A program made the position numbers and the translations under genes. The notes beneath the pieces were generated by a model that was not told where the DNA came from, ran no database searches, and saw only the letters and a list, made by a program, of their open reading frames with translations. Source: Gemmatimonadaceae bacterium (GTDB lineage Bacteria > Gemmatimonadota > Gemmatimonadetes > Gemmatimonadales > Gemmatimonadaceae). Taken from it: DNA of 64,000 nucleotides. Where the stretch lies: NCBI GenBank assembly GCA_013360595.1, contig JABWBJ010000001.1, positions 1 through 64,000 on the forward strand, read 5' to 3'. Shown here in pieces: positions 1 to 64,000 of this stretch (positions are counted from its first letter, which is position 1; each line of letters starts with the position of its first letter).

Positions 1-372
1 CGAACCCGGGAACGGCAGCGTCACCGAGAACCCGTCGCCGGCCCGCCGCGGGATCACGTGCACGTGATGGTGGAAGACGTCCTGTCCCGCCGCCGCCCCG
101 CTGCTCACGATCACGTTCAGCCCGTCCGCCCCGGCCAGCCGCTGGACGATCGGCGCCAGCCGCAGGGCCACGTCGAACAGGTGCCGGGCCAGCTCCGGCG
201 GCACGTCGCGCAGGGAGTCGAAATGCTCCCGCGGCACCACCAGCACGTGCCCCGCGTTCACCGGTTGCACGTCCATGAAGGCCAGCGCCTGCGCGTCCTC
301 GTAGCAGATCGAGACTTCGCCGCCACCATGGATCAGCTCACAGAAGATGCACGGCCGGTGGGATTCGCGCAT
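1..372 (-). CDS. HIT-family hydrolase, C-terminus cut by window edge
   Basis: Small histidine-triad protein, probably a nucleotide phosphoramidase or dinucleoside polyphosphate hydrolase acting in the cytoplasm. The ATG at 370-372 opens a frame that stays open to base 1 (124 codons visible). Residues 8-11 are CIFC, half of the zinc site common in bacterial HIT proteins. The triad HHHVHVI lies at residues 101-107 and fits the H-x-H-x-H-x-x rule. The middle contains the family sequence FMDVQPVNAGHVLVVPREH in slightly shortened form (residues 32-50). The gene diverges from the E1 gene at 626, so the 253-bp gap should hold both promoters. Family assignment is firm; the substrate is not known. Confidence 0.9.
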   Translation of the reverse strand, partial: MRESHRPCIFCELIHGGGEVSICYEDAQALAFMDVQPVNAGHVLVVPREHFDSLRDVPPELARHLFDVALRLAPIVQRLAGADGLNVIVSSGAAAGQDVFHHHVHVIPRRAGDGFSVTLPFPGS

Positions 373-625
373 ACGAACTCCGGTGCAGATGGCTGACTGC
401 CGATGGGACCGACGCTGGTCGTCGGACGAAGCACCACGTCGTACCGCATAAGCGGTGCCGCCGGTTCCGGGCGGAGCGGGCGTGACCGCGCCGGGAACCG
501 CCGATCCCGACCGTGCCGGAAAGTAACGGCGGCGCGACAGGTCCGTTGCGCGGACGCCGCGGGGGCGGCCGGCATGCCCGTCGCCGGCGTCCTCGACCGT
601 TGACCCGCCCCGCTATCTTTCGCCC

Positions 626-2737
<2,112 letters not shown>

Positions 2738-2759
2738 CGGGGTCCCCGGGGACACCCCG
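2738..2759 (+). terminator. Possible weak terminator after E1
   Basis: CGGGGT and ACCCCG form a 6-bp stem around a GC-rich 10-nt loop directly after the E1 stop codon. There is no T-run, so this is weak evidence. Confidence 0.3.
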
Positions 2760-3026
2760 TCCGGCGCCTTGACCGTGCCGGTACCGGCTCACCGCCGGAT
2801 GGTGACGGTGCCGCACCCTGCTTCAGGTCGCGCGACGTCGCCACACGGCGCCGCACGTCACGTCGCGCGCCGGCCTGGACCGTGTCCGAGGGCGCATCTG
2901 CTTCACACTGTTGGACTTGGAACGTCGTGGTGGTGGCGGTGTCGAGGGCCCGCGACATGTGGCCTGTCCCTTGCATCCACGAGGGTCGCGGCCAGCGACG
3001 GCCGGCCATGATCCGGGAGCTCATTC

Positions 3027-3197
3027 ATGATGGCCATCACGCACGATGAGGTCCGACGCCATCCACGCTGGAAGGCGGAGATGCAGACCCCGCTTCACTC
3101 GCCACGCAGCCAGCGGGTCAGTGGGGCTGGGCTGATTGCGCTCGTGGCGCTGCTGATCGTGTCGGTCGCGGCGGCCGTCCTCGCGGTTCGCGGATAG
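3027..3197 (+). CDS. Small single-pass membrane peptide (56 aa)
   Basis: This short reading frame starts with a double ATG (3027 and 3030), preceded by GGGAG about 8 nt upstream. It encodes 56 residues: a charged, His/Arg-rich N-terminal half (ITHDEVRRHPRWKAEM) and one hydrophobic C-terminal segment from about residue 33 to 54, ending VRG. The topology looks like a small inner-membrane peptide with a cytoplasmic N-terminus. A strong terminator hairpin follows 24 bp later, which supports a real transcription unit. I do not recognise a family and cannot assign a function. Confidence 0.55.
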   Translation: MMAITHDEVRRHPRWKAEMQTPLHSPRSQRVSGAGLIALVALLIVSVAAAVLAVRG

Positions 3198-3220
3198 CGA
3201 GTCCGGGCGTTCGGGCAAGA

Positions 3221-3252
3221 AGGCGCCGCCGGTCAGTTGACCGGCGGCGCCT
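3221..3252 (+). terminator. Strong intrinsic terminator hairpin
   Basis: Perfect inverted repeat: AGGCGCCGCCGGTCA, two bases, then TGACCGGCGGCGCCT. It forms a long GC-rich stem (about 14 bp with a 4-nt loop) followed by CGTGTTTC. It sits just after the small membrane peptide and before the next gene. The tail is only modestly T-rich. Confidence 0.75.
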
Positions 3253-3583
3253 CGTGTTTCCGGCCAGGTGTTCGTTCGCGGGAGTTCTTGGAGCGGCTGG
3301 TCGGTCATCGACCGGTGGCGGCGGCCGTCGCTTCGTCACTGCCGCCCTGAAACCCGGCGTCGAAGAACGTGACGCTCCGCCGAGTCCCTGTATTGACACT
3401 CCGGTTTCGAGGCCTTAGTCGTCGAACCGCACCCGTTGTCTGCGGGAAGGTGATTGAGGGCGGTCACCGACGCGCCCGGTCGGACGGCAGGAATCGATAC
3501 CAGGGCCGTATTCAATGATCCGAAGCAGCAGTCCTGCAGCAACAGGTACTGAGTACCGAGCTTCGTTTGTGCAGAACGAGGGA

Positions 3584-4717
3584 ATGGTACTCTTTGCCTT
3601 ACGCGGAGTTCGGGCAGGCGGGCTCGGCCTGCTCGCTGGGCTGCTCCTGGCGTGCTCGAAAGAACCTCCGACGCAGTCTCTGATCGACGCGTCCGGGCAG
3701 GCGACCTGGGTTGTGCCGTACACAGGGAAGGGTCGGGTCGTTGCGGCCGGCGATCTGGTCTTCTTCCCGGGCGACTTCCACGACGTCATCGCCGTAAGAA
3801 AGAACACTGGCGTCGTCGCGTGGCGCAGCCGGACGGCAATCCAGTCGCCCAACACGATTGGTTGGGGAGTAGCAGTCGCTGGCGATGTCGTAGTCTTGCC
3901 GGACGCCTATCTCCACGCCTTCGACCGCTCGACAGGGGCACTCCGGTGGACGTTCACAGGCGATGAAGGCGGCCTTCCGGCGCAGGCCGTTCCGGTCGGG
4001 AACAGCCAGCTCGTCTTCTCGGGATCCGGGAATGGCCTGGTTTACGGAATCCGTGCCGCCGATGGGGTTGAAGTGTGGCGTGCCGCGCCACCGTGGAACG
4101 ACGGGTACCTTGCGATGGACCCGACGCTGGCAGGCGACACGCTGTTTGTCGGTTACGCTGGATACCCGGGCTTGCGTGGAGGCATCGCAGCATTCCACGC
4201 CAGCACAGGCGCACTCATCTGGGCAAGGGACTTTACGCCGCTGGTTGGTCCCGGACAGGCGGCGCGGTGCCTCGGGAACGTCGTTGTCGATTCGGCGACC
4301 GTTTACGCGTCCACACAGATCGGCGATGTGATTGCGCTGGACAGGAATACCGGCCAAATCCGTTGGCAACGCCGGCCAACCGGCGGTGGACCGGCCAACA
4401 CCCGACAGCTCGCCATAGTCCGGCGTGTTCTCGTGGCCGCGACTCTGGAAGGACAGTGGCACGGGTTGGACGCGGCCACAGGCAACCTTCTTTGGTCCAC
4501 GGACGGGCAACTCGGCTCCATCATGAACCCCCTTGCTGCACATGACGGGCTGGTATACGCGGCGAGTGGCGTACTTGCCACTATCGACCCAGCGGACGGG
4601 TCAACGCGAATTCTCCTGAGGGGTAATGGCGCGAGCCTGAACCTGTTTGGAACGCCCGCCATCGACGACGAGCGGGTATACATCGGCGGGCAGAGTCTCT
4701 GGGCCGTGCGAAAGTAG
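3584..4717 (+). CDS. PQQ-repeat beta-propeller lipoprotein
   Basis: Exported lipoprotein of 377 residues with a signal peptide and lipobox ending GLLLAC, so the mature protein is anchored through Cys. The rest is made of PQQ-like/BamB-like blades, recognisable by repeated endings such as GVVAWRSRT, GALRWTFTG, GVEVWRAAP, GALIWARDF, GQIRWQRRP and GNLLWSTDG. Such propellers usually act as scaffolds or as quinoprotein-like domains. No PQQ-binding catalytic signature is evident, so a scaffold or binding role is more likely. The ATG at 3584 was chosen because it places the signal peptide directly at the N-terminus; an upstream ATG at 3515 would add 23 untypical residues. It stands alone between decayed sequence and the terminator at 3221. 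Confidence 0.75.
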   Translation: MVLFALRGVRAGGLGLLAGLLLACSKEPPTQSLIDASGQATWVVPYTGKGRVVAAGDLVFFPGDFHDVIAVRKNTGVVAWRSRTAIQSPNTIGWGVAVAGDVVVLPDAYLHAFDRSTGALRWTFTGDEGGLPAQAVPVGNSQLVFSGSGNGLVYGIRAADGVEVWRAAPPWNDGYLAMDPTLAGDTLFVGYAGYPGLRGGIAAFHASTGALIWARDFTPLVGPGQAARCLGNVVVDSATVYASTQIGDVIALDRNTGQIRWQRRPTGGGPANTRQLAIVRRVLVAATLEGQWHGLDAATGNLLWSTDGQLGSIMNPLAAHDGLVYAASGVLATIDPADGSTRILLRGNGASLNLFGTPAIDDERVYIGGQSLWAVRK

Positions 4718-4795
4718 GCGCCGAGACCGGTACGCCCTCCCGTTCTCGCGCTCTCCGGACCGTTGCCACAGGCAGCCGCCTCAGGTGATCAAGCC

Positions 4796-4938
4796 GCGAG
4801 AGCTGCGACCTTACTTGTTCATGATCGACATCATGTCGGTGACCTTGTAGCCGGCGGGGATCTCGAAGACCGACGCCTCGATGGGGCCCTGCCTGAACTC
4901 CTTCACCTCGGTGGTCGTGGTGCTGGTGTTCTTCCGCC
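4796..4938. repeat. Direct repeat copy A (3' end of DUF4412 gene)
   Basis: A 143-bp segment matching 7614-7756 in the same orientation with two mismatches counted by eye. Read on the minus strand it encodes the last part of a DUF4412 protein (VKEFRQGPIEASVFEIPAGY, then a short tail and stop). Here it is joined to an IS5-type transposase remnant instead of its own gene. Confidence 0.9.
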
Positions 4939-5268
4939 CGCCGCCGGATCGTCCGGGTCCCGCTTCTCGGGATCGCGCGGGAAGCTCTTCTGCCCCGCCC
5001 ACGCCTGGACCAACGTCCCATCCACGGTAAAGTGCTCGCTCGACAGCAAGTCGGCGTGGCGGGCCTCGGCCACCACGGCCCCGAAAAAGCCCTCGGCCAC
5101 GTCGCCGATCAACAGCCGCTGCCGGTTCTTCGTGAACACCGTCACATCCCAGACCGGATCGTCGACCCCGAGCCCCACGAACCACCGGAACAGCAGATTG
5201 TACTCGAGCTGCTCCATGAGCTGGCGCTCGCTCCGAATCGTGTACATGCTCCGAAGAGGCCGTGCCAC
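4939..5268 (-). pseudogene. IS5-type transposase remnant
   Basis: Minus-strand translation gives typical IS5/DUF772 N-terminal transposase sequence: YTIRSERQLMEQLEYNLLFR, FVGLGVDDPVWDVTVFTKNR and HFTVDGTLVQAWAGQKSF. About 100 residues of the family are present. The extreme N-terminus and the whole catalytic C-terminal half are missing, and the frame then runs into repeat copy A. No inverted terminal repeats could be identified. It is a dead fragment and shows that the locus has been hit by transposition. Confidence 0.8.
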
Positions 5269-5461
5269 GTTAGGCTTCCGCGCTCATTCCCGCAACCCGA
5301 TCTTCTCCACACTGTTTCCGCAGCCTGTGAGAGAAGAACAGCAAAGGAATTCAGAGAACCCACGACGAGCACAAACGGCTGAGTCCGCTTGCCAAGGATG
5401 GCCCTTGCTGGCGACTTCTCTTTTCTCGTATCGTTGACCACCTTCTTCAGGCAGGCCGACA

Positions 5462-5715
5462 ATGCTGCGGCGAAGGCGTATTCTCCTCGTTGGCGGTACC
5501 GCAACGATCGACGCTATCGGGGTGCGGCCGGCTCCTGCGGTCGCGGGCACGCCCAGTTGCGACCCCTGGTTCCCCCTGGGTGGGTCTTTCAGTTCACGGG
5601 CGGAGACATGGTCGGCTGCTACCGCTGGGGCCTGGAATACGGGACGTTCGACTGCTTTTCGAACACCCCGGCTGGAAGTGGGTGCGACGCCGACGGATGC
5701 TTCATTGGGTCTTGA
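5462..5715 (+). pseudogene. Decayed small Cys-containing secreted protein (tentative)
   Basis: One frame begins MLRRRRILLVGG and continues through a signal-peptide-like stretch to PSCDPW. Another frame downstream reads MVGCYRWGLEYGTFDCFSN, then GSGCDADGCFIGS and a stop at 5715. The two frames together resemble a small exported cysteine-containing protein interrupted by a frameshift. They sit 15 bp before the DsbA-like pseudogene, which would be a natural partner for a cysteine-rich substrate. No family is recognised; this reading is uncertain. Confidence 0.3.
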
Positions 5716-5730
5716 GGCGGCGAGTCAATC

Positions 5731-6361
5731 ATGTCGCGAAGGTGGGTCAGCTGGACTGTTGATGCGCTGTTGGTGGTAGCGATGCTCGGCGTGATCGCCT
5801 ATGTCGCGCGACAGCAGGTCCCCGGCGGTACACTTCGCCTGCCAGGGTCGGACTGGCGCGCCCTTGTTTCTGGCGGGGTGGACGTCGGCGCGAACAGCGG
5901 CAAGGTAGTGGTGGTTGAATTCGTCGATTCCAATGCCCGGTGTGCGCGAGGATGGAGCCGGTGACGGCTCAGCTGGATCAGAGATTCCCGAACTAGATCC
6001 GGCGTGTGATCCGCCACCTTCCCATCGAGACGATTCATCCGCAAGCCATGGCGTCCGCAACAGCCGTGGAGTGTGCGCGTGCGCAGGGAGCGGCACGGAA
6101 GATGCACGACCTCCTGTTCGCAGTTCAGGCATCCATGACGTCGCTTTCGTTCGATGCGCTGGGCCGTGTGGTTGGCGTTTCCGATCCAGGGCATTCTCGG
6201 CTTGCGTGAAGGGGCCGACACCTGACCGGATCAGGCGAGACATGGACCTGGCGAGCTCGATCGGCGGCTCCGGAACACCAACGGTCATTGTCGATGGCCT
6301 GTTGTTGACTTCGTTCAGTCCGGCGCTCCTGCTTTCGCTTGTGAAGTCGCGATTAGACTGA
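5731..6361 (+). pseudogene. DsbA-like thiol:disulfide oxidoreductase pseudogene
   Basis: Three pieces together make a recognisable exported thioredoxin-fold oxidoreductase. Frame one (from 5731) gives an N-terminal membrane anchor (VDALLVVAMLGVIAYVA) up to VVVEFVDSN. After a frameshift near 5931, frame two gives the active site CPVC (5934-5945) and ARMEPVTAQLDQRFPN. It then has an in-frame TAG at 5994, followed by VIRHLPIETIHPQAMASATA and more. A second frameshift near 6195 leads to frame three with SSIGGSGTPTVIVDGLLL, including the cis-Pro loop GTPT. Two frameshifts plus one stop make this a pseudogene rather than a single sequencing error. The ancestral protein would have oxidised or isomerised disulfides in the periplasm. 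Confidence 0.8.
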
Positions 6362-6385
6362 AATCGCCCCACGCCGGGTTCTCCG

Positions 6386-7171
6386 ATGAGATGGTGCGCT
6401 CTGCTGCTACTGCCAGCCCTGCGGTTGACTGTCGCCGGTGCTCAGATCCCGGCGACGGTTCGGATTGCCGGGATTGTGACCGATACCGCCGGGCGGGCGA
6501 TTCAGTTCGCGAACGTGACGGCGCTGCCTGGCGGTCGCAGGATCATCGCTGGCGCCGACGGCCGGTTCGACCTGCTCGTCGACCCCTCCGTGCGGGAAAT
6601 CGAAATCCGCCGGATCGGGTTCGAGCCCAGGATCGTTAGGGCTGACGCGTGGCCCGACAGTGTGCTGAGGATCTCGTTGGCCGCCCTCCCCGCGCAGCTC
6701 GCCAGGGTGCGTGTCGAGGCGGCGCAGCGCATCCAATCGCTCGTCACCCGCGGCTTCTATGAGCGCAAGGACCAGCTCGAGGATGGGATCAATCACGGCT
6801 TCATGGTCACCCCCGAGGAGATCGAGCAACGCAAGGGTGCGCGAGTGACCGACTTCCTGTTCGGCCACCACGCGATCAAGGTCGTGATGTTCCAGCCACC
6901 TTGGCCCTACGACAAGGTTCGCCCGGGTCTGCAACCTCAAGGGCTCAACGGGTGCCGGATGGAGATCTATGTCGACGGCCATCGCTTCTATCGCTCGCGG
7001 TGGCCGCCTGACCCTCGCATTGATCGCTTCTTGGGCGACGAGTACATCAATGACCAGATTGCGACCAGTAATATCGCCGCGATCGAAGTGTACCCGAGGG
7101 GCGTGGGGGCACCACCAAAGTACCAGCCTCTGAACGGAACCTGCGGGGTCATATTGATCTGGACGAAGTAG
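6386..7171 (+). CDS. Carboxypeptidase-regulatory/TonB-plug-like secreted protein
   Basis: A 261-residue exported protein with a signal peptide (ALLLLPALRLTVAGAQ). A carboxypeptidase-regulatory-like beta-sandwich follows (about 25-110: RIAGIVTDTAGRAIQFANVT, GRFDLLV, IRRIGFEPR). The C-terminal part resembles a TonB plug domain (about 140-261: VTPEEIEQRKGARVTDFLF, MEIYVDGHRF, IAAIEVYPRG). This two-domain layout without a barrel is common in Gemmatimonadota and supports the taxonomic guess. It may act at the cell surface with a TonB-dependent receptor; no substrate can be named. It starts 25 bp after the DsbA-like pseudogene. Confidence 0.75.
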   Translation: MRWCALLLLPALRLTVAGAQIPATVRIAGIVTDTAGRAIQFANVTALPGGRRIIAGADGRFDLLVDPSVREIEIRRIGFEPRIVRADAWPDSVLRISLAALPAQLARVRVEAAQRIQSLVTRGFYERKDQLEDGINHGFMVTPEEIEQRKGARVTDFLFGHHAIKVVMFQPPWPYDKVRPGLQPQGLNGCRMEIYVDGHRFYRSRWPPDPRIDRFLGDEYINDQIATSNIAAIEVYPRGVGAPPKYQPLNGTCGVILIWTK

Positions 7172-7232
7172 TCGGGCCGGCGCTCATCCCAGCCGAATCG
7201 CAACGGCTTGCGCACGGTGGCGCAACGACCGC

Positions 7233-7562
7233 ATGTCTCGTGCCCTTGTATCGCGTGCCAAGGCGAGTGGAGGCAACACCCCTGGTGCGCACGGCGCGGT
7301 GAGTGATCTGCCGGGGCAGCACGCCGCGGTCGCCGGCGCCCGCAAGCGGCTCTGCTCCATGCGGGAGCGGATTCTGGATCTCGTCCCCGCGGGCGAGGGC
7401 TACCTCACCGCACTGATTCATCAGCGGCCGCACACGAGGAAAGGGGATGTCGAGCGGCTCTTCGCCCTCCAGGAAGAACTGGGCGAGGAGCGCTTCCGCC
7501 TCGTGCTGCAGCGAAAGCAGGTGTGCCGAAGCCAGTACTCCCCAATCGGCATCTGCACTCTT
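7233..7562 (+). pseudogene. IS21-type transposase (IstA) C-terminal remnant
   Basis: Plus-strand translation contains LPGQHAAVAGARKRLCSMRE, ILDLVPAGEGYLTALIHQRP and RKGDVERLFALQEELGEERF. This resembles the helical C-terminal end of IS21-family IstA transposases. The catalytic part and any IstB partner are absent. The fragment ends where repeat copy B begins. The match is from memory of the family pattern, so the exact IS family is uncertain. Confidence 0.5.
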
Positions 7563-8388
7563 GGGCGCATTCCCGGAGAGCGGCCTCAGGCGGCTGTGCC
7601 CCGGGATGAAGCAGCGAGAGCTGCGACCTTACTTGTTCATCATCGACATCATGTCGTTGACCTTGTAGCCGGCGGGGATCTCGAAGACCGACGCCTCGAT
7701 GGGGCCCTGCCTGAACTCCTTCACCTCGGTGGTCGTGGTGCTGGTGTTCTTCCGCCAGCAGCGCCTTCATGCCGTCGCCGCCGAAGCCGGCGCCGGTCAG
7801 GCTCTGGGCGAAGTTCTTCGCGAAGGCCTCGAAGGCCTTCTGCTCGGGGGCCGGAACGTCGGCCACCCACAGCTCGGTGGTGTTGTCGATCGTTTGCGAC
7901 CGCTTGATGGGGCCGACGGACATCTTCAACCCGTACGCCTGCTTCATGGTGTACTTGCGGGTCCTGTAGCCGAGCAGATCCTCGCCGGCGCCGTCGTCAG
8001 AGACCGAGACCACGACGTCGCTGACCTCCATCTTCATCATGCCGGCGGCTCCGATCGCGCCGAGCATGGACGCCATGCCGCCCACGGGGAGGATGGTGAC
8101 GGTCTTCTCGCGGGGCGAGACCATCTTCAGGATCGCCGAGTCCGCGTTGAGCAGCATGTAGCCATCGCGCGGCATGCCCTGGGGCGCCTTCACCCAGTCG
8201 ACGCGGACGTTCGCTCCGGCGAGGCGCACCTGCATGGTCGTTTCGCCAACGCTGCGATCGGTGGACTTCGTGGTCGAGGTGAACGACCAGCCGTCGACGA
8301 CCGGGCGGGCGGCGGGCGAGGCAGCAAGTCCGGCGACGAGCAGCGCCGGGATGGCGGCGAGGCGATAGCCTGGGTGAGACAGAGTCAT
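7405..8388 (-). CDS. DUF4412 exported protein with shifted 3' end
   Basis: Periplasmic DUF4412-type protein of unknown function: signal peptide (IPALLVAGLAASPAARP) and a beta-rich body up to about residue 213. The conserved C-terminal sequence EFRQGPIEASVFEIPAGY is still encoded but in another frame, starting near 7755, with its natural stop (TAA) at 7629-7631. In the open frame the protein instead runs into an artificial tail (HQHHDHRGEGVQ and beyond) to 7405, crossing the IS21 remnant. A single extra base near GGCGGAAGAAC would explain this. Either the gene has a natural +1 slip or loss, or the sequence has an error. Copy A of the same 3' end at 4796-4938 carries the normal frame. Confidence 0.7.
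   Translation of the reverse strand: MTLSHPGYRLAAIPALLVAGLAASPAARPVVDGWSFTSTTKSTDRSVGETTMQVRLAGANVRVDWVKAPQGMPRDGYMLLNADSAILKMVSPREKTVTILPVGGMASMLGAIGAAGMMKMEVSDVVVSVSDDGAGEDLLGYRTRKYTMKQAYGLKMSVGPIKRSQTIDNTTELWVADVPAPEQKAFEAFAKNFAQSLTGAGFGGDGMKALLAEEHQHHDHRGEGVQAGPHRGVGLRDPRRLQGQRHDVDDEQVRSQLSLLHPGAQPPEAALRECAQECRCRLGSTGFGTPAFAAARGGSAPRPVLPGGRRAARHPLSSCAAADESVR
7614..7756. repeat. Direct repeat copy B (in place in DUF4412 gene)
   Basis: The second 143-bp copy, at its native position as the 3' end of the DUF4412 gene. Differences from copy A are at the GATGAACAAG and TCAACGAC positions near the stop codon (one base each). The copies are 2818 bp apart in direct orientation. Confidence 0.9.
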
Positions 8389-8502
8389 GAGTTCGATCCT
8401 CCGAATGTGGCGGAATCCAGCCGCTGGAAGCTACGACATCCCGTCAGCCCCGACCACACCCCCGAATCCCGGACGAGGATGGCGGGCTCCTCTCCGGTTC
8501 GC

Positions 8503-10179
8503 CTATTGCCGCTCAAAGACGGTCCGGCCGCCGACCACGGTCATGATGATGCGGGCGTCGCGAATGGCCTCGGGCGCGATGGCGGTGAGGTCGCGGTCAA
8601 TGAGCACGAGATCGGCCAGCATCCCTCGGCTGAGCCTGCCCTTCCGGTCTTCCTCGAAGGAGGCGAGGGCGGCCCCGCTGGTGTACGCCCGCAACGCTTC
8701 CTCGACCGTGATCTTCTGCTCCGGGACCCAGCCGCGGGGGTGGCGATCATCGAGCGTGCGCCGCGTGACGGCGGCGTAGATGCCCTCGAGCGGCGTGGGC
8801 GGGGCGACGAACCAGTCGCTGCCGAAGGCGAGCGTGGCCCCGCTGTCGAGCAGGGAGCGGAACGCGTAGGTGCCTTTCGCCCGTTCCGGTCCGATCACCT
8901 TGTCGGCCCAGCGGCCGTCGTCGATGGCGTGGTATGGCTGCATGCTCGCGATCACGCCCTGCGCGGCGAAGCGCGGGATGTCGGCCGGCGCGATGTGCTG
9001 CGCGTGCTCGATGCGGAAGCGCCGGTCGCGCGGCCCGTTCCCGGTCGCCACGCGCTGGTAGGTGTCGAGGAGCGCGCGGATGGCCCGGTCGCCGATCGCG
9101 TGGATCATCACGTGGAGCCCGGCCTGGTCCGCCCCCGACGTCCAGCGATAGAGGTCCTCGGGGGTATTCACGAACAGGCCGCGATCGTTCGGCGCGTCGG
9201 TGAACGGCTCCAGCATGGCCGCGGTGTGCGATCCCAGCGACCCGTCCACGAAGCCCTTGAGGCCGCCGATCCGGAGCCACTCGTCACCCCTGCCACGCGC
9301 CTGGACCGTGTCGCGCAGGCGCTCCCAGGTGGAGAGTGGAACCGCGGCGTAGATCCTGGTGCGAAGGCGTCCCGCGGCGCGCGCCCGTTCGAAGATCGCG
9401 ACGTCAGACCACGAGCCCATGTTGTGCACCGACGTCACGCCGTTCGACGCAACGTAGGTCATCGCGGTATCGAGGGCGCGGTCCTCGAGCGCCGCCGGCG
9501 GGTCTGGAACGACCCTCGCGACGAGGGACTGCGCGTTGTCCTTGAGGATCCCGGTCGGTTCGCCGCCGCCCGCGCGTACGATCGCGCCACCCGCCACTTC
9601 CCGCGTCGCACGGTTGACCCCGGCCAGCCTGAGCGCCAGCGAGTTGGCGAGCGCCATGTGGCCGTCGAGGCGGTTCACCCACACCGGATGCTCGGGGGTG
9701 ACCGAGTCGATCCAGGAGCGTTCGGGCAACGCGCCGCCCCACTGCTCATGGTCCCAGTCGCCGCCGGTGATCCAGGTGCCGGCCGGGACCGTGGCGGCGA
9801 ACTCCCGGATCCGGCGCGTGAACGCTTCGGGCGTGCGCGCGTCGCGGAGTTGCACCGACGACAGCCGGAATCCGCCGGTGACGAAATGGACGTGCGAATC
9901 GATGAAGCCCGGCGCCACCATGCCGCCCCGGGCGTCGATCACCCGCTCCGCGCCGAGCTTCCGGATCTCCGCCGAGGACCCGACCGCGAGGATGGTGTCG
10001 CCGCTGATGGCGACGGCATCGGCCCAGGGGCGGGTGGAGTCGCCGGTCCAGACGCGCGCGTTGACGATCGCGAGCGAGGGGGCCGGGGTCGCGTTCATGT
10101 CGCAGGCGGTGACGAGGGCGACACCGAGGGCAGCGGGCAGCGGGCAGCGGAGGGTGAACAGGCCGCGCGCGGGTCGCAT
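8503..10179 (-). CDS. Amidohydrolase lipoprotein (YtcJ-like)
   Basis: Metal-dependent hydrolase of the amidohydrolase superfamily, amidohydrolase_3/YtcJ type, 558 residues. The N-terminus looks like a lipoprotein signal (AALGVALVTAC), so it is probably tethered in the periplasm. Metal-binding motifs are visible: GFIDSHVHFVTGG near residue 95, HMIHAIGDRAIR near 350, RIEHAQHI near 390 and AFGSDWFV near 455. LAIVNARVWTGDSTRPWADA at the start is the typical small beta-domain. Substrates of this family are varied amides or imides and cannot be predicted here. It stands alone on the minus strand, 6 bp downstream of a short hypothetical gene. Confidence 0.85.
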   Translation of the reverse strand: MRPARGLFTLRCPLPAALGVALVTACDMNATPAPSLAIVNARVWTGDSTRPWADAVAISGDTILAVGSSAEIRKLGAERVIDARGGMVAPGFIDSHVHFVTGGFRLSSVQLRDARTPEAFTRRIREFAATVPAGTWITGGDWDHEQWGGALPERSWIDSVTPEHPVWVNRLDGHMALANSLALRLAGVNRATREVAGGAIVRAGGGEPTGILKDNAQSLVARVVPDPPAALEDRALDTAMTYVASNGVTSVHNMGSWSDVAIFERARAAGRLRTRIYAAVPLSTWERLRDTVQARGRGDEWLRIGGLKGFVDGSLGSHTAAMLEPFTDAPNDRGLFVNTPEDLYRWTSGADQAGLHVMIHAIGDRAIRALLDTYQRVATGNGPRDRRFRIEHAQHIAPADIPRFAAQGVIASMQPYHAIDDGRWADKVIGPERAKGTYAFRSLLDSGATLAFGSDWFVAPPTPLEGIYAAVTRRTLDDRHPRGWVPEQKITVEEALRAYTSGAALASFEEDRKGRLSRGMLADLVLIDRDLTAIAPEAIRDARIIMTVVGGRTVFERQ

Positions 10180-10185
10180 CCCGGG

Positions 10186-10368
10186 TTACCGGTTGCGCTC
10201 GATCGCATCCCTCACGTCGAGCAGGATCTCGAAGTAGAGCTGCTCGCGGCGGTAGGCGAAGTCGAGGGAGACCATCTGGGCGTCGTCGCCGGTGGCCTTG
10301 GCGCGTTCAAAGGCCTCACGGTACATCTCGTCCAGGTTGGCGAGGATCCGTTCGCGGGAGCGTGGCAT
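10186..10368 (-). CDS. Short helical hypothetical protein (60 aa)
   Basis: A 60-residue, highly charged helical protein (MPRSRERILANLDEMYREAF, then ERAKATGDDAQMVSLDFAYR). The ATG at 10368 is preceded by AGAGAGA at Shine-Dalgarno distance, whereas the longer option starting at 10509 has none. The longer form would also share its start codon bases with the divergent HNH gene. It lies 6 bp upstream of the amidohydrolase and may be co-transcribed with it. No known family recognised. Confidence 0.55.
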   Translation of the reverse strand: MPRSRERILANLDEMYREAFERAKATGDDAQMVSLDFAYRREQLYFEILLDVRDAIERNR

Positions 10369-10507
10369 GCGCGTTCTCTCTATGGCGCGAGGGGTGAGTC
10401 GCGGTAACTCTTCAGCGGGGTCCGGGCGCGGGTCGCGGTCGACCGCGTCGAGCAGGAACTTGCGCGCGGCCCCGAACACCAGGCGACGAGGGCTGAGGGG
10501 ACCTGTC

Positions 10508-10882
10508 ATGCAGCGGGACGATATCTTCGCGCGCGATGGCTACCGGTGCGTGTTCTGCGGGCAGGTCTTCCCGGCGGAAGAGCTGACGGTCGATCACCTG
10601 CAGGCGCGCTCGCGCGGGGGTGACCGGTCGGGTGGCAACTTAGTGACCGCCTGCGGGGGCTGCAACGCGCGCAAGGGCCGCCAGCCTCTCGCGCGGTTCC
10701 TGGCCGCCGAGCCCGAGACGTACACGAACTTCAGGCGGCACGCGGTGCACGCGTGGAAACGGCACGTGCAGGCGGTCGAGGAGGAAGTGAGAAGAATGGC
10801 GCAGAGTGTTGAGCGCGGGGCGCAGCGGAAGGGTGTCAGAGCCGGTGAAAGACAGCCTCCTCCACCGGGCAATCGCCCTTGA
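10508..10882 (+). CDS. HNH endonuclease domain protein
   Basis: A 124-residue HNH nuclease-fold protein. The zinc and catalytic elements are clear: RDGYRCVFCGQVFPAEEL, TVDHLQARSRGG (catalytic DH) and GGNLVTACGGCNARKGRQPL. Two CxxC pairs frame the catalytic motif. The C-terminal third is basic and disordered. Start ATG at 10508 follows GAGGGGA. Stand-alone HNH proteins of this type are common chromosomal genes with unknown cellular role. The 3' end overlaps the convergent ferredoxin gene by 47 bp. Confidence 0.8.
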   Translation: MQRDDIFARDGYRCVFCGQVFPAEELTVDHLQARSRGGDRSGGNLVTACGGCNARKGRQPLARFLAAEPETYTNFRRHAVHAWKRHVQAVEEEVRRMAQSVERGAQRKGVRAGERQPPPPGNRP

Positions 10883-11162
10883 GGTGCTCGACCACGATCC
10901 GCTCGAGAAGCTCAGGCGTCACCCCCGCGTACCACACGCCCTCCGGGTACACCACGACGATCGGGCCGCCCGCACAGACGCCGAGGCAGGGTGTTTCACC
11001 GCGCTTCACCCGGCCGGGACCGAAGAGGAGCCCTTCCCGTTCGAGCAGCGACGCCAGGAGCGCATAGAGACCGCGGCCGCGCCGGTCGGGTGAGCAGAAG
11101 CTCCCGGTGCAGACGAGGACGTGCCGCCGGTACGGCTCCATGAAAGGCTCGACAACCGGCAT
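10836..11162 (-). CDS. Thioredoxin-like [2Fe-2S] ferredoxin
   Basis: A 108-residue thioredoxin-fold ferredoxin. The four ligands are visible: Cys in VLVCTGSFCSP and in TPCLGVCAGGP. The fold ends with VVVYPEGVWYAGVTPELLER, a hallmark of the (2Fe-2S) ferredoxin-domain family related to NuoE C-terminal domains. It probably acts as a small cytoplasmic electron carrier. ATG at 11162 is used; a second Met seven residues later is possible. Converges on the HNH gene. Confidence 0.85.
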   Translation of the reverse strand: MPVVEPFMEPYRRHVLVCTGSFCSPDRRGRGLYALLASLLEREGLLFGPGRVKRGETPCLGVCAGGPIVVVYPEGVWYAGVTPELLERIVVEHLKGDCPVEEAVFHRL

Positions 11163-11247
11163 CGGCAGAGGCGGCGTGCGTTACACGGCAATGGGGGAAC
11201 GTCGGAGAGCCTGCTAGCTTATGCGAGGCAAGCTACCACGGGGATCC

Positions 11248-11691
11248 ATGAGCGTCACACGGGAATACCAGGCGGCCGGGAAGAAGCGGATCAACCACAT
11301 CGTCGCCCACTGGGTCGAGGGCGAGGCGTTCGACGTCGGCCAGCCGGGCCAGGCCACGGTGCGGATCGACGGCACGCGCCTGACCGGTCCCGGCCCGGTG
11401 GACATGCTGCTCTGCGCCCTCGCCACCTGCTCGTCCATGGACGTGGTCTCCATCCTGGCCAAGCGCCGCACACCGGTGGCCACGCTCGACATCGACGTGC
11501 GGGGCGAACGCGCGAACGCCATCCCGGCGAAACTGACGTCCATCGCGATGATCTACCGCATCACGGGCGAGGGGATCGACCGTGAGTCGGCTGAACGGGC
11601 GATCGATCTCGCGCTCAACAAGTACTGCTCCGTGCGCGACTCGCTGGATCCGGCCATCCCGATCGAATGGACGCTGGTGCTGAATGAGTGA
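11248..11691 (+). CDS. OsmC-family peroxidase-like protein
   Basis: A 147-residue OsmC/Ohr-type protein, probably a thiol-dependent reductase of organic hydroperoxides in the cytoplasm. The two family cysteines are present: LLCALATCSSMDVVSILAKR for the first region and NKYCSVRDSL for the second. The ATG at 11248 (MSVTREYQ) gives the normal family length; an ATG at 11221 would add nine residues. Its neighbours (ferredoxin, metal ATPase stump) do not suggest an operon. Confidence 0.85.
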   Translation: MSVTREYQAAGKKRINHIVAHWVEGEAFDVGQPGQATVRIDGTRLTGPGPVDMLLCALATCSSMDVVSILAKRRTPVATLDIDVRGERANAIPAKLTSIAMIYRITGEGIDRESAERAIDLALNKYCSVRDSLDPAIPIEWTLVLNE

Positions 11692-11706
11692 GGCGTGGGG
11701 GCGACG

Positions 11707-12240
11707 CTAGATCCTGGCCCGACGCAACAGCTGGGCATTGATGGCCACGATCACCGTGCTGGCGGACATGAGCACGGCGCCGACGGCCGGGGGGAGCAGG
11801 AGACCGACCGGAGCGAGCGCGCCCGCCGCCAGCGGGATGGCGACGACGTTGTAGCCGGCCGCCCACCAGAGATTCTGGACCATCTTGCGGTACGTCGCGC
11901 GGCTGAGCGCGATGATCCGCGGCACGTCGCGCGGATCGTTGCGCACCAGGATCACGTCGCCCGCCTCCACCGCCACGTCGGTCCCGGCGCCGATCGCGAT
12001 GCCGACGTCGGCATTCAGCAGCGCCGGTGCGTCGTTGACGCCGTCGCCCACCATCGCCACGCGCTTGCCGCGCTGGCGAACCGCGTCGATCCGGGCCGCC
12101 TTGTCCCCGGGGAGCACCTCCGCCAGCACAACGTCGATCCCGAGGTCGCGGCCGACGGCGTCGGCCACCGCTCTGGAGTCGCCCGTCATCATGATCACTT
12201 CGACGCCCATGTCGTGCAGCCGGCCGACCGCGGGGGGTGG
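11707..12240 (-). pseudogene. C-terminal stump of metal P1B-type ATPase
   Basis: Only the last quarter of a heavy-metal-translocating P-type ATPase is left: the P-domain end ([40 protein letters not shown]) and the last two membrane segments ([37 protein letters not shown]). The phosphorylation site, the metal-binding transmembrane CPx motif and the N-terminus are missing. The open frame upstream to 12432 does not look like the family. It is closest in pattern to the intact ATPase at 51223-53763. It sits just outside the proposed island boundary at 12.6 kb. Confidence 0.8.
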
Positions 12241-12607
12241 CCGTCGACCCCGCGCACCGGGATCCCGGCGGTTTTCAGGGCGCCGCTCGCGGTTTCGCGG
12301 CGGATGTCGGTGGCCTGCTGGATGCGCCGGAGCCAGCCCAGTCGCCCCAACGCCAGAACCTGCTGCAGTCTGTGGTCGCTCAGGACGTTGCTCATCAGCG
12401 GCGAAGGACCACACGATTCCCGCCCGTGTCAACGTCTCGACTCGCTTTCCGTGGTGGCCGGTTTCAGCCGTCCCATCAATGGCCGGTTGGCGTGTCCGCT
12501 GAGGGAAATCAACGCTGAAGCGGCCGCGAACGGATCCGGAACAAGAACGCCCGGACCCGTTCGGATCCAGGCGCTTCCAAGTGCTTCACACTGCGGTACT
12601 TCCAAAG
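12241..12607. other. Non-coding, decayed stretch
   Basis: No convincing gene. Several short overlapping frames exist on both strands but none resembles a protein family. It separates the ATPase stump from the tRNA fragment and probably contains lost upstream parts of the ATPase gene. Confidence 0.5.
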
Positions 12608-12650
12608 AGCGGGCGACCGGACTCGAACCGGCGACGTCCAGCTTGGGAAG
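12608..12650 (-). other. 3' half of tRNA-Gly(CCC); putative att site
   Basis: On the minus strand this reads as the 3' half of a tRNA-Gly: anticodon loop with CCC (12647-12645), the variable region, a T-arm with loop TTCGAGT, and the acceptor strand CGCCCGC plus discriminator T. The matching 5' half (acceptor GCGGGCG, D-arm) is not found to the right, where homology stops after 12650. No functional tRNA can form. Such 3' halves are left when a tyrosine-recombinase element integrates into a tRNA gene. The truncated side faces right, so the element should lie to the right, with the intact tRNA-Gly at its far end outside the window. Confidence 0.7.
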
Positions 12651-12892
12651 GAGGCCGAGAACCAAGGGCTGAGTGAGGTACGCGACACGCGATGGCCGGT
12701 CGGGCGCGCGCCTACCATCTGTCGTACATTTCGGGTTCGAGCGGATCCGGGCCGCCCTCGGTGGCTTGTACCGCTGCCGCCCGCGCGTGTCAGGGTGAGG
12801 ATCGCTACGGTGTCGGCAGGCCAGCATGAGCTGATACTCTGCACGCAAGCCAAGGTGAGGCGTCGGCAACCGCCGTACCAGACGCCGTTCGG

Positions 12893-13429
12893 CTACATGC
12901 GCACCGCGTACACCGCCACGTTACCCTCGCGTGTGAAGGACAGCACCTCATAGCGCTCGTGGCCGATGTCCATACCGGGTGCGCTCTGCGGCATGCCCGG
13001 CACGGCGAGGCCGCGTATCTCCGGACGCTCTCGGAGGACGCGAGCCACCAGGTCCGCGGGAACGTGGCCCTCGAAGACGTAGGCATCCACCTGGCTCGTG
13101 TGGCAGGAGTACAGCTCCGCGGGCACACCGAGGTTGCGCTTGGCCTCGGTGGCGTCCGGCACGTCGCGGACGTTTACCTCGAATCCGCTGGCTCGCATAT
13201 GGGCGATCCATTTGCCGCAGCATTCGCACGTCGGCGATCTGTAAGCCGTGAGGGCGCCGCGTTCAGCACCTAATGAGCGGCGCTGCCAGACTGCACCGCC
13301 CAGTGCCACAAGAGCCACGCCCCCGGCGGCGCTTCCGATGAAGGTGCGCCTCGACATGCGGGGGCGGGACACCTCGGCGCGATCGTCCGCGCCGACGCCC
13401 GTGTTCTTCTTCTTTCGCAGCCTGCTCAT
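12893..13429 (-). CDS. DUF411 metal-binding protein of Cu efflux operon
   Basis: DUF411 protein of 178 residues, often found with copper or other metal resistance genes and thought to bind metal in the periplasm. It has a twin-arginine-type signal (MSRRTFIGSAAGGVALVALG), and the probable metal site SPTCECCGKWIAHM contains three cysteines. YSCHTSQVDAY carries a further Cys-His pair. The start at 13429 is preceded by AAGGAGGAAACTC, an excellent ribosome-binding site, and overlaps the cusA stop in ATGA. It is the last gene of the operon cusC-cusB-cusA-DUF411. Confidence 0.85.
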   Translation of the reverse strand: MSRLRKKKNTGVGADDRAEVSRPRMSRRTFIGSAAGGVALVALGGAVWQRRSLGAERGALTAYRSPTCECCGKWIAHMRASGFEVNVRDVPDATEAKRNLGVPAELYSCHTSQVDAYVFEGHVPADLVARVLRERPEIRGLAVPGMPQSAPGMDIGHERYEVLSFTREGNVAVYAVRM

Positions 13430-16400
13430 GAGTTTCCTCCTTGTGCATTGCCGGTCCCGGCCTGCGTGGCCAGGCGACTGGTCGCGGCCACCGGGGTTGG
13501 AAAGAGCTCGCCCGCGTCGGCGGGCCTGTGCTGCAAGGCTCGTAGCTCGCGTTCCCGCCAGAGCGAGTAGATAGCCGGAATCACGACCAGCGTCAGGATC
13601 GTACTACTGATCATCCCGCCAACCATCGGTGCGGCGATCCGTTTCATCACGCTCGAGCCGGCGCCGCTTCCCCAGAGGATCGGCAGCAAGCCGGCCATGA
13701 TCGCGGTGACCGTCATCAACTTCGGCCTGACGCGCTCAACTGAACCTTCGATTACCGCGTCGTAGAGATCGCGCAGGCCCGGCTGGCGACCATTCGCCCG
13801 CTTGGCGTCCCAAGCGATGTTCAGGAAGATCAGCATGACCACGCCGGTCTCCGCGGCCACTCCGGCCAGCGCGATGAACCCGATCGCAACAGCCACCGAC
13901 CAGTTGTAGCCGAGCGCCCACAGGAACCAGATCCCGCCGACGAGCGCGAACGGGAGCGAGAGCATGACGATCAGGGTCTCGCCGACACTCTTGAAGTTGA
14001 AGTAGAGGAGCAGAAAGACGATCGCGAGGGTCGCTGGAATGACAAGCTTCATCCGCTCCTTCGCCCGCTGCATGTATTCGTACTGGCCACTCCACGTGAG
14101 CGTGTACCCTTGCGGCATCGCCACCATCTGGTCGACCACGCGCTGGGCTTCCTCGACGTACCCGCCCAGGTCGCGACCAGCCACGTCCACGTAGACCCAT
14201 GCTGTCGGTATCGCGTCTTCGGTCCGCACGACCATCGGGCCGGGGACTTCGCGTATCGTCGCGACCTGGCCCAACGGGACCTGCGGTTCCCGACCCGGGG
14301 CCATACCTCCGCCGGAGGCCATGCCACCGCTCCCGCCCATTCCCCTGCCTGGAGGCAACGGCACATTCGCGCCCTGGGCAACCGGAATCAGCACACTCGC
14401 CAGGCGCTCCGGATTATCACGCAACTCCTGCGGATAGCGCACCCGCACGCCGTACCGTTCGCGCCCTTCGACCGTCTGCGTGATGGTCATGCCGCCGATC
14501 GCGGTCGCGATGACCGCCTGCACATCGCCTACGTTGAGACCATAACGAGCCGCAGCCACGCGATCGATGTCGATGTCCAGGTAGTAACCGGACTCGGCGC
14601 GTTCGGCGAACACACTGCGCGTGCCAGGCACGACGTTGACCGCCGCCTCGATCTCCTTTCCGATCCGCTCCAGCTCGCGCAGGTCGGGGCCGAAGATCTT
14701 GATCCCGACCGGCGTGCGAATCCCCGTCGCGAGCATGTCGATACGCGCCTTGATGGGCATCGTCCAGGCATTCGTGACGCCTGGGAGACGCACCGCCGAG
14801 TCCATCGCCGCCACCAGCTTCTCATACGTCATGCCCGGCCGCCACTCGGACTCGGGCTTGAGCGTGATCGTGGTCTCGATCATATCGAGGCCAGCCGGAT
14901 CGGTCGCCGTGTTCGCGCGCCCTGCCTTCCCCCAGACGTGGTCAACCTCCGGGAACGACATCAGGATCCGGTCCTGTGTCGCGAGGATCTCGCGCGCTCG
15001 TGCGATGCTCACGCCGGGCAGCGTCGTGGGCATATAGAGAATCGTCCCCTCTTCCACCGGCGGCATGAACTCGCTGCCGATACGGCTGAAGGGAATCCAC
15101 GTGAGGATCAACACGACGACGCTGCCGGCGATGACCGGCGCCCGATGCCGCAGCACGAACTCGATGACAGGATGATAGGCGCGCATCAGCCCGCGGTTCA
15201 CCGGATTCGCGTCCTCGCGAAACATCTTCCCGCGAACAAAGAGGCCCATCATCACCGGGACGAGCGTAACGGACAGGAGGCTCGCCGCTGCCATCGCAAA
15301 CGTCTTGGTGTACGCGAGCGGCTTGAAGAGACGTCCTTCCTGACCCTGCAGCGTGAACACCGGCACGAACGAGACGGTGATGATGAGCAGCGAGAAGAAG
15401 AGCGCCGGCCCGACTTCCTTCGACGACTCGACAACGATGCTCCAGCGCTCCTTGACCGACAGCGATCGGGTGCTGAACGACCGTGGCAGCTTACCAGCGC
15501 CGGCAGCGCTCCGCTTCGCGGCGACCGCTCGCTCGAGATGCTTGTGCATGTTCTCGATCATCACGATCGCCGCGTCGATCATTGCGCCGATGGCGATGGC
15601 GATGCCACCCAGCGACATGATGTCCGCTCCGACGCCCACCCACCGCATCGCGATGAACGCGATCAGGATCCCCAGTGGCAGCGTGATAATCGCCACGAAC
15701 GCCGATGACACGTGGAACAGGAACAGCACGCAGACCGCTGCCACGATGATGCTCTCCTCGATCAGCTTGCCGCGCAGATTCTCGATCGCTCGATGGATCA
15801 GGTCGGAGCGGTCGTACACCGGGCGCACGACGACGCCCTGGGGGAGTCCACGCTCGATCTCGCGCAGGCGCTCCTTGACGCGGTCAATCGTCGTCAGCGC
15901 ATTCTCTCCGAAGCGCATGATGACGATCCCCCCCACCGCGTCGCCGCGCCCGTCGAACTCGGCGACGCCACGCCGAACGGCGGGTCCCACGGTAACACGC
16001 CCGAGTTCCGCGACGCGGATCGGCGTTCCGGACGTCGTCGCAGCCACTACCACGTTCTCGATATCTGACAGCGACTTGAGGTAGCCGAGTCCGCGGACCA
16101 TGTACTCGCGTTCGGCGAGCTCCACGACCATGGCGCCGATGTCGGCATTCGCGTTCCGGATGGCGTCCATCACCCGCGTGACGGGAATCCCGAAGCCGAG
16201 CAGCTTCGCCGGGTCCAGGTCGATCTGGTACTGCTTCTCGAAGCCACCCAACGAGGCCACTTCGGCGACACCCGGCACGGCGGTTAACGCATAACGCAAG
16301 TACCAGTCCTGCACACTGCGCAGTTGCGCCAAGTTCAACCGGCCCGTCGTGTCCTCGAGCGCATACTGGTAGACCCAGCCCAGTCCCGTCGCGTCAGGCC

Positions 16401-16788
16401 CCAGCCTCGGCGTCACAGCGTCCGGGAGCCTGCCCGCAATGCCATTGAGGTACTCGAGCACACGCGAACGTGCCCAGTAGAGATCGGTACCGTCTTCAAA
16501 GATGACGTACACGAATGATACGCCGAAGAACGAGTAGCCACGCACCGTGCGCGCGCCGGGCACCTTCAGCATCTCGGCGGCGATTGGATAGGTGACCTGG
16601 TCCTCGACGATGCGCGGTGCCTGCTCGTTGTACTCGGCCTGCACGATGACCTGAACGTCAGAGAGGTCGGGCAGGGCTTCGAGTGGCGTGCGGCGGACGG
16701 CGATGATCCCTCCCACCAGCGCCGCGGCCGTGAAGAGGAAGACGATGAGCTTGTTCGCGACGGACCACTCGATGATTCGCTTCAACAT
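13426..16788 (-). CDS. cusA: CusA/CzcA-type RND metal efflux pump
   Basis: Inner-membrane proton-driven heavy-metal efflux pump of the HME-RND family, 1120 residues. The proton-relay motif GGIAIAIGAMIDAAIVMIEN lies in TM4. Methionines typical of Cu(I)/Ag(I) pumps are conserved around IGSEFMPPVEEGTILYMPTT and MPIKARIDMLATGIRTPVGI, which favours Cu/Ag over Zn/Co/Cd. An unusual Gly/Met-rich insert (GRGMGGSGGMASGGGMAPGR) sits in the second periplasmic half, around residues 805-830. It overlaps DUF411 by 4 bp and follows cusB by 6 bp, so the operon is translationally coupled. Confidence 0.95.
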   Translation of the reverse strand: MLKRIIEWSVANKLIVFLFTAAALVGGIIAVRRTPLEALPDLSDVQVIVQAEYNEQAPRIVEDQVTYPIAAEMLKVPGARTVRGYSFFGVSFVYVIFEDGTDLYWARSRVLEYLNGIAGRLPDAVTPRLGPDATGLGWVYQYALEDTTGRLNLAQLRSVQDWYLRYALTAVPGVAEVASLGGFEKQYQIDLDPAKLLGFGIPVTRVMDAIRNANADIGAMVVELAEREYMVRGLGYLKSLSDIENVVVAATTSGTPIRVAELGRVTVGPAVRRGVAEFDGRGDAVGGIVIMRFGENALTTIDRVKERLREIERGLPQGVVVRPVYDRSDLIHRAIENLRGKLIEESIIVAAVCVLFLFHVSSAFVAIITLPLGILIAFIAMRWVGVGADIMSLGGIAIAIGAMIDAAIVMIENMHKHLERAVAAKRSAAGAGKLPRSFSTRSLSVKERWSIVVESSKEVGPALFFSLLIITVSFVPVFTLQGQEGRLFKPLAYTKTFAMAAASLLSVTLVPVMMGLFVRGKMFREDANPVNRGLMRAYHPVIEFVLRHRAPVIAGSVVVLILTWIPFSRIGSEFMPPVEEGTILYMPTTLPGVSIARAREILATQDRILMSFPEVDHVWGKAGRANTATDPAGLDMIETTITLKPESEWRPGMTYEKLVAAMDSAVRLPGVTNAWTMPIKARIDMLATGIRTPVGIKIFGPDLRELERIGKEIEAAVNVVPGTRSVFAERAESGYYLDIDIDRVAAARYGLNVGDVQAVIATAIGGMTITQTVEGRERYGVRVRYPQELRDNPERLASVLIPVAQGANVPLPPGRGMGGSGGMASGGGMAPGREPQVPLGQVATIREVPGPMVVRTEDAIPTAWVYVDVAGRDLGGYVEEAQRVVDQMVAMPQGYTLTWSGQYEYMQRAKERMKLVIPATLAIVFLLLYFNFKSVGETLIVMLSLPFALVGGIWFLWALGYNWSVAVAIGFIALAGVAAETGVVMLIFLNIAWDAKRANGRQPGLRDLYDAVIEGSVERVRPKLMTVTAIMAGLLPILWGSGAGSSVMKRIAAPMVGGMISSTILTLVVIPAIYSLWRERELRALQHRPADAGELFPTPVAATSRLATQAGTGNAQGGNS

Positions 16789-16794
16789 GGTCGG

Positions 16795-18273
16795 TCACTC
16801 CCTGTCGTCCGTCGGTGGCTTCGGACTCATGTCCGTCCCTCGATGATCGTGCGCGCCGGAGGTGTCCCGCTTCACTGGCGGCGAGCCCTTCGACGGGCCC
16901 ATGTCCATTGCGGGCATGTCGCTCATGTCAGTGGAACTGTCCCTGGTTGCCCTGGGCACCGCCGCTTGCTTCGGCGCCCCCATGTCCATGCCGGGCATGT
17001 TGGCCATCGCCCCAAGTGCGGCACTCAGGTTCGACTCGGCATCGATCAGGAACGTGGCCGACGCCACGACCACTTCGCCGGCCTGGAGCCCGCTGGCGAT
17101 CTCGATCCGATCGTCGCTGGCTACACCCGTGACCACATCGCGCGGCACGAGCATTCCGTCCGGCTGCCTGATGAAGACCAGCGTGCGCTTGCCGGTCGCC
17201 AGCACCGCCCCTCGCGGCACGCTCAACACGCGCGTGCGCTGGGCGACGGGGAAGCGGACAGTGGCGTACATCCCGGGCTTGAGCCGGAGGCCCGGGTTTC
17301 GCACCTCGACCCGGACGCGCGTTGTACGCGTCGTGGGATCGACGATCGGGTTGATGAACGTGACCGATCCGTTCCACCGCTCGCCGGCGTACGCCTCCAA
17401 CTCCAGCGTCGCGCGCTGGCCAGGCCTGACGAGCGACAGATCGCGTTCGAAGACCTCGCCTTCCACCCAGACGGTGCTGAGGTCAGCAACACGATAGACG
17501 GTTTCGCCCGCCATGATCCGCTGTCCGCCGAGGACCATCTTTTCCACGACAACACCGCGGACAGGAGCGTGAAGGGTCAGCGTCTTGGTGACGTCGCCGG
17601 TCCGCTCGATTCGATCGATCTCGCTGGCGGAGATGTCCCAGTACGCCAGGCGGCGCCGCGCCGATGTCAGCAGGTCGTGCGCGGACTGCTTTGCCTCGGT
17701 GGTCCCGTTCGACACATCCTTCGCGAGGCGTGCGGCGAGCAGCAGCTCCTCCTGCGCGGTCACGAGCATGGGCGAGTAGATGCTCAACAACGGCTCTCCC
17801 TCCCGCACCTCCTGGCCGGTGAAGTTGACGTACAGCTGCTCCACCCATCCGTCCACCTTCGGCGAGACCGCCTTCACGCGCGTCTCGTCGTATGCCAGTT
17901 GGCCGACCGTACGGATCTCGGTGACGATCGGTCCGATCGTCGCCGTCGCGAACGTGACACCGATGCGACGCGCGGCCTCCGGATCGAGCGAAACGGGCGA
18001 TGCCGTGCTCGTGGTCGGAGCCGCGCCGTGATTGTGCTCCGGCGCGGCCTGCGCTTCCTCCTCGCCACGCGTCACCAGCCAGGTGACGGTGCCTGCCGCA
18101 AGGAGCAGCGCCGCGTAGGCGCTGACTCGCAGGACGAGTCGGCCGCGCCCGCCGCGACGTGTCCCGAATGGGGACGGTGCCTTCGCCGGCGCACCGCGCG
18201 GCGTACCGGATTCCGTGCCTGACGAGTCTCCGGTGCTCATCGGGTCAGGCGTCGTGCGTGTCGTGTCGTTCAT
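16795..18273 (-). CDS. cusB: CusB-type periplasmic adaptor
   Basis: Membrane-fusion protein linking the RND pump to the outer-membrane channel, 492 residues. One N-terminal membrane anchor (VLRVSAYAALLLAAGTVTWL) is followed by alpha-hairpin and beta-barrel domains. Family sequences include VKAVSPKVDGWVEQLYVNFT, GEPLLSIYSPMLVTAQEELL and SVPRGAVLATGKRTLVFI. The C-terminal 80 residues are Met/His/Asp-rich (NMPGMDMGAP, DMSDMPAMDMGPS, GAHDHRG), a probable copper-binding tail. It overlaps cusC by 4 bp. The ATG at 18273 is used; another Met at residue 12 is possible. Confidence 0.92.
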   Translation of the reverse strand: MNDTTRTTPDPMSTGDSSGTESGTPRGAPAKAPSPFGTRRGGRGRLVLRVSAYAALLLAAGTVTWLVTRGEEEAQAAPEHNHGAAPTTSTASPVSLDPEAARRIGVTFATATIGPIVTEIRTVGQLAYDETRVKAVSPKVDGWVEQLYVNFTGQEVREGEPLLSIYSPMLVTAQEELLLAARLAKDVSNGTTEAKQSAHDLLTSARRRLAYWDISASEIDRIERTGDVTKTLTLHAPVRGVVVEKMVLGGQRIMAGETVYRVADLSTVWVEGEVFERDLSLVRPGQRATLELEAYAGERWNGSVTFINPIVDPTTRTTRVRVEVRNPGLRLKPGMYATVRFPVAQRTRVLSVPRGAVLATGKRTLVFIRQPDGMLVPRDVVTGVASDDRIEIASGLQAGEVVVASATFLIDAESNLSAALGAMANMPGMDMGAPKQAAVPRATRDSSTDMSDMPAMDMGPSKGSPPVKRDTSGAHDHRGTDMSPKPPTDDRE

Positions 18274-19679
18274 GGCTTGCCTCCGCTCGACGCAGCAAGC
18301 GCCGTGACATAAGGATCGAAGAGTTCCGTACCGGTCAGCATTTCCAGCTCCGCCCAGGCGCGTCCTTCCTCCGCCTGCAGCGTGGCCAGCTCCTGGCGGT
18401 AGTTGTTGACAGTCATGCGGTCATCGAGCAGGGTCATGAAATCCACCTGCCCGACTCGATAGGCGGCCATGGCGGAGGCCACCGTGGCCTCCGCCTGTGG
18501 CAACACCGTCGTGCTGTAGAGCCGCGTCAGGTTGCGCGCCCGGTTCAGGGCGGCGAGCGCTTCGCCAATGCGGCCGCGCGTATCGGCGCGCATGTACTGA
18601 AGGTCCGCCTCGGCCATGGCGCGCATCGCGGCCGCCTCGTCTCGCATCTTGAGTTGGCGCTTTCCGGCGAAGATGGGCAGGGAAGCACCGAACATCAGGC
18701 TTCCCATCCGCTCCGCTCCCATCTCGCCGCTGCGCTGGCCGTACTGCGCGCCGACGATGAGGTCGGGCCAGAGCTCACGTCGCGCGCGCACCGCCATCGC
18801 GTCCGCGGCCTGAACGTCTTCCACGCCGGCGCGGATCATGGGGCGATTGCGCGAGGCGACGCTGACCAGTCTCTCCTCCACTGGGACGTCGTCCGGGAAT
18901 CGGGGCAGCGCCGCGGTGCCAACCGCCGACGCGGGATCGCGGTCCAGCAGGGCATTGAGCCGAGCCGCCGCCGCCGAGCGCATGGCCTGCATGCGCGTGA
19001 TCTCCTCGGTCATGCGAGCGATCTCGACCTGCGCCCGCAGCACGTCGGCCTGCCGCCCTTCGCCGACTTCGTACATGGTCCGCGCCACCGCCGCGATGTC
19101 CTGCAACAGGCGACGCGTTTCGGTGGCGATGGCAATCGCCTGCTCGGCGTCATACAACTCGTAATAGGCCATCGCGGTCACGCTGCGGAGCTCCCACTCG
19201 ACGTCCACTGCGCGCTCCCGTTCCGCGGCCGCTTGTGACGACGCGATCCGGCTCGTGAGGCCGAGCTTGCCCGCCGTCGGGATCATTTGCATGACTTGGA
19301 GCTGCGTCATGCCTAGCGGATCCATGGGTCGAAGCCCGGGGATCGTGTAGTTCATGAACCCGAGCTGCAACTGCGGATCAGGGGGGAGGCCCGCGCCGGG
19401 GATGCGTGCCCGATAGGCCTCGGCCAGCGATCGGGCGGCGGCGATCTTCGGGTTGTTCTGGCGAACGCTCGCGTAGATGTCGCCAAGGCGAACGACCTCA
19501 GACGTTGACCCGGAAACCTGAGTCGTGCGCGCTGGCGCCGCTGATCGCTGCGACGCGTCAGGCGCCTGCGCGCCCGTCGCTACGAGCGGCGCCGCAGCCT
19601 GCGACAGCCAGAGCACCAGCCTCAGCAGGATCGGCCTGGACGCCAGAGGCGCCCGTCGCCGATACGACGATGACCACAT
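18270..19679 (-). CDS. cusC: TolC-family outer membrane channel of Cu efflux system
   Basis: Outer-membrane efflux protein of 469 residues (OEP/TolC family) with signal sequence ILLRLVLWLSQAAAPLVATG and two homologous halves rich in long helices. LAEAYRARIPGAGLPPDPQL and AAYRVGQVDFMTLLDDRMTV are typical for metal-RND channels. The ATG at 19679 is preceded by GGAGGAGAGA at good spacing; a longer frame to 19757 has no such site. It forms the trans-envelope complex with CusB and CusA. Confidence 0.92.
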   Translation of the reverse strand: MWSSSYRRRAPLASRPILLRLVLWLSQAAAPLVATGAQAPDASQRSAAPARTTQVSGSTSEVVRLGDIYASVRQNNPKIAAARSLAEAYRARIPGAGLPPDPQLQLGFMNYTIPGLRPMDPLGMTQLQVMQMIPTAGKLGLTSRIASSQAAAERERAVDVEWELRSVTAMAYYELYDAEQAIAIATETRRLLQDIAAVARTMYEVGEGRQADVLRAQVEIARMTEEITRMQAMRSAAAARLNALLDRDPASAVGTAALPRFPDDVPVEERLVSVASRNRPMIRAGVEDVQAADAMAVRARRELWPDLIVGAQYGQRSGEMGAERMGSLMFGASLPIFAGKRQLKMRDEAAAMRAMAEADLQYMRADTRGRIGEALAALNRARNLTRLYSTTVLPQAEATVASAMAAYRVGQVDFMTLLDDRMTVNNYRQELATLQAEEGRAWAELEMLTGTELFDPYVTALAASSGGKP

Positions 19680-19798
19680 GTGTTGTCTCTCCTCCGATTC
19701 GCGACGACCACGGACGGCCGTGGACGTGATGGAGCATGCGTGTAGAACGACACGCACGCCGGACTTCGCGCGACGAACTCAGCGCGAAGTGAGGGAGA

Positions 19799-20302
19799 CT
19801 ACGCCCGCGGCGGTGGGGGTTCGGGCGCGGTGGGTCGTCGCAACTCGTGCTGCGCGACCAGGAAGGTCGCGGTTGCCGTCAGGTGGAGCTTTGGCGGAGC
19901 CGCCTGCTCAGCGAGAACTGCCGCTACCGCGCACGCCGACATCAGGTTGCACGGTTCGTCGCCCGGCGAGGCCGGACACGAGTCATGCGAGACGAGGGCG
20001 CAACGCGATGGCAGCTCCTGGAACGGCCCATCGTGATCCGACGAGCCGTCCATCATTTCATGGCTCATCGCCATTGTGCCGCTCTCGATTGCTGCTGGGT
20101 GACCTGCCACGCAGGCGAGAGCCCTCTCGATTCCGAGCACCTGCAGAAGCCCCAACGCGGCCGCCAGTGCGGCGCCGCGTCGGAACGATGGAGGTGCGCG
20201 GTGGAGGAGTCGGAGCACGATAGACGAAATGCGGATTGCCAAAGATACCTGGATCTGACGAAGGGACGCTACGTGTGCCTTTGCAGGCATATCAATCGGC
20301 AA
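19799..20302 (-). CDS. Secreted Met/Cys/His-containing protein, first gene of Cu operon
   Basis: A 167-residue frame whose second quarter is a hydrophobic export signal (GAALAAALGLLQVLGIERAL). The mature part carries possible metal ligands: AMSHEMMDGSSDHDG, SRCALVSHDSCPASPGDEPC and MSACAVA. It ends PTAPEPPPPRA. The true start is uncertain; a GTG further inside would put the signal at the N-terminus. It lies 119 bp upstream of cusC in the same direction and divergent from the response regulator, so it is probably the first gene of the copper operon. No family recognised; a copper-binding role is inferred only from context and composition. Confidence 0.5.
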   Translation of the reverse strand: MPIDMPAKAHVASLRQIQVSLAIRISSIVLRLLHRAPPSFRRGAALAAALGLLQVLGIERALACVAGHPAAIESGTMAMSHEMMDGSSDHDGPFQELPSRCALVSHDSCPASPGDEPCNLMSACAVAAVLAEQAAPPKLHLTATATFLVAQHELRRPTAPEPPPPRA

Positions 20303-20471
20303 CCCGCGAAGACTGCTGTAGGGGAATGCCCGACAGCGGGCTCCACAATACCGACCACTTTGGAGTCAGTGATACGCCGATTCCCCCAGCCGCCGAAGGG
20401 GCCGCAATTGGAGTCGTGGTATCAACCGCGCGACAACCATCTTGCCGATCCAGCGCCACAGGGGAAGAGCC
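20303..20471. promoter_or_regulatory. Divergent control region of Cu operon and two-component system
   Basis: A 169-bp intergenic region between divergent units: the efflux operon to the left and the response regulator/kinase to the right. Promoters for both must be here or just inside the left gene. I could not identify a convincing repeat that would be the regulator box. Confidence 0.4.
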
Positions 20472-21158
20472 ATGACTGAATCAGCCGGACACATCCTGGT
20501 GGTGGACGACGACCCCACGGTCACGAGCGTGCTCAAGCGCGGGCTCGCGTACGAAGGCTTCAGCGTCGACACGGCAAACTCGGGGGCTCAGGCCTTCGCG
20601 ATCGCGCGCGATCACGCTCCGGATCTGGCTATCCTCGACGTTATGCTCCCCGGAGCAGACGGCTATGAGGTGTTGGCCCGGCTGCGCGCGGCGGATTCGG
20701 AGTTGCCGGTGCTCATGTTGACGGCGCGAGATGCCGCTTCCGATCAGGTGAAAGGACTCGAGAGAGGCGCCGACGATTACGTCGTCAAGCCGTTCACGTT
20801 CGCGGTGCTGGTCGCCCGCGTGAAAGCGCTCCTGAGGCGCCGGGAGATCGACCACCCGGCTGTGCTGCATTTTGCGGATCTGACCCTGGATACGGGGACC
20901 CGGAGGGCCAGGCGCGGCGAACGCGACGTCGATCTCACGTCGACCGAATACGAGCTCCTCCATCAGTTCATGCTGCATCGCAAGCGGGTGCTCCCGAAGC
21001 ACTTCCTCATGGAACGCGTCTGGGGCTACGACTTCGAAGGGAGCTCGAACGTCGTCGAAGTCTACGTCAAGCAGCTTCGACAGAAACTGGAGCGGGATGG
21101 GGAGCCGCGCCTGATCCACACGTTCCGCGGTGCCGGCTACGTGCTGCGCGAGGCCTGA
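20472..21158 (+). CDS. OmpR/PhoB-type response regulator (CusR-like)
   Basis: A 228-residue DNA-binding response regulator. The receiver domain has acidic VDDDP, phospho-acceptor Asp in LAILDVMLPGADGYEV (about residue 56), Thr in MLTARD and Lys in VVKPFTF. The C-terminal winged helix has LTSTEYELLHQFMLHRKRVL and YVKQLRQKLERDG. It starts at the ATG after GGGGAAGAGCC. With the kinase 12 bp downstream and the efflux operon divergent, it most likely senses envelope copper or silver and activates the cus genes. The metal is inferred from context. Confidence 0.92.
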   Translation: MTESAGHILVVDDDPTVTSVLKRGLAYEGFSVDTANSGAQAFAIARDHAPDLAILDVMLPGADGYEVLARLRAADSELPVLMLTARDAASDQVKGLERGADDYVVKPFTFAVLVARVKALLRRREIDHPAVLHFADLTLDTGTRRARRGERDVDLTSTEYELLHQFMLHRKRVLPKHFLMERVWGYDFEGSSNVVEVYVKQLRQKLERDGEPRLIHTFRGAGYVLREA

Positions 21159-21170
21159 CGCCCCGGCGCG

Positions 21171-22589
21171 ATGTCGCTCCGGCTGCGACTTGCGCTGTGG
21201 TACGGCGGGCTGACGACGGGAGTGGTCGCTCTGGTCTGCGCCTACAGTTACGCGGTGCATGGCCGCACGCACTACGACGAGCTCGACGGAGTGCTCCGGG
21301 CCATGGCCAATCATGTGGTCGAGGAGCTGGAGGCGGCGCCGACCACCGATGCCCGGGTCGGCATCCTGAATGCCTCGCAGCTTCTCGGCGCCGGCTTTCG
21401 TGTCCACGATTCGCGTGGCGCGCTGTTGGGACAGTCCTCATTCGCGGAAGCGTCACCTCGCGCGGAACCACTCTCGGTCCAGCAGGCGGCCCCCGTGCGG
21501 CCGTATCCCTGGATCGGAGTCCTTGCTCCGGGTCTGCATAACGCAACCGGCAGCCGGGGGACATTCGGCGTGGCGCGAGGGCCGGACGGAAGCCGCTGGC
21601 GGGTTTATGTCGTCCCGATGCGCGGTGGCAACGAGCTGCTCACGGCACTCCTGCCGCTCCGTCACATCGACGCGACCATCTCGCAGTTCGGACGGTTGAT
21701 GCTCCTGATGGCCATCATCGGCGGTCTCGTGACGTTCGTGTCCGGTTGGGTGCTTGCGCGGCGCGCACTCCGACCCGTCGCAACCCTCACATCGACCGCC
21801 GGGGCGATTGCACAATCCCGAACGTTCTCACGGCGCGTGCCGCTGCCGCGCGAACGGGACGAACTCGGCGTGCTCGCGGCCACGTTCAATGAGATGCTGG
21901 CCAGTCTCGACGACGCCTATCAGGCGCAGGCCCGATTCGTGTCGGCGGCGTCTCATGAAATGCGCGCTCCGCTCACCGTGATTCAGGCCAATCTGGAACT
22001 GCTGCACGGGAGGGCCGAGCATCTCACAGAGCACGATCGCGGTCATGCCATCCGCGAGGCCTGGCAGGAAACCTCCCGGCTCTCGCGACTGGTCGCCGAC
22101 CTACTGAGTCTTGCCCGCGCTGACGCGGGAGTGCCGCTGCGGCGCGAAGCAGTCGAGCTCGACCGCGTGCTGCTGACCGTGATCGGCGAGGCGCGGCATC
22201 TCGCGCAGGGCCAGCGCTTCGAGATTTCCGAGCTGGCGCCAACGATTGTCACGGGCGATCCCGATCGGTTGAAGCAGTTGTTCCTCAACCTGGTCGACAA
22301 CGCAATCAAGTATACGCCGCCGACCGGACGGATCTCGGCGAGCCTCCGGGCGGCGGGCGGCTACGCCGAAGTCGTCATACGCGACACCGGCATCGGCATC
22401 GCCAGCGCCGACCTGCCGCACGTGTTCGAGCGATTCTATCGCGCCGAGCCGGCTCGCTCGCGCGATCCGGGAGGAACGGGGCTCGGTCTGCCGATCGCGC
22501 GCTGGATCGCCGACCAGCATGGCGGCACGATCGAGCTGGCGAGTGTCGCGGGGCACGGCGTGACGGCGGTCGTTCGCCTGCCGCTCTGA
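21171..22589 (+). CDS. Sensor histidine kinase (CusS-like)
   Basis: Membrane sensor kinase of 472 residues. TM1 (LALWYGGLTTGVVALVCAYS), a periplasmic loop of about 140 residues, TM2 (LMLLMAIIGGLVTFVSGWVL), HAMP linker, then the phosphorylation helix SAASHEMRAPLTVIQANLEL. The catalytic ATP-binding domain shows NLVDNAIKYTPP, DTGIGIA and GGTGLGLPIARWIADQHGG. It has no obvious Met/His-rich metal site in the loop, so the signal may be indirect. It forms an operon with the response regulator. Confidence 0.9.
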   Translation: MSLRLRLALWYGGLTTGVVALVCAYSYAVHGRTHYDELDGVLRAMANHVVEELEAAPTTDARVGILNASQLLGAGFRVHDSRGALLGQSSFAEASPRAEPLSVQQAAPVRPYPWIGVLAPGLHNATGSRGTFGVARGPDGSRWRVYVVPMRGGNELLTALLPLRHIDATISQFGRLMLLMAIIGGLVTFVSGWVLARRALRPVATLTSTAGAIAQSRTFSRRVPLPRERDELGVLAATFNEMLASLDDAYQAQARFVSAASHEMRAPLTVIQANLELLHGRAEHLTEHDRGHAIREAWQETSRLSRLVADLLSLARADAGVPLRREAVELDRVLLTVIGEARHLAQGQRFEISELAPTIVTGDPDRLKQLFLNLVDNAIKYTPPTGRISASLRAAGGYAEVVIRDTGIGIASADLPHVFERFYRAEPARSRDPGGTGLGLPIARWIADQHGGTIELASVAGHGVTAVVRLPL

Positions 22590-22702
22590 GCGTCGGAGCG
22601 GTTGGCCCATTGCGGCCGCTCGAGGCAACGTCGTTGCTCTTTCCAGGCTCATGTCTCCCTCAGCAAGGCCTCAGGTGATGTGGCCAGACTCTCCGCACAC
22701 AC

Positions 22703-23593
22703 ATGATGAGCCGATTCGAGACACGCACGACGCGCCGGCCGTACTCCCCTGCGAGCCTGGGGCGGCTCGGCGTCCATGTGCTGCTCGGTGCGATCGTCGG
22801 TACTCTGGTCCTGCATCCGCTGACGAAGGCCATCTACGGCACGGGCTCGCTGACACCGGCACTGGTGGTCGCGCAGCTCCGGAGCGCATTCGGCGCACGA
22901 ATGCTGCCGATGACTGGCGCGTTCGCGCTCCTTGGCGCGGCGCTCGGTCTCGGGTTCGGCATGTATCACCGCCTGCTGGCCAGACACACGCGCGTCGTCG
23001 GCTTCCTCGAAGCGGAGCTGGCGCGAAGCGTGACATCGCTGGTGGCGGCGGGCGAGAGCGAGGACGTGGAGTTCAAGGCGTCGGCGCGCTGGGATTTCGA
23101 TCGCGACAGTGTCAACCGCGAGCTGGAACACGGGGTCGTGCGCACCATCGCCGGCCTCCAGAACCACACCGGCGGCAGCCTGCTGCTGGGGGTCGACGAC
23201 GCGGGGATCATCCGGGGCCTCCAGCGCGACTACCAGACGCTGCGCCGCTCCGATCGTGACGGTTACGAACGATTCCTCACGGAGCTGGTTCGCACGCGGC
23301 TGGGCGGCGACGTCTGCCCACTGGTCCACGTGACGTTCCATCGTGTCGGCGACCACGAGATCTGCCGTGTCATTGTCGAGCCCTCCTCGCGTCCAGTCTA
23401 CATCGAGGATCACGGCACATACCGTTTCATGCTCCGAACCGGGAACAGCACGCGCGAGCTCGACGTGCGGGAAGCGACCGAGTACATCCCGCGGCGCTTC
23501 GGGACCACCGCGCACAACGCAACGGGCACGAAGCCGAGAGAGCAACTCTCGCGCTCCATTCTGCAACACCCTTCATCACGAGGATCACTCTGA
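22703..23593 (+). CDS. Membrane-anchored Schlafen/AlbA_2-domain protein
   Basis: A 296-residue protein with two N-terminal membrane segments (LGVHVLLGAIVGTLVLHPL and MTGAFALLGAALGLGFGMYH). A cytoplasmic Schlafen AlbA_2 domain follows: GESEDVEFKASARWDFDR, RTIAGLQNHTGGSLLLGVDD and GIIRGLQRDYQTLRRSD. AlbA_2 domains bind or cleave nucleic acids in other proteins, but the membrane form here is of unknown role. It sits 114 bp after the kinase and just before the Met-rich protein, inside the copper locus. A role in metal-stress signalling is possible but not shown. Confidence 0.75.
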   Translation: MMSRFETRTTRRPYSPASLGRLGVHVLLGAIVGTLVLHPLTKAIYGTGSLTPALVVAQLRSAFGARMLPMTGAFALLGAALGLGFGMYHRLLARHTRVVGFLEAELARSVTSLVAAGESEDVEFKASARWDFDRDSVNRELEHGVVRTIAGLQNHTGGSLLLGVDDAGIIRGLQRDYQTLRRSDRDGYERFLTELVRTRLGGDVCPLVHVTFHRVGDHEICRVIVEPSSRPVYIEDHGTYRFMLRTGNSTRELDVREATEYIPRRFGTTAHNATGTKPREQLSRSILQHPSSRGSL

Positions 23594-23594
23594 C

Positions 23595-24080
23595 ATGCGA
23601 CTCAACACACGACACCTCATGGCGATGACCGGCCTCGCGCTCTCGGTCGCCATGACCGGCATGCAGGCTCAGGATCGTGGCATGATGGCAGGACATTCCC
23701 AGGACATGATGCAACGCCAGATGGGCCAGATGCAGGACATGATGCAGCGCATGGGCACCATGATGCAGCGCGCGCAGCAGATGTCCCAGCAGATCACCGA
23801 GCACATGCAGCACAGAGCCAGCGGTCCTCTGGCGGATCAGCACCGGATGATGCAGCAGATGAGCACGCACATGTCGGCCATGTCCGAGCAGGCCCGGCAC
23901 ATGATGGAGCAGGTGAAGGCGATGACGAATAACGACGCGATGATGCAGAATCGGGAGATGCAGCGGGACATGGACGAGATGCACAAGCAGCTCGGCACCA
24001 TGACCACTTCGATGGAGAAGATGATGCAGTCCATGGAGCGGATGTCGAAGCGGCTCGGCATTCCTCCCACCAAGCCATGA
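23595..24080 (+). CDS. Methionine-rich periplasmic protein
   Basis: A 161-residue exported protein with signal peptide (LMAMTGLALSVAMTGMQAQ) and a very Met/Gln/His-rich helical body. Repeats such as QDMMQRQMGQMQDMMQRMGT and MEKMMQSMERMSKRLGI make roughly a fifth of the residues methionine. Thioether-rich proteins like this bind Cu(I) or Ag(I). It lies in the copper locus and its stop overlaps the next gene in ATGA, so both are co-expressed. Role inferred: periplasmic copper buffering or delivery to the efflux pump. Confidence 0.75.
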   Translation: MRLNTRHLMAMTGLALSVAMTGMQAQDRGMMAGHSQDMMQRQMGQMQDMMQRMGTMMQRAQQMSQQITEHMQHRASGPLADQHRMMQQMSTHMSAMSEQARHMMEQVKAMTNNDAMMQNREMQRDMDEMHKQLGTMTTSMEKMMQSMERMSKRLGIPPTKP

Positions 24081-24925
24081 CGGGCCCGGGTCGTCGCGCG
24101 ATACTGCTGTGCGCAGTGCTGCTTTCACCAGGTGCCGCGCCGGCTCAGGGCGCGCCGCGACTCAGCTGGGTGAGCTCGGTGCAGGTCGCCAGTGGCGACT
24201 ACACGTTCGGTCAGCGCACGACAAGCGTGTACGTCGCCACCGGCCTGACACTGGACGCGTCGAGGTTCCGTGCATCGCTGAGCGTGCCGTTCGTCGCACA
24301 GAGCGAGGGGTGGGTCCAGGTTGTAGGTGGTGGTGTAGTTCCTTCGGGCGGCATGCGTGGGGACCTGGGCGAGTCGTCGAGCATGACACATGGGTCGGGC
24401 ATGATGGGAACGCCGCAATCCGGCTCCGCAAACGGTGTCATGGGACTGGGTGATCCGGTCGCACGGCTCGACATGGACCTCGGGCGCTCTCCCGGCGGAG
24501 TGGGAACGCTGCGCGCCGTTCTCGCCACCAAGGTCCCGCTCGCCAGCCTGTCGAGCGGGTTCGGTACAGGCGAATGGGATCTTGGCGCCGGGCTTTCGGC
24601 CGCCGGATCCGTGAGCGGAACGTTTCTCTTCGCTGACGCGACGTACTGGGCGCTCGGCGATCCGGCCACCGTGGACCTCCGCAACATCGCTTCCTACGGA
24701 CTCGGAGCGGGACGGTCGCTCGCTGGTGGCCGCGTCGGCGTGCTCGGTTCGCTGATCGGCAGCACGTCGGTCGCGGCGGGAATTCCCGCGTCGCTCCAGG
24801 GCGGCGGGAGCGTGAGCTACCGGACGGCCGATGGCCGCGATATCTTGGTCACCGTACTGGCCGGACTTTCACGCTCCGCTCCGGACGTTGCGGTCGGCGC
24901 CGCGTGGAGGATCCTGCTCCGGTAG
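24077..24925 (+). CDS. Outer-membrane barrel-like exported protein
   Basis: A 282-residue protein with signal peptide (ILLCAVLLSPGAAPAQG) and alternating beta-strand pattern to a C-terminal WRILLR, as in outer-membrane beta-barrels. A Met/Gly/Ser-rich loop lies around residues 90-120 (SSMTHGSGMMGTPQSGSANG). It overlaps the Met-rich protein gene by 4 bp, suggesting a functional pair. No named family is recognised. Confidence 0.6.
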   Translation: MTGPGRRAILLCAVLLSPGAAPAQGAPRLSWVSSVQVASGDYTFGQRTTSVYVATGLTLDASRFRASLSVPFVAQSEGWVQVVGGGVVPSGGMRGDLGESSSMTHGSGMMGTPQSGSANGVMGLGDPVARLDMDLGRSPGGVGTLRAVLATKVPLASLSSGFGTGEWDLGAGLSAAGSVSGTFLFADATYWALGDPATVDLRNIASYGLGAGRSLAGGRVGVLGSLIGSTSVAAGIPASLQGGGSVSYRTADGRDILVTVLAGLSRSAPDVAVGAAWRILLR

Positions 24926-24949
24926 GGACGGCCCACAACGTGTACGAGA

Positions 24950-26227
24950 TTGCCTGACGATCTCTTCTCGGACCTCATCGCTCGCTGGCGTGACGATCCG
25001 TCGGGAACCTACCAGACCTGGTTCCTGTGGGAGGAGCGGCTGAAGAATTTCCGCTCGATCCGCCGCGGCATCGCGGAAGTCGTCGCCGAGATCGAAGCCG
25101 GTAGCTTCGGCAGCGCGTACAAGGGATCATCGTTGGAAACAGTGGTCGGCTCGATCGCGGAGCAGCGGCAGATCTTCAAGGGTGCGGACCACGCGTTCCT
25201 CTGGAAACCCAGGCTTCGCATTCCCGACATCTACGAGAACCGCGAGCACCAGCTCGCGTTCGCCCGCTTCCTCGATGCCTGTGCCTGTTGCTCGGGTGAG
25301 GAGGGTGTGCTCGATGCCGTACGAGCCCTCGATCAGCGACGCATCAAGGGACTCGGTCCGGCGGCGGCAAACCTGCTGTACTTCCTGCACCCGACGATCA
25401 CGCCACCGTTCAACACCGCGATCGTCAAGGGATACAACGCGGTGACCGGTGCACACGTCAAACTGGGCCGATGGGACGAGTATCTTGCCATGCGCACGGG
25501 CATGCTCTCGCTCAACGCGCGTTACCGCGACCGGCTATCGAATGACCTCGGCGCGATCGCGGGTCTCTTGTTCGACGTCGGGAGCGGACGGTACCCGGCG
25601 CCGCCGCGAGACGGCGATGACGCGTTGCGAACGGCGTGGGAGGAGGACCTGGCTCGCGTCCGTGAAGAGAACACGAGAGCCCTGAAGTCGCTCGAAGCCG
25701 CGCGCGAAGGTGACCGTACACATACTGAGGTCCAGGCCTGGCTCCGCGATCTGGGCCGTGCCCTCGGCTACGACATCTGGATCGCGGCCAACGATCGCGG
25801 CCGGCCACACGACGGGGGACGGCTCGGCGACGGGTGTCTCGAGACGTTGCCGCCCCCGCTCGAGCGGCTTCCGAGCGCAGACACCGTCCGACTCATCGAC
25901 GTGATCTGGCTCGAGCGGTCCGGGGGCGCGGTCGTGGCCGCCTTCGAGGTGGAGCACACGACGTCCATCTACTCCGGCATCGTCCGCCTGCTCGATCTGG
26001 CCTTGGGCGGCGAGGAGCCTGCCAGGCACGACCTCTATCTCGTGGCGCCCGACGCGCGGGAGGCCGACGTTCGCGCGCAGCTGTCGCGGCCTGCGTTCAG
26101 CCGAGTGGCCGATCTCGACGTGCGGTTTCTTCCGTACGGGGAGCTGGAGCGGAATCGGGATGCGATGGCGCGGTTTGGCTCCGGGATGAAGGCGGTCGAA
26201 GCCGTCGCGCGCCGCCTCACCGCGTAA
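24950..26227 (+). CDS. Putative nuclease: helix-hairpin-helix-like plus PD-(D/E)XK-like domains
   Basis: A 425-residue protein with TTG as the only possible start codon (the previous in-frame stop is at 24923). The N-terminal half contains RRIKGLGPAAANLLYFLHPT, which looks like the helix-hairpin-helix of DNA-glycosylase-like folds. A charged coiled linker follows (about 230-260). The C-terminal half has DVIWL and VVAAFEVEHTTSIYSGIVRL. This Asp...Glu-x-Glu pattern is often seen in restriction-endonuclease-like folds. No methyltransferase is adjacent. It could be a DNA-repair or defence nuclease; I do not recognise a characterised homologue. Confidence 0.6.
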   Translation: MPDDLFSDLIARWRDDPSGTYQTWFLWEERLKNFRSIRRGIAEVVAEIEAGSFGSAYKGSSLETVVGSIAEQRQIFKGADHAFLWKPRLRIPDIYENREHQLAFARFLDACACCSGEEGVLDAVRALDQRRIKGLGPAAANLLYFLHPTITPPFNTAIVKGYNAVTGAHVKLGRWDEYLAMRTGMLSLNARYRDRLSNDLGAIAGLLFDVGSGRYPAPPRDGDDALRTAWEEDLARVREENTRALKSLEAAREGDRTHTEVQAWLRDLGRALGYDIWIAANDRGRPHDGGRLGDGCLETLPPPLERLPSADTVRLIDVIWLERSGGAVVAAFEVEHTTSIYSGIVRLLDLALGGEEPARHDLYLVAPDAREADVRAQLSRPAFSRVADLDVRFLPYGELERNRDAMARFGSGMKAVEAVARRLTA

Positions 26228-26284
26228 GGCGCACGCGTTGAGCAGCTCACGGCGCCTAACGACTCTGCTTCGGACCAGACCTGG

Positions 26285-27214
26285 ATGACGCCGCGGGGAC
26301 GGGTCGCCCTTGTCTTCTGCCTGGCCGTCGTTTACGCCATGTGTTACTCGGCCATCAAGGCGGGCCTGGCCTACGCTCCACCGCTCCGCTTTGCGGGAAT
26401 GCGTGCTGTGCTCGGCGGAGCAGTCCTGCTCGCCCTCCTCGTGATCCAACGCAAGCCGGTGCTGCCTCCCTCCCGGTTCTGGCGAGGCATCCCAGCGCTT
26501 GCCGCGACCGGCACCTTCCTTTCATTCGGCGCGATGTTCCTGAGTCCAGGCCGCACTGGCGCCGGCATCGCCTCGGTACTCGGCAACACCGGCCCGGTGT
26601 TCGTCGTGATTCTGGCGGCGATCTTCCTTGGCGAGCGCGTCACCCGTGCCACAGCGGGCGCGTTGGCGTTAGGCCTGGCTGGCGTCACGCTCATTGCGTA
26701 TCCCGCCATCACCGATCCATCGCGACGCGGTGCGCTCGGTGCCATCCTGCCGCTCATGGCGGCAGCGGGGACTGCCGTCCAGAGTGTCATCGTGAAGCGC
26801 ATGGAGCTTCGCGACGCGGTTTTGTCAGTGACGGCGTGGCAGTTCGTACTGGGTGGATTGCCCCTGCTTGCCGTGTCGGCACTCGTTGAGCGCGGGACGC
26901 CGATCACCTGGAACGGATCGTTCGTGTCCCTTTTCCTCTTCCTCACGGTTGTCGGAACATCCGCCGCGACCGCCCTCTGGTTCTGGCTGGTGCAGGACGA
27001 AGAAGTTGGCCGGCTCACCCTGCAACTGTTCCTCGTTCCCGTGCTGGGCCTCCTCAGCGCGGTGGTACTTTTTGGCGAACAGGTCGGCGCAATGGAGGCA
27101 GCCGGAGTGGCCTTCGTTCTGCTCGGGATCAGCCTGGTCGTAAGTCGCTCGGAGCCCACGGCTGCACCTCGCGTAAGTCGCGGGGCACCACCGCGCGACG
27201 CCGGCACCGCGTGA
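26285..27214 (+). CDS. EamA/DMT-family transporter
   Basis: A 309-residue inner-membrane transporter of the drug/metabolite (EamA, RhaT-like) superfamily with about ten membrane segments in two repeats (for example LVFCLAVVYAMCYSAIKAGL and LPLMAAAGTAVQSVIVKRME). The repeats end with YPAITD and LFGEQVGAMEAAGVAFVLLG. The substrate is unknown. Its last codons overlap the following phospholipase D-like gene (GTGA), so both are co-translated. Confidence 0.88.
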   Translation: MTPRGRVALVFCLAVVYAMCYSAIKAGLAYAPPLRFAGMRAVLGGAVLLALLVIQRKPVLPPSRFWRGIPALAATGTFLSFGAMFLSPGRTGAGIASVLGNTGPVFVVILAAIFLGERVTRATAGALALGLAGVTLIAYPAITDPSRRGALGAILPLMAAAGTAVQSVIVKRMELRDAVLSVTAWQFVLGGLPLLAVSALVERGTPITWNGSFVSLFLFLTVVGTSAATALWFWLVQDEEVGRLTLQLFLVPVLGLLSAVVLFGEQVGAMEAAGVAFVLLGISLVVSRSEPTAAPRVSRGAPPRDAGTA

Positions 27215-28347
27215 GGCCTGACACCCTGCCGTGTTGCGACGCGCACCCGGGGGCAGAGTGCGTTCCTTTGCCGGCCAGCGGGACTGAAGAGCACGCACTC
27301 TTCGTCGAGGGGGACGACCTCTATGAGGCGATGATCCGGTCCATCGCCTCCGCCAGCCGGCGAGTGGATCTCGAGACATACATCTTTGCGGCCGACGAGG
27401 TCGGCTGGCGTTTCGGGGAGGCGCTCGCGGAGCGCGCTCGCACCGGCGTGCGGGTACGGGTGTTGGTGGACGCGGCTGGTTCCATGTTCTCGTTGTCGGG
27501 GGCCCTGGAGCGCTATCTCCGTGGTCACGGCGCTGAGGTCCGCCGCTTTCACCGATGGAGCTGGCGCCAGCCGCACAGGTTCTATCGGCGCAATCACCGC
27601 AAGCTCCTCGCGATCGATGGCAGGGAGGCCTACGTGGGAGGCTTCAACCTGCACCGCGAGAGTTCGCGCGAGGCCTTCGGCCCCCGCCGCTGGAGGGACA
27701 CGCAGGTGCGCCTCAGTGGAGCGCTGGCGGAAGAAGCGGCCGCGCTGTTCGATGCCTTCTGGCATGGACACCACGCCTGGTCCGCGGGCGCGAAGCGTGG
27801 CGCGAGTGACGCGCTGGTTCCTAACGACTCACGCGTCTGTCGCCATCAGGTGCATTGCCTGTACCTGCGGCTCCTCCGCGGCGCGGAACGGCGCCTGTAC
27901 CTGACAACACCATACTTTGTGCCGGATCACCGTACGCAGAACGAACTGGTGCAGGCGGTACGGCGCAATGTCGAAGTGTGCCTGTTGCTGCCAGGGAAGA
28001 GTGACGTCCCAATCACCCAATGGGCAGCACACGCTGCGTACAGCACCCTGCTGTCCGGAGGCGTGCGAGTCTTCGAGTACCAGCCTCGCATGCTGCACGC
28101 CAAGACCGCCGTCATCGATGGCGCCGTCGCCACGGTGGGGACCGCGAATCTCGACTACCGCAGTCTGTTCGTGAACTACGAGCTGAACCTCTTTTCGGGA
28201 AGCGCCTCCCTGTGCGCCGCGTTGGAGGCGCAGTTCCTGGCCGACCTGACCGAATCGAAGGAGATGAAGGCACTTGACTGGTCCCAGCGGGCCTGGCCGC
28301 GGCTGATTGCAGAATCCGTCGGCTGGATGGCCAGGCGCTGGCTCTGA
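27211..28347 (+). CDS. Cardiolipin synthase-like phospholipase D protein
   Basis: A 378-residue phospholipase D superfamily enzyme with two HKD motifs: HRKLLAIDGREAYVGGFN (H129, K131, D136) and HAKTAVIDGAVATVGTANLD (H296, K298, D303). The order and spacing fit cardiolipin synthase ClsB or a related phosphatidyltransferase acting on membrane lipids. No transmembrane segment is present, as in ClsB. Starts at GTG overlapping the EamA gene. With cyclopropane synthase further on, it suggests membrane-lipid adjustment as part of the cargo. Confidence 0.88.
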   Translation: MRPDTLPCCDAHPGAECVPLPASGTEEHALFVEGDDLYEAMIRSIASASRRVDLETYIFAADEVGWRFGEALAERARTGVRVRVLVDAAGSMFSLSGALERYLRGHGAEVRRFHRWSWRQPHRFYRRNHRKLLAIDGREAYVGGFNLHRESSREAFGPRRWRDTQVRLSGALAEEAAALFDAFWHGHHAWSAGAKRGASDALVPNDSRVCRHQVHCLYLRLLRGAERRLYLTTPYFVPDHRTQNELVQAVRRNVEVCLLLPGKSDVPITQWAAHAAYSTLLSGGVRVFEYQPRMLHAKTAVIDGAVATVGTANLDYRSLFVNYELNLFSGSASLCAALEAQFLADLTESKEMKALDWSQRAWPRLIAESVGWMARRWL

Positions 28348-28453
28348 ATGCCCATTGGCACGGCACGCCAACGGACCAGGGCAATGACGTCCTGGGGTCC
28401 GCGAACGCCGATGCGATTGTGAGGCGCGGACGGCATCCCGGTACGGGGCCCAG

Positions 28454-30850
28454 TCAGGGTTTCATGCCGCCGGTGTCCCGGTAAAGCGCCGCCTCGAGCA
28501 ACACGCGCAGTTCGGCGGCCGCAATGTTCCGCCGCGTCGCCTCGATCGCGTCGGGGTTGACGGAGATCGAGTCGATCCCGCAACGCACGAGGAATGCCGC
28601 GTAGTCGGGGTGCACCGACGGCGCCTGCCCACAGATTGAGCACGTGATGCCCAGTCGCGTGCACTCGGTGATGATCGTCCGAATGGTGTCGAGGACTGCT
28701 TTGTCGCGCTCATCGAAGAGTGGCGCCAGCACCTCGCTATCGCGATCGACGCCGAGCACGAGCTGTGTCAGATCGTTGGAGCCGATCGACACACCAGTGA
28801 TGCCGAGCCGGACGTACTCCTCCAGCCACGACACCACCGATGGGACCTCGGCCATCACCCAGAGCTGCAGCGCCCGGTCGGCTCCCAGACCGCTTGCGTC
28901 GATCAGGCGCTTGCACTCTCGCAGTTCGCTCCCCGTGCGCACGAACGGGATCATCAGGTGCAGGTTCTTGAACTGCTTTCGTACCGCCTCGAGCGAGCGC
29001 AGCTCGAGCGCGAAGAGGTCTGGCTCGCGCGTGTAGCGGTAGCACCCGCGGTAGCCGATCATCGGGTTCTCCTCGCGCGGCTCGAAAGCGTCCCCGCCGG
29101 CGAGCCCGCGAAACTCGTTCGATCGAAAATCGGTCGCGCGGTAGATGACGGGCCGTGGGTGGAACGCGGCAGCGAATACAGTGAGCTTCTCAGCCATGCG
29201 GGTCACCAGCTCCTCCGTGCGGCCGTCGCGGATGAGCACCCGCGGGTGCGTTCCTTCAAGCGCGTCGAGGAGCATGAACTCGGCACGCAGCAGTCCGACG
29301 CCATCCACGGGGCGCGCCGCAACGCTTTCCGCCAGCCCCGGCTCTGCCAGATTCACATAGAGCCGTGTGGCGGTTGCCGGAGCCGCGGCGGCGATCACAG
29401 CGGGCGAGTTCCCGGTCAGGCGCCCGAGTGTTGTGTCCGCTGTCACCACCTCGCCGTCGAGCACAGATCCCTCTCGCGCGTCCACGGTCACGATCATGCC
29501 GTCGCGCAACCGGCGCGTTCCCTCGCGAGTGCCCACGATGCATGGGATCCCCAATTCGCGCGACACAATCGCCGCATGAGAAGTCATCCCACCGGCATCG
29601 GTGACGATCGCCGCCGCGCGGCGCATGATGGGTACCCAGTCGGGCGATGTCATCGTCGTCACGAGAATCTCGGCGGACTTCAGACGCCCCTCGTCGTCCG
29701 GCGTTGCCAGGACGCGGACGCGGCCGGTCGCCACCCCAGGGCTGGCCCCCAGGCCGCGCACGAGAATCCGGCGCTCCTTCGGAGTGGTCGCCGCCCCGTC
29801 AACTCGCGGAGCCAGCGTGGTGACGGGACGCGTCTGGACGACATGAACCTCAGCGCCCTCGATCGCGAACTCGATGTCCTGCGCGACGCCGTAATGCTGC
29901 TCGTCGCGAATCGCGAGTTCCGCGAGCGCGCGGATCTCGCCGTCGGATAACACGCGCGTACCGCCACGCGCGTCGTCAAGTGCCACGCGGACGGTCTCGC
30001 CGCTGCGCGGATCGCGCGTGAGCATGAACTCCTTGCGCGGAACGGTGACGTCGGTGACCACGAGCGTACCCTTGTCCACTTCGTAGTGATCAGGGGTGAC
30101 TTGCCCGCCGACGATGGCCTCGCCGAGCCCGAACACTGCCTCGATCACGATGTGACGCGCATTGCCGGTGGCTGGATTCACGGTGAATACGACACCCGAC
30201 TTCTCGGCGTGGATCATGCGCTGCACGACCACTCCGAGTGGGAACTCCGCGGGAAGCCCCAGCTTCAACCGATAGAACAGGACGCGGGCGCCGAAACTGG
30301 ATGCCCAGCAGTCTTTCACGCGACGCAGCAGTTCGTCGGCTCCCCGCACGTTCAGGTAGCTCTCGAACATCCCGGCGAAGGAGAACTGCGCGCTGTCCTC
30401 GACGGTCGCCGAGGATCGGACGGAGACAAACCCTCCCGCACCCGGCTCGCGCGCCATCAGTTCCTCGTACGCGCCAACGATTGCGCCCCGGACGTCGTCG
30501 GGCACCGCGGCGCGGCGGACCAACTCCTGGAGGGCTTTCGCGCCGGCGCGGAGCTTGTCCGGTTCGTCCAGCTCGAGGTTGCGGATGCGTGCGCTGACAT
30601 CCGCCGCGATCCCGCTCCGGTCATAGAACCGCTGATACGCGTCAACGGTCACGACGAATCCGCGCGGAACCGGGAGGCCGGCCCCCGTCATCTCGCCAAG
30701 GTTCGCACCCTTCCCGCCGACGAGCGGGCCGTCATTCTTCGTCAGCCCCTCGAACCAGCGAATGAGGCTGGGGGCGTTGCGGTCGTCACCGTTGGTGTGT
30801 GGCACAGCGATGATCGATTCAGCGGCGGGCGAGACGATCGCTCCGGTCAT
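28454..30850 (-). CDS. ppsA: Phosphoenolpyruvate synthase
   Basis: Pyruvate, water dikinase: pyruvate + ATP + H2O to PEP + AMP + Pi, the first step of gluconeogenesis from pyruvate. It has 798 residues, near family length. The N-terminal ATP-grasp starts VGGKGANLGEMTGAGLPVPR. The swivelling phosphohistidine domain is GGMTSHAAIVSRELGIPCIV (catalytic His in TSHA). The C-terminal PEP/pyruvate domain includes ITGVSIGSNDLTQLVLGVDR and CSICGQAPS. Good ribosome-binding site CAGGAGCG precedes the ATG. It produces AMP, which an AMP phosphorylase of this island could use. Confidence 0.93.
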   Translation of the reverse strand: MTGAIVSPAAESIIAVPHTNGDDRNAPSLIRWFEGLTKNDGPLVGGKGANLGEMTGAGLPVPRGFVVTVDAYQRFYDRSGIAADVSARIRNLELDEPDKLRAGAKALQELVRRAAVPDDVRGAIVGAYEELMAREPGAGGFVSVRSSATVEDSAQFSFAGMFESYLNVRGADELLRRVKDCWASSFGARVLFYRLKLGLPAEFPLGVVVQRMIHAEKSGVVFTVNPATGNARHIVIEAVFGLGEAIVGGQVTPDHYEVDKGTLVVTDVTVPRKEFMLTRDPRSGETVRVALDDARGGTRVLSDGEIRALAELAIRDEQHYGVAQDIEFAIEGAEVHVVQTRPVTTLAPRVDGAATTPKERRILVRGLGASPGVATGRVRVLATPDDEGRLKSAEILVTTMTSPDWVPIMRRAAAIVTDAGGMTSHAAIVSRELGIPCIVGTREGTRRLRDGMIVTVDAREGSVLDGEVVTADTTLGRLTGNSPAVIAAAAPATATRLYVNLAEPGLAESVAARPVDGVGLLRAEFMLLDALEGTHPRVLIRDGRTEELVTRMAEKLTVFAAAFHPRPVIYRATDFRSNEFRGLAGGDAFEPREENPMIGYRGCYRYTREPDLFALELRSLEAVRKQFKNLHLMIPFVRTGSELRECKRLIDASGLGADRALQLWVMAEVPSVVSWLEEYVRLGITGVSIGSNDLTQLVLGVDRDSEVLAPLFDERDKAVLDTIRTIITECTRLGITCSICGQAPSVHPDYAAFLVRCGIDSISVNPDAIEATRRNIAAAELRVLLEAALYRDTGGMKP

Positions 30851-30929
30851 GATTAACGCTCCTGGTCAACGAGCGACGTGGTTGGTCGCGCCGACGCAGG
30901 AAGAACCAGTTCTGCGCGAGCCATTGCAT
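30819..30929 (-). CDS. Possible truncated small peptide MQWLAQNW
   Basis: A 36-codon frame starts with ATG at 30929 after AGAAGGGGAT, a good ribosome-binding site. It begins MQWLAQNWFFL, resembling the start of small membrane peptides, but then turns basic (RRRDQPRRSLTRSVNHDR) and overlaps the PEP synthase start. It is probably a degenerated remnant or a leader peptide. Confidence 0.25.
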   Translation of the reverse strand: MQWLAQNWFFLRRRDQPRRSLTRSVNHDRSDRLARR

Positions 30930-31065
30930 ATCCCCTTCTGCGCGAGATCGAGCACCCATCCATCTCGCGTCCCCTCCATTCAGAGGCGGCGACGCGGCGC
31001 ACCCGCACGATGCGAGGGGATGCTGAAGGGCACGTGAGGAGTCGCTGAAGCAGTCATTCGCTACG

Positions 31066-32643
31066 TCATCCCGCGGCCACCGCGGTGGCCGCCCCATTCA
31101 CACGCGCGATGGCACGACGGTACACGCCTAGGTACGCCAGGGCGGAGCGCTCCCATCCAAAGTCCCGCGCCATGGCGTTCCGCATGATCTCGCGCCAGGC
31201 CGGTGCATCGTGAAAGCACTCCAGACTGCGCGTCATGGTCCGCTCGAGCGCCTGCCGCGTGAAAGGGGCGAAAAGGAAGCCGGTGACGCCGTCTTCGATC
31301 GTGTCGGCCAGCCCGCCCACGCGGTGCGCCACCGGCACCGTCCCGTACCGCTGCGCGCGCATCTGAGTGAGCCCGCAGGGCTCGTACACCGATGGAGCCA
31401 GGAGCAGATCTGCGCCGGCGAGGAGCAGGTGCTCCAGCGGATCGGCAAACTCGAAGCGCACCGCCACATGTGCCGGGCAGCGCGAGGCTCGTGCCTGGAG
31501 CGCCTGCACGTACCGCGTTTCGCCTTCGCCCAGGAACAGGAACTGCATGTCACGGCGGCCCAGCAGCTCGCTCGACAGGAGAAGATCGAGCCCCTTCTGC
31601 GCCGTGAGCCGGGAGCACATCGCGACGAGCGCTGCGTCATCCCGTTCCGGCAAGCCGAAGGCACGCTGGAGTTCCGCCTTGCACCGCCGCTTCCCCGCCA
31701 GATCTTCGGACGTGTAGCGAGCGGGGAGACAGTGGTCCATCGCTGGGCACCAGGTGCGCTGGTCGATGCCGTTGACGATGCCGTGGAGCCGGTCGCCTAA
31801 CGTGGTGAATGCGCCATCCAACCCGAAGCCGCCGAGCTGCGTGCGCAACTCCCGCGCGTGCGTCGGGCTCACCGTGACCACGGCATCGGCCATCGCCAGC
31901 CCGCCCTTGAGGAGGTTCACCCGGCCGTACCACTCGAAGAGCCGCCAATCGTACAAGGACTCGGGCAGGCCGACCGCCGGGAGCGTCTCCTGTGTACAGT
32001 GACCCTGGTAGCCGGCATTGTGCACGGACAGCACGACGGCCAGCCGCTGATGATAGTCCGATGCGGCAAAGGCGGTTCTCAGATACGCCGCGCTGAGCGC
32101 CGCATGCCAGTCGTGCAAATGAAGCACGCGTGCCGACGCTCCGATCCGCGGTAGCACGGTGAGGGCCGCCATACCGAACAGGGCAAAGCGGCGCGGATTA
32201 TCAGCGTACTCACCGCCGTTCTCACCATACAGACCGTCACGCTCGGCGAAGTCTGGATGTTCGACGAAGTACACGCGAGGACCGGAGCGCTGTCCGGCGA
32301 GCCGCAGGAGTCGGACGCGCTCGTCGCGCGATCCGATCCGGACGCTGAAATACCGGGACATGGGTTCGAGCGCATAGCCGGCTTCCCGGACGGCCCGATA
32401 TGCCGGAAGAACGATCGACACCGCCTGACCGCCGCGAGCCTGGTGCGCGGCCAGGGTGCTCACCGCTTCCCCCAGCCCACCGCTGCGTGCGAACGGCCAG
32501 CATTCGGCGGTTACATGCACCACGCCTGGCAGCCCCGCCTCGGAAGCGTGGTGCCGTCTCGGGGGCCAGATCCGCCGCTGGAGCCTTGCTCGCGGCCTCG
32601 AAACCGATGGCTCAACCGCAACCGTCACCTGCTCGGTATACAC
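31066..32643 (-). CDS. glgA: Glycogen synthase (GT5)
   Basis: ADP- or UDP-glucose:glucan glucosyltransferase of family GT5, 525 residues with a GTG start. N-terminal family motif is HVTAECWPFARSGGLGEAVS; the usual KTGGL lysine is replaced by Arg (RSGGL). HLHDWHAALSAAYLRTAF, IQRTW and the C-terminal LLLAPSVYEPCGLTQMRAQR complete the family pattern. The GTG start lies immediately after the M50 protease stop, so translation is coupled. It makes alpha-1,4-glucan, which the GH57 enzyme at 60.9 kb could later use. Confidence 0.92.
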   Translation of the reverse strand: MYTEQVTVAVEPSVSRPRARLQRRIWPPRRHHASEAGLPGVVHVTAECWPFARSGGLGEAVSTLAAHQARGGQAVSIVLPAYRAVREAGYALEPMSRYFSVRIGSRDERVRLLRLAGQRSGPRVYFVEHPDFAERDGLYGENGGEYADNPRRFALFGMAALTVLPRIGASARVLHLHDWHAALSAAYLRTAFAASDYHQRLAVVLSVHNAGYQGHCTQETLPAVGLPESLYDWRLFEWYGRVNLLKGGLAMADAVVTVSPTHARELRTQLGGFGLDGAFTTLGDRLHGIVNGIDQRTWCPAMDHCLPARYTSEDLAGKRRCKAELQRAFGLPERDDAALVAMCSRLTAQKGLDLLLSSELLGRRDMQFLFLGEGETRYVQALQARASRCPAHVAVRFEFADPLEHLLLAGADLLLAPSVYEPCGLTQMRAQRYGTVPVAHRVGGLADTIEDGVTGFLFAPFTRQALERTMTRSLECFHDAPAWREIMRNAMARDFGWERSALAYLGVYRRAIARVNGAATAVAAG

Positions 32644-33555
32644 TCAGGCACCCCCCAGCCGGGGCCACGGCATTACGATCGCGATGAGAATCACCAGCGC
32701 GACCAGGCCGAGCAGCGTGCGCCGGTGTCCGATGGGTGCATTTTCGTCCAGCGCACCCGGATGCCTGCTTCCCGCGATGAACCAGGCAATGAGACCCCAC
32801 ATCAACCAGTGAGCGGAATACAGCAGCCCCCCTGCCACCAGGAAGAAGATCACCACCGCGGCGAGTGTCCTGGCCCGGCGTCGGCCGAGCAGCGCATACG
32901 AGATGTGCCCGCCATCGAGCTGCCCTATCGGAGCGAGATTGAGTGCGGTCACCACCAGGCCCAGGTAACCCGCGAATGCGAGTGGACCGAGGACGACCGG
33001 CTGCCAGAGTGAATCGCCGCCGGCCAGCGTGTAGACTGCTGCGAAAAGGGATGACGATGCCGGCACGATACCACCGTGTGCGGCGGGAGTCTCAGCCCCG
33101 AGCCCGACGAGCAGTGCCAGGACCGCCGCAACGAGCCCCGCCAGAGGGCCGGCGATCGCAACGTCGAAGTACGTCGCGCGGTCGCGCACGGTACCGCGCA
33201 TCCGAATGAAAGCGCCGAACGTGCCCAGATACCCGGGCGCCGGAATGAAGTACGGCAGCGTGACATGGATGCCGCGCCGCCGCGCAATCACATAGTGGCC
33301 GAGTTCGTGGATTCCGAGAATTGTCAGGAGTGCCAGCGCGTACGGGGCTCCCACCGGCCACCGACCCGGCTCCTGGCGCAGGTCGACTCCCAGATGCCAC
33401 GCGCCAGCCCACGTGGTTGTGGCGAACGTCGCCGCCAACAGCAGAGCATTCCACAGCGGGTTCGACGCTGTTGTGGCCTGTGCCACCCCCGCCGGAGCGG
33501 CTGCAACGGTCGCTGGAGGTCCGTCTCCCGTCGAGACAGCTGCGTCGTGTCTCAA
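32644..33555 (-). CDS. M50-family membrane metalloprotease
   Basis: Integral membrane zinc protease of site-2 protease type. The zinc motif ILGIHELGHYVIARRRG and the second motif LAPIGQLDGGHISYALLGRR are both intact. At least six hydrophobic segments are visible. The TTG start at 33555 is preceded by AAGGAG at correct spacing; upstream frame to 33741 lacks family sequence. It is directly coupled to glgA. Substrates may be membrane regulators such as anti-sigma factors, but none is nearby. Confidence 0.85.
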   Translation of the reverse strand: MRHDAAVSTGDGPPATVAAAPAGVAQATTASNPLWNALLLAATFATTTWAGAWHLGVDLRQEPGRWPVGAPYALALLTILGIHELGHYVIARRRGIHVTLPYFIPAPGYLGTFGAFIRMRGTVRDRATYFDVAIAGPLAGLVAAVLALLVGLGAETPAAHGGIVPASSSLFAAVYTLAGGDSLWQPVVLGPLAFAGYLGLVVTALNLAPIGQLDGGHISYALLGRRRARTLAAVVIFFLVAGGLLYSAHWLMWGLIAWFIAGSRHPGALDENAPIGHRRTLLGLVALVILIAIVMPWPRLGGA

Positions 33556-33830
33556 AGCGTTTGCTCCTTGTCGATGTGCGTGAGCCCACGGGCGCCGGCG
33601 ATTTGCGGGTCGCGACTGTGACCATACCACGGCGACCTGAAGGCGCGATGAGGGATAGGTGAGGTACACGCGGCGGCAGCTCCGCCCCCCCGCGGCTGCT
33701 GCCGTGGCCGGCGGTCCGTCATCGCGAGCCGGGTCTTCCACAGATGTCGTGCCGAGTCAACGGCAGCGAACACGGACCGCAACCGTCCGGTCGCGCTGGC
33801 AATAGCGGCGGCTGAGTCAGGCCGCGACCG

Positions 33831-34526
33831 TCAGGGAGCGGCGATCCTCTTCCAGGCAAAGTGCTCGTACAGGCCGGTCCAGTACGCGCCGAACGCCAGA
33901 CCGAACAGCAGCTCCTCCAGTGGAATGCCGGCGATCAGGACGCCCGTCAACGCACGCAGATTCCAGACTTGTTCGATGTAGCCCGGCGTGAGCCAGCGGA
34001 GCCCCAGCATGAATACGGCATACAGTCCGAGAAAGAGCGCACCACCGATCAGAACATCTCGCGCCAGGTCCGGGCGACACAGCACGGTGCCGGCTGCTCC
34101 GATGAGGAGCGCGCCCACCGCCGCGTAGATCGGGTTCCAGGGAAGGAGGTACAGCGGCACGAAGGAGACTACGGGCGCCAGCAGGGCATAGAGATGGAAC
34201 CGATGCCACCGGTGCGCGCGCTCCGCTGCCTCCACGGGACGCGCTTCGAATCTCGTGAATGTCGTGTAGAGGGCGGCGCCGATACCGCCGATGGCAAAGC
34301 TGAAGATCAGGCTCTCGATGTCAAATCCGGTGCGCAGGGCCAGTTCGAACAGGCTGGGTGGCTTCCAGTACTCCGGGACGAACACCGGTTCCGTGAGCCC
34401 GAGCGTCGAGGTGAGGAGGCTCATGCGCCACATGTTCCTCCGGTAATTCGCGTTTGCGACGTAGAGGGCGAGCCACGGCAGGAGAAACGTCGCCGACCAG
34501 ATCAGCCAGACGTAGTGATACCTCAT
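33831..34526 (-). CDS. Lycopene-cyclase-domain membrane protein
   Basis: A 231-residue polytopic protein with the pattern of bacterial/archaeal lycopene cyclase domains. It starts MRYHYVWLIWSATFLLPWLA and has TGFDIESLIFSFAIGGIGAA. The signature IPLEELLFGLAFGAYWTGLY has the expected acidic pair near the C-terminus. Usually two such domains form one cyclase; only one is seen here and no phytoene synthase or desaturase is nearby. It may therefore have another membrane function. ATG at 34526 is chosen because the protein then begins with the family sequence. It follows the cytochrome c gene by 19 bp. Confidence 0.65.
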   Translation of the reverse strand: MRYHYVWLIWSATFLLPWLALYVANANYRRNMWRMSLLTSTLGLTEPVFVPEYWKPPSLFELALRTGFDIESLIFSFAIGGIGAALYTTFTRFEARPVEAAERAHRWHRFHLYALLAPVVSFVPLYLLPWNPIYAAVGALLIGAAGTVLCRPDLARDVLIGGALFLGLYAVFMLGLRWLTPGYIEQVWNLRALTGVLIAGIPLEELLFGLAFGAYWTGLYEHFAWKRIAAP

Positions 34527-34545
34527 GCTTGCGCGAGTTCTGTTC

Positions 34546-35082
34546 TCACTTGCGGCTGACAGCCACATCGGGGTGCGAGAGCACATACACGTAGGCGGCT
34601 ACGGCGCGCAGCTGATCTTGCGACAAGGGCACCCCGCCGCCCTGTGGCATCGGGCTGGACGACTCCTTTGGCTTGCTCACGCCGGCGGCGATTGTGGCGG
34701 CGATCGCCCGATAGCTGCCATCGTTGTGGAGCCACACGGAGTCGGTCAGATTCGGCGCGATAGTGAGTGTGCCCCTGGCATCCGCCCCGTGGCAACTCCA
34801 GCAGATGGCGCCCGCGACCTGTCCGTGAAAGATGCTGTCGCCGAGCGCCACCAACTCTGGCGTAATCAGCGCGTCCACCATGAGCGCGGCGTCTATGCCG
34901 GATGCCTGTGCCCGCTCCAGGGGCCCGCGCGCGGAATCGCCCAGCGTGTGTCGGCCCTCGCCGTCGCCGGCGCAGGCTGCGAGAACCAGAGTGAGGACAG
35001 ATGCGATGCGCCATCGAGCCAGTGTCTCGCCGGCTCGGCGTCCGGGTTGCCAGGACCACGAGGGTTGTCCAAGCCTGGTCAT
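34546..35082 (-). CDS. Cytochrome c lipoprotein
   Basis: A 178-residue monohaem cytochrome c. Lipobox in VLTLVLAACAG suggests membrane anchoring. Haem motif ICWSCHGADARG, sixth ligand likely Met in SSPMPQGGG. It ends with a family helix RAVAAYVYVLSHP. An ATG at 35082 (MTRLGQP) gives the signal peptide; a longer frame to 35145 is less likely. Similar small class I cytochromes feed terminal oxidases. Confidence 0.82.
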   Translation of the reverse strand: MTRLGQPSWSWQPGRRAGETLARWRIASVLTLVLAACAGDGEGRHTLGDSARGPLERAQASGIDAALMVDALITPELVALGDSIFHGQVAGAICWSCHGADARGTLTIAPNLTDSVWLHNDGSYRAIAATIAAGVSKPKESSSPMPQGGGVPLSQDQLRAVAAYVYVLSHPDVAVSRK

Positions 35083-35446
35083 GCTCTCGCCACAGGTGAG
35101 AAGGGAGAATGCTGCGCGCCATGCGCGCCCCCAACCTGTAAACACCGTTCCTGAAACCCCACTGAGTACGTGCTGAAACTGTCGGGCACTCGGGCACAGA
35201 CGCGCACGCCGTTGCGATCCTGCCCGCCGCCGTGACCACCCGAAGGCACTCCGTGCGCCTGGATCGCCTCAGATCGCGAAGCTGAATGAACGCATCAGGT
35301 GTTCCTCACCCCGGATTCAGCTTCCCGCCACATCGTTCGACTGCGACCAGTCGAGCGCAACCTGGTCGTGCACAGCGGTTCGTCAGGGACACCATGCTCA
35401 CAGCTAACTACCGTCGGCCACATCCCACCCGAATCCGAGAGACCCC
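35083..35446. promoter_or_regulatory. Divergent intergenic region
   Basis: This 364-bp space between the cytochrome c gene (leftward) and the copC-like gene (rightward) has no plausible gene. It must contain promoters for both directions. I saw no clear repeat or operator. Confidence 0.4.
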
Positions 35447-35908
35447 ATGACTTCAGGTCATATGTTCCCCGCGCGGCTCTTCAGCCGCCTCACCGTGATC
35501 TCCTTCCTTGGTGCTCTTGCGGCGGCCTTGGTAGTGGCGCCCTCGGTGTCTCCGCTCGCTGCCGCCCTGCATATCGGCCTTGCGAGCTCCGTGCCAGCGA
35601 AGGATGCGCATCTCATGACCGCACCGACAGAGATCCGCCTCACGTTCACGGGCAAGGTCGACGTGGCGAAAGCCGGGCTCGAGCTCCTGGGCCCCGGCGG
35701 CACGCTGGTCGCGACGGATCCCCTCCGCGCGGTTGCCGAGTCGAATCGCGTGGCGGTCGCGAAGATCACGGCGAAGATGACGAGTGGCTTGTACACCGTG
35801 AAATGGAGGGCCGTCGCCGCCGACGGCGCTCAAGGCTCCGGCTCCTTCACGTTCATGTACATGGCGCCGAAGGAATCACGGGAACGCACGTTCGCCCCGG
35901 TACGTTAG
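35447..35908 (+). CDS. copC: CopC-family copper-binding protein
   Basis: A 153-residue CopC/YobA-type periplasmic protein: a signal region (LGALAAALVVAPSVSPLAAA) and a small beta-sandwich (HIGLASSVPAKDAHLMTAP, EIRLTFTGKVDVAKAGLELL, YTVKWRAVAADGAQGSGSFT). The mature N-terminal His and the later acidic residues fit a Cu(II) site. No CopD domain is fused or adjacent, so it probably acts as a binding protein. Confidence 0.82.
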   Translation: MTSGHMFPARLFSRLTVISFLGALAAALVVAPSVSPLAAALHIGLASSVPAKDAHLMTAPTEIRLTFTGKVDVAKAGLELLGPGGTLVATDPLRAVAESNRVAVAKITAKMTSGLYTVKWRAVAADGAQGSGSFTFMYMAPKESRERTFAPVR

Positions 35909-35919
35909 GCGATCTTCAC

Positions 35920-36492
35920 ATGCCACGACATATCGTTCTCGCGGGCGCACTTGCAGGCGGGCTGCTGTCGAGCGGCTGCATGATGGCTGGCAGCATGGGA
36001 TCGGGTATGATGGGCGGAATGGACTCGCCTCGACCGCCTTCAGCGCACGCTGTGGTAGCCGAGGCGCGGACGTCCGACGTGCAAGTCACCCTGGAGTTCC
36101 CGCCCGTCGTTGCGGGGAACGAGGGCACTTTCACGGTCCGTGTGCGCGACGCGTCAGGCAGGCCGATCTCGTCGGCGCTTGTCACCCTTCGGGTACGACG
36201 CGTGGGCGAAGACACTAGTGTTACGCTCCAGGCGGCGCAGTCATCGCCCGGGTCGGCACTGTATGAGGCCAGGCACCGATTCTCTGCCGCCGGCAGCTAC
36301 GCCGCAACCGCCGAGGTCGCGATTGATGCGCGCGATCCAGGCACTGTCGTGAGCGTCACCGCGCGGCAGGACCTCATCGCCGCCCACTCTCCATCTGGTG
36401 GCGGCTCGCGTGCCGTACCCGCCGCTATCGTGGGGGGCGTGGTCATGGCAGGAATGGTGCTGTGGATGCTGGTCGCCAGGCGGCCGTTCTGA
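35920..36492 (+). CDS. Lipoprotein with beta-sandwich (FixH/YtkA-like)
   Basis: A 190-residue lipoprotein with lipobox in GALAGGLLSSGCMM. A short Met/Gly-rich stretch follows (MAGSMGSGMMGGMDS). One immunoglobulin-like domain (VTLEFPPVVAGNEGTFTVRV, RPISSALVTLRVRRV) resembles YtkA/FixH domains. There is a C-terminal membrane helix (AAIVGGVVMAGMVLWMLVAR). It starts 11 bp after copC and is probably co-transcribed. A metal- or redox-related envelope role is inferred. Confidence 0.6.
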   Translation: MPRHIVLAGALAGGLLSSGCMMAGSMGSGMMGGMDSPRPPSAHAVVAEARTSDVQVTLEFPPVVAGNEGTFTVRVRDASGRPISSALVTLRVRRVGEDTSVTLQAAQSSPGSALYEARHRFSAAGSYAATAEVAIDARDPGTVVSVTARQDLIAAHSPSGGGSRAVPAAIVGGVVMAGMVLWMLVARRPF

Positions 36493-36512
36493 ACCATGGC
36501 GGGGATTCCGAC

Positions 36513-38144
36513 ATGGCGCCGAGACTGTCCGACTTCACGCCGCTGATCGACCTGGTTGCGCAGCTGGGCACCGGGGCGGTGCGCACACGGCGGCCGGTCT
36601 ACGTCGATCTCCTGCCCCCCTGCAACAACGCCTGTCCGGCTGGTGAGAACGTTCAGGCGTGGCTCGCGCTCGCACAGGCGGGCCGCTACCACGAGGCGTG
36701 GCTCGCGCTGGTCCGGGACAATCCGCTGCCAGCGGTACACGGGCGGGTCTGCTATCACCCGTGCGAGACGGGCTGCAGCCGGCAGCCCGTGGATAGCGCA
36801 GTCTCCATCCACGCCGTGGAGCGTTTCCTGGGCGATCTCGCAACGCGCGAGGAGTGGCTGCTGCCGATCAACGCTCAGCCGAGTGGGAAGCGAGTGCTCG
36901 TCGTGGGGGCGGGGCCGAGCGGCTTGTCGGCTGCCTATCATCTCGCGCGGCTGGGCCACACCGTCGAGATCCGCGATGCGGGCCCGCAACCAGGCGGGAT
37001 GATGCACTTCGGCATCCCCGCCTATCGCTTGCCGCGCGAGGAGCTGATGAAAGAGGTGCGTCGGATCGAGCGGATGGGGGTGCGCCTCGTCCTCGATCAC
37101 AGAGTGCAAGACCTGCTCGGCGAGAAGGAGGCCGGGCGCTTCGATGCGGTGTTCATCGCGATCGGCGCGCACGTCTCGAAGCACGTCGACATTCCCGCAC
37201 GCGACGCCGCGCAGGTGCTCGATGCCGTGAGTGTGCTCCGCGCCGTCGGTTTGGGCGAGCCGCCGCGCCTCGGCCGGCGGGTGGTGGTTTACGGGGGCGG
37301 CAACACGGCGATGGATGCCGCGCGGACGGCGAAGCGCCTCGGTGCCGAGGAGGCACTCATCATCTATCACCGCGATCGCGCCCACATGCCGGCGCACGCC
37401 TTCGAGGCGGATGAGGCGCTCGAGGAGGGCGTGAAGATCAAGTGGCTGACGGGCATCAAGGAAATCGCCGGGCCGACGCTGACCGTCGAAGTGATGGAGC
37501 TCGACCCGGACGGGCGCCCGCGGCCGACGGGCCGCTTCGAAACTCTCGACGCGGATGCCGTGGTGCTGGCGCTAGGGCAGCAGACGGACAGTAGCTTCCT
37601 CGAGAAGGTTCCTGGGATCGAGCGCCAACCCGACGGCACCGTCATCGTCGGCCCGAACATGATGACGGGTCACGCCGGCATCTTCGCCGGCGGCGACATG
37701 GTGCCGAGCGAGCGGACCGTGACGGCGGCGGTCGGACATGGCAAGAAGGCCGCCAGGCACATCGACGCCTGGCTGCGTGGCGACGCGTACCTGCCCCCGC
37801 CAAAGCATCCAATCGTGTCGTTCGGGATGCTGCACCTGCCGATCTACAGCGATGCCGACCAGTCCGCGCAGCCGATGCTCCCGGCCGCCGAGCGCACGAC
37901 CGGCTTCGGTGAAGTTGTGCACGGGCTGAGCGAGAGCGAAGCACGGTACGAAGCGCAGCGCTGCCTATCGTGCGGCAATTGCTTCGAATGCGACCAGTGC
38001 TTTGCCGCCTGTCCCGAACAGGCCATCGACAAGCTCGGGCCCGGACGGCGCTATCGGTACCTCTATGAGCGCTGCACGGGGTGCGCGGTGTGCTTCGAGA
38101 CATGTCCCGTGCATGCCATTGAGATGACCACGGAACCAGCCTGA
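36513..38144 (+). CDS. GltD-like flavoprotein with C-terminal 4Fe-4S ferredoxin domain
   Basis: A 543-residue FAD- and NAD(P)-binding oxidoreductase of the glutamate-synthase-small-subunit type. It has N-terminal Cys clusters (PPCNNACPAGENVQAW, CYHPCETGCSR), FAD motif VLVVGAGPSGLSAAYHLARL, NAD(P) motif VVVYGGGNTAMDAARTAKRL and FAGGDMVPSERTVTAAVGHG. A two-cluster ferredoxin domain is added at the C-terminus (CFECDQCFAACPEQAI, CTGCAVCFETCPVHAI). No GltB large subunit is present. It is 13 bp before the pyruvate:ferredoxin oxidoreductase, so it most likely moves electrons between ferredoxin and NAD(P)H. Confidence 0.88.
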   Translation: MAPRLSDFTPLIDLVAQLGTGAVRTRRPVYVDLLPPCNNACPAGENVQAWLALAQAGRYHEAWLALVRDNPLPAVHGRVCYHPCETGCSRQPVDSAVSIHAVERFLGDLATREEWLLPINAQPSGKRVLVVGAGPSGLSAAYHLARLGHTVEIRDAGPQPGGMMHFGIPAYRLPREELMKEVRRIERMGVRLVLDHRVQDLLGEKEAGRFDAVFIAIGAHVSKHVDIPARDAAQVLDAVSVLRAVGLGEPPRLGRRVVVYGGGNTAMDAARTAKRLGAEEALIIYHRDRAHMPAHAFEADEALEEGVKIKWLTGIKEIAGPTLTVEVMELDPDGRPRPTGRFETLDADAVVLALGQQTDSSFLEKVPGIERQPDGTVIVGPNMMTGHAGIFAGGDMVPSERTVTAAVGHGKKAARHIDAWLRGDAYLPPPKHPIVSFGMLHLPIYSDADQSAQPMLPAAERTTGFGEVVHGLSESEARYEAQRCLSCGNCFECDQCFAACPEQAIDKLGPGRRYRYLYERCTGCAVCFETCPVHAIEMTTEPA

Positions 38145-38157
38145 AGGGAGGCAAAGC

Positions 38158-41100
38158 ATGCGCCCCGATCCGACTGAAACCGACGTCCTCGATGGCAACG
38201 CCGCGGTCGCGCACGTCGCCTACCGCGTCAACGAGGTGTGCGCCATCTATCCGATCACGCCGTCGTCGACGATGGCGGAGCTGGCCGACGAGTGGTCGGC
38301 GCAGGGACTCACCAATATCTGGGGCAACGTCCCCGTCGTGCAGGAGATGCAGAGCGAGGGCGGTGCCGCGGGGGCTGTGCACGGCGCGCTGCAGTCAGGC
38401 GCCCTGACGACCACGTTCACGGCGTCGCAGGGGCTCATGCTGATGCTGCCGAACATGTACAAGATCGCCGGAGAGCTGACGCCGACCGTCTTCCACGTGG
38501 CAGCACGAGCGCTCGCCACGCAGGCGCTCTCCATTTTTGGCGACCACTCCGACGTCATGGCGGCGCGCACGACCGGTTTCGCGCTGTTGTCATCGGGCTC
38601 GGTGCAGGAGGCGCACGATGCGGCGCTCATCGCGCAGGCAGCGACGCTCGAGTCACGGATTCCGTTCCTCCATTTCTTCGACGGCTTCCGAACGTCGCAC
38701 GAGTTGAGCAAGATCTCGGTTCTCCCGGATGCGCAGATTCGCGCGATGATTCGCGAGGCATTGGTGCGGGCGCACCGCGCTCGCGCCCTCACGCCTGAGC
38801 ATCCCGTGGTGCGCGGCACCGCGCACAATCCCGACACGTTCTTCCAGGCCCGCGAGACGGTGAATCCCTATTACGCGCGCGTTCCAGCGATCGTGCAGTC
38901 GACGATGGATGCTTTTGCCCGGCTTACGGGTCGGGTGTACCGCCTCTTCGAGTACGACGGCCCATGGGATGCCGAGCGTGTCATTGTGCTGATGGGGTCG
39001 GGTGCTGAGACGGCGCGAGCGACCGCGAAGTATCTCCGTGACGCGGGCGAACGCGTCGGTGTCCTGCAAGTGCGACTGTATCGGCCGTTCTCGGCGGAGC
39101 ACTTCGTCGCCGCTCTGCCGAAATCCTGCCGCGCGCTCGCCGTGCTCGAGCAATGCAAGGAATCGGGTGCCCTCGGCGAGCCGCTCTACATGGATGTCGT
39201 AACTGCACTGGCGCAGGCCGCTGCGGCCCGTACTCGCAAGACGATGCCGTGGGTGGTGGGCGGACGCTACGGGCTCGGATCGAAGAACTTCAATCCGGCG
39301 CAAGCGAAGGCCGTGTTCGACGAGCTGAAGAAGCACGATCCGAAGAACGGCTTCACGGTCGGCATCGAGGACGACGTATCGCAAACGAGCCTGCAGGTCG
39401 ACCCCACGTTCTCGATCGAGGGGGACGACGTGATGCGCGCGCTGTTCTTTGGCCTGGGCGCCGACGGCACGGTCGGCGCCAACAAGAACAGCGTGAAGAT
39501 CATCGCCGAGGATCCGGCGATGTACGCGCAGGGTTACTTCGTCTACGACTCGCACAAGTCGGGGGCCCAGACGGTCTCGCACCTGCGCTTCGGCAAGCAC
39601 CCGATCCGCGCGCCGTATCTGCTGGAGTCGGCGCATTTCGTCGGCTGTCATCAGGCGAGCTTTCTCGATCGGATCGATGTGCTGCGCCTCGCGTGCGTCG
39701 GAGGGACGTTCCTGCTCAACACGCCGCACGGTCCCGAGGCGGTATGGGACCGGCTGCCGCGTTCGTTGCAGGCGCAGATCCTGGAGAAGAAGCTCCGTTT
39801 CTTCGTGATCGACGCGTCCAGGGTCGCGCGCGACGCCGGCCTTGGCGGGCGAATCAACACCGTGCTGCAGACCTGTTTCTTCGCCATCTCCGGCGTGCTG
39901 CCGCGCGACGAAGCGATTCAGCGCATCAAGGAGTCGATCGAGGCGACATATCGCGACAAGGGCGCGGACATCGTCCGCAGGAACTTCGAGGCGGTGGATC
40001 ACGCGCTGGCGCATCTCTTCGAGGTGGCGGTGCCCACCACCCTGACGAGCGTGTTCGACCGGCCGCCGATCGTCCCGCAGCGGGCGCCGGAGTTCGTGCA
40101 GCTCGTCACAGCCAGGATGATGCTCGGTCGCGGGGACGAGCTTCGCGTGAGTCAACTGCCCGCTGATGGCACCTGGCCCTCGGGCACCGGCGCGTTCGAG
40201 AAGCGGAACATCTCGGACATCGTCGCCATCTGGGACCCGGAGCTCTGCATTCAATGCGGCCAGTGCAGCTTCGCCTGCGCGCACAGCGTGATCCGCGCGA
40301 AATACTACGACGCGGGCGCGCTTGCCGACGCGCCACCGAGCTTCAAGTCGGCGCCTGTCAATGCCCGCGGGTATCCGGGCGTGCGCTTTTCGCTGCAGCT
40401 CTACCCCGAGGATTGCACCGGGTGCGGCGTCTGCGTCGAGGTCTGCCCGGTGCACAGCTCGCGCGATCCCGAAGTGAGGGCGATCAACCTCGGACCGAAG
40501 GCGCCGATTCTCGAGGAGGAGCGCACCAACATCGCCTTCTTCGAGGCGCTGCCGGTGAACGACCGCGCGCGAGTCGACTTCGCCAACGTTCGCGGCGTTC
40601 AGTTCCTGGAGCCGCTCTTCGAGTTCTCCGGGGCGTGCGGTGGCTGCGGCGAGACGCCGTATCTCAAGCTCCTGTCACAGCTCTTCGGCGACCGGCTGCA
40701 GATCGCGAACGCCACCGGGTGCTCGTCGATCTACGGCGGCAACCTGCCGGTTACACCATGGACCAAGGACGCCGCCGGCCGCGGGCCGGCGTGGTCGAAC
40801 TCGTTGTTCGAGGACAACGCGGAGTTCGGCCTTGGCTTCCGGCTAGCCGCCGACAAGCACGTGGAGGTGGCGCGCACGCTGCTGCACCGGCTCGCCCCTC
40901 GCGTCGGTGAGGATCTGGCCCGTTCGATCCTCGATGCGCCCCAGGAGCGCGAGTCCGAGCTCCGGGCCCAGCGCGCCCGCGTGGACGCGCTCAAGCGGAA
41001 GCTCGCGACCATGGACGAGGCGACCGCGCGCGATCTCCTTTCCGTCGTCGACCATCTCGTCAGGCGCAGCATCTGGAGCGTCGGCGGTGACGGGTGGGCG

Positions 41101-41829
41101 TATGACATTGGCTACGGCGGGCTCGATCACGTGCTGACGAGCGGCCGCGACGTCAACATGCTGGTGCTCGACACGGAGGTCTACTCCAACACCGGTGGGC
41201 AGTCATCGAAGGCGACGCCGTTAGGCGCGGTGGCGAAGTTCGCCGCCGCTGGCAAGCGGGTGGCGCGCAAGGACCTGGCCCTGCAGGCCATCGCCTACGG
41301 CAACGTCTACGTCGCGCAGGTGGCGATGGGCGCCAACCCGCAGCAGACGCTGCTCGCCTTCCGCGAGGCGGAAGCCTATCCAGGGCCGTCGCTGATCATC
41401 GCCTACAGCCCCTGCATCGCCCACGGCTTCGACCTGCGCTACGGCATGAAGCAGCAGGACCTCGCGACGGCGAGCGGCTACTGGCCGCTCTTCCGCTTCA
41501 ATCCCGCGATGCGCACGGCCGGCGAGCGGCCGTTTCGACTGGACTCGCCGCGGCCGACCATTCCGCTCAAGGAATACGCGTACAACGAGCTGCGCTACCG
41601 CTCACTCGCCAGCGCCGATCCGGTCGCGGCCGAGGAGCTGCTCGCCCGGGCACAGCAGGTAGTGACGGAGAAGTACCGGCAATACGAGGAGCTGGCAAGC
41701 CGCGGCGGCGAGTGCTTCCACCCCGACTGCGACCATCGCGCCACGGATGCGGGCAATGGCAGGTCCGGAGGGCGCACACACGCGATCGACGAGAGCGTCG
41801 CCATGGAACTCGCCATTCGGGCGAGATGA
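38158..41829 (+). CDS. nifJ: Pyruvate:ferredoxin/flavodoxin oxidoreductase
   Basis: Single-chain PFOR of 1223 residues: pyruvate + CoA to acetyl-CoA + CO2 with two electrons to ferredoxin. Domain order is normal. It has the N-terminal pyrimidine-binding part (EVCAIYPITPSSTMAELADE), the gamma domain, two 4Fe-4S clusters (CIQCGQCSFACAHSVIR, CTGCGVCVEVCPVHS) and CGGCGETPYLKLLSQLFGD. The TPP part is GDGWAYDIGYGGLDHV with LDTEVYSNTGGQSSKATPLG. The enzyme is oxygen-sensitive in most organisms, so it suggests hypoxic phases. A ribosome-binding site GGGAGG precedes the ATG. Confidence 0.95.
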   Translation: MRPDPTETDVLDGNAAVAHVAYRVNEVCAIYPITPSSTMAELADEWSAQGLTNIWGNVPVVQEMQSEGGAAGAVHGALQSGALTTTFTASQGLMLMLPNMYKIAGELTPTVFHVAARALATQALSIFGDHSDVMAARTTGFALLSSGSVQEAHDAALIAQAATLESRIPFLHFFDGFRTSHELSKISVLPDAQIRAMIREALVRAHRARALTPEHPVVRGTAHNPDTFFQARETVNPYYARVPAIVQSTMDAFARLTGRVYRLFEYDGPWDAERVIVLMGSGAETARATAKYLRDAGERVGVLQVRLYRPFSAEHFVAALPKSCRALAVLEQCKESGALGEPLYMDVVTALAQAAAARTRKTMPWVVGGRYGLGSKNFNPAQAKAVFDELKKHDPKNGFTVGIEDDVSQTSLQVDPTFSIEGDDVMRALFFGLGADGTVGANKNSVKIIAEDPAMYAQGYFVYDSHKSGAQTVSHLRFGKHPIRAPYLLESAHFVGCHQASFLDRIDVLRLACVGGTFLLNTPHGPEAVWDRLPRSLQAQILEKKLRFFVIDASRVARDAGLGGRINTVLQTCFFAISGVLPRDEAIQRIKESIEATYRDKGADIVRRNFEAVDHALAHLFEVAVPTTLTSVFDRPPIVPQRAPEFVQLVTARMMLGRGDELRVSQLPADGTWPSGTGAFEKRNISDIVAIWDPELCIQCGQCSFACAHSVIRAKYYDAGALADAPPSFKSAPVNARGYPGVRFSLQLYPEDCTGCGVCVEVCPVHSSRDPEVRAINLGPKAPILEEERTNIAFFEALPVNDRARVDFANVRGVQFLEPLFEFSGACGGCGETPYLKLLSQLFGDRLQIANATGCSSIYGGNLPVTPWTKDAAGRGPAWSNSLFEDNAEFGLGFRLAADKHVEVARTLLHRLAPRVGEDLARSILDAPQERESELRAQRARVDALKRKLATMDEATARDLLSVVDHLVRRSIWSVGGDGWAYDIGYGGLDHVLTSGRDVNMLVLDTEVYSNTGGQSSKATPLGAVAKFAAAGKRVARKDLALQAIAYGNVYVAQVAMGANPQQTLLAFREAEAYPGPSLIIAYSPCIAHGFDLRYGMKQQDLATASGYWPLFRFNPAMRTAGERPFRLDSPRPTIPLKEYAYNELRYRSLASADPVAAEELLARAQQVVTEKYRQYEELASRGGECFHPDCDHRATDAGNGRSGGRTHAIDESVAMELAIRAR

Positions 41830-41951
41830 CCGGAGGTCGGGCCCCTCCCGGAGATGCTCCGGCTGTGCTTCGAGGCCCCCGCGGGGAGAAACGGCTCGAC
41901 GACGGGCGTCGCCACCTGTCGGCGGGGGCGTTCAGAAGACTGGGTTGCTCA

Positions 41952-42797
41952 TCACCGATGCGAAGCACCTCCGGCATTGGCTGCGCCCACGGAGAACACC
42001 ATCGTGACAAAATGCGAGTCCCAGTCGGCCCCGGAGCGGCGGTCCGACGGCACGATGTGGATTGTGCGAACGTTCCAGAGACCCGGCGCTGCCAGCGGGA
42101 CCCGCAGCAGTCCATTGGCATCCGTGACGAGAGACAGGTCGTCGGTGGCGCCGTCGGCTGCGGACTGTCCGGCGTGCACGTGCGCCTCGGCCAGCGGAAG
42201 CCCGCGATAAAGCAGTCTCACCGATAACGTGTCGCCCGCACGAAGAGTGGCGGGATCGTGCAGCGGGACAAACTCGGCTACCTGGCCGGCGATGCGTGAG
42301 AAGGCGCGGGGCCCTCCGCTTCCGACGTCGACGATTGTCTTGGCGTACTTTGCGTAGCGCCGCGTGATGCTGTCGGTCCTGGGGAGCAGTCCCTGCCGCT
42401 CATAACGTGCCGCCAGCTCAGCGGCGCCTTCGAGTTCCATGTACCGCTTGAATTCGGGTCCGGACGCGCGCAGCGAGCGCGGCGCGACGGTAACGACAAC
42501 GATGCGCTGGCCGACGCCGCGCGGCCGGTGCTGCAGCATGAGGGAGGTTCCCTCGGTGGCCACGATCGCGACGCGCTCATCTGTCGATGCGGCGATGACG
42601 CGCGCCTCGGCGACGCGATCCGGAGTCACGGCGACTTCGCTCGTCGGAAAGCGGCTGCTTGTCTGTCCTTTGACTGTCAGCTCACCGCCGTCAGCCACGT
42701 GAAAAGCGTTCGGTACGAGCCAAAAGTCGTGCGCCGCCGCGGCGGCTGCGGCAACCAGGAGCGCAACAAGGACACCCACGCCAGTAATAAGCTTCAC
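41952..42797 (-). CDS. DUF4198 periplasmic protein (copy 1)
   Basis: A 281-residue exported protein of the DUF4198 (CbiK/NikM-like) family, thought to be connected with metal uptake or binding. Signal peptide (LVALLVAAAAAAAHDFW), mature start HDFWLVPNAFHVADGGELTV with the family His. GPRAFSRIAGQVAEFVPLHD and SVRLLYRGLPLAEAHVHAGQ follow. It is a paralogue of the gene at 59262-60125. It converges with PFOR; nothing indicates an operon. Confidence 0.8.
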   Translation of the reverse strand: MKLITGVGVLVALLVAAAAAAAHDFWLVPNAFHVADGGELTVKGQTSSRFPTSEVAVTPDRVAEARVIAASTDERVAIVATEGTSLMLQHRPRGVGQRIVVVTVAPRSLRASGPEFKRYMELEGAAELAARYERQGLLPRTDSITRRYAKYAKTIVDVGSGGPRAFSRIAGQVAEFVPLHDPATLRAGDTLSVRLLYRGLPLAEAHVHAGQSAADGATDDLSLVTDANGLLRVPLAAPGLWNVRTIHIVPSDRRSGADWDSHFVTMVFSVGAANAGGASHR

Positions 42798-43039
42798 ATG
42801 TACCTCCGGCGATACGAGTCAACCCAGACACGCAGGATCAGCGAAGCGGCGGCTGCCAGTCCCACTCATGGCGGCCGACCACGGTTCTTTCCCAAGCGTG
42901 TAAGATAATGGCCTCATTGCACCGCCGGCCTGCCGAGCAACGACAGAGTTCGGTCTGCAGCGAGCTGTTCGAGCCGATCAGCCGCCAGCTCCCTTCTCTC
43001 TGCGCAGGATCGGCTGCGAGCTTGTATGGCGCGGTTCAC

Positions 43040-43963
43040 TTAGTCACGACCCGGGCTCTCGCTCCTGGTCGCGTGTGGCGACATCAGGTTGCTCACGCGT
43101 TCGGCGAGGATGTCGTGGAGGTCGATGGCATTCGACGGGTGCGGTATCGTATTGCACGTGACGATCTGCGCTGGCCCAGCCGCCTGCAGCTGGCGATACG
43201 CGTCGTCCGCGAAGACGGCATGGACTCCGATGCAGGTCGCCGGCCGCAAGCCTGAACGCCGCAAGTGCCCGACGGTCTCAATCATCGTGCGGGCCGTCGA
43301 GATGATGTCATCGACCAGGACCGGCGTGTGATCACGCCACCGGTCCACGTCGGGAATCGACACCGCAACCTCGCGATCACCATGACGCGTCTTCTGCAAC
43401 ACGACCGACGGAGCGTCAGCGAGCGCCGCAACGTCCTGTACCCACTGCGCGCTCTCGGCGTCGGGCCCTACGAGCAGGGGCTGCTCCACGTTGGCCTTTA
43501 TCCACTCGGCCACGCGGGGCGCCGCGTGCACGACGTCGGTGCCGATGGAGTAGATCTCAGCGAGGGAGCTTCGGCGGTGCAGGTGGGGATCGACCGTCAC
43601 CAGCCAGTCGATGTTCGCCGACACGATTCGAGCAAAGTAAGACGACGTGACGCCTTCACCCTCGCGAAAGCGTCGATCCTGGCGCATGTAGGCCAGATAT
43701 GGCGCGACAAGACCGATTCTGGCGGCGCCGAGATCACGAGCGGCCGCCGCGAGGAAGAGGAGGCGGATGAGCTTGTCATCGGGCCGTTCGAGCGTGCAGG
43801 CGAGGATCACTTCCCGGTCTCGCACCGGTGTTTCCAGGCGAACATAGGTTTCGCCATCCGGAAATCGCCGCAATTCGATCAGGCCGGACTCCGCGCCCGG
43901 GCGACTCACGAGCGATGCCGCGAGTACTTCGTTGCCGGGGAGCGCGAGAACGATGGGTGTCAT
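43040..43963 (-). CDS. prs: Ribose-phosphate pyrophosphokinase (PRPP synthetase)
   Basis: PRPP synthetase of 307 residues: ribose-5-phosphate + ATP to PRPP + AMP. Motifs are IELRRFPDGETYVRLETPVR, the flexible loop YLAYMRQDRRFREGEGVTSS, WLVTVDPHLHRRSS and the PRPP loop TPVLVDDIISTARTMIETVG. Shortness and loop sequence look closer to archaeal or class III forms than to the housekeeping enzyme. The start overlaps the stop of the phosphorylase gene (ATGA), so the two proteins are made together, which hints at a linked pathway. Confidence 0.9.
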   Translation of the reverse strand: MTPIVLALPGNEVLAASLVSRPGAESGLIELRRFPDGETYVRLETPVRDREVILACTLERPDDKLIRLLFLAAAARDLGAARIGLVAPYLAYMRQDRRFREGEGVTSSYFARIVSANIDWLVTVDPHLHRRSSLAEIYSIGTDVVHAAPRVAEWIKANVEQPLLVGPDAESAQWVQDVAALADAPSVVLQKTRHGDREVAVSIPDVDRWRDHTPVLVDDIISTARTMIETVGHLRRSGLRPATCIGVHAVFADDAYRQLQAAGPAQIVTCNTIPHPSNAIDLHDILAERVSNLMSPHATRSESPGRD

Positions 43964-45528
43964 GGGATCGGCCTCAGGCTGCCCGAGTTCTCGATGCGAA
44001 ACAGGTCGAGGTTTTCTCCGGCGTACGAGAGCGAATATTGCAGCTCCCCGGGCGACTGTGCGTGCACGGTGATGAGCGGCGAGTCTGGCTCGAGGGTATC
44101 CCCGAGCCGGACGTGAAGCTCCAGACCTGCCGCCGCCGACTTGGGCGCGCCGGCGAGTTTGGCGACGCGCGCGAGTCGGCGGTTATCGATATCGATCAGG
44201 GTTCCGCCGGACCGGGCCACGAGCGTGTGCGTGTACCTCGCGCGCGGCGGCTCGTGCATTCCGCCCTGCGCCTCGCAGATCGCCTGGAACTTCCGCCACG
44301 CGCGGCCGTCGTCCAGTACCGATGCGGCGGCCGCGTGCCCCTGGCCAGATGTGACGGCGCCGGCCAACTCGAGCAGACGGCCCGAGAGGACGAGCGCGCG
44401 CTCCCGCAGGTCCGCCGGAGCCCCCGCCTCACCCCGCAGCACGGACAACACGTCACGCGCCTCCAGCGCCGGGCCGATGCCGCGTCCAATCGGCTGAGCG
44501 CCGTCGCCATGGACGACGTCGAGCGTCAGCCCCACGGCCTGCCCGACCACTGTCAACACGGCGCCTAACGACTCCGCAGATTCAGGTGTCCGTATCTTGG
44601 CCGACGGACCAATCGGCACGTCGATCACGACGTGCGTCGCGCCCGCGGCTGCCTTCTTCGACAATACCGATGCGACCAGTTGGCCTTCGCTGTCGATATC
44701 CAGCGGACGCTCGATGCGGATGATGACGTCATCGGCGGGGCTCAGCCGCACCGCACCGCCCCAGACAATGCACCCGCCCTCGCGATCCACCACGCGCTGC
44801 ATCGCGGGAAGGTCGAGCGCGACGGGAGCAAGGGTCTCCATTGCATCCGCGGTTCCGGCCGGAGACGTGATGCCTCGCGACGACGTTTTCGGCATCACCA
44901 GTCCCGAGGCGGCGATGATGGGCACGACGATCATGGTTGTGCGATTCCCAGGCAGTCCTCCGACCGAATGCTTGTCCGCGACGACCGGCGCCGGCCATGC
45001 CAAGCGGTCGCCGACACCGATCATCGCCCGGGTCAAGGCAATGGTCTCCTGGAGGCTCAGCCGCCCCCCCGCACAGGCGGCGACGAACGCCGTGAGCTCG
45101 ATCGCCGAGTAGCGACCGGTGGCGATGTCACCGATGACGCGCTCAAAGCTCGCCTGATCCAGCTCGCGCCCGTACAACTTCGCTCGCACATCCGAAAGCG
45201 AGACGAGCGGCTTCGGATGCGACAGAACGACCCGGTCGCCATCACGCGCGCCAAGGGCTACCCACGCCGACTCCGAGAGACTTGCCTCGTCAGGCGCGAG
45301 CAACGCACCCGTGATCACGTTCAGCGTGGCGATGATACTGCGCTCCGGGAGGGTGACGGCGATCCGTGCCTGCGCCTCCCACCCTTCCGACCGGCACACG
45401 GGGCAGTCGGCCGCCATGTAGATCACCGGCTCCTGGTAGGTGTCGATCCCCAGGCGGCGCAGGCGCAGCACGTTGGGCGCGTCATCATGCGACTGAGCGT
45501 GCAGCGTCATCAGCGGTGATGAGTGCAT
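43960..45528 (-). CDS. AMP-phosphorylase-type thymidine phosphorylase family enzyme
   Basis: A 522-residue nucleoside/nucleotide phosphorylase. The N-terminal domain (IDTYQEPVIYMAADCPVCRS) and the sequence VVADKHSVGGLPGNRTTMIV, then VPIIAASGLVMPKTSSRGIT and SPAGTADAMETLAPV, match the archaeal AMP phosphorylase (DeoA-like) type rather than short thymidine phosphorylases. Archaeal enzymes convert AMP + Pi to adenine + ribose-1,5-bisphosphate. No ribose-1,5-bisphosphate isomerase or RuBisCO is present in the window, so the product's fate is open. The ATG at 45528 lies 7 nt after the upstream cfa stop. It is coupled to prs. Confidence 0.85.
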   Translation of the reverse strand: MHSSPLMTLHAQSHDDAPNVLRLRRLGIDTYQEPVIYMAADCPVCRSEGWEAQARIAVTLPERSIIATLNVITGALLAPDEASLSESAWVALGARDGDRVVLSHPKPLVSLSDVRAKLYGRELDQASFERVIGDIATGRYSAIELTAFVAACAGGRLSLQETIALTRAMIGVGDRLAWPAPVVADKHSVGGLPGNRTTMIVVPIIAASGLVMPKTSSRGITSPAGTADAMETLAPVALDLPAMQRVVDREGGCIVWGGAVRLSPADDVIIRIERPLDIDSEGQLVASVLSKKAAAGATHVVIDVPIGPSAKIRTPESAESLGAVLTVVGQAVGLTLDVVHGDGAQPIGRGIGPALEARDVLSVLRGEAGAPADLRERALVLSGRLLELAGAVTSGQGHAAAASVLDDGRAWRKFQAICEAQGGMHEPPRARYTHTLVARSGGTLIDIDNRRLARVAKLAGAPKSAAAGLELHVRLGDTLEPDSPLITVHAQSPGELQYSLSYAGENLDLFRIENSGSLRPIP

Positions 45529-45535
45529 GGCAGTC

Positions 45536-46945
45536 TCACAGCGCCTCGTGATAGAGGTCAGCGCGAGTTCGAGGTAGCGCACACGACCCGTCGGTATTCG
45601 GACGCGACAGCAGCATCTGCACCACGCCGATCGCTCCGGTACTGAACGCGTGGGCGCTGACCCCCATGTTCAGGCGCCAGATCCGGAACGTCGTTCTCCC
45701 AACTGCCGCGACGGCGCTGTCCTCGCTCGCTTCGAGACGCCGCACCCAGTGGCGGAGGGTGGACGCGTAATGCTCGCGCAGGCTTTCGATATCACGCGTT
45801 TCCCATCCGGCGGCTTCGCTACAACTGACGACATGAGCCAACGGGACGAGTTCGGAATCGGGGAAGACGTACCGGTGGATGAACCGGCCGGGGCGCCACA
45901 CCATCGCTGTCAGCCAGTCCGCGAGTGAGCGCTCCCGAGCACCACCCAGGCTGACAATGCCATGATTGAGGAAGATCCCGCCCGGCCGTGTCAGCCGGTA
46001 CGCAGCGCGGAAGTAGCCGGGAAGCTGGCGACGGCCCACATGTTCGAACATGCCGACGCTCACGACCTTGTCGAAAGGTGCATCGGCCTGGATGTCGCGA
46101 TAGTCCCGGACTTCGATGGTGCAGCGATCGCTCAGCCCGTCGTCGGCGATCCGCGCGCGCGCGAACTCCGCCTGGGAGGGACTGAGTGTGATGCCCACGG
46201 CTTCGACGCCGTGATGGCGCACGGCGTGCCTGATGAGGCCGCCCCAACCACATCCGATATCGAGCAGGCGCTCACCGGGCTGAAGGCGCAACTTGCGACA
46301 GATGTACTCCAGCTTCGCCGTCTGCGCGCGGTCCAGATCGTCATGGTCCGTCGCGAAGTAGGCGCAGGAATACACGCGCTGTTCGTCCAGCCAGAGCGCG
46401 TAGAAGTCATTGCTGACGTCGTAGTGAAATCGAATGGCCTCCGCGTCGCGCACGCGCGCGTGACGCCGGCCGAGCAGCCGCCACGAGGGTCGGAACCCGT
46501 TCTGTGTGACGGAACGATCACCGTCAGCCGGCAAGCGGCGAAGCAGGCGAAGCAGGCGCGCGATCCGCCGTGGTGAGCGGAGCCGGTCTCTGCTCAACAC
46601 CCGCAGCGATGCCGCGCGTTCCAGATCCCCTACCACATCGAAGTCGCCACTGATAAAGGCGTCGCCGATCCCGAGCTCCGTGGGAGGGAGGAACATGCGG
46701 CGCAAGGCGCCCGGTCGGTTGAGGATCAGTCCGAAGGACCCGTGATTCGTTGCGCCCCCGGGCTCCACGACGCCATTCCAGTATTCCACGGCGAAGGCGC
46801 GTTCCGCGGGGCCACCGAACAGTTCCGCAACGGCCTGACGTGCAATCTGCGACCAGCGTTCATCGGCAGCCACATCGGGCGCTTCGAGTCGACCTGCCAG
46901 TTCCTCAAGACCGAACTCGTCGACGTCCGTCGCAAGCATGTCCAT
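45536..46945 (-). CDS. cfa: Cyclopropane-fatty-acyl-phospholipid synthase
   Basis: SAM-dependent enzyme adding a methylene bridge to unsaturated phospholipid acyl chains, 469 residues. It has the full Cfa pattern: N-terminal lipid domain, IRFHYDVSNDFYALWLDEQR, YSCAYF, SAM motif LLDIGCGWGGLIRHAVRHHG, SVGMFEHVGRRQLPGYF and GIFLNHGIVS. The start at 46945 is chosen because AAAGGAGATAGGCCC precedes it; the longer frame to 47035 overlaps the neighbour. It toughens membranes against acid, heat and oxidative stress and fits the cargo. Confidence 0.9.
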   Translation of the reverse strand: MDMLATDVDEFGLEELAGRLEAPDVAADERWSQIARQAVAELFGGPAERAFAVEYWNGVVEPGGATNHGSFGLILNRPGALRRMFLPPTELGIGDAFISGDFDVVGDLERAASLRVLSRDRLRSPRRIARLLRLLRRLPADGDRSVTQNGFRPSWRLLGRRHARVRDAEAIRFHYDVSNDFYALWLDEQRVYSCAYFATDHDDLDRAQTAKLEYICRKLRLQPGERLLDIGCGWGGLIRHAVRHHGVEAVGITLSPSQAEFARARIADDGLSDRCTIEVRDYRDIQADAPFDKVVSVGMFEHVGRRQLPGYFRAAYRLTRPGGIFLNHGIVSLGGARERSLADWLTAMVWRPGRFIHRYVFPDSELVPLAHVVSCSEAAGWETRDIESLREHYASTLRHWVRRLEASEDSAVAAVGRTTFRIWRLNMGVSAHAFSTGAIGVVQMLLSRPNTDGSCALPRTRADLYHEAL

Positions 46946-47031
46946 GGGCCTATCTCCTTTTCTGGTTCCGCACGAGGTCGATGGCGCGACGTTTCTCGCT
47001 TCTGGATCGGCACCAGCCGGAATCGTCCTGG

Positions 47032-47640
47032 TCACTTCTGGCCTCGCTCGGCCTTGGCGATCGTCATCAGGAATCCGAGCGCCGGGTCTCTGGTGTCGCT
47101 ATGACGAAGGACCTCCCAGTGCTCGTCGATATAGCCGCGCATGTATCCAAGGATGTGCCCGAGCGAAATGGTCAGGTAGCGAGGGTCGGCATCCTTCGTG
47201 AGTGAGGCAAACACGGCCATGCGGATGCGATGACCGTTAGGCAGCGGCGCGCTGCCGCGGCGCAGCAACGTCTCGACGGCCGCCGGCGCGTCGGCTGGCG
47301 GACAGCAACCGAACGAGGTGAGTACGACGCGCAGGACGGATGGATCGCTCGCTGCCTCGTTCACGACGGCGCGCCCTTCCTTCACCTCACCGATGAGCAT
47401 GTCCGCGTGTTCGCGCGCGACGCCAAGAGCTTCGTCGACCTGGGTCAGGTACTCGTCCGAACCCGGTCGCTTGCCCGGAACGAGCCTCCCCGCAGCCGGG
47501 AACCGGAACGCGAGGACGTCGAGATCGGTCGCCGTGCGAAAATCTCCGCTGCGCGCCTTGGTGATCACCGGGTACTCGGTCACCGTGAAGTACCCGTTGA
47601 GCCGCAGATAGGCCTGAACCAGCCCGACAGCGTTATCCAT
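47032..47640 (-). CDS. Unknown protein, possible PD-(D/E)XK nuclease fold
   Basis: A 202-residue protein not assigned to a named family. YLRLNGYFTVTEYPVI, then TDLDVLAFRF and ADMLIGEVKEGRAVVNEA make a pattern (conserved Asp, later Glu-x-Lys) that resembles restriction-endonuclease-like folds. The start codon overlaps the ftsH stop by one base (TGATG), so it is translationally linked to FtsH. Its role could be nucleic-acid-related, but this is inferred only from the short motif. Confidence 0.6.
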   Translation of the reverse strand: MDNAVGLVQAYLRLNGYFTVTEYPVITKARSGDFRTATDLDVLAFRFPAAGRLVPGKRPGSDEYLTQVDEALGVAREHADMLIGEVKEGRAVVNEAASDPSVLRVVLTSFGCCPPADAPAAVETLLRRGSAPLPNGHRIRMAVFASLTKDADPRYLTISLGHILGYMRGYIDEHWEVLRHSDTRDPALGFLMTIAKAERGQK

Positions 47641-49568
47641 CAGCTGGCGGCGGCCGAAAGATCGGCGGGGACATTGCGATCAGCCTCGGACACCGCCCGT
47701 TCCCCGCGAACTGCCGGGCCCGGCCCCACTCCAACGATGTTCACGAACGCCGCCCGATCGACGACCTCGTGTGTCATCAGGAGCTCGGCCAGACGTCGCA
47801 ATTCCGGTTCATGTGCCGCAAGTGTGGTCTGCACCCGCTCGCGCGACGCGTTGAGCAGCGAGCGCACCTCGACGTCAACACTCCGGGCGGTCTCTTCACT
47901 GTACTCCTTGCGACCGTCGAGCTCCCCTCCCGGAAAGAGCGACCGCCCCCGATTTTCGTACGTCGCGAGCCCCACGGAGTCGCTCATCCCGTATCGGATG
48001 ACCATGTCGCGGGCGAGGTCGGTGGCGCGCTGCAGGTCGTTCGCGGCTCCCGTCGACATGTCGGCGAAGATGATCTCTTCCGCCACGCGGCCGCCGAGCA
48101 GGACGTCGAGTCGATCGAGCAGCTCGGCTCGCGTGAGCAGGTAGCGGTCTTCGGTGGGTTGCTGCTGGGTGTAGCCCAGCGCGGCGATGCCGCGAGGAAT
48201 GATCGAGATCTTCGAGACGCGGTCGGCGTGGGGGCGCAGCTCGGCGACGATGGCGTGGCCCGCCTCGTGATGCGCGACGATTTCCTTCTCCCGCGGGTTC
48301 ATGACGCGCGATTTTCGCTCGAGACCGGCGATCACGCGATCGATGGCCTCGTCGAAATCGGACATGTCAACGGCGCTCTTTCCGCGGCGCGCCGCCAGCA
48401 GCGCGGCTTCGTTCACCAGGTTCGCCAGGTCGGCGCCCACGAATCCCGGCGTCCGGGCGGCGATCGCCGTCAGGTCGACGTCCGGCGCGAGGACAACACC
48501 GCGAACGTGCACGCGCAGGATCTGCTCCCGGCCCTTTACGTCGGGACGGTCGATCACGACCTTGCGATCGAACCGGCCTGGCCGCAGCAGGGCTGGATCG
48601 AGGATCTCCGGCCGGTTAGTGGCCGCCAGGATCAGGACGCCCTTGGAGGAATCGAATCCGTCCATCTCCGCCAGGAGCTGGTTCAGCGTCTGTTCACGCT
48701 CCTCATGGCCGCCGAGAATGGAACCAGCGCTGCGAGCGCGGCCCAAGGCGTCGAGTTCATCGATGAAAACGATGCTGGGGGCGTGCGTCGCTGCCTGCTC
48801 GAACAGGTCGCGCACTCGCGCCGCCCCCACGCCGACGAACATCTCGACAAAATCCGATCCGCTCAGACTGAAAAACGGCACCTTCGCCTCACCGGCCAGC
48901 GCTTTCGCGAGCAATGTCTTGCCGGTGCCTGGCGCACCCGCGAGCAGTACTCCCTTGGGAATCTTCCCGCCCAGCCGGCGGTAGCGTTCGGGCTCCCGGA
49001 GAAAGTCGACGATCTCGACGAGTTCCGCCCGAGCCTCGTCAATCCCGGCGACGTCACTGAACGTCACGCCCGTGCTCCGCTCCATGTACACCTTTGCCTT
49101 GCTCTTACCCACCGCCATGACGCCACCCTTCCCGTGCATCGCCTGCATGCCGCGGCCCCAGAACCAGAACAGCAGCAGGCCGGGAAGAGCCCAACTCAGC
49201 AGCACGGAGAGCCATGGGTTGGACACCCGGCCCGCGTAGCGAACGTTGGCGGAGTCGAGTTGCGAGACCAGCTCAGGATCTTCGAGTCGTGTGGTCGCGA
49301 AGCGATGGAGCGAGTCACCTCCCTCTCGCAGCGTCGCCGCACGATCGGCGGTCAGTATTGAATCGACTCCGGTCAGGCGGATCGCGCCCGAGATGGAGCG
49401 CTCCTCGACCAGCACATCGCGGATCTTGCCTGCACGAAGGAGTGCCTTGAATTCACTGTAGGCTATCGTCTCCGAGTGCGGGCGGGCGAATATCGATTGC
49501 ACGACCAGAAGCGCCGTGAAGGCGAACAGTACGTACCAGATCGAGAAGCGTCGATCACGCGGCTCCAT
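47640..49568 (-). CDS. ftsH: FtsH-type membrane ATP-dependent zinc protease
   Basis: A 642-residue AAA+ protease anchored in the inner membrane. TM1 at about 9-27, TM2 near 119-137, Walker A GAPGTGKT at 211-218, Walker [10 protein letters not shown] near 269, second region of homology [20 protein letters not shown] and zinc motif HEAGH at 434-438. It degrades misfolded membrane and some cytoplasmic proteins. It is likely an extra copy besides the chromosomal housekeeping gene. Extra FtsH copies also occur in transmissible stress-tolerance loci. It is embedded between metal and lipid genes. Confidence 0.93.
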
Positions 49569-49605
49569 GTCGTTCCTCGGTGATGGATAAGGATCCGGTA
49601 GTCAT

Positions 49606-50283
49606 CTATGGAGTGGTCGCCTGCCCGCCATGCCGTGGCGACACGTCGCCGGCCGCGCCGGTTCGCGGGATGAATGCGGGAGTACGTGCCGCCCACTGAT
49701 CGTATGCCTCGCCGAAGGCCGCGCGCATCTCACGCTCTTCCTGGCGCGCCAACCGGACATACATGATGACCAGAATCGGAAACATGAGCAGCGTCAGGAT
49801 GGTGGGCCACTGCAGCAGGAAGCCGAACATGATGAGCACGAACGCATCGTACTGCGGATGCCGTACGCGGGCGTACGGACCCTCCGTCGCGAGTTGCTGA
49901 CGCTGCTGCACGCCGTAAAGGACCTTCCAGGCGGACGCGAGCAGGATGAAGCCGCCGGCGATGAAGAGCGAACTCAGGATGTGGAGCGCGCCAAAGTGCG
50001 GATTCTCTCGTCCGCCGAGCAGCGTGCTCCAGAGATGACCCGCGTCGTGCGAGAAGAGGTCGAGCTGCGGATAGCGTCGGCTGAGCCAGCCGGACAGCAG
50101 ATAGATGGTCAGCGGGAATCCGTACATTTCGGCAAACAAGGCGACGATGAAGGCAGAGAAGCCTCCAAAGGAGCGCCAGTCGCGCCGGGTTCGAGGCTTC
50201 GTGAAGCTGAACGCGAAGATGATGAAGATCGCGGAGTTGATGATGACGAGCGTCCAGAGTCCATAGGCGGGAGTGTCGGTCAT
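49606..50283 (-). CDS. Isoprenylcysteine carboxyl methyltransferase-type membrane protein
   Basis: A 225-residue membrane protein of the ICMT/PEMT-like methyltransferase family. Several hydrophobic segments, then the SAM-binding part GPYARVRHPQYDAFVLIMFG and RLARQEEREMRAAFGEAYDQ. Such proteins are frequent in bacterial metal-resistance islands; the substrate is unknown. It overlaps the DUF2933 gene by 4 bp and precedes ftsH by 37 bp, hence one operon. Confidence 0.82.
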   Translation of the reverse strand: MTDTPAYGLWTLVIINSAIFIIFAFSFTKPRTRRDWRSFGGFSAFIVALFAEMYGFPLTIYLLSGWLSRRYPQLDLFSHDAGHLWSTLLGGRENPHFGALHILSSLFIAGGFILLASAWKVLYGVQQRQQLATEGPYARVRHPQYDAFVLIMFGFLLQWPTILTLLMFPILVIMYVRLARQEEREMRAAFGEAYDQWAARTPAFIPRTGAAGDVSPRHGGQATTP

Positions 50284-50552
50284 GGGATGTCCTCCGGTCG
50301 TGCACGGCTCCCGTGCTGGTGTGAGGGAGCTGCTCGCTGGCTACGCCAACCCGGCTTGCGTTCTGCACGGCTGTCATGTCCGGAATGGCCGTGTCTGCCG
50401 TGCCTGAGGTGAAGGAGCGGGCAGGCCAGCAGGAGCAGGAAGGGCAGCCAGCCGAAGAGAGGAGCGCGATGTTCCGTCAGGAGAAAGAACCCGGCAATCG
50501 CCAGGAATCCCAGCAGAATCCAGTTGGATCGGGAACGCGAGACATCGGTCAT
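50280..50552 (-). CDS. DUF2933 small membrane protein
   Basis: A 90-residue protein with two membrane helices (WILLGFLAIAGFFLLTEHR and FGWLPFLLLLACPLLHLRHG) and a His-rich tail (HGRHGHSGHDS, SHQHGS). This is the DUF2933 pattern, very often found next to copper ATPases and methyltransferases. A metal-binding accessory role is likely but unproven. It overlaps the next gene in ATGA. Confidence 0.82.
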   Translation of the reverse strand: MTDVSRSRSNWILLGFLAIAGFFLLTEHRAPLFGWLPFLLLLACPLLHLRHGRHGHSGHDSRAERKPGWRSQRAAPSHQHGSRARPEDIP

Positions 50553-50577
50553 GATCCACTCCGAGTGCGAGACTCTC

Positions 50578-50985
50578 TTACCACACAGCCACGGCGAGGA
50601 ACAGTGCCAGGACGACGATGGTCAGTGGGATCACGAGGAGCAGAACTCGCGGATGGAACCGCGAGCGAGGCGCGACCGCGGAGGCGTACCGAGATGCGCG
50701 CTCCGCGACTTCTCCGACGTCCAGCGATGCGATCACGCCGGAGAGGACAGCGCTACTACACACCGCCGCGTCGTACTCTACGTAGGCCATTTCAGTCGCC
50801 GGATTGACGTACGCGCGCAGCACGCCCGGCGTCTCGCGGAGCGCCCTTTCCACCGTCTGCGACATGCCTCCGGCGCACCCGAGGTTCCGGAGCCCGATTG
50901 TCGTCGCCTGACGGCGGTCCGAAGGCCAACTCGTTAGGTCGCCGGGTGACGTGCCTTCCATCAGTCTGTGCGGCTGTGTGCCCAT
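50578..50985 (-). CDS. HMA-like domain protein with degenerate metal site and TM anchor
   Basis: A 135-residue protein: an HMA fold (GLRNLGCAGGMSQTVERALR, TPGVLRAYVNPATEMAYVEY) followed by a C-terminal membrane helix (PRVLLLVIPLTIVVLALFLA). The usual MxCxxC is changed to LGCAGGM, leaving one cysteine, so standard two-thiol copper binding is not possible. Good ribosome-binding site CGAGGAG. It lies between the metal ATPase and DUF2933 and may be a modified chaperone or a sensor. Confidence 0.72.
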   Translation of the reverse strand: MGTQPHRLMEGTSPGDLTSWPSDRRQATTIGLRNLGCAGGMSQTVERALRETPGVLRAYVNPATEMAYVEYDAAVCSSAVLSGVIASLDVGEVAERASRYASAVAPRSRFHPRVLLLVIPLTIVVLALFLAVAVW

Positions 50986-51222
50986 GGCGCTCCTCGGGAA
51001 CGGCGATACTCCTCACCCGACACGGTGGGCGCGAATGCTGAAGGCCGCCTGAAGGCGCCATGAACGCCGAGAGGCCACGGCGGCAGGCTCGATCCGGGCT
51101 GTGTCGCCCCGGCACCGATCTCAGAAGAACAGCTTGAGCTGGACGTCAGTGACGTCCCGAGAACCGCCGTATCCTGCCTGCGCGGTCATCGGACCGCGGG
51201 ACCTCTGCTCGCGTACCGGCGG

Positions 51223-53763
51223 TCAGGCACGCTGAACGCGCGCCGGGTCGGATGTCTGCGCTGCCGCTGACTCGCTGGCCGGCGTACTGCGACGGATTCC
51301 TGGCAGCTGCGTCCAACGCAGGGCGAGCGCGTTGACCGCGACGAGGAGCGAGCTGCCGCTCATCGACAGGGCCGCGATCTCCGGCCGGAGCAGCAACCCG
51401 AAGGCGGGATAGAACAGGCCGGCGGCGATGGGGAATGCAATCGTGTTGTAGCCGGCCGCCCACCACAGGTTCTGGCGCATCTTGCGAACTGTTGCCCGAG
51501 ACAGCGCCATGGCGCCCAGCACGTCGTAGGGATCGCTCTTCATGAGCACCACGTCGGCGGTCTCCATCGCCACGTCGGTCCCCGCACCGATGGCGATGCC
51601 GACGTCCGCCTGCGCCAGCGCCGGTGCGTCATTGATCCCGTCACCGACCATGGCCACGACCTTTCCACCTTCCTGAAGTTCCTTCACCTTTGCGGCTTTC
51701 TCACCCGGTAGGACTTCGGCGAACACGGTATCGAGGCCGAGTTCCTTCGCGATGCGCTGTGCGGTGGCCTGGTTGTCGCCGGTGAGCATGGCGACCTCGA
51801 TCCCGAGTGCGTGCAGCTCGTCGATCGTTCGGCGCGCTGTGGGCCTCAACGCGTCAGCCACAGCAATGATCCCCGCCGCCTTGCCGTCGATGGCGCTGTA
51901 CACGACGGTGCGACCCGCACCCTGCAGTTCCTCGCCGCGCGCCTCCAGGGGACCCAGTGATACTCCGTGATCCCGCATCAGCTTCCGATTGCCGCCCAGC
52001 ACGACGCGGCCGGCGACGGTGGCGCGCAGCCCGTGCCCGGCGATCGCCTCGAAATCGCGTCCGTCGCTGAGCGGGATCTTCTTCTCCCGAGCGTAGGTCA
52101 CGATGGCCTGGGCGATGGGATGCTCGCTCGATTGTTCCGCCGAGGCGACCAGGCGCAGGAACTCCCGTTCATCGGTCTCGCCGTCTCCCATCACCACGTC
52201 GACGACGCGCGGCTCGCCGACCGTCAGCGTCCCGGTCTTGTCGAAGATGATTGCCCGGACCTTGCTGGCCTGCTCGAGGGCGGTCGCGTTCTTGAAGAGG
52301 ATGCCGTTCAGGGCACCCAGGCCCGTGCCGACCATGACCGCCGTGGGCGTCGCCAGGCCCAACGCGTCGGGGCAGGCGATGACCACCACGGTGATGGCGA
52401 GCGTGAGCGCGAACACGAAGCCGGCGCCGGCGATCCAGTACCAGCCGGCAAATGTGGCGAATCCAAAGACGATGGCCGCCGCAACGAGCCATTGCGCCGC
52501 CTGGTCGGCGAGCCGCTGGGCAGGTGCTTTCGAGTTCTGCGCCATCTGGACGAGCTTCACGATCTGGGCGAGCGCCGTCTCGCTCCCCACTTTCGTGGCC
52601 CGGAAACGGAACGAGCCGACCTTGTTGATGGTCGCGCCGATGACCTGATCGCCGGGGCGTTTCTCGACGGGAAGGCTCTCGCCGGTGATCATCGACTCAT
52701 CGACTGCGGAGCCGCCGTCGAGCACTTCGCCATCGACCGGGATCTTGTTTCCCGGACGAATAAGCACGACGTCGCCGAGCAGCACCTCGGAGGTCGGCAC
52801 TTCGCGTGGCTCGCCATTACGGATCACCGTGGCGGTCGGCGGGGCCAGGTCGAGCAGCGCACGGATGGCATTCGACGCGCCGGCGCGGGCGCGCATCTCC
52901 ATCCAGTGGCCGAACAGAATAAAGGCGAGCAGGACCACCGCGGCCTCGTAGAATACCTCGCCCTGGAAGAGAAACGTGGCCGCGATGCTGAAGACGTATC
53001 CGGCCCCCACGGAGAGTGCGACCAGGACCGACATGTCGAGTGTCCGCCGCCGGATGGCGCGCCAGGCGCCGACGAAGAACATCTGCCCGCCCCACAGCAC
53101 CGCTGGCGTGGCCAGGATGAACCCGAAGACCGGCATCGAGAGACCGAACGGCGGCGAAACACGCAGTCCGAACACTTCGGTCCCGATCGGCGAGTAGACG
53201 GTCACGAACAGGCCGAGGATGAACGTCACCAGGAATCGGTTGCGCATATCGCGCACCATCTCGTCCATCGACATTCCGGCGCCGTGCCCCATCTCGTGCG
53301 CCATGGGAGCCATTTCGCCGGAGGCGGGAGCTGCCTTCGCTTTTCCCTCATGGAGGTGCAGGGTCGGCCGCGTTTCTTCTTGATCCGGCGCGGCCGCGGG
53401 CGCCACATGCTCATGATGCGCGTGCTCGACCTTGGCGCGCACCGCGATCTCCTGGTGTGGCATCGCGGCGACGTCCGTGGGCGCGTGGCCGTGGTGGGCG
53501 TGGCCTTCATGAACTGGCGCTGCTCCGGGCGCACACACGTGCGCCGGAACGACTTCGCCGCGGCAGTGCATGCCGCACTCCTCGATCAAGCGCTCGATGT
53601 CGGCTTGCGTGATGAGCGCCGCATCGAACGACACCGTGACGGTGTCGCTGAACGCGTTCGCCTCCACGCGCGAGACTCCGTGTTGACGCCTGAGGAAGGT
53701 TTCGATCGCGGGCGCCGTGCTGCCGTGCAGCATGCCGCGCGCTTCCAGCACGACATCACGCAT
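51223..53763 (-). CDS. Metal-translocating P1B-type ATPase with CPD motif
   Basis: An 846-residue P1B ATPase that exports a metal cation using ATP. Residues below count from the ATG at 53763. The N-terminal HMA-like domain (about 1-65) lacks the CxxC (RGMLHGST). A His/Met-rich linker follows ([33 protein letters not shown]). The membrane metal site is CPD (464-466, [18 protein letters not shown]) instead of CPC or CPH. Phosphorylation site DKTGTLT is at 508, hinge [20 protein letters not shown]. The start overlaps the gap gene end by 8 bp. Copper is likely from context; the CPD motif leaves the metal uncertain. Confidence 0.9.
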
Positions 53764-54841
53764 GGCCAGCCATCGCGCTCCCTGCCAGTCGTGACGACCG
53801 CGACAGGAAGGTCTTCCGGATCCCCATCGACTCGTCGGTCCTGGCAATGGACCGCTCCGCACTCCGCTCGACCCCGGTCAGCGCTCGAATGCAGTCGACG
53901 GTCTCAGGCACAACGATACTCTCGTTATGCACCTGAAACGTCACGTATACCTCGCGATCATCCACGGCCAATGCATCCTCCCAGACCGCCACCTCCCACA
54001 TGTCGCCGCGCGGCCGGTTGAGGTCGCGCATCAATTCGATCACCGAATTGAGCGCGACGAGACCGTCCGAGGCACGGACGAAGGCAATCCGCGGTGCTCC
54101 TTCGAGCGCCCTTCGGAGCTCGTCGAGCGACACTGGCCGTGTCGTCTCCACCATCGCAAAGTGAATGTGGCTGAGGTTGTACGGACCCGCGCCGGCCATG
54201 GTGGTGATGTCCAGATCCGGCATCACGGTCCGGGCGTCCGGACCCTGGTGGCTCGGGACCGTGGTCTCAGGTACCACCGTGTTGATCATGCCGCTCATGT
54301 GGGATTCCCAGGGATCCGTCGCCCGGCGCAGCAAAGTCGCACGGGCCCGCTTGACCCATCCATGGCGGTGCAATGCATGCAGCACGCGGGTGAGCGCCGT
54401 CGTGTTACAGGACACGACGCGCGCCGAGTCGCGGTCCAGCGCGCCTGCGTAGTTCGCCTGCGCCACGAACGAGTACCCAGCCACCTCGTGTTTCTCCCCG
54501 CCCTGCCAGATCGACTTCACGCCGGCCGCCTGATACCGCGGCCGGTTCTCGGCACCGATCTTCTTCGGCGTGCAGTCGGCCACCACGTCGACCTGCGACA
54601 GCAGCTCGTCGAGCGTGCCGGCCACTGGAATTCCCACCGCCTCCATACCGGCTCGTCCTTCCTCGGTCGCCGCATATACGGGGAACCCGCGCTCGACCGC
54701 CACGCGAATCCGATAGTCCGTGACTAGGTCCGCGACGCCGACCAGCGTCATGTCATTCTGCAGCGCAACCGCGTCGGCCACGCGCTTGCCAATGACGCCG
54801 TAACCGTTGACCGCGACGCGCACACAAGCCGACGTCACCAT
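53756..54841 (-). CDS. gap2: Type II (archaeal-type) glyceraldehyde-3-phosphate dehydrogenase
   Basis: A 361-residue enzyme of the archaeal class II GAPDH family, unlike normal bacterial GapA: glyceraldehyde-3-phosphate + Pi + NAD(P)+ to 1,3-bisphosphoglycerate. The nucleotide-binding start is [20 protein letters not shown]. The active-site cysteine is C145 in [20 protein letters not shown], and [20 protein letters not shown] and [20 protein letters not shown] are family signatures. The rarity of class II GAPDH in bacteria suggests horizontal transfer. It starts the long minus-strand operon, and its end overlaps the metal ATPase. Confidence 0.88.
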
Positions 54842-54955
54842 GTGACTACCTTCCAGCGTTCAGGGTTGCCACCGCGACGGCTGGCGCGCCCACCCCTGTG
54901 TGCCACGCCAGCCTGCGCTCTTCCTTCGGTTTGCTTCGGAGACCAGGTGGCGCTG

Positions 54956-55276
54956 TCAACGCGGACCATCCACCGCGACATCCGCTCGGCGACTCGCGGG
55001 AACGTGCCCGGAGAAGCGATTGTACAGCGTCCCCGCGGTCGCGAACACCAGCCCTGTGCCGAACGCCCAGAAAACAAGACCGCTGAAGAAGCTGCCCCAA
55101 TCGAGCGTCCTGGTGAATCCCGACAGGTCCACGTGCACCACGTACCCGGCAAACGCGGTCGTCGCGTCAGGCGCTATGGCAACGGCCGCCGAGCAAACGA
55201 TGACGATCACCCCTGCGATCGTACCGGCGGCCGTCCCGAAGGCGCGCGCATCGAGGGCAACGGTATCTGGTTTCAT
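54956..55276 (-). CDS. Small two-helix membrane protein (DUF5676-like)
   Basis: A 106-residue protein with two membrane helices (GTAAGTIAGVIVIVCSAAVA and SGLVFWAFGTGLVFATAGTL). The layout, with a short aspartate-rich N-terminus (MKPDTVALDARAFG) and a final helix ending LYNRF, resembles DUF5676 proteins seen near metal-resistance and respiratory genes. Ribosome-binding site GGAGAT precedes the ATG. Function unknown. Confidence 0.65.
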   Translation of the reverse strand: MKPDTVALDARAFGTAAGTIAGVIVIVCSAAVAIAPDATTAFAGYVVHVDLSGFTRTLDWGSFFSGLVFWAFGTGLVFATAGTLYNRFSGHVPASRRADVAVDGPR

Positions 55277-55410
55277 GAGAATCTCCTGTCCCGTGAGCGA
55301 GACATCGGCGTCTCGCTACACGGGACGATGGCGATCGATCCTGAAGTTTACCTGAGGGCGCAGTGAGGCGAGTTTGGCAGCCGCCCGTGCCGCGGCGCTT
55401 TGGACGCGGC

Positions 55411-55758
55411 TCACTTCGGCTTCGGCGCGCCCAGGACCTCCTTCACGTAGCGGGCCACCGCTTCGATCTCCTGTGGAGTCATCTTCTTCTTGAAGGGCTT
55501 CATCTCATCACCCTTCTCGAAGCCGTTGGTAATGACGGCGATCAGCGAATCCTGGCTCAGCTTCGACAGGAACTCGGCGTCAAGCGCGCGAATATCCGGA
55601 TGCTCTCGCTTCGCCTGGTTGGTGGGTGCACCCGTCGTGCCGTGGCAGGACCGGCAATGCTTGAGATACAACGGCTTGCCATCCGGAGCCTGGGCAGAGA
55701 GCCGCGACGACAGCACCGCGAACGTGATAGCAGCGAAAGAAGTTGTCAGGCGATTCAT
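55411..55758 (-). CDS. Periplasmic monohaem cytochrome c
   Basis: A 115-residue class I cytochrome c with signal peptide ([20 protein letters not shown]), haem motif CRSCH (35-39) and likely Met ligand in DEMKPFKKKMTP. It ends AVARYVKEVLGAPKPK. It lies between the small membrane protein and the haem-porin, in the same direction as the bc complex genes. It could shuttle electrons between the porin-like protein and the bc complex. Confidence 0.88.
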   Translation of the reverse strand: MNRLTTSFAAITFAVLSSRLSAQAPDGKPLYLKHCRSCHGTTGAPTNQAKREHPDIRALDAEFLSKLSQDSLIAVITNGFEKGDEMKPFKKKMTPQEIEAVARYVKEVLGAPKPK

Positions 55759-55795
55759 CAGGCGCTTCTCCTGCTTCGAAGTCGACGACCGGTCA

Positions 55796-56974
55796 TCAGA
55801 ACGTGATCATGAACTCGGCGGCGATGCCGTTGGTCCGCGGCCGACCGGATCCCTGGAACCGATCGAACCGATACTCGAGCGCGAGGCGCATGAACTGCGG
55901 CACGTTCACGGGTAGCACACCGCCCAGCACGAAGCGATTGCGCGTGTTGTCACTCGCCTCGGTGTCGGGGTCGACCTCCTCCCAGCGACTGAATAGCGTC
56001 AGCGAACTGGACCTCAGCGTATACTGCCCGGATAACCACCAGGCGGCACCGTCGTTCGTGCTGCGTGGGTAAATGGAACCAGCGGGGAGATCGCGGTCGC
56101 GACTCAGGACAAAGCCGCCGAGTAGTTCGAAGTCGCCGAAGTACTTGCTGGCGGTCAGCGCCAGGCGCGTGAACTTCGAGTCTTCCCCTTCTCGCGAAGG
56201 ATCGAGGCCCTCGGCGAGCCCGAAGTAGGCGGCGGCCGCGATCCCGGCTCCGGCGTCATCCCACATGAACTGATTCGCGATCACCAGATCCTTCTTTGTG
56301 CTCGGCGCTTCCTCGTCACCGCCAAGCGAGTTCAGTACCTGCAGGGACAACCGGTTGCGCCCGGTTACGAGGTACGCTTCGGCGCCGATCAGATCCTGGC
56401 CGAAGCGGAAGGGTACCTCGGTCGTGGTCTGTCCGAGCGGCGTGGGCGACGCGATGCCGATCGCCCGGTCGAATCCAGCGACACCGCCTCCCAGGAGCAG
56501 CATGTGGCCCTGGCCGGCACGGATGCCATAGTGAGTCTTCTCCGTGCCCCACACCGACGCCACGGCAACCAGCGCTTCGACTTCGCCCTCGTCATTGCGC
56601 TCCAGCTCGAGCACGCCGCCGAACGACGTGCCGATCGCGCCGCCGACGAACAGGCTCAGGTCCTCAAGGCTGAACGCATTGAGGGCGGTGGGTTCGTCAC
56701 CGGGCTTCTCGTAGAGGTAGCGAAGACGGGCGCGCGCCGCGACGTAGTCCTGGACGTTGTCCACTTCAGCCTTCTCCCCGATCTCGTCAGGCATGCGGTA
56801 GCCTGCCCACTTGAACTGGATGCCCTTGGCATTCAGGCGCGGCACGGCGGGGCTGTGACAGAGTGTGCAGTTCGCGTTGTACTTGCGGGCCCAGGCTGGA
56901 ATGGTTCGTGCCGCGTGCGCCGGCGGCGTGGTCATGGCGATCGCCAGTGCAATGGCGGGAATCGTGAGGCGCAT
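55796..56974 (-). CDS. Fused haem-porin (Cyc2-like) outer membrane protein
   Basis: A 392-residue exported protein: signal peptide (IALAIAMTTPPAHAA), an N-terminal haem motif CTLCH at 36-40, then a long beta-strand-rich domain ending in FMITF as in outer-membrane barrels. The N-terminal context IPAWARKYNANCTLCHSPAV, then PRLNAKGIQFKWAGYRM, matches the layout of Cyc2-type fused cytochrome-porins. Cyc2 proteins oxidise extracellular Fe(II). The porin part here is shorter than many Cyc2 proteins, so another outer-membrane electron-transfer role is possible. Adjacent genes encode cytochrome c and the bc complex. Confidence 0.72.
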   Translation of the reverse strand: MRLTIPAIALAIAMTTPPAHAARTIPAWARKYNANCTLCHSPAVPRLNAKGIQFKWAGYRMPDEIGEKAEVDNVQDYVAARARLRYLYEKPGDEPTALNAFSLEDLSLFVGGAIGTSFGGVLELERNDEGEVEALVAVASVWGTEKTHYGIRAGQGHMLLLGGGVAGFDRAIGIASPTPLGQTTTEVPFRFGQDLIGAEAYLVTGRNRLSLQVLNSLGGDEEAPSTKKDLVIANQFMWDDAGAGIAAAAYFGLAEGLDPSREGEDSKFTRLALTASKYFGDFELLGGFVLSRDRDLPAGSIYPRSTNDGAAWWLSGQYTLRSSSLTLFSRWEEVDPDTEASDNTRNRFVLGGVLPVNVPQFMRLALEYRFDRFQGSGRPRTNGIAAEFMITF

Positions 56975-57025
56975 GGTGTGGCTCCTGTGTGAAGGGGGTG
57001 CGCCAAGGTCAGCGCCGCGACGTGC

Positions 57026-58498
57026 CTACTTGCTCACCTTGGGCACTTCGGGGAACGTGTCGTGGATATCCGGTTTCAGCTCGACTCCTGGCGGGCCGCG
57101 GAGCGTCGTCAGGTACTGCGCGATCTCTTCGATCTCCTGGTGTGAAAGCACGGGTGGCCCGAACGAGGGCATGTCGGCGTCCGGGTGAAAGCGCTTTGGC
57201 TGCTCGAGGTAGCTGTGCAGCCACGCCGCGGAACGATGGACGCCGATCTCGGTCAGATCCGGTCCGTCCTCACCTCCCTCACCGCGAACCTTGTGGCAAC
57301 TGCCGCATTGCTGTTGCGCGAATTGTGCGCGTCCCGCGCGCTGCACTGACGTCAGCACTGCGCCCGAGGGTTCTGGTCGCGCGAGCTGCAGATCCTCGCG
57401 AATCGCGGCGCCCAGCAGGAATCCCGATCCGCCCAGCGCCACGATCATGGAGCCGAGTGCCAGCGGCCGATGCCGCAGGCTTCGCTGGCTCCGCCGGTCG
57501 AAGAACGGAAGACCGACCAGGGCGATCACGAGAAAGAGCGGTACGCCGATCGCAATCGTGCTCTCCATCGAACCGGGAAAGAGCTTCAGGAGCTGGAAGA
57601 AGGGCAGGAAGTACCATTCGGGACGCGGGACGTACGACGTATCGGTCGGATCCGCGGGCGCCTCCAGTCCGGCGCCGAACGTCAGGGCGAGCAGCACGAT
57701 GGCAACGACGACGCCGGCGCCAACGATCGCGTCCTTGGCGATGATGTCGGGCCAGAATCGCACGCCGGAGCGCTTCGTCGCCGCATACGCGCGCTGGTAG
57801 TACTGCGCGTACTCCGGATCACTGGTGCGACGTGGGGCGCCGTCCTCGAGGGCGTTGGTGCGCGGTGCAATACCCTGCCGCACTACCAGTGCGAGATGGA
57901 CGATCACCATCGTCCCCAGGAAGAGCGGAAGCCACAGCACGTGCAGCGCGTAGAAGCGACTCAGCGTTGCGGCGCCGAGCTGCGCTCCGCCGCGCAGCAG
58001 GTCGACCAGAAAGGCGCCGACGATTGGCGTTGTCCCAGCCATGTTCGTGCCCACCTGCGTCGCCCAATAGGCCTTCTGATCCCACGGCAGGAGGTAGCCC
58101 GTGAAACCGAAAGCCATCACCACGAGAAACAGGCCCACGCCGAGCAGCCAGTTGATCTCGCGCGGATACTTGTAGGCGCCCATGGAGAAGACGCGCACCA
58201 TGTGGGCCAACGTGAGGACGACCATGAAGCTGGCCGCCCACCGGTGCATGCCGCGGACGAGTGAGCCGGCACGCACAGTGCGCTCCACGAAGACGATGCT
58301 GTCGTACGCATGGTCGGGCGATGGTGAGTAGAAGGTCGCCAACACGGCGCCGGTCACGATCTGCACGAGGAACAGCGTCAGCGTCGCGCTTCCCAGCGTG
58401 TGCCACCACGTCAGACGGTCGGGTACCTCACGATCCAGCAGCGCGCGGCGTAAACCGCGCAGATCAATCCGTTCGTCGAGCCAGCCGGAGGGCCTCAT
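57026..58498 (-). CDS. Cytochrome b6-type/cytochrome c fusion of a bc complex
   Basis: A 490-residue fusion. Residues 1-about 375 form a cytochrome b with eight or so membrane helices; haem ligands H85/H99 and H186/H201 have spacing 14 and 15, as in cytochrome b6. The Qo motif PEWYFLPF lies at 293-300. A cytochrome c domain follows (CGSCH at 398-402). The fusion replaces the separate cytochrome c1 gene. The stop lies 50 bp before the haem-porin gene, and the Rieske gene ends 2 bp upstream of the start. It should oxidise quinol and reduce a periplasmic cytochrome. Confidence 0.9.
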   Translation of the reverse strand: MRPSGWLDERIDLRGLRRALLDREVPDRLTWWHTLGSATLTLFLVQIVTGAVLATFYSPSPDHAYDSIVFVERTVRAGSLVRGMHRWAASFMVVLTLAHMVRVFSMGAYKYPREINWLLGVGLFLVVMAFGFTGYLLPWDQKAYWATQVGTNMAGTTPIVGAFLVDLLRGGAQLGAATLSRFYALHVLWLPLFLGTMVIVHLALVVRQGIAPRTNALEDGAPRRTSDPEYAQYYQRAYAATKRSGVRFWPDIIAKDAIVGAGVVVAIVLLALTFGAGLEAPADPTDTSYVPRPEWYFLPFFQLLKLFPGSMESTIAIGVPLFLVIALVGLPFFDRRSQRSLRHRPLALGSMIVALGGSGFLLGAAIREDLQLARPEPSGAVLTSVQRAGRAQFAQQQCGSCHKVRGEGGEDGPDLTEIGVHRSAAWLHSYLEQPKRFHPDADMPSFGPPVLSHQEIEEIAQYLTTLRGPPGVELKPDIHDTFPEVPKVSK

Positions 58499-58500
58499 CG

Positions 58501-59031
58501 TCAGGCCTCCACCTTCTCGGCAACACCGATACGGTAGTCCTTGTAGAGGACCAGCACGTTCCCGTCCTCAACCTTCACCTCGAGTCGATCGAGCGGGCGT
58601 GGCGGTGGCCCTCCGACGACCGCACCGGTCTTCAGGTCGAACAGGCCGTGGTGGCAAGGGCAGTGGAAAACGCCTTCTTCCTTGTCGAAGGAGTAGCCGC
58701 AACCGAGGTGCGTGCAACGGCCGTTGTAGGCGGTGTAGGATTCCCCATCCTCCGTATAGAGCCACACGCTCTTGAGCGATCGGCTCTCGACCCAGGCATC
58801 CGAAATCGTCTCGGTGAAGTCACGCTTGAACGGGACCCCGATATCGAAGAGCGCGGCTTCACCGAGTCGCACCCACCGTTCGGTGGAGGGACGTTTGAAT
58901 GTGGGTGAGATGAACGCTATGAGCGACGGGATGCCTGCCAGAGCAGCTGAAACAGCCGCGGCGGCGGCGGAGAGCCAGGAGAGAAACGCGCGACGTGAGG
59001 TCCGAACATTGTCCGGGCTGCCTGAACCCAT
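58501..59031 (-). CDS. Rieske iron-sulfur protein of the bc complex
   Basis: A 176-residue Rieske subunit. Twin-arginine-type N-terminus (TSRRAFLSWLSAAAAAVSAA) as expected for export of a folded cluster protein, then CTHLGC (C106, H108) and CPCHHG (C124, H127) binding the 2Fe-2S cluster. The cluster loop includes GVFHCPCHHGLFDLKTG. It starts the respiratory gene cluster Rieske - cytochrome b/c - haem-porin - cytochrome c, and transfers electrons from quinol to cytochrome c. Confidence 0.93.
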   Translation of the reverse strand: MGSGSPDNVRTSRRAFLSWLSAAAAAVSAALAGIPSLIAFISPTFKRPSTERWVRLGEAALFDIGVPFKRDFTETISDAWVESRSLKSVWLYTEDGESYTAYNGRCTHLGCGYSFDKEEGVFHCPCHHGLFDLKTGAVVGGPPPRPLDRLEVKVEDGNVLVLYKDYRIGVAEKVEA

Positions 59032-59261
59032 GGATCGCCTAGCCTCGCGGTATTATTCGACGGCAAGGTGTCGTGCGAAGCTGATGCTGCCCTGAGGCGA
59101 TTCTGAAAGCATGAGACGGGACGGGCGCCGGCCCGGGCTGGGACCGTGCGGGTGACGTGCACGGAACGGCCAGAGAGCGCTGGCGCTTTACAGAACCAGT
59201 GTATCCGCGCTATAATCGGGCCCTCTCGATCTGAGTCGATCACCCGTTCCGGAGCTACCCA

Positions 59262-60125
59262 ATGCCATCCGATGTGGTGAGACCTGCGACCCTCGGCAGG
59301 CGCGTGAGCCAAGTCGGCTTTCTGTGCGGCGCCATCGTCCTTGGAGCCGTCTCCACGACGTTCGCCCACGACTTCTGGATTATCCCGGATCTCTTTGCGG
59401 TGCCTGGCGACGCTACCATCCACGTGAGCGGGCGCTCGGGGACACGATTCCCCAACGGGAGCGCGGTGGAACCCGCGCGCGTCTCGGACGCACGCGTGAT
59501 CGGTGCCAGCACCGAGATGAAGATCACGGAGATGGCGGTCGAGGGGACGTCACTCCGCCTGCACCAGAAGCCAACGTCGCCGGGTCAATACCTCATTGCC
59601 GTGGCGCTCACACCGCGCACGACGCGCGCGACACCAGCCGGTCTGCTGCGCTTCCTCCGACTGGAAGGTGGAGCGTCCGAGGCTGCGCGCCTGGAGAAGG
59701 CGAACGCGTTCGCGGGCCAGGACAGCATCTCCTATACGTCGGGATCGTTCGCGTTCAGCATCGTCCAGTTCGGAAGCGGCGGGCCCAGGGCTTTCTCGAC
59801 ATCGGCCGGTTTCCCGCTCGAGTTCGTTCCAGTAAACGATCCCGCGCACGTACACCTGGGAGATACGCTGCACGTAAAGATCGTCGGCGCGGGGAAGCCG
59901 GTGCCTGATGTCGGCGTCTTCGCCGGCCCCGCCGCAGACAGCGGTGCAACGTCTCCCGATCTGACACTTACTGCCGACGCCAATGGCGTCGTTCACGTGC
60001 CGCTCAGCAAGGAGGGTGCCTGGAACCTGAGGGCGGCGTTCGTCTACCGCCGGCCCGGCGCCGCGCCCAACGAATGGGACGTCGCGCGCTCGACCTATGT
60101 GTTCGGGGTCAGCTCGCGACACTGA
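59262..60125 (+). CDS. DUF4198 periplasmic protein (copy 2)
   Basis: A 287-residue paralogue of the protein at 41952-42797. It has signal peptide (LCGAIVLGAVSTTFAHDFW), HDFWIIPDLFAVPGDATIHV, SGSFAFSIVQFGSGGPRAFS and KIVGAGKPVPDVGVFAG. It shares with copy 1 the sequence pattern SARVIGAST/EARVIAAST and VPLS-/VPLA- near the end. Function is unknown; the family is linked with metal uptake. It is divergent from the Rieske gene, with 230 bp between them. Confidence 0.8.
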   Translation: MPSDVVRPATLGRRVSQVGFLCGAIVLGAVSTTFAHDFWIIPDLFAVPGDATIHVSGRSGTRFPNGSAVEPARVSDARVIGASTEMKITEMAVEGTSLRLHQKPTSPGQYLIAVALTPRTTRATPAGLLRFLRLEGGASEAARLEKANAFAGQDSISYTSGSFAFSIVQFGSGGPRAFSTSAGFPLEFVPVNDPAHVHLGDTLHVKIVGAGKPVPDVGVFAGPAADSGATSPDLTLTADANGVVHVPLSKEGAWNLRAAFVYRRPGAAPNEWDVARSTYVFGVSSRH

Positions 60126-60166
60126 GGCCTCCAGATTGAGCGGCCTCGCATAACAACCGTGTTATG
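60124..60166. terminator. Tandem inverted repeats, possible bidirectional terminator
   Basis: GAGGCC/GGCCTC (ends at about 60147) and CATAACA-ACCG-TGTTATG (60149-60166) form two small hairpins between convergent genes. The second is a perfect 7-bp stem with 4-nt loop. It may instead be an operator; no T-run follows. Confidence 0.35.
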
Positions 60167-60322
60167 GGGGCCTGACTTGCGCGTGAGGAGTGACAGGATC
60201 GTTCCACCCAGCAACCGCATGTCGATCGAATGTCGGTCGCCCCGCCTGGTGGATCATCGACTGCGCCACGCACTATCTGCAGCCGGAGAGGGGCTGTCGT
60301 TCTGTCGGGCAGGCCCTCACGG

Positions 60323-60598
60323 TCATCGGCCCGTGGAGCTGCCGCTTGTCTCGCGCGCTGCGGCCCTCCGCTCCGCGCCGTCGATCTCGCAATCCGGTGA
60401 CCAGTAGCCGCAGTCGGCGAGCGCGCGCCGTATCGCGCGCCCCGACAGTACGGTCTCGTCGTGCCGGACCGTAACGATGCGTGACACGGGGTCCACTGAT
60501 ACGCACTCGATGCCGGGATAGCCCTCGAGCTGACGTTTGAGGCCGAGCTCCGTACCCTCGAACGAGAGGTTCTCGACCCGGAATGTGGAGATCTGCAT
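60323..60598 (-). CDS. HMA-like protein without metal-binding cysteines
   Basis: A 91-residue HMA-fold protein (ISTFRVENLSFEGTELGLKR, YPGIECVSVDPVSRIVTVRH, SGRAIRRALADCGYWSPDC). The position of the CxxC motif reads SFEGTE, with no cysteine. Instead, cysteines occur later (IECVS, ADCGYWSPDC). The fold is preserved but standard copper binding is lost. Ribosome-binding site GGAGGAT precedes the ATG. Function unclear. Confidence 0.7.
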   Translation of the reverse strand: MQISTFRVENLSFEGTELGLKRQLEGYPGIECVSVDPVSRIVTVRHDETVLSGRAIRRALADCGYWSPDCEIDGAERRAAARETSGSSTGR

Positions 60599-60903
60599 GC
60601 ATCCTCCTTGGCCGCGGACGTACGAGCCTGCAGTAGTTCGCCGTCACCGTCGATGGTGCCTTCACAGGATCGCGCGCCTTGCTGAGGGTGCACTGAGGAT
60701 GCAGTGAAAGGCTGCGTGGCCCGCCGCGATGGTCCCAATTGGCGCGGCTTCGTTGTTGGATCATGTCGGGAATCCAGAACTGGAGCCACGTTGAGCATGG
60801 AGGCGCCGGGTCGCGCTGCGCCCTCGCTCAGTTGGTCCTCAGCCACGGCTCACGAAGGCATCCCACTTGTGTGTGCGGACCTCCACTTGCCGCAAGCCCG
60901 CGA
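60599..60903. promoter_or_regulatory. Intergenic region upstream of GH57 gene
   Basis: Divergent space of about 305 bp. I see no convincing gene; an open frame to 60739 extends the GH57 gene but has no family sequence. Promoters for the HMA-like gene and the GH57-HtrA operon should be here. Confidence 0.35.
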
Positions 60904-63264
60904 ATGCAACTGTGGCACTCAACCGTCGACGCCCCTCGCACTCCAAACCGGGTGAGCGCGGGCGAGTGGGTCACGCTCACGGTGGGGACCTGGCCGATCG
61001 AGCCGGGACAGGACGTGTGGATCACGGTTGGAGTCCGCCGGCGGTCGGGGGAGACGGTGGAGTCGCGAATGCAGGCAGCGTGGCAGCGCAACAGCGGAGT
61101 GAACAGCTATTGGCGTGCCGAGATCGGTCCGTTTGCAGACGGAGAGGTGGTGCACTACACCATTCACGGTCGGAGCGCCGCGCACTACGTGGAGACTGCG
61201 GCGCCACCATTCGAGGTGGGCCCGAAGCTCAACGTGGCGCTGCTCTGGCACCAGCACCAGCCACTCTATCGCGACCTTGGCCACGCCAACCCACGCGGCA
61301 GCTACACGCAGCCATGGGTTCGGCTGCATGCCATCCGGGACTACTACGCCATGGCGCACCTGCTGCTGGAGCACCCGACGCTGCACCTGACGATCAACCT
61401 GACGCCGGTGCTTCTATCGCAGATACTCGACTACACGGAACAGGGCGCAACGGACCGCGCGCTCGAGCTCACGCTCACGCCAGCTGAACGCCTGACGCCT
61501 GACGAACGCGCGGACGTTCTCGCGACCTTCTTTGACGCGCACTGGCACAACCAGATCTTCCCCCATCCACGGTACAAGGAGCTCTTCACGCAGCGGCGCG
61601 ACGGCCAGCCGTTCACGTCGCAGGATGTGCGCGACCTGCAGATGTGGTTCAACCTGGCCTGGTTTGCGAAAGAGTTCCGGGACGGTGCGGTGCAGCTGGC
61701 GACTGGCGAGTCGACGACCGTTAGCCACTTCGTGGCCCAGGGGCGCGGATACACCACCGCCGACGTCGACGCAATGCTGGAGGAGCAGATGAAGATCCTG
61801 CGGGCCGTCATCCCGTTGCATCGGCAGCTGCAGGAGCGGGGGCAGCTCGAGATATCAACGACGCCCTTCTATCATCCGATCCTGCCGCTGCTCGTCGATA
61901 CCGACGGCGCTTCCGTCGATCGGCCTGGGCAGAGCGTCCCGACACCACGATTCGCGCATCCGGAAGACGCGGCTGCGCAGGTAGCCCTCGCCGTGGCTCA
62001 GTACGAGCGGCTCCTCGGCCGGCCGCCGCACGGCATGTGGCCGGCCGAAGGCGCTGTGAGCCAACTCGTGCTTCCGCTGTTCGCGCGCAGCGGCATCCGC
62101 TGGATTGCTACGGACCGCGGTGTCCTCGCACGATCCGGGCGCTGGGGCTACGACGCCGACGATCCCGACGTGCTTTGCCAGCCTTACCGCGCTGAGCAGG
62201 GCGATGCTCAAGTCAGCGTATTCTTCCGCGACACCTGGCTCGCCGACCACATCGGATTCCACTATCAGCTCTACGACGACTACGAAACCGCGGCGCGCGC
62301 ATTCCTCGACGAGATCAAGAACCGCTTCGCCAGGCGCGTGAGCGGAGACGAGGATCGCGTGCTGACGGTTGTCCTCGATGGCGAGAACGCGTGGGGTGCA
62401 TACCGGGACGATGCGCGACCGTTCCTGCACGCGCTCTACGGCCTGCTGGAGCGTGACTCGGAGTTGCGGACCGTCACGTTCGGCGAGTATCTGGACGGCA
62501 ACATCAGGCGCGGACTTCGCCCTCATCCTGTCGCGGAGCACCGACGAGTCCACGAGCTGCATGCCGGCTCCTGGATCGATGAACCCGGATCGGCGCCGGG
62601 CGTGGATATGGGAACCTGGATCGGCGAAGCGGAGGAGAATCGCGCCTGGTCGCTGCTGGCGCAGGCGCGAGACGATCTCGCCCGTTCCGGGGCCTCTGCG
62701 ACGATTGCGTCTGATGCTTTCCGCGCCGTCTACGCCGCCGAGGGGAGCGACTGGTTCTGGTGGTTCGGCGCGGACCATGACTCGGGCAACGACGCGGCGT
62801 TTGACGACATGTTTCGCCGCCATCTCCGCAGCGTGTATCGCGCGCGCGGAGTGGAGGCGCCTGCACCGCTTGACGCGCCCATCGTCCCACGCGTCGTGAT
62901 CTGGACGTTCACCCATCCCGTCTCACGCGTTGCGCCGGGTGTCCGGTTGGCCGTACAGACCCATTGCGCCGGGACACTGACATGGCGCTTCGACGATGGC
63001 CCAGCCTGGACGGCAGCGCTCGTGCCGAGCGGCGGCGCCATGGCGGGCACGCACCGTCACGCGATCACGCTCGGCCCGCTCCCAGGCGATGCCGCCGAGC
63101 TGAAGCTCAGGTTCCGGTGCGCGGAGCCGCGCTGCGAACGCCGTGAGATCTGCTGTCGCGAAGACGAGCATGTGGTGACGATCGCGCAGGTAGTGACGAT
63201 CGCGCCGGCCGATGTGTCGACCGAGACGTTGGGAGTGAACACTGCGCCAAAGGAGGCACCATGA
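60904..63264 (+). CDS. GH57 family glycoside hydrolase
   Basis: A 786-residue cytoplasmic enzyme of family GH57 (alpha-amylase, 4-alpha-glucanotransferase or amylopullulanase type). Its N-terminal carbohydrate-binding-like part is followed by VALLWHQHQPLYRDLGHANP, the nucleophile region HGMWPAEGAVSQLVLPLF and the acid/base region VLTVVLDGENAWGAYRDDAR. The C-terminal domain has a cysteine-rich patch (FRCAEPRCERREICCREDEH). The start at 60904 (MQLWHS) is preferred because upstream residues are not family-like. It probably mobilises glycogen made by GlgA. The stop overlaps the HtrA start (ATGA). Confidence 0.85.
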   Translation: MQLWHSTVDAPRTPNRVSAGEWVTLTVGTWPIEPGQDVWITVGVRRRSGETVESRMQAAWQRNSGVNSYWRAEIGPFADGEVVHYTIHGRSAAHYVETAAPPFEVGPKLNVALLWHQHQPLYRDLGHANPRGSYTQPWVRLHAIRDYYAMAHLLLEHPTLHLTINLTPVLLSQILDYTEQGATDRALELTLTPAERLTPDERADVLATFFDAHWHNQIFPHPRYKELFTQRRDGQPFTSQDVRDLQMWFNLAWFAKEFRDGAVQLATGESTTVSHFVAQGRGYTTADVDAMLEEQMKILRAVIPLHRQLQERGQLEISTTPFYHPILPLLVDTDGASVDRPGQSVPTPRFAHPEDAAAQVALAVAQYERLLGRPPHGMWPAEGAVSQLVLPLFARSGIRWIATDRGVLARSGRWGYDADDPDVLCQPYRAEQGDAQVSVFFRDTWLADHIGFHYQLYDDYETAARAFLDEIKNRFARRVSGDEDRVLTVVLDGENAWGAYRDDARPFLHALYGLLERDSELRTVTFGEYLDGNIRRGLRPHPVAEHRRVHELHAGSWIDEPGSAPGVDMGTWIGEAEENRAWSLLAQARDDLARSGASATIASDAFRAVYAAEGSDWFWWFGADHDSGNDAAFDDMFRRHLRSVYRARGVEAPAPLDAPIVPRVVIWTFTHPVSRVAPGVRLAVQTHCAGTLTWRFDDGPAWTAALVPSGGAMAGTHRHAITLGPLPGDAAELKLRFRCAEPRCERREICCREDEHVVTIAQVVTIAPADVSTETLGVNTAPKEAP

Positions 63265-64000
63265 TGGACCGACTGGAACGAGGCCGAGCGGCGCTGTCCG
63301 CCGGCGTCGCGATTCTGGCCACGGGACCTGGCGCGGCCTGCAGCAGCCCGCCCGGATCCGCTTCGCCCCCGCAACCACCCGTGATGTTGCACACCGTGAC
63401 ACCGGCGAGCGAGGCCTTCCGCACCGCAGCGCAGATCGCTGTGCCAGCACTCGCTTTCGTACAGGTAGAAGCGCTGCCAGTGACCGTGCAGGGAAACGTA
63501 TCTCTCGCGCCGGAGATCTTCGGCGAGCCGCCCGGAGTCCCGCGCGTGGGGAGCGGGTCGGGGTTCGTGCTCTCGCGCGACGGATACGTTCTCACCAACA
63601 ACCACGTGGTCGAGGACGCTGTTGCGGTCACCGTTGTGCTCAGCGACAACCGACAGTTCGAGGCGTCGGTGATAGGGCGCGACCCTGATACGGACCTCGC
63701 CGGGCTCAAGGTGAAAGCAGACGGCCTGATCCCGGCCACGCTCGGCGAGTCCGACTCAGTGACAGTTGGCGACTGGGTACTTGCGATGGGCTACCCGTTA
63801 GGCCTGTCGCTTACGGTGACCGCCGGCATTGTGAGTGGCACGGGCCGTAGTCCGGGAATGACTGGCGCGGAGCGACCAGGCACGGCGCCAATCGAGAACT
63901 TTATTCAGACCGATGCGGCCATCAATCCCGGGAACAGCGGTGGCCCCCTCGTGGATCTCGCCGGCAGGGTGGTTGGCGTAAACAGCATGCTCGCCAGGCC
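63261..64000 (+). CDS. HtrA/DegP-type serine protease, cut by window end
   Basis: Periplasmic serine protease; 246 residues are visible before the edge. Lipobox in LATGPGAAC suggests a membrane-tethered lipoprotein. The catalytic triad is complete: H115 in TNNHVVEDA, D145 in DPDTDLAGLK and S226 in NPGNSGGPLVD. PDZ domains would follow beyond the window. AAAGGAGGCACC is a strong ribosome-binding site, and the ATG overlaps the GH57 stop. It degrades or refolds damaged envelope proteins and fits the protein-quality theme of the island. Confidence 0.92.
   Translation, partial: MMDRLERGRAALSAGVAILATGPGAACSSPPGSASPPQPPVMLHTVTPASEAFRTAAQIAVPALAFVQVEALPVTVQGNVSLAPEIFGEPPGVPRVGSGSGFVLSRDGYVLTNNHVVEDAVAVTVVLSDNRQFEASVIGRDPDTDLAGLKVKADGLIPATLGESDSVTVGDWVLAMGYPLGLSLTVTAGIVSGTGRSPGMTGAERPGTAPIENFIQTDAAINPGNSGGPLVDLAGRVVGVNSMLAR

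Follow-up and report, generated by a model that had tools for sequence, protein, structure and literature searches.

Does the 3' half of a tRNA-Gly(CCC) gene, lying within a copper (cus) operon of a Gemmatimonadaceae bacterium, mark the edge of a genomic island? The window, that is, the whole stretch of 64,000 nucleotides analysed here, belongs to contig C267 (70,875 bases) of a draft genome (G000; 3.07 Mb, 568 contigs, 72% complete), and the half occupies 12608..12650 on the minus strand. An earlier note on this DNA had taken the half for the boundary of a possible island of at least 51 kb, starting at 12.65 kb and reaching past 64 kb. We find that it is probably a displaced attachment-site relic of an element using tRNA-Gly(CCC), scarred by an IS21-type insertion sequence in the copper locus.

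Read on the minus strand, 12650-12608 (CTTCCCAAGCTGGACGTCGCCGGTTCGAGTCCGGTCGCCCGCT) comprises the anticodon loop, variable region, T-arm, acceptor 3' strand and discriminator. An exact copy of these 43 bases occurs in the same genome (G000:C32:2504-2546) within an intact tRNA-Gly(CCC) gene, in a cluster of eight tRNAs. This is the only intact tRNA-Gly(CCC) gene found in the draft, and it is on a different contig from the window. Identity between the two extends over 45 bases (12606-12650) and ends exactly at the start of the anticodon loop. A chance origin of the half is excluded, and the fragment is best regarded as a true att-type 3' tRNA fragment, with its break at the anticodon loop as in integrase attachment-site fragments. 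The 43-mer was retrieved from 86 stretches of the public genome collection, nearly all from Gemmatimonadota and mostly within intact tRNA-Gly genes. No match was found among viral contigs, and the single match in phages (86%) was a phage tRNA-Gly. ARAGORN detected no tRNA over the whole window, and an Rfam scan reported neither the half nor any other credible RNA. The earlier note was right that the half is real, as the exact match to the genome's own intact gene confirms, and that no matching 5' half lies to its right, the 13 loose matches in the window to a typical tRNA 5' end being at chance level (15 expected). It was also right that the window contains no integrase, none being found among its Pfam-scanned genes.

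The surroundings of the half were compared with G001, a genome of the same genus. On the left (1..11694), a conserved flank that encodes an E1 dehydrogenase, an amidohydrolase, OsmC and others contains blocks collinear with G001:C8:150625-157989 at 76-84% DNA identity. On the right lies the minus-strand cus operon, which ends with a DUF411 gene (12893..13429) and includes cusA (13426-16788), cusB (16795-18273) and cusC (18270-19757), all three of which have orthologues at the same locus in G001. From right to left, the minus strand thus reads cusC, cusB, cusA, DUF411, a spacer, the tRNA half, a hairpin, an IS21 end and an ATPase fragment. Contig C8 of G001 carries, in the same order and orientation as the window, the left flank, a complete copper ATPase gene, cusABC, a SnoaL-like gene and copCD. 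The differences near the half are confined to 12232-12892 (about 660 bp) and the DUF411 gene, which G001 lacks. The ATPase gene directly follows cusA in G011 and G040 (cusCBA-ATPase order), and the cusA-DUF411 order is the same in G026, G025 and G012. Phylogenetic trees pair the window with G001 for cusA (support 94/96), cusB (99/97), cusC (97/99) and the ATPase C-terminus (100/99). From this collinearity and tree pairing it follows that the half is flanked left and right by an ancestral locus. The idea that cusABC-DUF411 is a foreign block was rejected on the same three cus trees; by identity, the window cusA is slightly nearer to G026 (79%) than to G001 (78%). No sharp change in DNA composition was seen in the region.

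These flanks bear directly on the possibility of a single integrative island with its distal attachment site at the half. The half is of the true att type and its orientation is compatible with such an island, resistance and energy genes lie to its right, integration at tRNA-Gly(CCC) is proven and genes of the copper-ATPase type occur near tRNA-Gly in two relatives. Against this, cusABC directly to the right of the half is orthologous to and collinear with G001, and collinearity with G001 returns at 70.1-70.9 kb of C267. The intact tRNA-Gly(CCC) and integrase that had been expected to the right of 64 kb were not found through the contig end at 70.9 kb, nor does an integrase stand beside the intact gene on C32, which has nrfHA on its 3' side (2.5 kb examined). 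No empty site, at which the window's left flank would directly follow tRNA-Gly, was found in relatives either: that flank was absent from the DNA downstream of all 95 intact tRNA-Gly loci compared (400 kb in total), and in G022, assembled as a single contig, the cus locus is about 0.9 Mb from tRNA-Gly. An island bounded by the window half is therefore very unlikely; the reading falls short of exclusion because C32 and C267 are unlinked contigs.

The only matches downstream of the 95 tRNA-Gly loci were distant ATPase paralogues, two-component genes and, where one contig ends (L077), a CusA-like fragment. Copper cargo at tRNA-Gly is possible, given this CusA-like fragment and the copper-ATPase relatives in L060 and L241. 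The genome's own intact tRNA-Gly is immediately followed by cytochrome c genes of the NrfH/NrfA type (L089, 414-2400), named from sequence reading; the other tRNA-Gly loci examined showed none downstream. Matches to PF00589 in the same genome comprised two Xer-like genes, one beside hslVU and one beside fab genes, and a Phage_integrase gene on C451 with no detectable tie to tRNA-Gly.

A second difference from relatives lies farther to the right. G001, G011 and G022 lack a segment of about 50 kb, of which 20300..64000 falls in the window: their SnoaL-like gene is about 0.8-2.3 kb from cusC. A SnoaL-like homologue is near the cus genes in G004 as well. On C267, the SnoaL-like gene is found at 70126-70596, about 50 kb from cusC. 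The segment spans about 20.3-70.1 kb of the contig, with an approximate left edge that rests on the weak similarity (29% at the amino acid level) of a small ORF upstream of cusC. At its right edge is the N-terminal remnant of an IS21-type istA (C267 69721-70104; L090 6721-7104), about 51% identical to plasmid IS21 transposases and distinct from the remnant at 12.2-12.5 kb, and no tRNA gene, tRNA fragment or integrase was found there up to the contig end at 70.9 kb. This insertion appears to be an event separate from the tRNA half, with no sign of tRNA-Gly use. Its genes, associated with energy, stress and metals, include those for PPDK, pyruvate:ferredoxin oxidoreductase (PFOR), a thymidine phosphorylase-type enzyme, FtsH, a copper ATPase, cytochrome b and GH57. 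PFOR is absent in G001, and among the family members checked only G006 has it (87% amino acid identity), with the neighbouring genes in scrambled order. We do not claim a 19-of-21-base direct repeat (20163-20183 / 70073-70093) as an edge repeat of the insertion, since one of 195 random pairs matches equally and the repeat falls inside the istA remnant.

What, then, was scarred at 12232-12892? On the left is an IS21-type remnant (12232..12504, minus strand), with a left terminal repeat from 12504 and an istA start codon at 12395 followed by about 50 codons. It is truncated after about 270 bp and switches to the ATPase gene at 12231; the terminal repeat and IstA start of an IS21 element are thus present, while a complete istA-istB pair and both ends are absent. 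The remnant shares 69% DNA identity over 261 bp with a complete istA-istB element in L246 (L065), and the istA fragment is 67% identical to its IstA at the amino acid level. The L246 element (1-2731) has the Pfam domains rve and IstB_IS21 and inverted terminal repeats, and it stops about 0.2 kb short of a tRNA-Gly 3' half, just as the related fragment is found near the window half. G022 carries a full-length copy showing the ends of the IS, with an IstA 92% identical to that of L246. The identification rests on these two elements: Pfam returned no domain for the 52-aa istA fragment, and tblastn of the fragment against plasmids gave no match. Next to the remnant, the P-type (copper) ATPase is reduced to a C-terminal fragment (11710..12231, minus strand), which keeps residues 529-697 of 702, numbered on the intact ATPase of G001. 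Residues 1-528 are lost exactly at the position of the IS21 end and the tRNA half. Between the half and the DUF411 gene lies a 242-bp spacer (12651..12892) with no convincing open frame and no match in the same genome or the compared loci.

The half is followed on the minus strand by a terminator-like hairpin (12546..12575), with a 13-bp stem and then TTCTTGTT, placed like the terminators after tRNA-Gly copies in relatives; the IS21 end is 42 bp beyond it. In relatives, extra halves have a breakpoint identical or close to that of the window half, and a hairpin comes after most of them. The nine bases after the window half (ctttggaag) are common to the intact genes of L003 and others. We considered them as the original downstream flank of the tRNA and dropped this, because the flanks of most copies differ while following the same design. 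The half and hairpin could also have been retained as a putative transcription terminator of the cus operon. They sit downstream of cusCBA-DUF411 on the coding strand, and the hairpin (12575-12546) has a T-rich tail, as would suit this role. Yet its fold is unexceptional against shuffles (z = -1.45) and a consensus terminator scanner reported nothing at this position, so that we regard such retention as improbable.

Taken as a displaced attachment-site relic, the half suggests the following course of events. The attP of an integrative element using tRNA-Gly(CCC), or of a small cassette flanked by such halves, would have included the 3' half together with a replacement terminator. A piece of this DNA, of which at most about 660 bp is left, would have landed in the chromosomal cus operon, with the DUF411 gene on one side and the ATPase gene on the other. 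Insertion of an IS21-type element just past the terminator may have followed, and an IS21-associated deletion could then have taken away what remained of the integrated DNA, the greater part of the IS and ATPase residues 1-528, about three quarters of that gene from its start. The half, the hairpin, the IS21 end, the truncated ATPase and the orthology of both flanks are seen directly in the sequences; we infer the integrase-type element as bringer of the half, the order of events and the IS-driven deletion. As no integrase, partner half or recognisable element gene remains adjoining the half, integrase action at this very spot is likewise deduced. The partner site may be unassembled in a draft of this fragmentation and completeness. 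If the half and hairpin keep the attP order, the body of the element would have lain to the left, opposite to the direction given in the earlier note.

Alternatively, the half was never site-specifically integrated here, and the 3' flank of a tRNA-Gly gene (half, terminator and IS21) was moved by IS21-linked or homologous recombination. The short distance between hairpin and IS21 end, the truncated IS at the breakpoint and the position of the complete related element of L065/L246 relative to its tRNA-Gly half are all consistent with such a transfer. The downstream flank of the genome's own intact tRNA-Gly differs from the scar, however, as does that of G001, and no complete copy of the scar's IS was found in the same genome; we consider this transfer unlikely, if a serious alternative. 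An assembly chimera at the 45-base repeat, which is exact within a draft genome of 568 contigs, would be another source of the arrangement. In G001, however, the ATPase and cusABC adjoin as the fragment and cusABC do here, and a random mis-join would not recreate this order. The sequence left of the anticodon loop also differs from that of the intact gene, so that a second half would be needed anyway. With the genes at the join ordered as in G001, a chimera is highly unlikely.

The relic reading gains context from other Gemmatimonadota, in which genome comparison shows tRNA-Gly(CCC) to be an integration hotspot. Of the 45 loci searched, a set with four duplicates and many loci picked because a half had already been seen, 16 have multiple copies of the 3' part of tRNA-Gly. 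The clearest case is a 13.3-kb element in G070 (G070:C3:590666-604056; L237 2674-16056), in which the intact tRNA-Gly(CCC) is followed by an integrase, other genes and, at the opposite end, a 3' half. The integrase (455 aa) contains PF00589 and an Arm-DNA-binding domain and is encoded beside the intact tRNA. The L237 element also encodes an AAA_25 (RepA-like) ATPase. In G008, a half lies about 0.2 kb from an integrase related to that of G070 (42% identical). Of the earlier note's reading, the att-type nature of the fragment and the use of tRNA-Gly(CCC) as an integration target in the phylum are supported, and an island bounded by the window half is not.

Short half-bounded segments (0.9-7.5 kb) were also detected, carrying HipA, DUF6036, HicB-like or FtsX-type genes (HicB-like by eye), and no integrase domain was matched on those of their contigs that were checked. 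Segments of this kind in L239, L241, L243 and L244 have toxin-antitoxin-like or single-permease cargo. More speculatively, and with little probability in our view, tRNA-Gly(CCC) of Gemmatimonadota might host a cassette system of short integrase-less segments, often toxin-antitoxin-like, each with a half and its own terminator and moved by integrases in trans, the window being an off-target landing in a copper operon. A limited, non-exhaustive literature search retrieved no description of a tRNA-Gly(CCC) hotspot in Gemmatimonadota, which is documented here. The locus also illustrates that a perfect tRNA half alone does not prove an island boundary: synteny within the genus placed the edge about 8 kb away from where it had been supposed and told two unrelated events apart.

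Comparison with known systems places the window half more precisely. Islander maps tRNA-integrated genomic islands and lists anticodon-loop crossover among its site classes (PMC4383910). As in those islands, the 3' tDNA fragment of the window is identical to an intact tDNA, with its crossover at the anticodon loop. It reaches the 3' end of a tDNA that stands on another contig of the draft. In contrast to those islands, no integrase was found in the interval examined, and the DNA next to the fragment is, relative to relatives, the ancestral locus (collinear cusABC) instead of foreign DNA, with no tie to the tRNA locus. Compared with insertion sequences of the IS21 family, the remnant keeps a recognisable left terminal repeat and istA start but stops after about 270 bp, without istB. 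The G070 element uses the same tRNA, and beyond its comparable 3' half the flanking chromosome resumes; it retains its integrase and body, whereas the window retains only the half and hairpin. Given these other halves and elements at tRNA-Gly(CCC) in relatives, a half as such is to be expected, and only the position of the window half is surprising: the short integrase-less segments of L238, L239, L241, L243 and L244 have the same half and are found in tandem, at the tRNA gene or beside it, whereas the window copy lies in a copper operon.
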